Shown here: piece by piece, positions 1 through 32,179 of the stretch
Layout: the number at the start of each line of letters is the position of its first letter
How positions within the stretch are numbered: position 1 is the first letter of the stretch
Source of the DNA: Pseudovirgaria hyperparasitica
Lineage: Eukaryota > Ascomycota > Dothideomycetes > Acrospermales > Acrospermaceae
Direction: 5' to 3'
Length of the DNA: 32,179 nucleotides
NCBI RefSeq assembly: GCF_010093815.1
Contig: NW_022985584.1
Span: forward strand, 30,145-62,323
The notes under the pieces: model-generated
Database searches by the model: none
What the model was told of the DNA's origin: nothing
The model's input: the letters and a program-made list of their open reading frames with translations, nothing else
Made by a program: the position numbers and the translations under genes

Positions 1-298
1 CGAGCCAGCTGGAGTGCTTGCAGGGCGGCATTTCCAGACTTGCGCAACTGAAAATGAGTGGGAGCTTGTTTTTATATCAGGACAGCAGATCTTTCTTGAG
101 ATACGGTCGTGTTCTATACAAGAATTGGGCTAGAACCAGTCGACTACGAAACAGGGACTTCTTTAGAAATGCCGTTGTCCCGAAGTAGGAGCAGACAAGT
201 TTTGGGGTCTGTTCTAAAAATGTACTCTATACTCTTATATCGTTCTGCCGCGCCTTTCTCCTTTCTGCCCTGTAATAACTTCTGGAGAGTTGGTCGCG

Positions 299-1234
299 AT
301 GATGGACTTCGCTCTCGCTGTCTTTATGGCTTTCATTGCTCTTTTTGAATAGACATTGGCCGAATACTACTCCGGCGTTGGCCCACACTACGAAATGTCC
401 GACGCTCCTCAAGGTAAGGTGTTTGTTAGGAACTACTGTGTCAAGGACTTTTATGCATACCATACGACTGCATTTGACGATCCTAATCCTGAGAATGGAA
501 TTGCACTCAAAGCCGGGCATGAAATATCTTTTCCTGTCATCATTCCCGAGAGGGGCTGTCAGTGTGGAACAAGTATAAAGCTCTTCGAAGCCCAGACAAA
601 ATCGGGCAAGCAAACCCAAATGGAGTATAGCATACGTGATGTCGGCGATCGGAAAGACTGGTTTATAAGCTATGACATCTCTTTCGTGGATTGTGCAACA
701 AGTACTCCTGGCGTCGTTGATACCTTTTTCAAAAATCATACTGGTCAAGGGTGTCCTGGATGGGACGAGGGCGTCAAGGTCTACGGAACTAATGGTCGCG
801 AATGTGGTGCGATGCAATGCTCCAAGAGCAAGTTCTGTCCATGGGATGCATACTTTGAACCTGAGCCAGCCAAAGGCACAGAGAACCCGTATCAGCCTGT
901 ACGCCAATGCGCAGCCGGATCGATCGATGCTGACATCCATTTTGTTTTGTGCTCCGGCACCACATCCGACGGCGGTGATCCGGCCATCCCCGGCTACCGA
1001 GCACCTTCACCGGATGACGGACCGAACGCTACGCCGCAGCATTTCTCTGCTTCATCTCCCTCTCCCTCTCCGTCACTTGCCAGCTTGGTGCACCAGGGCA
1101 CATCGCCTCTGTACAGCCCGGCAGACGATGGCGTCACGACACGTTATGCGGCTGCTCCAGCTATAGTGACGATTGCGGTCACCGGGACTGCCCTACTCTC
1201 TGAGGATAATCTTGCTAAGATCTTCATAGCTTAG
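299..1234 (+). pseudogene. BYS1/thaumatin-like secreted protein, stop codon in signal peptide
   Basis: The open frame from about 353 to 1234 encodes a cysteine-rich domain. Its pattern resembles fungal BYS1-like (antigenic thaumatin-like) secreted proteins: an N-terminal VRNYC strand, a central ISYDISFVDC segment, and paired cysteines leading to a terminal DIHFVLCSG. A Pro/Ser-rich tail and a mildly hydrophobic C-terminus follow, so a GPI-type anchor is possible. No ATG opens this frame before 395. In the same frame, ATGs at 299 and 302 start a good signal peptide (MMDFALAVFMAFIALFE), which is cut by TAG at 350-352 before reading resumes at TLAEYYSG. A single CAG to TAG change would explain this. 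Alternatively, an intron (289-352, GTTGGT...AATAG) could join an ATG at 220, but that N-terminus is not signal-like. Proteins of this family are secreted and some act at the host interface; the role here is unknown. Confidence 0.5.
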
Positions 1235-1835
1235 CGGGTTGAAGAAGAGCATCTTGACTGGGTTGTTAGTTAGTGTTCTTGAATCCAGGAGCCGGAAGCT
1301 ATCAGGCGATGTCCTATTATAGATGTTCCAGTAACACTACTCGTGTTCCTGCCGTCGCGTGCAATGAGCACGGCACCCAAGTGTCCCGCGAATATGCCGC
1401 GTGGCCCAACAGAGTTACTATCAGATAATGAGGAGACTAAACTCGTAAACGAGGGTCAAGAGGGTCAGGTTCTACGAAAACAACAGATGTGTGTCTGACG
1501 GTACTGAGCATCATCTTCATAGATTAGTTCACAGTGTCATCATGCTGAGCCGTCTGATACTGAGCCGTTAAATCCACTAAGTCGCCGCCTAGTCTCGGCT
1601 AAACTGGTAGGCCATGGATACTGAGCCATGGAATTGCAAGGACCTTCCGCACAACGCGCAGGCCATCCTTACTCAACGGTTCACGCAGCGGCTCGCAGAC
1701 CCATATCTTACTGCGCTGACAGATCTAAGTGTCCGTCAGGTACAAGTATGTTTCGCTGATGCTCGTGCGAGGAAGCTCTGTCGAGGACAAGCGAAAGCAA
1801 GGGTTGTGCTGAAAAAGTTACGGACGAATCACATC
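1235..1835. other. No recognisable gene; short ACTGAGCC motif cluster
   Basis: I see no convincing gene in this stretch. Copies of (T)GAGCCRT-type motifs (CTGAGCCGT twice, ACTGAGCCAT once) lie between about 1546 and 1632. They resemble the inverted complement of the 16-bp tandem array near 29730. An open frame at 1614-2021 starts inside this cluster but resembles no family I know. Confidence 0.4.
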
Positions 1836-2053
1836 AACCGCCCGATCACCTTTTCTTCCAAACAGTCTCAACTCTTGGAGTGGAGACAATCGAAGCGGGG
1901 TAGTTGTGGTCCTCTACTCTCTTGCATCGTTTCTTCAAGGAGTTCGGGGACTTCATGGATCGGGGCAAACCCTTCAAGGTCTTTAAACCATACAGACTCG
2001 CAGCACTGTGCAAGAACCTAGCGATTTCCGAATTGACTGTCGCCTCATGTTAG
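1836..2053 (+). pseudogene. Possible degenerate coding remnant
   Basis: One frame reads protein-like sequence (FFKEFGDFMDRGKPFKVF followed by KPYRLAALCKNLAISELTV) to a stop at 2051. It is interrupted by a TAG at 1901. No start or family can be assigned. It is listed because its composition looks more coding-like than its neighbours and because TAG interruptions recur in this window. Confidence 0.2.
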
Positions 2054-2171
2054 GTGTTTGATATCATGTGTTTGATATCTTATGTAATAATGAATGATAC
2101 TCACGCTGTGCCAAAAATATTCGTTACCTTTGGACGTGTTCGAATACCGTCGAAAGCTTTGGTACTCCGGA

Positions 2172-2892
2172 TCAAGGACCACATGCAAGCATGACTTTGA
2201 AGCCGTCAAGCTCTCTTTTCGAGATTTGATGTAATTCCATGCTCGGTACATCTCGGTCGGCTTCTGGGCAATGGTATTCGTAGTGTAGGTATGGTCGAGT
2301 AATGATTGTTTCTGCACCATAGTATTTCGCTCGTAGCCTAGTAATATTTAGATCTGGGGAAGGATCGTTATAATCATCCCAATCCACACCCATCGCTTTA
2401 CTCACGTTTAGCCAGTTATATAGCCAATTGAGAAACGAAGGTATGCCTGTTGACGCCTCTCTACCGAATGGAGGTTCGTATACGCCAGCTGGGAAGTTGT
2501 GTGGTGGATGGTTCCATAAGGGGAATAGGTACATGGGGACCTGATTGAGTATCTTACGCAATTGTATCTGTGCTGAATACAACACTATGGTGATGTCACG
2601 CTGGTTGTCGACTTGCTGGGCCTTGTCTTCGTGTGTCAGACCTTCACCCCTACCGTATATCCGTAAGATTCCCCGTTCCTCTTCAATCTTTAAGGGGTAG
2701 TCACCCAAAATAGGAACCAGTTCCAGACGAGGAGACTGGATTGGCTTGGACTAATGTTTGAAGAAATACGGTACTGGTAGTATATGTGTGAAAATGCTGT
2801 ACCATGCACGAGGTTCTTTTTGATAAGGACACTTCAGCCTCGTTGGCTATTCTATTTTCCATGTCGAAGCAGAAGGAAGCAAAATGATGCAC
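2172..2892 (-). pseudogene. C-terminal part of a fungal-specific transcription factor
   Basis: The minus-strand frame 2708-2172 carries the hallmark C-terminal segments of the fungal-specific transcription factor domain found in many Zn2Cys6 regulators: an SAQIQLRKILNQV helix and an RLRAKYYGAETIITRPYL helix. Upstream, in another frame (about 2865-2790), lies FDMENRIANEAEVSLSK, which resembles the 'LEsDi.aEl.LP.S' segment that normally precedes it. An acceptor-like ATTAG near 2750 could join the two. The N-terminal zinc cluster is not visible, so this is a fragment or a degraded gene. A different fragment of a similar regulator sits at 30517-30897. Confidence 0.5.
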
Positions 2893-3339
2893 TGTACGGC
2901 CTTACAAACCCCTCAACTTGGCGGAATGAGATCCGGATGCCTTGGGCTTTATATGTATGACGGACTGTGCGACATCGCTCGGAGATCTTGCTGCTCATAC
3001 ATTTGTTTCCCAAATTAATGGTGAGGCGGACCTCGAATGGTATGTCATGTACGTCACGCGGACTACCCGCGTACTGTTCGTGGAATGATCTGTATTGTAC
3101 ATAGCCTATCATTCCTCTGTCGAAATCACATTATCGGCTACCCTATCTCTTCTCCGAATCAATTTCAACTTCTTTGAACGGGGGCAAGTCTTGAATAGTT
3201 TTGGCGTTACGCGAATCGGAATGGGGTAATTCTGGTCCTGTTGGCCTTGTTAGTACATTCTCCCAGATGATCAGCGCCTTCATCTTACTAGCATCTTCAG
3301 ATCTGTCAGCCAAGAGACACCGTCCTCGGAGTCACACAT
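2893..3339. other. No recognisable gene
   Basis: Minus-strand open frames here (2852-3112 and part of 3280-3591) resemble nothing known to me. The stretch may hold decayed upstream exons of the transcription-factor remnant, but I cannot follow them. Confidence 0.3.
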
Positions 3340-3740
3340 ACTACTTTTAGATTGCGCGATCGTATCTAAGCAATCGTCGTGCTGAGCTTTGAAGTAGGTT
3401 GAACACACAACCACACTCTTCTCGATACCAATCCGCAAGCATGTGTCCTGTCGTGTGGATCTCCCCAACAACTCCTTCTCGTCGTGGGAGTAAATGGAGG
3501 AGTTGTTTCGAGACTCTTCGGTCCTACATACTTGGTCGTCACAAGCCTGCCGGCTACGACAGCTGTGAATCGCTTCTAGAGCCACCAACATTTGAGACTG
3601 CGAGCATCGCCCGCCAATACAAAGGAGCTCGCAAGGCGGACACCCGGATCAATCGCAAGGCTGTGGCAGATCAAGATGGAGAACACGGCATGGGCAGACA
3701 CTATCGAATATGAGGAGAGCTTCAAAAGTGAGGTCAGGTC
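3340..3740 (-). repeat. Left arm of a ~400-bp inverted duplication
   Basis: Read on the minus strand, this segment is about 90% identical by eye to the plus strand at 29221-29640. Stretches such as QACDDQ, YSHDEKELLGRS and CSTYFKAQHDDCLDTIAQSK are shared in one frame. In another frame, MLADWYREECG followed by FNLLQSSARRLLRY is shared up to a common stop. Differences fall at third positions in more than one frame, so the true coding frame, if any, is unclear. Confidence 0.75.
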
Positions 3741-4215
3741 CCACCCCCTGCAACCCGGCAGTTGATGTAGGCGACGATTGAGTCTCGGAAGCCTGTGCAA
3801 GATAGGCCGGGTCGATCGTGAGATGGGGCGTTTCTATCTCCCTAAGCAAACTCTCATTGTTCTTGGCGAGCGTAGCATTGGCCTCGTGAAGCTGTGCTAC
3901 TTGAGAAACTAATTCACCCGTGGCATCGCGAAGCTGGCTGTAAAAGTGTTGCAAAGTTGTACGAACCGGGAGACATCTCTCTTGAATATCGCGATCGATA
4001 TGAATGAATGCATCATGGAGCTGCACTGTTATCAGTTCCATAGCGATCTTCACAATCTTTAGCTTACCATGTCTGTCACCTCTGATTCTGGCAGCATGGT
4101 TTGTAAAGCTACTGGTAGACAGTCCCGCCTGGATAAGTCTAGATATTGGAAAAAGCTTGGTATCGTGAATCTCATCATGTGTTCTTTGTGCTTCATTTAT
4201 ATCAGACATGACCAT
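3649..4215 (-). CDS. Hypothetical coiled-coil protein beside a Copia LTR
   Basis: A 188-aa frame starts at ATG 4215. Residues about 60-130 have amphipathic, coiled-coil character (ELVSQVAQLHEANATLAKN). I do not recognise a family. The last 30 or so residues fall in the inverted-duplication arm, where the frame ends, so the C-terminus may be truncated or may continue through an unrecognised intron. The start codon lies roughly 40 bp beyond the end of a Copia LTR pointing the same way, so LTR read-out transcription is possible. A similar small coiled-coil frame occurs at 30063-30332, near the other duplication arm. Confidence 0.4.
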   Translation of the reverse strand: MVMSDINEAQRTHDEIHDTKLFPISRLIQAGLSTSSFTNHAARIRGDRHGKLKIVKIAMELITVQLHDAFIHIDRDIQERCLPVRTTLQHFYSQLRDATGELVSQVAQLHEANATLAKNNESLLREIETPHLTIDPAYLAQASETQSSPTSTAGLQGVGPDLTFEALLIFDSVCPCRVLHLDLPQPCD

Positions 4216-4252
4216 CTACAATCGGATACAATCTGAGGTCCTAGATTAGAAT

Positions 4253-4482
4253 TGTATGTGTTGGAGATTGTGGGAAGATTGTTCCTTTATTGATCTGATT
4301 TCCTCCTTTCATGGAGAAGTCGGCTTCTTTTATAGACATGATTTCAGGCTTCAAGGCCTCAATTCAACCTTGAAGTCTTATTCGCCGATATACAGTTATC
4401 AGCTTGCTTACATAATACACTGTGGTCGAGGATTGCTCAGCCAACTTCTTCATTGCCTTGTATATAGGTCTCTATTCTGACA
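4253..4482 (-). repeat. 3' LTR of a Copia-type element
   Basis: On the minus strand the LTR begins TGTCAGAATAGAGACC directly after a G-rich polypurine tract. It contains a TATAAAAG box (near 4330) and an AATAAAG signal, and ends in an ACA context near 4253-4257. The exact distal end is uncertain because no second LTR is present for comparison. Confidence 0.6.
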
Positions 4483-5655
4483 CCCCCCCTCAGGTTTGGC
4501 TATCTCATAGCTAAAGCTAGATCTCGTTTGTTGGGACCAATTCAGTTGTTTTAGAAACTGCTTTTGTTGTTGCTTCGTCAAAAGCCTCGTAAATCCGTCC
4601 GCAGGCATTTCTGCCGTTGGGAGCCATTTGATTGTGATATGCCCTCGTTGTGTTTCTTGCCGCAGCCAGTTCTGATGAACATCGGTATGGCGGAGTTTCG
4701 TGTTGATCTTGGGGATTTCGTTCGTCGCGATCCGGATTGTCGCCTGGTTGTCGCCGTACATTACCATCTCCTGTTCTGCTTCGAATTGGATGCTCTCAAG
4801 GAAGCGCAACCACCATTTGTAGTGACTGCCTTCGTGAGACAGAGCCGTGAGCTCGGCCTCCGTCGTTGATTTGGTTACAGTTCTTTGTTCCTTCGCTGCC
4901 CAATCAATGGGACCGCCAAAGAGTTTGAACAGAAAACCTTCAGAAGATGCTCGATTGCTGATGTCATCAGCAAAAGCCGCGTCGCTAGCCCCTTGGAATA
5001 TCTCAGTTGCACCTCGGCCGTCGTACAGGATACCAAGACTTTGTGTCTGATAGAGGTACTGTATGACTCGATCGGCGCTTCGGATGTCTTCGATTGACGG
5101 GTTCTGCAGGTGTTCAGCCAGTATCGAGTGGGCTTTGGCCACATCTGGACGTGAAAACACTGCAGCATATCCTATCGAGCCAACTTTCTGTTGATATTCA
5201 TAGATTTGATGGGGTGATAGTTTTGCGTAGTTCTCTTTTTGGTCTTGTGTTTGACCTTGTTTTTGGTCCTGGTTTTGACCTTGTTTTTGGTCCTGCCCCT
5301 GACCATTGTTTGGTTTTGAAGTTCTTGCATCAGGATAGGTAAGAGGTAACGGCGTCAGGTACTTGTTTGAATCGTGTTGCAGATGAAATCTTGCAGCAAT
5401 ATTAGAGATATATACATCTTGCAGAAGATAGAGCTTGCGCTCGGCTCTGTTGCGTCTGATCTTGATGCCGAGAAACTTATCTGGTGTGCATTCACGCATC
5501 TGAAAGATTTCCATGATGGCTATCTTAAAGTCTTGGAGAAGCTGAGTGTACTTTGGTAGTGCAATTGCGAAAAAGTCGTCAACGAAATAGAAGACGAGTA
5601 TGCGCCCGTCTCGCGCAGAAGTCGAGCAAGGAGCTCCTTGTTTATTCGAAGCATA
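4450..5655 (-). pseudogene. Ty1/Copia pol remnant (RT C-terminus and RNase H)
   Basis: The frame is open from about 5655 to a stop at 4450, inside the LTR. It contains the RT catalytic motif LVFYFVDDF, the downstream DKFLGIKIRRNRAERKLYL block, and a complete Copia-type RNase H (SDAAFADDISNRAS, WAAKEQRTVTKSTTEAEL, YGDNQATI, LRHTDVHQNWLR, WLPTAEMPADGFTR). Gag, protease, integrase and the start of RT are missing, so the element is 5'-truncated and non-autonomous. The RT-RNase H connection contains a Gln-rich tandem repeat (units of QDQKQGQ, about 5225-5315). The reading frame is undamaged over its length, so truncation may be recent. Confidence 0.85.
4483..4492 (-). promoter_or_regulatory. Copia polypurine tract
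   Basis: On the minus strand, TGAGGGGGGG immediately precedes the TGT start of the LTR. This is the expected position for the plus-strand primer of reverse transcription. Confidence 0.65.
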
Positions 5656-6284
5656 TCAGCGTTACGGCCATCCCTATAATCGAAAAGAAGGCAGCACCGG
5701 AATGATGCAAAGCCTTTCGGCAGAGACCACCCTACTTTCCATATCGGAGACTTCCAACCAACAATACAATGGATGCAACATTGGCGTAAGGTCGATGGAA
5801 GATGCATGCGCGGAGGAGTCTCAGCTGGGCCATTCATCTCAACCTCAGGGACCGGTAGCCCCACCGAACTCCCCGATCAGCATTACAAATCGACTTCTCT
5901 CATCTCAGGACGTCGTATCTCGTGCGTATCTCGAGGGACGTACTCGCATCTGGTTACCACCTAAGGTCAGAGACACCAAAATCTGGTTTATCTTGCCAGG
6001 ATATATGTCTGGTCGCCGCATTCCTGATGAGCCGTACCAACTCCTTTTTGACTTGCTCCTCACGATACTGAGCCCTGGTGTATAATCAAGTGAGTTTAAG
6101 GAGTTCGATAAAGCTCAACTATTGGAGGAGTGGTTCAGGTACATACCTTTGGGTCTCTACCCTGGATCCAAGGAGCTAGAAGAATTCGCTGTCTCCTTTG
6201 TAATGACAGTGTGTCCACTCCGAATGCTCTTACCCAGGACGTGTTGGTTCTGTATTTTCTATACTAGTGAATCACCGTTACATC
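5656..6284. other. No recognisable gene; Copia truncation flank
   Basis: The Copia RT frame ends at a stop near 5656, and nothing upstream matches Copia pol. An open plus-strand frame (5600-6085) overlaps the remnant antisense and has no recognisable family. No gene can be supported. Confidence 0.4.
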
Positions 6285-7181
6285 TCAGGAATCGGTTTGT
6301 GCCTCTCTGATCATCTCTCTGAATAGCAAAAGCTCCTCGTCCAACACCCTCTGGCGCCGCAGTGGTCTGAGAGAATCAAGCCACCAGTGTGGAGACATCA
6401 TCGCGCTACTGAAATCAACAAGTTTTCCATCCAGGTAATTCCTCGCGTACAGGTCTACTGGGTATATTCCCAAATTCCTCAGTTCGTGTAGGTCTCGCTC
6501 CATTTCTTCTGCATTAACGATGGCCTCCTTGGACTCTACGAGCTCTTTCACCAAAGCTCGGAACGGTGGCTTCTCCCGCCAGCTCTTGTCTTCATCTTCT
6601 TCTGGCCAGTCCCAGTCTCGAATCCCAAATTGCTCGCTGAAAATTTCCCCATACTGTTCTGCTGGGAGATAAAGATAGCCGTAGCAGGGCACAGCTAGTC
6701 GGTGTGGATGTTCCCGATGTTGCCGCCTCTCGTCTCTTGTTCGTTGTTCTTGCTGCTGTTGCTCATGGGTTTGCAGCTTTCCGTATGCTCTACACTCTGC
6801 ATAAAATGGATCGGAGTGATAGGTGATTATCTCATCGCTTGCCTTGACCCTATCGGTAGGAAATACCGAAGAGCGTTCTTGCTCGACACTAAAGAACTTG
6901 AACTAGACGTATATTAGGCTTGAACGACAAAGCAGTGATTAAATATACGCGTATTTACTTACGACCTTTAGTGCATACTTCTTCTTACCTATGCGAACCT
7001 TGAAGACATAGCTGTGACCTCCTTCGGCTCCTTCAGATCCGTCCAAGCGCGGCGACGAACTAAGAAGCTTTAGGAAGTGGATATTACCCTTATGCCTCTT
7101 GAATGGCAACAGCTTTGGTCCTTCGCAAGGTGGCAATGGCCTTCTAGGACTATATGCGAGCTGGAAGCGCGCCAGCGACAT
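6285..7181 (-). CDS. FTA2-like protein (Sim4 kinetochore FTA2 family), two exons
   Basis: Exon 1 is 7181-6963 and exon 2 is 6902-6285, split by a 60-bp intron (6962-6903, GTAAGT...CTAG) in phase 0. The product is 278 aa. Family features in order: PPCEGPKLLPF near the N-terminus; GGHSYVFKVRIGKKKYALKV reading across the splice into FKFF; HSDPFYAECRAYGKL; a Gln/Arg-rich insert; VPCYGYLYLP; a WPEEDEDKSW acidic stretch; and the C-terminal LGIYPVDLYARNYLDGKLVD block. This architecture matches the kinase-like FTA2 superfamily, which is expanded in ascomycetes. A centromere role is known only for the yeast namesake, and most paralogues have no known function. The ATG at 7181 was chosen because it is the first in frame. 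The gene looks intact. Confidence 0.8.
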
Positions 7182-7504
7182 GTTGTAGCGAAGTTTGAGG
7201 TCTTCTCGCTCTGAAGATCCGGAACAAAAGCTGACCTTGATAAGTTGCACAAAGCAAGGCAGGCATTCCTGCCACAGAGCTGAGGGGGTGTTTGAAACCT
7301 CAGCTGACGTTCAATTTGCGACGTTTCTGACGTTCAATACCCCATATTCGACCGGTGTTTGAAATTGAATCTCACCTCCAGCTTAAAACCCGAGCTGAAG
7401 ACAGGGATTAGACGACGGCGTGGAACTAAAGGATTGTGGCTTCGGGATGGCTGAACTTACCTATATTAAGTATTAGTGCATCAATCTACAGGCAAGTAGC
7501 CCAG
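7182..7504. other. Intergenic, no gene seen
   Basis: This is the upstream region of the FTA2-like gene. Short near-repeats of GACGTTCAAT and GTGTTTGAAA occur at about 7290-7360, but no clear promoter element was identified. Confidence 0.4.
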
Positions 7505-7575
7505 CATACGGCTAAACCGTGGCCCTGACCGCAAAAAGTCGGGTTTTGCGGTCAGGGCCACGGTTTAGCCGTATG
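7505..7575. repeat. Perfect 32-bp inverted repeat with 7-nt loop
   Basis: Arms 7505-7536 and 7544-7575 are exact reverse complements, beginning CATACGGCTAAACC and ending GGTTTAGCCGTATG, around the loop AGTCGGG. The whole 71-nt unit can form a long hairpin or cruciform. No transposase is adjacent. It could be joined terminal repeats of a small DNA transposon or a small-RNA hairpin. Confidence 0.9.
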
Positions 7576-7714
7576 ATCAAGGTACCTGCATTTACCCTCA
7601 CCCCCTGGTTCATGCAACAGATATGCAGCACTACTGTCTCGTCCTCCATAGCAGTTGCCTTCTTTCCAGTGATGGGGGATAATGAATTATACTCCGTATC
7701 GTCGCTCCAATCGA

Positions 7715-7775
7715 TCCGGAGTGGCGGAGTCACGGAGTGTCACTCCGGTCACTCCTTTGTCACTCCACTCCGGAG
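7715..7775. repeat. Imperfect foldback of CGGAGTG / CACTCCG motifs
   Basis: Several CGGAGTG-type motifs (CCGGAGTGG, CGGAGTCACGGAGTG) are followed by their complements (CACTCCGGTCACTCC, CACTCCACTCCGG). Together they form an imperfect palindrome of about 60 bp. Clustered short motifs of this kind are typical of hAT-like subterminal regions, but no transposase is nearby. Confidence 0.5.
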
Positions 7776-7785
7776 CGTATTAGCA

Positions 7786-8223
7786 TTACTTGCTTACCAA
7801 CTTCATCGAATTGATGGTTCTTAAATATGGGGAATCGCCATAGAGAGCCCTGTGGAGATTATGTACGAACAGAGACAGACTAACGTTGCTCTCTATGGTC
7901 TTCCGCCCATCGATTTCGGGGTCGTCGTTCCATCCGCCAACTGCAAGACAGACTTGGACATCGGGGCAATTCACTTTCAGGCCTAGGGACGCGCAGGCGA
8001 AGTCGAGCACTGGGGGGAGACTCTCGGTATACGGGTTGGGAACACAAGGCGCTAATGAGCCAGAGCCGGCAGCGACCCGTCGTTTTCTGGCAGCAAGTGC
8101 TTCCTCAAATGAAGTGCCTATCTTAGACATTATTGCATTAGTTCTCTCTTCTGCCAGCATGAAGGGCTTGGTAATATGATAAGAGCCCCATAGGACACAA
8201 GAAGACTTGGGTGGCAAAACCAA
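7786..8223 (-). CDS. Hypothetical protein fragment
   Basis: This open minus-strand frame contains the coherent segment NPYTESLPPVLDFACASLG followed by VQVCLAVGGWNDDPEIDG. It resembles no family I can name. The first in-frame codon is not ATG and the frame continues upstream, so any real start is unknown; internal ATGs precede LAEERTNAIMSKIG. It may be an exon or a remnant. Confidence 0.3.
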   Translation of the reverse strand: MVLPPKSSCVLWGSYHITKPFMLAEERTNAIMSKIGTSFEEALAARKRRVAAGSGSLAPCVPNPYTESLPPVLDFACASLGLKVNCPDVQVCLAVGGWNDDPEIDGRKTIESNVSLSLFVHNLHRALYGDSPYLRTINSMKLVSK

Positions 8224-10430
8224 TAGCGATTCGACATTTCACTGTTCCCTTCGGCAAGGATTCTTTATTGACCAGATATCTACCTTGTGAATAGGTTCAT
8301 GGTCAACGACAAACTCAAAACATAAAGACCCCTTATATCTTCGAAAATTACCTTAGAGCGGATTATTATTACCTAGCTTAACTCAAAGTGTATAGGAACG
8401 CCTTCGCCTACTTGAAAGACACTCTCATGGGTGGGCTCTTGTTTGAAGTGAAGGTATACTTCATTGGCACTGCGCATGTAAGTTCACCAAATGCCTTGGT
8501 GATACGGCTGCACGTACGAAAAAAAAAGTTGGGATAGCCAACAATCAGGCCCGGTATTGTGTGGCAAGTATCGTATCCCGGGCCGACCTTCCTGAAGGCG
8601 TTTTCGGAGTAGTCTTTCCTGGCCCCTTGACTCCTCCCAGATATCAGACATCGAGATCCACCATCGTGTGCTCAGAGGAGATGATCAAGGTTGTTCAACT
8701 GATTCCAGGACGTGACAGTCTTCGAATCTTCCACGCTACAGATCTAACAGATTGTTTGAATAAAGATTAATACCTCCGATCACGTTTTCATTCCAAAAAG
8801 TTTCGAACATTTGTATTTGTCCGTATCTATTTCTGTGACGCACTTACCTAGGCTAAGGGGCCCGGACTCCCTTATAAAACCCGAGCTTACCCCTTATGAA
8901 TAATATTACTCTTGGTTATCAGGGCACAGATCACACCCCAGACGCAGTGTGGATCCGAATTTCACCGCGACCAAGAACAATGCTAGGGTTTTCACTAAGC
9001 CTTCCAATCAGCAAGGACATCGGTTACGTCTTAGCCAGCCATGGGGATCTGAAATCTGTTCCTTGCTCGCGAGGGGCATGCATCTGACGTGGCAGACTGG
9101 GTGCCCCATAGACGTGCCGGGGCCCCACGGTCTCGGCACGCGCCCGCAATGTGCACTTGACAAATTCATTCAAGGTGAGGTAGGCAGGGGTCCAGGTCAG
9201 CACGTTCGGTTCGCCAACGTTCCCGCGATATTAGGATATGTCAGCGACGCAGTTTAGGATATAGTAAATTAAGCTAGATTTTCTTCATTATAGGTCTACC
9301 TCGTATTGCTTGTGTTACATTGCCAATATTTATATAGTCTCAGAGCAAGTATCTCGATGGGCGCCGATACTTGACGCTCAATATTAAGGAGATTGTACTA
9401 GTAAGTTGTATACTGGTCTGCTTCCTCTAGCAGATCTTCCACGATCTCAGGGCATCCTAAAGAACCTCGACGTCGCGCGTCCGTCTGCCATCGCTGCTGC
9501 CGCTGCGAGATGCCTATGTGAGCTTGATCTCAAGCTGTGTAATTAGGTTAACTGTATCTCGTAGTCGATCGTTCAGCGATTGGGATCCGTTTGTCGGTTG
9601 TTTCGGAGTTTGCACAATTGCTGTCTCCTGGAGGCGTTATATGTTGGCACGGAATAAGATAGATAATCCCAAGGAATTCTTGCACATACCTCAAAGTTCT
9701 TGGAACAAGCTCTGATGGCGTGGAGCGTGTGACTATTATCGCTGTTCTCGTCTTTCGTGCGGTGTACACCGATAATACCAGCAAAATTGCATTTGTGACC
9801 TAGAGAGCTCGTGAGTATATTTTTCGATGCTCTACGCGACTAAGATTACATTCTGGCTGAGCGCCATCGTACTGGGGGCACTGGTGAGCATAATCTATAT
9901 AGTTAAGAAGCTTAGCGTACCTGTATCTTCGGGCGATGGCAGGTCTCACAGCTGCGATTCAAGGTGTTGGTCTCGGACGAATAGTCCTCAGGTGCAATAC
10001 ATGTCATAGTAGGGGAGGACTGTGCTGTAGACAGATGTGAGACTGTCTCTGCAAGAGGGACATCGATAGATATTAGTACGTAGAGATCTAAATCGGGACA
10101 CTTAATGGGGAAGACTTTGCCTCATCCAATCCTGCATTTGCTATAAGAGGAGACGGCTCAGCGGGTGACTTGAGCTTACCTTGATGGGATAGCTAGGCCA
10201 TCAGGAGAAATAGACCGATCAATCTTTACCCTTGTCACGACAGTAAATCGCCCCTCCTCGGGGGATCCGTTCACATACTTTTGCTCCAATTAAGCGCGCA
10301 GCTGATCTCTTTAGGAGGTTACGACCAGCTCGGCAGTCGAGGGTCCGCTACGTCCGGCTAGGCACATGTCTTGGTAGGAAATGTCATCCATCGTTAGCAT
10401 GTACATCCTCAGCTGGTAGAAAGTTACCTT
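8224..10430. other. 2.2 kb without a supportable gene
   Basis: Only short open frames are present (8561-8770, 8949-9257, 9548-9784 minus, 9827-10009). None shows a recognisable domain. The frame at 9827 begins with a possible membrane helix (FWLSAIVLGALVSIIYIV) but cannot be extended. A TATAAAA occurs near 8872 without an identifiable gene after it. Confidence 0.4.
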
Positions 10431-11380
10431 GTGTCTCTACACTCATCTAAACTGATAGACGACTGCTTCATACCTTTACACCTACCTAAGCTTATGCGAC
10501 ATGTCTGGATACCGTGTATTCTCTTCAAAGAGGGCCCTCATACTGAAAACGACGACCTACGCGATCCTGATATCATTCTAGCGGAACACAAGAGACGGAC
10601 ACATCAACCGCTATCGCCAAACTGTGAGAAGGTAGAGCTTCCTGGGTTTCCAGTTCCTGTTCTTAGATATAGGCCGGAAAACGCTGTCTATACGGGATTC
10701 CTGGTTGTAGGAGGGGGAGGTGTGTACGATAATTCACATCTACATTCAAAATACCATGCGCATATGGCGAACTCCCTCATGTGCGAACTACTTGTACCTC
10801 AGTATCGTTCAGCGGTTCAGGAGCCCTTCCCAGCGAGCCAGAAAGATATTAGCGCTGCTTTAGACTGCTTTCTAGACTTATTCAGAGGACGAAAGACTAT
10901 ACTCATCGGTGAAGTACATGATAGCTATATAGATCTACCAGGCTAAGCTAACTGGTTATAAAGTCTTTCGGAGGGTCGCTCTTACATAATGCCTTATGTT
11001 GGACTAGATGCGATATCGAGTCTACTTCTCGGCTCGAAGAAAAAGACGAGGATAGGAACGCCGACCGTTTCCTTGCATTCTTCGATATAATCAATCCCAA
11101 TCAAGAGGCAGAGTCATAGTATGCTCAGTGCTCGCCCTCGGCACAGACCCTTCCAGGAAGCCTACCTCCGGCTCAATCTATTTATGCTGAAGCAGAGTGC
11201 ATCTCCCAAGATGTCGTGGCGATGCACCGGATGTGGCACCCTAGCTTAGTTGTTCTCACTCCGGTGCCGGATGTCGATCATGGCTTCCTATTTGGTGAAC
11301 AGGAGGGTGATTTACCGGAGACAGTAAAATTTCTGGCGATGTTTCGACACGGCCCGCCAAGACAGTTGGTAGAACCATGA
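10431..11380 (+). pseudogene. Alpha/beta-hydrolase (esterase/lipase-like), two exons, interrupted by TAG
   Basis: Exon 1 runs to 10913 (first in-frame ATG 10494) and exon 2 is 10964-11380. The 50-bp intron (GTACAT...GCTAAC...AAAG) rejoins the nucleophile motif exactly as GESFGGS. Order of features: an oxyanion-region GFLVVGGGGVY where HSL-type esterases have HGGG; YHAHMANSLMCELLVPQYRSAVQEPFPASQKDI; GESFGGS; LPPAQSIYAEAECISQD, where the usual catalytic Asp aligns with Glu; and VDHGFLFG with the catalytic His. TAG at 11117-11119 breaks an otherwise open exon 2. The oxyanion His is lost and Asp appears replaced by Glu, so even an unbroken product would be atypical. An upstream first exon cannot be excluded. 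Substrate unknown. Confidence 0.6.
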
Positions 11381-14300
11381 AGACCAGCGAGGTTGACCAG
11401 GACTGGGCATAAACTGGTAGCTTATGTCTTTGTCGCCGAACATGACCTTGAAGACCGATCTGACAATCCTTGTGTGTTAATAAGTGGGTGAGATTGCGGG
11501 GCAAGAGGATGTCGTGTATATGTCTGCATAGGCCTCTTAGCTATCGAGAAGGGATGCGACGGGGGCAAATTTAATCACCTGGAATTTGTGGGGCGCTACC
11601 GGTCTATCTTCCAATAGCTCGCTGAGTGTACACGTACGTAGCGAGTAGTGCGTACGGTTATATTGGCCCAGCCAGTTCTGTATCCTCTGATCACGGAGGA
11701 GTGGTCCCTTTAGAAGGTATGATGACCGTCGAGGGCTCGGATGTGCGGCTACTTCGTACGTAGCTCTAGGCTCTTTGAGCTGTGAATGGCTCTGCCTAGA
11801 TACTGGTATCTTTCGTTTGATACTGGTGGACCTGCCGCTCCTTAAAATCATCACGATATATAGTTCGTCCACAACAGTGGCATAATGTGAGACTTAATAT
11901 AATACTCTGTTCAGGGAGATATCTTTTTAACACAGGCACGTGAATTCTAGACGCGCGCGAGAGCAACACATCTAGATATCTCAATCTATTTTCGTTCTTC
12001 CGCACCAAGCCCAGCCAACTCGGCATCTCCGCCTGCATCAGGTGGCCAATGGAATCTCATGGGATCAAAACTACGGCTGAGTTGCAGGCATTCGACCCCT
12101 TAGTCTCGCCCTAGATCTTTTGGGTACCAAGTTTCAATGGTGCGCATCTACAAGTCCGCTGAAATCTCGAATCTTTCGAGTCCGGGCACAGGTATATTCC
12201 ATCCCAACAGGTCGTCCAACTCTGCCTGCTTTGCGCGTGCATCCCAGATACCGACCACACACTGCGCTATGCTAGAAGGTCGGCTTCTTTTCAATTCGCT
12301 CCCCGATCAAGCCACCTCGCCGGGTCGGCTTTGCTAGCCAGTGACCTACTCTTGTCTAACGTCTTTGAAGGGGGGAGATCTACAACAGCTCTTGATGCCT
12401 CTCATACATTAATTACAGCAACGCCAATACTGTCATGGCTCGGCGAGACTATGAGTCTGACGAGAATCACGACATAGGATAACATGCTTATGTTCGCGTG
12501 GCCGATAATCCTCTGGACGCATATTAATCGAGTACCCACGGTCTATAAATCTTCACGAGACTTTGGTCATGACACTTACGTTGTCTTGCGAATATTGTCG
12601 GTAGGTCAGGCTAGATCTGCAGACCTTCTCGATGTTAACTAAGTCATAGCGCTCGAAAACAGAAGTGCAGTCCAGAGCAACCGCAATGTGCAGCATGCCT
12701 TAAAATTCAAAAGAAGTGCACTTATCTTGGACGTAAAAGGTATCAACGCAAAAGGGTTTCACATTCCCATGTTCTCGACTACCCTTGGCAATCTTCATCG
12801 GAGCTATACTTTATAGCTCGGAATCCGAAAGGGCGGATGCCCGCACCATACCGTCCGGAACTCTTATCGATGAATACGTAGGTAGGAAAGGAAGTAAAGA
12901 TCGAAAGTAAGATTACTTCCAAGGAGTATCTGGCATACTTACGACCTGGCTGGGGTATCGATACCGAAGACTCAAAACATCCCAGCAGGGAAATCAATCA
13001 CTCGTGTGCACCGAATTGCGCACTCAAAAAGAAGCAAGTGCTCGGAGAAGAGTGTCTAGCGAGGTACTAGAGAAGAGCAGAAGCATCCCTGGCGACGAGC
13101 ATCCGGACACGCTGTAAATTATCAGACGGCAACCCTGCATCCGGAAAGGGACGCACCTCATTCGGGTAACCCGGGGCCTCGCTTATGGTTTCGCCTCTAC
13201 GCCCGAATAGGCAATCGACCTCAACGTTTACCATAAAAACGCCCTCCCTCTCACCGTCATCGTTTTTCCTTCTCAGCCTTTTCTCTCTATTCCTATCCCT
13301 CCGTCCATGCCCCTCTCACCTGCTCCAACTGCTCTCATTGGGCCTCAACGAATCCTCCATCAGGCATTTTTGCAAACCCCGCCGCCGCCTCATCGCCGCA
13401 CTGCCTCCTTTCGCCCTATCATTTCACTCCTATTCAGGCACTGATGTCCAGCTTTTCGTGCCATGACGATTGCGGATGCGGAAAGTAAGTTTCAGCTCAC
13501 ATTCGCACTCGTTCAGCGGCCCCTCTGCTTTCTATTACTATGGCTCTCGTACGTACACTCTCGCTGTTCGTTTTTCTTCGCTGCATGCTCTCCTCCTTCT
13601 CTCGCTAAATGCTTGCTCACCTCTCGCCAGTGACGGCTACAGTTAAGGGGCGAAGCGCTCTACCCGCTGCATAGCCATACCCGTATGCGGTCTTACGAAA
13701 CCTTTTCCCTGCTCCGGGCTTGCCGATAGTGTTTCCTGCACCCTTTCCTATCCCTATTTTGAGCGAGCAAATGCGTGGCTCACACGCTATCGTCTCAGCC
13801 CTGGCACGGCTACATTGCGCCCCGCCCCTTCAGTCGAATACGCAGAACCAATCCTTCAGGCAGTGACGTGGACATTCACATGCATGGCACACTGATCAGC
13901 ATGATACTCCACCTCGCATGATGCATACGGTGTTGTAACATTAAAATGCAACCAAAAGGGGGCCGACACCTGAAATCTGCCAGCTGATAGCTCGGGGATG
14001 GCCGCAGGCGTGCCACAAAAGGCAAACGAAGTTCCGAAGTCCAGTCACCGGACCATGAAGCGCCGTCGACGGATACCACAGATTCATGGGTTATTTGGCA
14101 CAGACTCATCTTATGGGAGAGGGTGCTTGACGATCGAAGAAGAAGCTAGCGATCGGTGGTTTCATTCGAGGTGATATGGACACCTGGACAGCTGAAAGAC
14201 GCCCAAGGCGCCTAAGACCAGGTCACAGTGACTGTTTTCTAACCAATCGCTGGATGAGCTAGGCTGATTTTTGATACTACGAGTCCATCTACGCCGCTTG

Positions 14301-14475
14301 GTAGCGTGATACGAGTGTCTTTTCAAGGCGCTGGTGCTGACAAGCATTGAGCCCGCCCGCCTGCCCCTGCAGAGAGTGCCTTGCGTTGCTCGCTACGCCC
14401 CTTACAGTCATTTCCACAATAGATGCGGTATTAATGCAGGTTCCTTATTCTTAGGCAACCATGTCGACCGCAACA
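11381..14475. other. About 3.1 kb without a supportable gene
   Basis: Several open frames (11537-11872 minus, 11796-12038 minus, 12137-12337, 12779-12997 minus, 13185-13466, 13876-14109 minus, 14162-14347 minus) show no recognisable domain. Positions 13230-13440 are strongly C/T-rich, like a fungal promoter or 5' leader. A small Cys-containing frame with an intron-like GTAAGT follows at 13443, but it was too short to call. Confidence 0.4.
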
Positions 14476-14481
14476 TATAAA
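14476..14481 (+). promoter_or_regulatory. TATA box upstream of the Myb/SANT gene
   Basis: TATAAA lies 81 bp upstream of the ATG at 14562, on the same strand as an intact multi-exon gene. Confidence 0.5.
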
Positions 14482-14561
14482 GCGACGCCGCTCAGTCTGG
14501 GGAGAGGATTACTCGTTCAGACTCCTCGTAGTTAGAGAAGTTACTAGATCGCCACTTCACA

Positions 14562-16691
14562 ATGGCGTCTTCTTGCAGCATCTCTTTATTAGCCCCTTCG
14601 TTTCCTATAAAAATTGTTCCTTACGATCCTTTAGCGCCCAAGCCCAACCCGAAATCCAAGAGCAAAGCAAAGGCGAAAATCAAGACAGCCGAGCACAACC
14701 ATTCCGAAACCGTCTCCTTTAAAGACCGTGGAGAGTGGTTTGATATCGACGATTTCCCAATGCCAGATTCCAATGCATCGCTCTCTCTTAATCCAGGAGT
14801 GCACCCTCGGTTCGAAGTTGCAGTCCCTTCCGGCTCGCCACATCAAGGTATTACTCACCCACTGAACGTTACAAGCCGATAGAACTCCGCTAATATATGG
14901 ACGTAGATGTCGTCGGTGGAGTTGGCGCTGCCTTCTTACCGGACGAGCCAGAGCACTGCCAGTCCGGCCAGGAATCACTTGACGATGGAGGGACAGGCAA
15001 CGCTACTGATGTCACGAAGACGAATTCGGCTACAAACGAGTTGCTTGGACGCAGCCCAGGTAAGTATATGGGTAGATCGTGGTGCCCATTTACTGATTAG
15101 CGATAGAATTTCCATTAAATTTAGAGGGTGACGTAGCCGAAGATCACAGTATAATGCACGTTGAGCCCAGCGACAGAGCGTCAGACTACCAAGCGAACGG
15201 TTACAACGAGGCTGCTGGCACTGAAGGATACCATGCCATACAGTATAGCGATCCCGACACAGTTGGCATGCGCGCTCTCTCCGTAGAGGATATGGAAGTT
15301 GTGCGTCATAGTGAGTAATATCCTAGTAGAATTAAGGAGCCCATTTTGACGTCTTCAAAGAGAGACCACCAGCCGAGGATGAACCACTCTTTAGCGATAT
15401 TGGCGTAACAAGCGGACCGCCAATAATACGCAAACGAACGCACTCTTTATCTACTGATACGATAATCTCCCCAGCAGAAGTGGTGGATCTTACGTCGAAA
15501 CCGGAGCTGGAAGAACGTCGTTTAGCGAAGCGGCGAAGGCTGGCTAAGCAGCGGGTAGAGAACCTCATACTCGATCCTGTATCCATGCCCAAGTCAACGC
15601 CTTTGCCAAGCCCTAGCAGCCAAGTTCCCTCTCCTAGAGCCAGCAACGGTCCTAGACCTGATTTTCCAGAGTGTAACGACAAAGGCGATGGTGCTGAATC
15701 CCCAGGCCTTTACTCCTCAAGACAATCCATCTCTCCTTTTGAAGGAACAGTGAGCGAACAAGATATCAATCCGGATTCAGACAGGCGTGAGAAGAGTAGA
15801 AAAGGCAGACGTAGTGAAGTTGGGGAAAGCCATAGGGACGAACTCAATCAGGTCGACGTGTCCTACGGAGCTTCAGCGACACCTCCTCAGCGACATAACC
15901 CTAGCAATCGTTCGGTCCAGGAGAGACCGCGCGGTCGACCACAGACTCATCTTAAACCACAGAATGGGAGCACAGTCTTTAGGAAGACATCACGACAACT
16001 AACATCACCCCCATCACAACAGCTATCTGGGCCAAGAGCGGATAGCACAGCACGGATCAGTCGGATCGGTCCCCCGCGAACCTTTTCCACAGGAGCAAAG
16101 GCAGCATATGATTCTAGTATCTACCGCGGAACCAGCGACTACGAGTTAATGGATATTGCGCATTACTATTGCGACGTACCGAATGACTCGCCTATTATTA
16201 CAGCAACCGTCTATTGTGCCGACGTAATGTCAGCATTGTATGCAAAGTCATCAGCGCTTAGATGGAACTTGCTTGGTAACAAAGGCGAAGTCATCCGAAC
16301 GATTAAGTTATCATCAGATTCATGGTTGGTAATAGGATACCGGCATGACGATTGCGGTGCGCCAAAATTATGTAGCGGTCGAGGCTCGATGCAGCGAAGC
16401 ACGGATAGGGAGACTGGCCGCCACAGTAATGCCATCAACTATGACGCCGTCCATCCAGAAACATACGGAAACGAGAAGTACGAGGATGAAGATGAAGACG
16501 TGAGCGACAATGGCTATATGCTCTCAGGCAAACGAACACATGTACCGTGGAAAGAGTCGGACGGACAGCGCTTACTGTCGTACAAGGACAAGATGGGCTT
16601 GGACTGGGATGACATAGTTTTTCGTTTCCCAGGTCGGTCGGTGGGCGCCGTAAAACTCCGCTACTACACATTGCACAAGAAGGATTCGTAA
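14562..16691 (+). CDS. Nuclear protein with C-terminal Myb/SANT-like domain, four exons
   Basis: Exons 14562-14847, 14907-15059, 15125-15310 and 15361-16691 join through introns of 59, 65 and 50 bp (all phase 1; donors GTATTA, GTAAGT, GTGAGT) into 651 codons with no internal stop. The N-terminal two-thirds is low-complexity and acidic or Ser/Pro-rich, with a basic KPNPKSKSKAKAKIK patch and an ERRLAKRRRLAKQR nuclear-localisation-like segment. A folded-looking block (YELMDIAHYYCDVPNDSP onward) follows. Residues about 603-651 form a Myb/SANT-type repeat (PWKESDGQRLLSYKDKMGLDWDD, FRFPGRSVGAVKLRYY), with the tryptophans and FPGRS turn seen in fungal Myb-like DNA-binding domains. Probable role: DNA or chromatin binding in the nucleus; target unknown. 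It ends about 0.85 kb before the Gypsy element. Confidence 0.75.
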
Positions 16692-17536
16692 GGCTATTGC
16701 GATGTCCTCGACCTACCACTTCCCACCAAGATCGAACTCTCGCCTTGTTGAGGTTGGAGCATTTACGGGTGAAAAGGAGCGTACGGTGGATGCTAAGCTT
16801 TGCTATCTCGTTTTTACTAGATTATGCATAGACTTGGCGCAAAGAGTTATATAACTCCGTCCCACTTCGTCGCTCGTCTCTCTTCAGGTTATGTCGATTT
16901 TGATTAGTTTCAATAGTCGGGCATCTTCACGGTGCTGCCATCTGCCTCTAGGGATTCCTGCTTGAGATCTGGACTTCTTTCTATAGCCTTTTGTGGCATG
17001 ATGCAAATCCCTGGAAATGTTAGGCAAAGCTCGGCTACCAGAAGTTCTATGAATAACGGAGGTCCCGATTCCAGACCCCTGAGGGTGCCAACGGGGTCCG
17101 AAACCGGCCCCGATGCCTAGTCATCCCCTGTCATCGTTTAGTATCTATAGCTTAGTATGGCAGTTGTTCGCTCCTCTACCAACAGGAACTGTTTCTGTAA
17201 GTCGAGCACTCTCCCCATAATACCGCCGAGGATGCGAACGTGAAAGGTTCTTGTGGAAGCACAACGGCTCTGGAGCCATCACTTGCAACTGCATTGAAAA
17301 AGTTTCTTCTCTGTCAAAGCGCCCGCGCCTGCCATTGCCTGACAGCTGCTTTAAAACGACCTTGCGGCGCCAAGTAATGCGTAGAGCTAAATTTAGTCGA
17401 TGAATCAGACTAATCAGCGCTCGTTTACTGGCGCCGATAGAAGTGTGCTCGCCATCTGGGCCAATAAGGCTTGCGGGAATAACGTCGATACTAATCATCA
17501 GCCTTGGCGTCAAGTGCTGTTAGTCCCTATCCTCCA
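16692..17536. other. Intergenic up to the Gypsy element; one unassigned frame
   Basis: A minus-strand frame at 17513-17145 reads coherently at its start (MISIDVIPASLIGPDGEHTS, RALISLIHRLNLALRI) but matches no family I recognise. It is probably a remnant whose other parts were displaced. Nothing else is supported here. Confidence 0.3.
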
Positions 17537-17668
17537 TGTAGGAATTTAGGTAGATTTTACGTGGTAAACTTGATTGCCCGTTCTATCTAGTCTACTTATC
17601 TACTATATATACCTAGCCTACGCTGAGTAAGATTTGAGTAATGGGGATTACCTAATATGAATCCCACA
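17537..17668 (-). repeat. 3' LTR of the Gypsy element
   Basis: This 132-bp unit is TGTAGGAATTTAGG...AATCCCACA on the plus strand (TGTGGGATTC...TTCCTACA in element sense). It differs from the other LTR only near 17651 (C versus T). The LTRs are unusually short for a 9.2-kb element and contain none of the GTCAA/TTGAC motifs. Confidence 0.93.
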
Positions 17669-17681
17669 TCTTCCCCCTCCT
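17669..17681 (-). promoter_or_regulatory. Gypsy polypurine tract
   Basis: In element sense, AGGAGGGGGAAGA abuts the TGTGGG start of the 3' LTR, the expected position for plus-strand priming. This confirms that the left LTR is the 3' one and that the antisense gene lies inside the element. Confidence 0.8.
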
Positions 17682-17733
17682 GATTATACGAGCTCCTGCG
17701 AGGCGTCAAAGACGATTGACGGAGTCTAACTCA

Positions 17734-17742
17734 TATAATAAA
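17734..17742 (+). promoter_or_regulatory. TATA-like box for the antisense gene
   Basis: TATAATAAA lies about 200 bp upstream of the antisense gene's ATG, between the dyad at 17705 and three TTGAC half-sites at 17885, 17905 and 17931. The position suits a dedicated plus-strand promoter. This is a motif-level call only. Confidence 0.35.
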
Positions 17743-17936
17743 GAGAGGTAGGCGTGTAAAATCTCTTCAACGCTAGGCCATATCCAGTAACACGTCGCGT
17801 AAGGGGGGGTGGTCCGAGCTTGTTTTGGCGCTGAATAGTCACCTTCACCATTGACGTATCCTGCCAACTTCAACCTCACATTACTTGACCATTTCGCCTT
17901 TTTCTTGACCTTTTTCTATACCAAACTCGTTTGACA

Positions 17937-20179
17937 ATGTCTGAAAACACTGCTGAAACTCCTGCGCGCTCAGAAATTACCCCAATTGATGTTGTGATCT
18001 CAGGTATGTGAACTTCAGCTTCACCTTTTCTTTTTAACTTGACCTTCCTACAGCGGACATGGTTATAAATGATGACCTTCGTCATGCCTTTTCGCGAGGT
18101 GGGATAGACGAGAGGTCGCTTGACGACATGATGGCAGAACATGCCCGCGCTCCCGATAGTAGGTCAAGTTCTTTAGTAGTTCTAGCCTAGGCTGACCTAT
18201 ACAGTTCGTGAGAGCTATTTAGAGATGGCTCATGGCTACCTGTATCCACGGGGTCCTTGGGGTTCGCCATTTTTCCGCAATCCAGGCCTAGAAAACGAGG
18301 CTTCGAATCAACTGAATGAAGAGAACAACCAGGCCCTTGGAGCTGAGGTTCCACAGGTTAAGATCTTGGTCCCTGTGATTCCGCAGGAGTTGGCAATCGC
18401 CATTGACGAGACTGTTCCTGAAACAGAAGGTAGTTTCGCTCAGTCCTTCTCTTTTCAAAAACTTTATTAACCTGTGTGGTTCCTATAGGTCAAGTTATAG
18501 ATCACGATTCTGCGCCAACTGATCTTGACGAGCCTTTTGAAACTCCTACCAAGCCTAACAGGTTCGAGAATCTTTCAGATGACTCTGACGATGTCTTTGA
18601 TCCTGAAAAGGAAGGAGCTTTGAGCTCTGGGCTATCAGACCTTGACAGCGATGCGATAATGGAAATTGACGAGCTTGATGAAGCAGTTGCTCTCAAGGCA
18701 GGCAAGAAAGGTGAATCTCTAAGCCTTAATTGGGTTTTCAATTTCCTAATATCATCATAGGCCTTCGTCCTAAGGCACCTAGGACTCCTAAGAAGGTCCG
18801 CAAGGCCGTGAGGACTCTGTCAAAGTTGTTTGACAGCCCTAAAACTCGCTCCATGACTTCCTCATTGGCCTTAACAGGTCTCGGAAGTCCTAGCAAGATC
18901 GTGAAGAAGGCTCCTATCAAGCGTAAGGGGTCTGCAGCTTCTCGCAAGGTCAGCGCGGCATCAGAGACTGCGGCAACTGAACTTGACAGCTATGGCGGTG
19001 CCGAGATCATGGTGAAAGGCCGGTCAGGCCTCAGTGTTCATCCTGACTACTACTTCTTTTCGGGGAAATCGGCAGAGTTCGCGCAGTGGTTGGCCCGTCG
19101 GCGTAGGTCTTCTTCCTGTTAATTGCCTTTGACGGTCAGCTAACTTGACCTAGGGGAGATGTTCTCGGATCCTCCCATCTCAGTGCCGTTCTGCCAGGAA
19201 TTCGTTGATGGCTTGATCAAGGCGTATACTGGCGGTCAACATGCCTCGATTCCGAAGGATCTGCTTCCGTTTTGTATGACGGATAAGTTTGATGACTGCT
19301 GCTATCCCCAGGATATCGCAGCAACAGTAGGACAGATCTTTCGGGATCCCGAGAAACGACTGGATGGGAAGTATCCGTATACCATTCCTGCCGTCCTAGG
19401 CATGATGGCTCGTGGCGCGTTCTGGCACTTCGGTGATAGCGCCTGTGGATCCTGTTCTGCCGGCAAAGGTGTCTTCAAGGAGTGTGTGCAGCTTTTTCCC
19501 AATGGGTTCCTACTGTTTGAAGGTACTTGTTTGAATTGTTTCCACCAAGGAAATGGGAAATTCTGCAGCATGTCACGTCGTAAGTCACTCCCTTATGTTG
19601 TCAAAGGCCTTTGACGGGGCTAATTGTGTATCCACAGTATACCGGGGCGAGCGTAACGTCATTGAGAAGCTTCAGCGTGCCGAACAGTCTTCTTTTGTGG
19701 AAAAGACCAAGTCCACTGGCAGGTATTCGGCTGCCCAGCTTCGTCAAAAGAAGTTGTCAGGTCTCAAGGAGACCAGGTCAAACTCTGCGGCTGGTCCTTC
19801 GCTCGTGAGTCAGGTTTTCTATCTCGTGTAATCTCTAGCTAATTAAAAGGTCACAGCCATGATAGAATGGATGTATCACGGCGGTCCAGAGGTTCTCGTT
19901 CCTGGCTATGATGATATCATGCCTCCCGACCCGAGTATCATCCCCACTCGTCCTATACAGGACATAGATGACGAAGGTCTTCCGCTTGACGAGGCTGTTG
20001 AGGGTTGGTTTGCTCTTCCGACAAACGCGTTTGGCGAGGCTGGTCGTACGCCTCAAGGGTTGCCATGCCGGTTCCTGATCGAGGATGGCATGCCCAAGGA
20101 GAGTAAGAAGGTCCTGGTGAAGTTCGCGAAGAATATGAACTTCAGTCGTCGTAAATCCGCTTTGAGGGTCCAGGGCTAG
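17937..20179 (+). CDS. Antisense cargo gene: eight-exon protein with DUF3716-like Cys module
   Basis: Exons 17937-18003, 18054-18158, 18205-18429, 18489-18710, 18761-19102, 19154-19579, 19638-19804 and 19850-20179 join into 628 codons without a stop. Introns are 45-59 bp; the first six are phase 1 and the last phase 0. Residues about 130-205 are acidic (LSDDSDDVFDPEKE, SDLDSDAIMEIDELDE). About 207-280 are basic (RPKAPRTPKKVRKAVRTL, KKAPIKRKGSAASRK). About 418-458 hold C-x2-C-x9-C-x14-C-x2-C-x8-C (CGSCSAGKGVF, GTCLNCFHQGNGKFCS), closely resembling fungal DUF3716. Acidic, basic and zinc-ligand-like segments suggest a nuclear nucleic-acid binder; function is not known. It is convergent with pol (270 bp between stops), and its start is 268 bp inside the 3' LTR. 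Proposed, not shown: it binds the GTCAA-N6-TTGAC dyads, several of which lie in and before it. Confidence 0.8.
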
Positions 20180-20448
20180 GTCGACGACGTCTCTTTTGTG
20201 TTGATACCCCTTCTCCTTGAGCGTCAAAGGGCGTTGACGGCTTTTCTTTTGTGTCTGGTTGGGTTGCGGTTCTTAGGTAGCGATTTTAGACTTGAATAGT
20301 ATCATCACAAGTCCACATCTTCTTTCTTTGACCTCCTGGTGATTCCTATGGCTCGTCAACCTTCGTTGACGGCCATGTGTATGAGTAATGAGTGAATGGG
20401 AGATCAATAATGGTGTGTACATAGGAGATATTCAAGGAAAGACTGAGG

Positions 20449-23400
20449 TTAGTTGTAATCTAAGCTTTCTTGTAACAACTTAGAAGGTAATATCTTTTTC
20501 CTTAGGGAGTACCTCTCTCCCTCTGATCTGTCAACTCGTCTTGACGCGCTGGCTACAGCCGCTTGGGTTTCTCTATTGCGTTCATCCGTATAGGATCGCT
20601 TTCTTTTCCGCATATGAGGTTTGCTTTCTACAAGGTCCCTTATAGGGACGTCCGAGTCTATTAGAGGTTGTTCGGTCACTTCGTCAACCTCTTTTGGCAC
20701 TTCTTCAGTGTCTGTATCTATATCCATACTCGTAGGATTCTCATTTTCAGTTTGGACATTCTTGTCTAAGTCCATTCGTATATCATCAAACTCGTCTCCT
20801 GAGCTTGTTTCTTCAGGCAATTCATCCTGTATCGGTTCTGCAGTGGCTTCCTCTGCCATGTCAATCTCGTTTGACGGGTCATCTGCTGTATTCTCGTTTA
20901 TCGTTTGGGCTTCCTCTGCCCTTGGAGCATCGTAGCTTCTTTCGATGTTGACTATCGGCGGTTGCATCGCTCCGCTGTTCTCACCTTGTTCTTCCGGTGT
21001 GTCTCTTGGTTCGTCAAAGACGATTGGCACTGGTGCGGCCGACGTAGCTGTAGTAGCTTTTTGTTTACGTCGATTTTTCGCATCGGTAAGCCTGATTTGT
21101 CGCGCGATATTTGCGTCTATCGAGCTCTCCCCTACCAAGAACGAACGTACGCCCTCGTACGTCAACTCTCGTTGACTCCGTAGCTGTTGCAGCCGGTTCC
21201 ACTCCTTTTTAGGAAGGGAGGATAGAGTCGTCCAGTGTAGGGTCGGTTTTTCTTTCTCTAAAACCTTCTCGATGTCTGGTGAGTGAGGTGCCACTTGGTT
21301 CCGGATTTCCTCGGACATCTGTGAGTCAATTTCCTGTCTAGTCCAGAAGTCCTCTAGCTTGTCAATGCCCCGGGCTGTTATTAATCTATTGCCGTGTACA
21401 AGGTGCCGTAAGATACGCCCGTTCGGTGTTTCGAGGGCATATGTTCCCAAAGGATGTTGCATGTGAACCTTGTATGGACCTAAGTAGTTCGTTTTGAACT
21501 TCGTTTTCTGCTCGTTCTTTAGCAAAACGATTTGACCGACAGGTAGTCGCGCCTGATCTTCAGGTTTGAGTCGAGTCGGGTCTATGAGGTCTCGGCGGGC
21601 GGCTTCCACAAGCAGCTCACTAAGCGCTAGTGTTCTGGCGTGTTGGACTTTCTTGACTCGCTTGATGAGTTCGTCAAAGGACATTGACTCATCCTTTTCC
21701 CCAGGAATGTTCCCTGGTAAGTTGGGGTGTTGTCCATACACCAGATAATATGGACTAACTCCCATACTTCTATGACGGCGAATCCTTGTGGCGAAAACGG
21801 CGGCTGGTAGGTACGTGTCCCAGTTTGTCACCAGCTCGCCTATACACATACGGGTAAGTATGCCTCCTAATGTTCCATTGAGGCGCTCGACTTTCCCGTT
21901 TGTGCGAGGGTGATAAGGGGTTGTGAGCTTGTGTTCTGTCTTGAGGATGCGTAGCAATGCGCCAACGACTCTTGACAGAAACTGTTGACCATTGTCTGAG
22001 GTTAGTGCGGCGGGAGGTCCGAAGTCTATGAAGATCTTCTCATAAATGAACCTTGCGACGGACTCCGCAGTCGCCTCAGGGACTGCCTGTGCAATAGGCC
22101 ATCCCGTTGTGTAGTCAATTGCTGTTATCACCCAGCTATTGCCGTTGTGTGTGGTGGGGAGTACGCCTATAAAGTCGATACCCCATTCTTCAAAGGGTGC
22201 TCGGCGTGCGACCCTATGAAACTGTCTCTCATGTTGTGGATTTGGTGGCACTCGTTGCGCCAATTGACATTGACGGCAGTTGCGAGCGACCACTTCCACG
22301 TCTTTCTTCATTCTAAACCACCAGCCTTGTTTTTCTAGGGCTCCTAGTAGTCCGGGCCACATGAAGTGACCGAATTGACGGTGTATTGTTTCTACCAGCG
22401 AAGTACGGTATTGTTCGGGGATGTACGGCGCTGAGTTTTCCGACAAATCTTCTTGACTATCATCAAAATCCCATAGCTTGTGTCGTAGTTTACCTTCGTG
22501 GTCCAGGCGTAGCCGGGACAGGATTTCGGGGGAGACTTTTAGCACATGCTCTGTCGGTTCCGCTCCTTTAAGGAACTCAATGATTTGGGCGACGAGAGTG
22601 TGTTCGTCAACCTTAGTTGACGGCATTGCGGAGATCTCGCCTTGAAAGTCCGGCCTCCTACTGATGGCGTCAGGTACCACTGCCCTGGATCCTGGGCGAT
22701 ATTTTATGTCTAGATCGAAGCTTCCGAACTCATCAATCCATCTACCTACACGGCCTCCTTGTTCCTTGGCAGTCTTGAGGAACTGTAGGCTATGGTGGTC
22801 GGTGAGGATCGTGGTCTTCTTCGTTCCTAGCAAGTATCCCCAAGTGCGTAGGGCGTGTTTGATGGCAAGAAGTTCTTTTTCGTGCACTGGGTAGTTGAGC
22901 TCGGCGCCGTTGAGCTTCCTCCCGTCAAACGCGATTGGCTGATTCTGCTTGTCGGCGTCTTCCTGGCAGATCACCATACCGATCGCGTAGTTGCTCGCAT
23001 CCGTTTCGATGCAGAAGGGCTTTGTTTCATCTGGCTGAGCCAGGACTGGCTCGGAACATAGGGCATTCTTAAGCGTTTTGAAGGCAAACGCTGTTGACAG
23101 TGTCCATCTAATGGGCCTATACTTCTGCTTTCGAATGAGCGGGTCTGCTTCTTTAAGAAGGTCTGTCAAAGGTGCCGCGATGCTTGTAAATCCCCTAATG
23201 TACCTTCGGTAGTAGTTCGCTAGGCCCAAGAACTGTCGAACTTCGCTAACGTTCGTAGGTTCCGGCCATTCGCGGATGGCCTGAATCTTATCCTTCATAG
23301 GACGGAGTTGTCCTCGCGAGACGTGGTGTCCGCAGAAGTCAACTTCGGCCTGGCCGAAGCTACACTTCTCCGGATTGGCGAGCAGGCGATATTCGCGGAG

Positions 23401-24774
23401 TAAGGCAAGTACTTTTGACAGCACTCTTGCGTGTTCCTCCATGGTTTCGGAAAAGATAATGATATCGTCCAAGTATACAACCACGGATTTGTGTAATAGA
23501 GGTTGAAGGACTCTGTTCATCATCTTTTGGAATGTGGCAGGTGCGTTTGACAGACCGAACGGCATTACCTTGAACTCGTATTTGCCGTAGATCGTGTTGA
23601 AGGCGGTTTTCGGGACGTCTTCATTGTCAACACGTACTTGCCAGAATCCTGAGGTCAAATCCATCTTGGTAAACACGGTTGACTGGCCGAAGGCACGTAG
23701 GCACTCATCAATGCGTGGGAGAGGTGTCGTATCTTTACGCGTGAGTGTGTTGAGTGCCCTATAATCGATACACATTCGCCATTTGCCTCCGGGCTTGGGC
23801 ACGAAAAGTACTGGGCTGCCCCAGGCACTTCCTGATTCTTGAATCAGGCCTCGCTTGATTAGCTCCTGTATCTGTCTCTGTTGTTCTGCGATCTGTTCTA
23901 AGGAGAGACGATAGGCTGCGTTGTTGATAGGTCGGCCATCTCCTGTGTCTATTTTGTGGTCCCATTGTCTTGAAGGAGGTAGCCCTTCGGGCAGGTCTTC
24001 CTTGAAAACGTCCTTATACTTCGTCAAAACGGGTTGCAGTATTGGGTCAGGTGCATGCGGTACAGGAGGAGTGTCCTTTCTAACGAACCACATTACACCC
24101 TGTTCACAGCCGTTCGGGTATTGTTTCCGTGCTTGACTAGCAGTGAGGACGTTTAGCACTTGTTCTCCTTGTAAGTCAATGTCGATTGACGCAGGAATCC
24201 CTTTTAGAAGGTACTCCTTGGTTCGTCCTCGGGCTGCTGGCTTCTTAATTACTAGGGAATGAGACCTCCATGAGATATCGGGGTCCCATTCGTAGAGCCA
24301 TTCGTATCCTAGAATCAGATCGTAGCCTTTGAGGTCGAGCACTCTCGCGGAGACTTCGCAAGTGAAGCTTTCCATGCGTAGGGGGATCTTCACAACTTCT
24401 CGACTTGTCATGAGGGGTCCTGACGGAAGTTTGACACGTATTGCGGGAGCAGGTTGTGGCACCAGCTTCAGACGCCTGGCAACCTTCGTTGACATATACG
24501 TTCTATCAGCCCCACAGTCGATGAGTACTGAAACCTTCTGAGGGTGGACTTCTCCTGCGTAAGCTTTGAGTTCTAGCAACTGTCTGCCGATGGAGTTTAG
24601 TTGACAGAGGCGGTCGTCGACGGCGTGCGTCAACTCCTCTTGACACTGGCGAGCACTCTCTAGCGATTCGCAAAGCGCGTTAATGTGCTCGTAGTCCCAT
24701 GTGTTTACCTCCTTTTCATCGGAATTGTCAGTGCAGAAGCTCTCTTCGTCGCTCGTGGTGTGTTCTGTGTCCAC
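20449..24774 (-). CDS. pol: Gypsy pol: protease, reverse transcriptase, RNase H, integrase
   Basis: A 1441-codon frame. Protease has LIDCGAD at about residue 84 (catalytic Asp 86, with Cys in place of the usual Thr/Ser). RT spans KWRMCIDYRALN (about 331), FTKMDLTSGFWQ, and VVYLDDIII with YLDD at 434-437. RNase H has CIETDASNYAIG (about 588), EKELLAI and LTDHHSL. Integrase has an HHCC zinc-binding region (HRQFGHFMWP ... CRQCQLAQ), then WGIDFIG, LTSDNGQQF and PRTNGKVERLNGTL for the D,D-E core. The C-terminal ~270 residues are acidic, ending in a basic tail (HMRKRKRSYTDER). The frame has no ATG at its start (GTG at 24774) and overlaps the gag end in the -1 frame, so it is probably made as Gag-Pol by frameshifting. 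Seven exact dyads lie within it without breaking the frame. Confidence 0.93.
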   Translation of the reverse strand: MDTEHTTSDEESFCTDNSDEKEVNTWDYEHINALCESLESARQCQEELTHAVDDRLCQLNSIGRQLLELKAYAGEVHPQKVSVLIDCGADRTYMSTKVARRLKLVPQPAPAIRVKLPSGPLMTSREVVKIPLRMESFTCEVSARVLDLKGYDLILGYEWLYEWDPDISWRSHSLVIKKPAARGRTKEYLLKGIPASIDIDLQGEQVLNVLTASQARKQYPNGCEQGVMWFVRKDTPPVPHAPDPILQPVLTKYKDVFKEDLPEGLPPSRQWDHKIDTGDGRPINNAAYRLSLEQIAEQQRQIQELIKRGLIQESGSAWGSPVLFVPKPGGKWRMCIDYRALNTLTRKDTTPLPRIDECLRAFGQSTVFTKMDLTSGFWQVRVDNEDVPKTAFNTIYGKYEFKVMPFGLSNAPATFQKMMNRVLQPLLHKSVVVYLDDIIIFSETMEEHARVLSKVLALLREYRLLANPEKCSFGQAEVDFCGHHVSRGQLRPMKDKIQAIREWPEPTNVSEVRQFLGLANYYRRYIRGFTSIAAPLTDLLKEADPLIRKQKYRPIRWTLSTAFAFKTLKNALCSEPVLAQPDETKPFCIETDASNYAIGMVICQEDADKQNQPIAFDGRKLNGAELNYPVHEKELLAIKHALRTWGYLLGTKKTTILTDHHSLQFLKTAKEQGGRVGRWIDEFGSFDLDIKYRPGSRAVVPDAISRRPDFQGEISAMPSTKVDEHTLVAQIIEFLKGAEPTEHVLKVSPEILSRLRLDHEGKLRHKLWDFDDSQEDLSENSAPYIPEQYRTSLVETIHRQFGHFMWPGLLGALEKQGWWFRMKKDVEVVARNCRQCQLAQRVPPNPQHERQFHRVARRAPFEEWGIDFIGVLPTTHNGNSWVITAIDYTTGWPIAQAVPEATAESVARFIYEKIFIDFGPPAALTSDNGQQFLSRVVGALLRILKTEHKLTTPYHPRTNGKVERLNGTLGGILTRMCIGELVTNWDTYLPAAVFATRIRRHRSMGVSPYYLVYGQHPNLPGNIPGEKDESMSFDELIKRVKKVQHARTLALSELLVEAARRDLIDPTRLKPEDQARLPVGQIVLLKNEQKTKFKTNYLGPYKVHMQHPLGTYALETPNGRILRHLVHGNRLITARGIDKLEDFWTRQEIDSQMSEEIRNQVAPHSPDIEKVLEKEKPTLHWTTLSSLPKKEWNRLQQLRSQRELTYEGVRSFLVGESSIDANIARQIRLTDAKNRRKQKATTATSAAPVPIVFDEPRDTPEEQGENSGAMQPPIVNIERSYDAPRAEEAQTINENTADDPSNEIDMAEEATAEPIQDELPEETSSGDEFDDIRMDLDKNVQTENENPTSMDIDTDTEEVPKEVDEVTEQPLIDSDVPIRDLVESKPHMRKRKRSYTDERNRETQAAVASASRRVDRSEGERYSLRKKILPSKLLQESLDYN

Positions 24775-26051
24775 TACGGGCGACTGGCTTTTGGGGGCTC
24801 TTCGTCAAAGACGCTTGCCGTGTCTCCCTCTGCGGTGACGTGGGCCAGTTTGCTTGGAGTCGGATTTTCGGGGCAGAATCTTGAGATGTGTCCTGTTTTC
24901 TTGCAGATAAAGCATTCTCGAGTCTCGTTAAGCGTTCTTGACGAATTTCCTTGGTATCTACCACGGCCTCGGCCTCGACTCCAGCCTCTGCCGCGGCCTC
25001 GGCTGTTCCACTGGCGCTTTACGAAGGCGTGGAGCTTGCCTTCGTCTCCAGAGAAGTCGCCTAGGTCATCATCGCGGGTGTATAAATCCTCAGGAGGCTC
25101 GAACTCTTCGGGTTCTTCGTCCTCGTCTGGATTATACATGGCATTAAGGCGATGATTAGCTTCCCGTCTGTGGTATTCGCTCTTGGAGTGGGTGTATAGG
25201 GCTTCTTCTAGCCTTTTTACCCATGGGCACCAGTCCCCTAGCATCTGAGGAGGAAAGGGCTGCTTTTCGATTTCTCGTTGAACCTCTGATTTGAGGGCAC
25301 TTAGTATCCTGCGTTGTATCTCGTATTCTGTAGGCATGGGTCGTAGTAGTCGAGCTTTCTCGACAATGACGTCGATGAGCCTCGAGGCAGACCCATAACG
25401 ATGTTGACTTAGGTTCTCCCATTCCTTTCGGCGTTGTTCTGGGCGATTGGTCGAGATGTACGTCTTGCGTATGACGTCTAGGAAGTCTCCTAGAGTTTGA
25501 GGACTACCCGGGCTATTACGGCCGCGTGCCTCCATGAGGCTACGCCAAAGGGTACGGACATGTTTTGAGGTATATGTCCCGCAGATTTGTAGTTTCTCAA
25601 AATCAGGTATAGCCTCTTGGCGTTCCACTGACTCTACGGTATTAATCCATTCCTGGATAGATAGGCACCATTCCTCGCAGGCGTCGTCCCTGATTTCTCC
25701 TGAGTATACTTCGGGGGCTCGAAGAGGGATGCGGCCTCTGCGTGGGGGCGCAACCGTTCCTGAGCGGCCGGGGTTATTGAGGAGGAGGTTGTCAAAGTCT
25801 CTTGCCAGTTCCTCCCGGGTGACGTGATCGTTCCTCACCTGTGACTCGAGTCGGTTGGCACATATGTTGATAAGTGCCACTGTACGAGCGTCTCCAGTGA
25901 GGTCTCTCGTGGCCGGATCGGCATCGAAGAGGGCGTTAAGCACGTCAACGGTTATTGACGGTGCGTTACGAGCGCGTCCTGTGCTCTGGGGAGCGGTTGC
26001 TCCATCCATGGGGACGTCGCCGTCACGATCAGGGTTCTGGGGAAGAGACAT
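24774..26051 (-). CDS. gag: Gypsy gag with CCHC zinc knuckle
   Basis: ATG at 26051, 425 aa, TAG at 24776-24774. The N-terminus is low-complexity (MSLPQNPDRDGDVPMDG), followed by a helical capsid-like region (EWCLSIQEWINTVESVER, WENLSQHRYGSASRLIDV). Then come an acidic stretch, an RG-rich stretch (RGRGRGWSRGRGRGR), and a retroviral-type zinc knuckle C-x2-C-x4-H-x4-C (CFICKKTGHISRFC, about 380-393). It forms the virus-like particle and binds element RNA in this family. The N-terminus and one dyad (25944) are shared with the truncated copy at 32151. Confidence 0.9.
   Translation of the reverse strand: MSLPQNPDRDGDVPMDGATAPQSTGRARNAPSITVDVLNALFDADPATRDLTGDARTVALINICANRLESQVRNDHVTREELARDFDNLLLNNPGRSGTVAPPRRGRIPLRAPEVYSGEIRDDACEEWCLSIQEWINTVESVERQEAIPDFEKLQICGTYTSKHVRTLWRSLMEARGRNSPGSPQTLGDFLDVIRKTYISTNRPEQRRKEWENLSQHRYGSASRLIDVIVEKARLLRPMPTEYEIQRRILSALKSEVQREIEKQPFPPQMLGDWCPWVKRLEEALYTHSKSEYHRREANHRLNAMYNPDEDEEPEEFEPPEDLYTRDDDLGDFSGDEGKLHAFVKRQWNSRGRGRGWSRGRGRGRYQGNSSRTLNETRECFICKKTGHISRFCPENPTPSKLAHVTAEGDTASVFDEEPPKASRP
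24789..24795 (-). promoter_or_regulatory. Candidate -1 frameshift heptamer CCCAAAA
   Basis: In the gag frame the site reads C CCA AAA, matching the X XXY YYZ slippery pattern. It lies four codons upstream of the gag TAG. Slipping back one base enters the pol frame, which is open from there. No downstream pseudoknot was worked out. Confidence 0.5.
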
Positions 26052-26250
26052 TTTGGTACAACTTGTTAGAGACAGGGGAATTCTGAGGTGGTGATCATCT
26101 TCCGAGTTGGAATTTGGTCGTCAACTTATGTTGACGAGTGGTTGGGAGGTACATTGCGGGTACAGGGAGCGTCAATGAAAAAAAATTCGTTTCCTTAGTC
26201 TTTGCTCGTTTTGTGATATGTCACTACCCGTTGTGACTATTGAACTGGTC

Positions 26251-26396
26251 GTCAAAGTTTGTTGCCGTAATTTGATTCTCTGAATAGTTGATGTTTCGGC
26301 AGGGATATCCCATCGTAGGCATGACTCGTTCTTATGGCGCGCCTGTATCCGCTGAGTTGTTGGAATTGTCGTCAAACGTTGTTGCCGTAATTTGTT
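26251..26396. repeat. Leader direct repeat around degenerate dyads
   Basis: Two copies of GTCGTCAAA followed by GTTGCCGTAATTTG start near 26248 and 26368, 120 bp apart, in the untranslated leader. Each contains a dyad with TTGCC in place of TTGAC. The segment between them is not duplicated. Confidence 0.6.
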
Positions 26397-26525
26397 TTTC
26401 CGGGACTATGGCATGTCCCTTCGTGGTAGTGTTTTTCCTGTTGGACTATAGGTTCCTTTGCCGTTGTCTTCGGCGGAGGTGTTTAATGTCGTGGGTGTCA
26501 ATTGCGTTTGACGAGTTGCCTCGTG

Positions 26526-26570
26526 TAAGGGGAGATATAGCTACCCCTTAGGAGGGGTCGCCGAGGCGAC
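26526..26570 (-). other. Tandem stem-loops in the retrotransposon leader
   Basis: TAAGGGG (26526-26532) pairs with CCCCTTA (26544-26550). GTCGCC (26557-26562) pairs with GGCGAC (26565-26570), with partly complementary TAGGAGG and CCTCCCTA outside. They lie 40-85 nt downstream of the 5' LTR in element sense, where dimerisation or packaging structures are usually found. Function inferred from position only. Confidence 0.4.
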
Positions 26571-26595
26571 GGCCTCCCTAGGAGGACAAAAACCA

Positions 26596-26609
26596 GCTTT
26601 CAGCTACCA
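26596..26609 (-). promoter_or_regulatory. Probable primer-binding site
   Basis: In element sense TGGTAGCTGAAAGC begins 2 nt after the 5' LTR. The leading TGG pairs with a tRNA 3' CCA, as expected for minus-strand priming. The tRNA could not be identified. Confidence 0.5.
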
Positions 26610-26611
26610 GA

Positions 26612-26743
26612 TGTAGGAATTTAGGTAGATTTTACGTGGTAAACTTGATTGCCCGTTCTATCTAGTCTACTTATCTACTATATATACCTAGCCTACGCTG
26701 AGTAAGATTTGAGTAATGGGGATTATCTAATATGAATCCCACA
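26612..26743 (-). repeat. 5' LTR of the Gypsy element
   Basis: A 132-bp direct copy of the LTR at 17537-17668, with one difference. In element sense it precedes the primer-binding site and gag, so it is the 5' LTR. A TATATATA stretch lies in its middle. Confidence 0.93.
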
Positions 26744-27318
26744 TGAGGTAGCAGAGATGGTCACATGACAGAGCACTTTGGACGTCGATTTAGGCTAGTG
26801 GGCCCTGCGCTGAATCTACTGCAGGGAAAGTGAGACCGTTGATCGCCTACTGTAGCCAAGACGCAGGGGCTAGATTTGCGCAGCCCGCAGATTCTCCGAT
26901 AAGGCTTGCGCTGTCTAAAACGGTATATTAGACCCTGAGAAGCTCAACTCAAGAAATTCGTAGGCTCTGGCTTTGAATTAGGATTTGAGCACCGCGAAGA
27001 CAGATCTTGGACTGCAGCTCTCGGGATAGACTGTTCATACGCCAATCTACTGTGCATTGTAATTCTAAGTACACTGCTTAGATATAGTGGATGTTATCGG
27101 TCTCCCAAAGCAAGCCGTCGGTAGCAACGATTCCTTAATTCAGAGATTATAGGCTACGCAGAAGGTTCACGCAGATAAGATTAAGCGTGGGTATAGCTTA
27201 GACCGTTAGCTATCTATCCCGAGAGTATCATGCTCAGGCTGACGTTGTGGAATTTATTATCTGGTGTTGAAATTCTGCATCTCGGTACACAGGGAATCTC
27301 GCGACGTAGGGAGGGACG
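26744..27318. other. No recognisable gene
   Basis: This is the right flank of the Gypsy insertion. I see no open frame of note, no RNA gene and no repeat. It does not visibly continue the left flank before 17536. Confidence 0.4.
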
Positions 27319-28157
27319 TTAAACTTCATCCTGCCTTCTAGATATGTGTTTTGACCCCGCACTTGAACTTGTCCTCCATTGAAGAATTGGGAAGACTAGT
27401 GTTGCTGGCAGTATAGATAGTGCTCGAAGAACCGTACGAATGGAGCTCGCATTACTTGAGAACCAAATAAGGATCAAGAGCGAGTCTCTCCGGTGCTGAC
27501 TGAGCATCAGTAGGGATGCGAGGACAACAATGACGTTTGCATAGACAAGTTCCAGCAGTGTGCCAGAAATGATACACATCATACCCATCTCTGCTGTCAC
27601 AGTGCAGATGAAGGAAAATGCACCCTCCGAAGGCATTTCTACCTTGCTAAGAACCATAAGCAGAGTTTTATATGGTCCACAGACGTACTAACTAGGCACA
27701 TAGCGTGATAAGGACTAAAAGCCGGCTGCTTGCGACAGCATATGGTAGGATACGAGGAATGGATAGCTGTCCTTTGTTGCCGTTGGTGGTAAGAGACTAT
27801 GCCTATGTTAGCTTTGTCGCCACTTGTCTGCGCATAGAGCTTTACCTGTCTCAAGGTACTGACGGTGAGGTGTGCTAGGCTCAGGTACCATATCATCTGA
27901 GAGTACTCAGGCTCATCAAGTATAAGATAGCTAAAAAGTGTGCTGAGCCCGCTGCAGGTCATGCAGATAGCTGCAAGTAACATATTGAGCATTGGCTGCA
28001 CGATTTTCAGCTGACTGGTCGCTGCGTGTCGGAATCGAAGGATGAGAGCCATTCCACACTGGATAAGCAGTAAGAGAAATAGAGAAGAATATACCATGCA
28101 ATCGAACACAGAACATAGAAAGAGCGGGCCGAACAGTATTGAGACATCTTGCGACAT
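27319..28157 (-). pseudogene. Multi-pass membrane protein remnant
   Basis: From ATG 28157 the frame encodes at least three hydrophobic spans (FGPLFLCSVFDCMVYSS-LFLLLLIQCGMALIL, MLNMLLAAICMTCSGLSTLF, MIWYLSLAHLTVSTL). A second frame (27657-27319) adds at least two more (MCIISGTLLELVYANVIVVL, RALSILPATLVFPIL). The parts overlap out of frame around 27650, so either an intron I could not place or a frameshift separates them. The topology suggests a fungal integral membrane or receptor-like protein, but no family motif was recognised. Confidence 0.4.
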
Positions 28158-28302
28158 GTTAGAACATCCTACAGGAAGTTGTCGGTGTTGCTTCTATCAA
28201 TCTTATAAGGACGAGTAACGTTGGGCTGTACATATCTGTACTATTATTAGAGCGGGCGTGGATTGCGCAGAGCGGGGCGGGGAGCGACGCAGTACCTTAC
28301 AG

Positions 28303-28810
28303 GCCGATATTAGGACCGCAGTCGATATATTTAGACGTCCCCTTGGACTAAAAAGCGAACGCTGCCCACTTCGAGCCGGGTAACAGATGCAAGATCCACG
28401 CGTATGCCAAACTTGGTAGCGACGTAGCGCTGTTCGTGATGAACCCAACCACTAAAGAGCTCTATAGCTACCGCTCGCGGAGAGACTTTCCTCCGGCAGA
28501 CTTAGAGACCTTGGTAAGTCGTGTTTGAGCGTTCTTAATCTAATAGAGTCGACTAATGCAACATATCTAGCTTCTGCGCCCAACTGCAAGAAATGTCCTC
28601 CTGGAAGACCTGGAGACAGCCAGCGCCGGCACCAAGCTCGCGAGAGCCAGCTTTGCAACCCCACCTCGACTTAGCGACGAGAAGGTTATGATTAGGAGGA
28701 AGAGTCGGGCTATAGCAAAAATGGCCAAGTCGTTTTTGCCGGAGCCGCCACGCCTTAGGTCAAAACCTACTTCTCGACCTACGTCGCTCACACTTGGTGG
28801 ATTTTTGTAG
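28303..28810 (+). pseudogene. MADS-box-like short protein, 5' end broken
   Basis: Exon to 28513, a 57-bp intron (28514-28570: GTAAGT, branch GACTAAT, CTAG), then exon 28571-28810 ending TTTTTG-TAG. The first exon reads KIHAYAKLGSDVALFVMNP and then TTKELYSYRSRRDFPPADLE. This resembles the second half of a MADS (SRF-type) domain, with its DVAL hydrophobic strand and following K-LY-Y, as in short MADS-like proteins of ascomycetes. The basic start (FRRPLGLK) is in a different frame. The shift falls at a run of five A near 28350, so one inserted or deleted base breaks the gene, or the run is a sequencing error. No ATG is evident. The C-terminus is basic (RRKSRAIAKMAKSFL). Confidence 0.4.
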
Positions 28811-29220
28811 AGCTATCCTCGTTGTGGCAAATGTACGTCCAGGGTGTGCTATTCATTCAATGTGCCAAGACCGGTTCATTACGCGGATCGTATGTCACGC
28901 AAAAGCTCTTGCAGAATCACCCGCGAGGCCAAGTGGCCCAGCGAAAACGCCAGGACAATAGGCTCGCTCTCTTCCATCAAGAGACAGACCTCTGAAGAAC
29001 ACAGTCATTATGACGTGTGTCCAAGTATGGAGGCTCCTGAGCATACGATGAGGAATAGTATCATGTATCGACAAGTCACACGTGTATAACTCGGCCTCTA
29101 ATGTCAAGCTTCAAAAGAATGTGTGTTAGCTCGAACAGGATACCTGTGTGAGCAAAATGTACGCTGTCTACACCATACTGATGCTACCCGTTCTTATCGC
29201 AGCGTGAAAGAGTGCAAGGC

Positions 29221-29640
29221 GGTCAGAGTGACCTCACTTTTGAAGCTCTCCTCATATTCGATAGTGTCTGCCCATGCCGTGTTCTTCGTCTTGATCTGCC
29301 ACAGCCTTGCGATTGATCCGGGTGTCTACCTTGAGAGCTCTGTTGCATTGGCGGGCGATGCTCGCAGTCTCAAATGTTGGTGGCTCTAGGAGCGATTCGC
29401 AGCTGTCGTGGTCGGCAGGCCTGTGACGACCAAATATGTGGGACCGAAGACTCTCGAAACAACTTCTCCACTTACTCCCACGACGAGAAGGAGTTGTTGG
29501 GGAGATCCAGACGACAGGACAAATGCTTGCGGACTGGTATCGAGAAGAGTGTGGTTATATGTTCAACCTACTTCAAAGCTCAGCACGACGATTGCTTAGA
29601 TACAATCGCGCAATCTAAAAGTAGTATCATTCCAACCGAA
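29221..29640 (+). repeat. Right arm of the ~400-bp inverted duplication
   Basis: The plus strand here matches the minus strand at 3340-3740 at roughly 90% identity. The shared block ends just after TCTAAAAGTAGTAT on both sides. The arms are 25.5 kb apart and enclose the Copia, FTA2, Myb and Gypsy loci. Confidence 0.75.
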
Positions 29641-30062
29641 AGTGAGGATTCGACATAGACCGACCAGGCTGGATAGAGACTGCTTCGTTGGCTATTTTTA
29701 GTAAACTAAGACTACGCCTCGGTAAGATCATGGCTCAGTAAGGGCATGGCTCAGTAAGGGCATGGCTCAGTAAGGGCATGGCTCAGCATATGAGTTTCGA
29801 TACTTTTAAGGTAAATTTTCTATGCTACAAGTTTAATTCCGTAAGGGATTATCTTTTAGTCAATCTTTTAGTAATATTTGGCAGTCTAATAAAAAGTTGA
29901 GTCCATTGGCATGGAAAGAATGCTCACTTCCCATGATCATGCCTGCTAACAACGATCTGACACCACATGTATTCTTTTCTCGCCTTGGTTAGTCCCCTGT
30001 CTGGTTAAGCTGCTTCTCCATTTTAGCACTTACTAAAGGCAGGCAGTAACATGGATTTTTAT
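29641..30062. other. A/T-rich spacer with a tandem repeat
   Basis: No gene is seen. Apart from the 16-bp tandem array the stretch is A/T-rich with short repeats of CTTTTAG and TAAGG. Confidence 0.4.
29730..29787. repeat. 16-bp tandem repeat ATGGCTCAGTAAGGGC, 3.6 copies
   Basis: Three exact copies plus a partial fourth (ATGGCTCAGC). The reverse complement contains TACTGAGCCAT, which also occurs near 1617-1627, with CTGAGCCGT variants from 1549. Both clusters therefore lie outside the inverted-duplication arms in opposite orientation. Confidence 0.85.
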
Positions 30063-30332
30063 TTATATCCAGCTAAATCTAATGGATTCACGCCGAGGAA
30101 TTCGAGTCCGTTCTCCGCAGTAGCTGTGAGCGTTCTGCAATCGTTCCATGCTAGCTACTGCAATGTCTGATGCTCGCTGGATCGAGTCGCAATACGTACG
30201 ATACATGCGGATCTGCTGCGCCAAGTTCATGTTTTCCTCTACCAGCCTCTCTAAGGTCGTCGTATGCAGCTGTTCTCGACAGGAGTCTATCTCGGAGACG
30301 ATGCGCTCGATGTCTGTTGCTTTCCGCAGCAT
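30063..30332 (-). CDS. Hypothetical small coiled-coil protein
   Basis: An 89-aa frame from ATG 30332, rich in heptad-like Leu/Ile/Glu spacing (TDIERIVSEIDSCREQL, TTLERLVEENMNLAQQI). No family recognised. Like the coiled-coil frame at 3649-4215, it lies near an inverted-duplication arm, but I could not align the two proteins. It may be one exon of a longer gene. Confidence 0.3.
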   Translation of the reverse strand: MLRKATDIERIVSEIDSCREQLHTTTLERLVEENMNLAQQIRMYRTYCDSIQRASDIAVASMERLQNAHSYCGERTRIPRRESIRFSWI

Positions 30333-30516
30333 CTTTCAGGGCGATACTGTTGTTCACAGGATCGTTCGTGTCTCATAATGATAGCAGACATAAATACACT
30401 GCACTGGTTGTGGTCCGGCCCATGTTTCTTCCTGGTACTAAAAATAGCCGTAATGTGGAAGGGCGCTCAAGACGCTGCACAGTGCACACGTTGCGCCCCT
30501 GTCTATCTCCTAAGGG

Positions 30517-30897
30517 ATGATGAGGTGTCATACATTCCGAACACCTGCACCGCGCAGTCTCAATGCACGCCCCAACCTCGTTCCCCTCTTAGGGCGGCTG
30601 AAGAAACAAGTGGACGTATTCATCGACAGAATGAACCCTCTGGCCAGTACAAAATCTCCACTCCCTGTTCCCGAGAACCCCTTAGACCATCGTCGACCGA
30701 AGAAAAGACAGAGAACGGATGTTGACGAGGGCAAGCCCACAGCCGTCCCGATCTACGCACGGCCTGCACGAAGCCATGTTCAGCCTCTAAAGGCAAAAAG
30801 GACCATACCAAATGCAATCATCATGCTCGTCCTTGCATTGGGTGCAGTTTCGCATGAAGATAATCCGATTAGGGGTGCCCTTAACCCTCGCAAGGAA
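30517..30897 (+). pseudogene. Fungal transcription factor middle fragment, cut by Gypsy copy
   Basis: The frame contains a linker (LKKQVDVFIDRMNPLASTK), a basic patch (HRRPKKRQRTD) and IPNAIIMLVLALGAVSHEDNP. The last resembles the 'NAIILLVLALGKICEH' segment of Zn2Cys6-type regulators, just before their ligand-regulated middle domain. The frame stops where Gypsy sequence begins (about 30898). It may belong to the same regulator family as the C-terminal fragment at 2172-2892, in opposite orientation. Confidence 0.45.
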
Positions 30898-32179
30898 GTT
30901 CGTCAACCTTAGTTGACGGCATTGCGGAGATCTCGCCTTGAAAGTCTGGCTTCCTACTGATCGCGTTAGGTACTACTGCCTTGGATACTCGGCCTCCTTG
31001 TCCTTGGCGGTCTTAAGGAACTGTAGGCTGTGGTGATCGGTGAGGATCGTGGTCTTCTTCGTTACTAGCAAGTATCCCCAAGTTCGTAGGGCGTGTTTGA
31101 TAGCAAGAAGTTCTTTTTCGTGTACTGGGTAGTTGAGCTCGGCGCCATTGAGATTTCTCCCGTCAAACGCGATTGGCTGGTTCTGCTTGTCGGCATCTTC
31201 TTGGCAGATCACCATGCCGATCGCGTAGTTGCTTGCGTCCGTTTCAATGCAGAAGGGTTTCGTTTCATCTGGCTGAGCAAGGACTGGCTCGGAACATAGG
31301 GCATTCTTAAGGGTTTTGAAGGCAAACGCTGTTGACAGCGTCCATCTGATGGGCCTGTACTTCTGCTTTCGGATGAGCGGGTCTGCTTCTTTGAGAAGGT
31401 CTGTCAAAGGTGCTGCGATGCTTGTAAATCCCCTAATGTACCTTCGGTAGTAGTTTGCTAGGCCAAGGAACTGTCGAACTTCGCTAACGTTCGTGGGTTC
31501 CGGCCATTCACGGATAGCCTGAAACTTATCTTTCATAGGACGAAGTTGTCCTTGCGAGACGTGGTGTCCGCAGAAGTCAACTTCAGCCTGGCCGAAGCTA
31601 AATTTCTCCGGATTGGCAAGCAAACGATATTCGCGGAGTAAGACAAGTACTTTTGACAGCACTCTCACATGTTCTTCCATGGTTTCGGAAAAGATAATGA
31701 TATCGTCCAAGTACACAACCACGGATTTGTGTAATAGAGGTTGAAGGACTCTGTTCATCATCTTTTGGAATGTGGCAGGTGCGCTTGACAGACCGAACGG
31801 CATTACCTTAAACTCGTATTTGCCGTAGACCGTGTTGAAAGCGGTTTTCGGGACGTCTTCATTGTTAATACGTACTTGCCAGAATCCTGAGGTTAAGTCC
31901 ATCTTGGTAAACACTGTTGACTGGCCGAAGGCACGTAGGGAAGACTCGAGTCGGTTGGCACATATGTTAATAAGTGCCATCGTACGAGCGTCTCCAGTGA
32001 GGTCTCTCGTGGCCGGATCAGCACTGAGAAGTGCGGTAAGCACGTCAACATTCATTGACGGAGCGTTACGGGCGCGTCCCGTACTTTGGGGAGCGGTTGC
32101 TCCGTCCATAGGGACGTCGCCGTCGCGATCGGGGTTCTGGGGAAGAGACATCTCGGTATAACTTGTTAGGGAAAGGGGA
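30898..32179 (-). mobile_element. Truncated, internally deleted Gypsy copy of the same family
   Basis: High identity to the full element in three blocks: 22604 to about 22690 (end of the RNase H region), 22761-23711 (RT and RNase H), and 25848 past 26051 (gag start and leader). The deletions remove about 70 bp, then all of late gag through protease. The copy begins within 3 bp of a CGTCAA dyad and is still aligned to the gag leader about 30 bases from the window end, so its 5' LTR, if present, is outside the window. Integrase, antisense gene and 3' LTR are absent. Confidence 0.88.
30973..32151 (-). pseudogene. In-frame Gag-RT fusion frame of the truncated Gypsy copy
   Basis: One 392-codon frame joins about 70 N-terminal Gag residues (MSLPQNPDRDGDVPMDG to ICANRLES) to RT from LRAFGQSTVFTKMDL onward. 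It includes VVYLDDIII and most of RNase H, and ends after LTDHHSLQFLKTAK in about ten frame-shifted residues. The deletion junction keeps the frame. The RT N-terminal fingers, protease, zinc knuckle and integrase are missing, so it cannot support transposition by itself. Confidence 0.85.

What the first reader, a model, noticed from the sequence alone, without database searches (positions are those of the whole stretch)
17705..26512. A dispersed palindromic motif, GTCAA-N6-TTGAC, saturates one retrotransposon
I count 15 exact copies in 9.2 kb. Ten fixed bases predict about 0.01 in random sequence of this length. Spacer length is always 6 while spacer sequence varies. Copies lie in both coding strands, an intron, the leader and intergenic DNA, and in different codon phases (for example SxxxD when read as N-TCA-A, SQ/CQ-x-E-L-T in another phase). 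Protein-level selection therefore cannot explain them. I found no copy elsewhere in the window except in the truncated relative. Half-site centres are 11 bp apart, one helical turn, which suits a symmetric dimer.
Basis: seen in the sequence. Interest (0 to 1): 0.94.

Follow-up and report, generated by a model that had tools for sequence, protein, structure and literature searches.

The report
Evenly spaced palindrome array in retrotransposon
A fungal jumping gene carries the same short mirror-image DNA signal about once every 150 letters, right through its genes, and a quite different jumping gene in the same genome that has a related zinc-protein gene carries its own, different, evenly spaced signal, which suggests that each makes a protein that recognises and coats its own DNA.

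Summary
Confirmed and understated. All 15 copies of GTCAA-N6-TTGAC are there, with no other spacer length. The real motif is GNCAA-N6-TTGNC: 33 sites in a 9.2-kb intact Ty3/Gypsy element. In a diverged RIP-mutated copy the core arms show 0 of 248 non-RIP changes, against 699 of 7574 elsewhere; third codon positions 0 of 68 against 274 of 1800. Arm changes are not compensated, so it is not an RNA hairpin. The element has an antisense 8-exon gene (627 aa) with a DUF3716 zinc domain. A second DUF3716 locus (contig C58) lies in an unrelated terminal-inverted-repeat DNA transposon that carries 20 exact and 6 near copies of another palindrome, TCGTACGA, also evenly spaced and confined to the element. 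Eighteen other Gypsy loci show no such array. Best explanation: DUF3716 proteins are element-encoded DNA-binding proteins, each recognising an array written through its own element, probably to control its chromatin (VANC-like anti-silencing). Binding and purpose are inferred. Relatives in other fungi were out of reach.

The parts
17536..17669 (-). 3' LTR (element sense strand is minus), 134 bp, ATGT...ACAT ends; purine tract just inside (read by eye)
   Evidence: 133 of 134 identical to the other LTR; sequence
26611..26744 (-). 5' LTR; TGG-type primer-binding sequence just inside (read by eye)
   Evidence: no target-site duplication seen
24774..26051 (-). gag, 425 aa; zinc knuckle below the Pfam cut-off
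20449..24774 (-). pol, 1441 aa: protease, RT, RNase H, integrase; uninterrupted
17937..20179 (+). antisense accessory gene, 8 exons, 627 aa, DUF3716 zinc domain
   Evidence: splice model, seven introns of 45-59 bp with GT-AG ends; spliced protein has only DUF3716 in Pfam, 5.4e-7, residues 416-460
19438..19572 (+). DUF3716 (PF12511) domain, exon 6
17563..17578 (.). degraded LTR site GGTAAACTTGATTGCC; other family LTRs read GGCAAAATTGATTGAC (L038, L039) or GTCAATCAAATTTGCC (L015)
26638..26653 (.). same degraded site in the 5' LTR
   Evidence: LTR alignment
17705..17720 (.). exact site
18392..18407 (.). relaxed site, accessory exon 3
18514..18529 (.). relaxed site, accessory exon 4
18819..18834 (.). 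exact site, accessory exon 5
18972..18987 (.). relaxed site, accessory exon 5
19600..19615 (.). exact site, accessory intron 6
19743..19758 (.). relaxed site, accessory exon 7
20020..20035 (.). relaxed site, accessory exon 8
20223..20238 (.). exact site between accessory gene and pol ends
20355..20370 (.). exact site between accessory gene and pol ends
20530..20545 (.). exact site, pol
20683..20698 (.). relaxed site, pol
20860..20875 (.). exact site, pol
21013..21028 (.). relaxed site, pol
21161..21176 (.). exact site, pol
21673..21688 (.). exact site, pol
21961..21976 (.). relaxed site, pol
22259..22274 (.). relaxed site, pol
22442..22457 (.). relaxed site, pol
22606..22621 (.). exact site, pol
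22924..22939 (.). relaxed site, pol
23083..23098 (.). relaxed site, pol
23404..23419 (.). relaxed site, pol
24175..24190 (.). exact site, pol
24478..24493 (.). relaxed site, pol
24629..24644 (.). exact site, pol
24804..24819 (.). relaxed site, gag
25791..25806 (.). relaxed site, gag
25944..25959 (.). exact site, gag; the copy at 32044 has the same arms and a different spacer
26120..26135 (.). exact site, 5' leader
26251..26266 (.). relaxed site, 5' leader
26371..26386 (.). relaxed site, 5' leader; with 26251 in a duplicated 41-nt stretch
26497..26512 (.). exact site, 5' leader
30898..32179 (-). truncated relative (gag start joined to RT), running to the contig end, 2 exact and 3 relaxed sites

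Best explanation
The motif is an 18-bp palindromic site, roughly (C/T)GNCAA-N6-TTGNC(G/A), read as double-stranded DNA by a dimeric sequence-specific protein. The element keeps about one site per 150 bp from LTR to LTR, through gag, pol, introns and leader. The binder is most likely the product of the element's own antisense gene, a DUF3716 zinc protein: in the same genome an unrelated DNA transposon with a DUF3716 match carries a different evenly spaced palindrome. Each such element would thus be written through with the target of its own protein. Spacing near one nucleosome repeat points to chromatin of the integrated copy as the place of action; the likely benefit is to keep the element open against silencing, as VANC proteins do for Arabidopsis transposons. 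Shown here: site identity, density, even spacing, DNA-level constraint, family restriction, lack of RNA pairing, and the second domain-array pairing. Inferred: that the protein binds, that nucleosomes set the spacing, and that the effect is anti-silencing.
For: Even spacing: 33 sites, minimum interval 120 bp, 19 of 32 at 120-185 bp (random mean 4.4, maximum 14 in 200000; the minimum gap reached in 0 of 200000). Against a null that already forbids gaps under 120: P 1.4e-4 for the 120-185 bin, P 4.4e-4 for the empty 205-277 bin, periodic power reached in 8 of 20000. Constraint: core arms 0 of 248, spacers 16 of 186, rest 699 of 7574 non-RIP changes in the C13 copy; 0 of 236 in the related C14 copy; third codon positions 0 of 68 against 274 of 1800, non-coding 0 of 48 against 129 of 1046. 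Second system: of 3 DUF3716 loci found in the genome, the one on C58 lies between terminal inverted repeats (96% over 106 bp) with 20 exact and 6 one-mismatch TCGTACGA inside and 0 of either in the other 5 kb of L042; 200 shuffles give mean 0.05; interval variation 0.32 of the mean against 0.95 at random, 0 of 200000 as even; genome-wide the 8-mer is not enriched (561, reversed control 697). A C39 derivative, 85-90% identical in pieces, keeps 4 exact sites. Control: in 18 other Gypsy loci no non-AT palindrome with 5-base arms exceeds 3 copies, or 4 with 4-base arms. Layout matches plant Retand elements with antisense predicted DNA-binding proteins (passages of PMC11963269). Nucleosome repeat of S. 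pombe 154 bp (passage of PMC4081033); median short interval here 153 bp.
Against: No binding data. The accessory protein has no homolog in the protein collection and no usable fold (mean pLDDT 38.7). The DUF3716 frame on C58 holds one stop. The third DUF3716 locus (C2) has no palindrome array, only a weaker excess of a non-palindromic hexamer, found after the fact. Pairing of domain and array thus rests on two elements. The permuted-interval null reaches the periodic power in 264 of 4000: spacing is locally even, a rigid lattice is not proved; 19 of 26 empty rungs of the fitted ladder hold no site with score 7.5. C58 intervals average 180 bp (median 165), not 150. Nucleosome dinucleotide signals are not robust and the host's nucleosome repeat was not measured. 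The 18 control loci are mostly RIP-mutated, which could hide an array. RIP-mutated copies show that the array does not protect from RIP.
Confidence: 0.55

Rival explanations
1. The element's DUF3716 protein binds the array, but for another end: self-limitation of copy number, repression, or activation of its own transcription rather than anti-silencing.
For: The same sequence evidence; 4 sites lie in the leader and 3 in gag.
Against: Sites run evenly through pol and the antisense gene, far from any likely promoter.
Confidence: 0.2
2. The sites are bound by a host protein (transcription factor, insulator protein, remodeller) that the element recruits, as gypsy of Drosophila recruits Su(Hw) (recalled).
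For: A host factor would also give DNA-level constraint. In Magnaporthe the remodeller Isw2 was reported to bind palindromic motifs in retrotransposons (passages of PMC11481914).
Against: Outside the family the exact site is rare (38 in 35 Mb); in the four isolated sites looked at it stands alone. It would not explain a second, different palindrome array beside a DUF3716 domain.
Confidence: 0.12
3. The array acts on cDNA or transposition intermediates, not chromatin: an element protein coats the DNA at intervals, for instance against auto-integration.
For: Sites ignore genes and run from LTR to LTR.
Against: The second array is in a terminal-inverted-repeat element, which should have no cDNA.
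Confidence: 0.08
4. RNA signal: a 5-bp hairpin with a 6-nt loop, bound by Gag or a packaging factor.
For: The inverted repeat could pair in RNA.
Against: Of 18 sites changed at position 2, 0 keep a Watson-Crick pair (3 could form G-U on one strand); no Rfam match.
Confidence: 0.02
5. By-product of codon usage, tandem duplication or RIP.
For: The arms contain CpA, the RIP target; two leader sites lie in a 41-nt duplication.
Against: Codon shuffles; within the element no other internal repeat of 30 nt or more was found; RIP copies read GTTAA..TTAAC, that is, RIP destroys sites.
Confidence: 0.01

Closest known systems
VANC anti-silencing proteins and their motifs in VANDAL transposons of Arabidopsis (PMC5735166, passages read)
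   Same: Short family-specific motif at high density in one transposon family; related VANC proteins have different motifs; an element-encoded protein is known to bind and reverse silencing.
   Different: VANC motifs lie mainly in non-coding DNA, in one orientation, and spread as tandem repeats; here the site is a palindrome, runs through coding exons, is evenly spaced, and is not in tandem repeats. Different protein domain found; LTR retrotransposon and TIR element; fungus. Binding not shown here.
Retand Gypsy elements of plants with antisense ORFs between pol and 3' LTR (TRP28 domain) (PMC11963269, passages read)
   Same: Same gene layout; predicted DNA-binding domain; regulatory role proposed there.
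   Different: Different domain, fungus, multi-exon gene; the passages read mention tandem repeats, not a dispersed array.
TnpA of maize En/Spm with repeated subterminal sites (recalled)
   Same: Element protein, many short sites, effect on methylation and transcription.
   Different: Sites near the ends, not through the coding region.
CENP-B boxes in alpha-satellite (recalled)
   Same: A short site about once per nucleosome-sized unit.
   Different: There the whole unit repeats in tandem; here only the site recurs.

Membership tests
Ty3/Gypsy LTR retrotransposon | Paired LTRs | tested here: met
   133 of 134 identical
Ty3/Gypsy LTR retrotransposon | pol order protease-RT-RNase H-integrase | tested here: met
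   Pfam positions 74-160, 325-485, 582-683, 859-956
Ty3/Gypsy LTR retrotransposon | Target-site duplication | tested here: not met
   Flanks do not match (by eye); may be lost by rearrangement
VANC-type anti-silencing system | Family-specific motif at high density | tested here: met
VANC-type anti-silencing system | Motifs mainly non-coding, spread by tandem repeats | tested here: not met
   25 of 33 sites in coding exons; no tandem array of sites
VANC-type anti-silencing system | Related proteins paired with different motifs in different elements | tested here: inconclusive
   DUF3716 with GNCAA-N6-TTGNC here and with TCGTACGA on C58; third locus unclear
VANC-type anti-silencing system | Element-encoded protein binds the motif and reverses silencing | not testable with these tools
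   candidate gene only
VANC-type anti-silencing system | Accessory protein is a VANC homolog | tested here: inconclusive
   Pfam gives only DUF3716 for the spliced protein; no direct comparison with VANC made
WRKY W-box sites (TTGAC[C/T], recalled) | C or T after TTGAC | tested here: not met
   Base after TTGNC in 66 half-sites: G 40, A 19, T 7, C 0 (complement of position 0)
RNA hairpin element | Compensatory changes in the stem | tested here: not met
   0 of 18

The most novel reading that the evidence does not exclude
DUF3716 proteins are a family of self-recognition proteins acquired by unrelated classes of fungal transposons. Each element has written an evenly spaced, nucleosome-gauge array of its own protein's palindrome through its whole length, protein-coding exons included, so that the protein coats every copy and sets its chromatin state in trans; protein and array change specificity together, and RIP erases the array.
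Probability: 0.4. Interest if true: 0.96.

Novelty: new variant of a known kind. Interest (0 to 1): 0.92.

Why it matters
If right, mobile elements carry a second, DNA-level code laid over their protein code, spaced at nucleosome scale, that lets one small zinc protein recognise self along the full length of an element. It would extend element-encoded anti-silencing from plant DNA transposons to fungal retrotransposons and TIR elements, give DUF3716 a function, and provide protein-site pairs of different specificity for testing how proteins and arrays coevolve and for setting chromatin state at will.

Tried and rejected
RNA hairpin: no compensation, no Rfam hit. Codon bias. Tandem duplication: in the element one 41-nt leader duplication besides the LTRs. 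Rigid 158-bp lattice: 0 of 4000 uniform placements reach the power, but 264 of 4000 permuted-interval runs do, so not claimed. Helical phasing of intervals: p about 0.01 for the 33 sites, 0.001 with ten added sites; not claimed. For that joined set of 43 I added 17563 and 21361 by hand and left out 17920 and 21974, which score 7.5 but do not fit. Nucleosome dinucleotide pattern: positive at 10.3 bp (P 0.0025), but a scan gave peaks at 9.5 and 12.5, not at 10; dropped. W-box: flanking base does not fit. Protein homologs: whole protein, 7999 candidates scored, 0 at E 0.01; DUF3716 region, 32 candidates, 0 at E 1. Viral contigs: 4 pattern matches, 0 relatives of pol. PDB: 0 matches for exon 6. 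Fold of exon 6: mean pLDDT 38.7, not used. High TAG counts in L019, L022, L026 are ordinary RIP, CpA being nearly exhausted. Literature: ten searches; no listed title or abstract start describes such an array apart from VANC; others (DUF3716) found 0 papers; lists were cut to 20 of 167 (29), 10 of 3594 (52), 8 of 102 (56), 8 of 13 (63), 10 of 169 (70) and 12 of 41 (77). Passages only were read of PMC5735166, PMC11481914, PMC4938642 (gave no repeat length), PMC4081033 and PMC11963269.
Full report
OBSERVATION. GTCAA-N6-TTGAC occurs 17 times in the window, 15 of them at 17705-26512 and 2 in a truncated relative; shuffles give a mean of 0.04. No copy has another spacer from 0 to 15. A further 19 sites in the element have one mismatch, 17 of them only at half-site position 2. 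The relaxed motif GNCAA-N6-TTGNC has 33 copies in the element and 0 in window 1-17535 plus 26745-30890. The base before GNCAA is C 40, T 19, A 7, G 0 in 66 half-sites.

THE ELEMENT. It spans 17536-26744, has 134-bp LTRs, 133 identical, and uninterrupted gag and pol on the minus strand. Between pol and the 3' LTR lies a gene on the opposite strand, 17937-20179, with 8 exons and 627 aa by my splice model; its only Pfam match is DUF3716, 5.4e-7. No target-site duplication is seen. RIP index TA/AT is 0.89, so this copy is not RIP-mutated. Of the 11 other pol matches of 59% identity or more in the 35.0-Mb genome, 9 carry many TAG and TAA (41-45 TAG and 33-47 TAA in the three full-length ones) and 2 are short and free of stops. 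DNA of the antisense gene is matched in six other long places, which lie beside the three full-length and three interrupted RIP copies.

NOT CODING, NOT CHANCE. In 2000 synonymous-codon shuffles per gene none reaches the relaxed counts (pol 16, gag 3, accessory 6); the single exact sites of gag and accessory gene are reached by 10 and 37. Genome-wide there are 59 exact sites, against 12 for the reversed control; 38 lie outside the window and the C26 copy. I looked at four of these 38 (L001-L004): the exact site stands alone.

EVEN SPACING. The 32 intervals have a minimum of 120 bp; 19 lie at 120-185 bp (random mean 4.4, maximum 14 of 200000 draws). If gaps under 120 bp are forbidden in the null, the excess at 120-185 (P 1.4e-4), the empty bin 205-277 (P 4.4e-4) and the periodicity (8 of 20000) remain. 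Permuting the observed intervals reaches the same power in 264 of 4000: local evenness is shown, a rigid ruler is not. By a weighted score there are 43 sites of 7.5 or more where about 1 is expected; 7 of the 26 empty rungs of the fitted 158-bp ladder hold such a degraded site (18655, 19118, 21521, 22114, 23536, 23668, 24023), 19 do not. Others do not fit: 21974 overlaps the site at 21961 and 17920 lies off the ladder. The LTR site at 17563 lies 142 bp from the next. One long gap covers the exon with DUF3716 (19118-19600).

CONSTRAINT. In the RIP-mutated C13 copy, setting aside C-to-T and G-to-A, core arm positions changed 0 of 248, spacers 16 of 186, 12-bp flanks 71 of 732, rest 699 of 7574; C14 copy 0 of 236, 14 of 174, 61 of 697, 654 of 7416; C26 derivative 0 of 72, 6 of 54, 15 of 184, 79 of 1641 (arms against rest P 0.08 there). 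The C13 and C14 copies are not independent. Third codon positions 0 of 68 against 274 of 1800; non-coding 0 of 48 against 129 of 1046; 31 of 33 sites could be aligned and all 31 are explicable by RIP. Sites were picked in the window element, which hides losses on its own branch; such losses, or gains elsewhere, exist, as the RIP copies match at 18655, 21361 and 24927 where this element is degraded. The RIP-tolerant pattern is loose: in RIP copies it also gives matches 10-33 bp from others that do not fit the spacing. It gives 38 matches in 7.3 kb of L006 and of L007, against 4 in 80 kb of 18 other Gypsy loci.

DERIVATIVE. A deletion derivative on C26 (L015), 98.7% identical to the window's truncated relative over 2516 bp, has 12 sites of score 7.5 or more at intervals 140, 127, 134, 176, 138, 132, 132, 321, 149, 260, 188; the 138 crosses a deletion junction; the last site lies outside the part that aligns to the element.

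A SECOND SYSTEM. The genome holds three places with a DUF3716 match. The one on C58 (frame with one stop) lies in an element bounded by inverted repeats of about 106 bp, 96% identical (L042 2675-2778 and 7327-7432), with 20 exact and 6 one-mismatch copies of TCGTACGA inside and 0 of either elsewhere in L042 (shuffles mean 0.05). Of the exact sites, the first lies just inside the left repeat and the last just before the right one. With near copies the intervals average 180 bp, median 165, minimum 83; their relative spread is 0.32 against 0.95 for random placement (0 of 200000 as even). The 8-mer is not enriched genome-wide (561 against 697 for its reversed control). A shorter relative on C39, 85-90% identical in pieces, keeps 4 exact sites. 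Flanks of the C58 element lie side by side on C55, sharing 7 bp, which looks like an empty site. No transposase was identified in three short ORFs scanned. The third DUF3716 place, on C2 beside a helicase-like ORF, has no palindrome array; it shows an excess of YACGAC (32 in L043, partly a local simple repeat, and 23 in L035), a word picked after the fact, so only suggestive. As a control, in 18 other Gypsy loci the best non-AT palindrome reaches 3 copies with 5-base arms and 4 with 4-base arms; most are RIP-mutated, which weakens this control; the unmutated L033 gives 1 and 2.

MECHANISM. Base identity is kept and pairing is not (0 of 18), so the site is read as DNA; half-sites 11 bp apart fit a dimer. 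Two unrelated elements pair a DUF3716 match with an evenly spaced array of different palindromes, so the DUF3716 protein is the natural binder. Spacing near 150-180 bp suggests one site per nucleosome (core about 147 bp, S. pombe repeat 154 bp; passages of PMC4081033). Antisense genes in this place occur in plant Retand elements and are predicted to bind DNA (passages of PMC11963269). The gene evolves fast (non-RIP change by codon position 0.113, 0.090, 0.162 against 0.038, 0.017, 0.135 in pol; exons 2-4 at 0.18-0.20, introns 0.106), though the comparison copy has 26 gapped positions there, not all in threes. Binding and anti-silencing are inference.

LIMITS. The collections within reach gave no relatives of the proteins. 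No structure was obtained. Nucleosome sequence signals were not found.

VERDICT. A real, strongly conserved, evenly spaced DNA-site array through a whole retrotransposon, with an independent counterpart in a DNA transposon that shares the DUF3716 domain. It may work like a VANC-type self-recognition system; membership in that kind is not established.

Noticed in passing
L042 2675-7432 (G000:C58): TIR DNA transposon with DUF3716 match and 20 exact TCGTACGA palindromes; C58:10059-13411 is an inverted 100% copy of part of it, perhaps an assembly palindrome.
   Followed up: partly
G000:C55:9499-9609: Looks like an empty site of the C58 element: both flanks side by side, sharing 7 bp.
   Followed up: no
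L035 and L043 (G000:C2:2006001-2012602): Third DUF3716 ORF near a helicase-like ORF; hexamer YACGAC in excess.
   Followed up: partly
window 27975-32179 and G000:C26 252856-257130: Long duplicated stretch, 91-99% identical, holding the truncated element and flanking DNA; the window ends at the contig end.
   Followed up: partly
window 3338-3736 and L041:96-494: 399-bp stretch 94% identical to a piece of the C26 region; probably another repeat.
   Followed up: no
window 4450-5514: ORF resembling Copia reverse transcriptase/RNase H by eye; no Pfam hit.
   Followed up: no
window 29707-29786: Short tandem repeat with a 16-bp unit.
   Followed up: no
window 18054-18710: Exons 2-4 of the antisense gene diverge faster than its introns: possible positive selection.
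   Followed up: partly
L038, L039 LTRs: LTRs of heavily RIP-mutated copies keep an unmutated-looking site, so LTRs may escape RIP.
   Followed up: no
window 15480-16691: Host-like ORF with a weak Myb-like domain, below the Pfam cut-off, beside the element.
   Followed up: no
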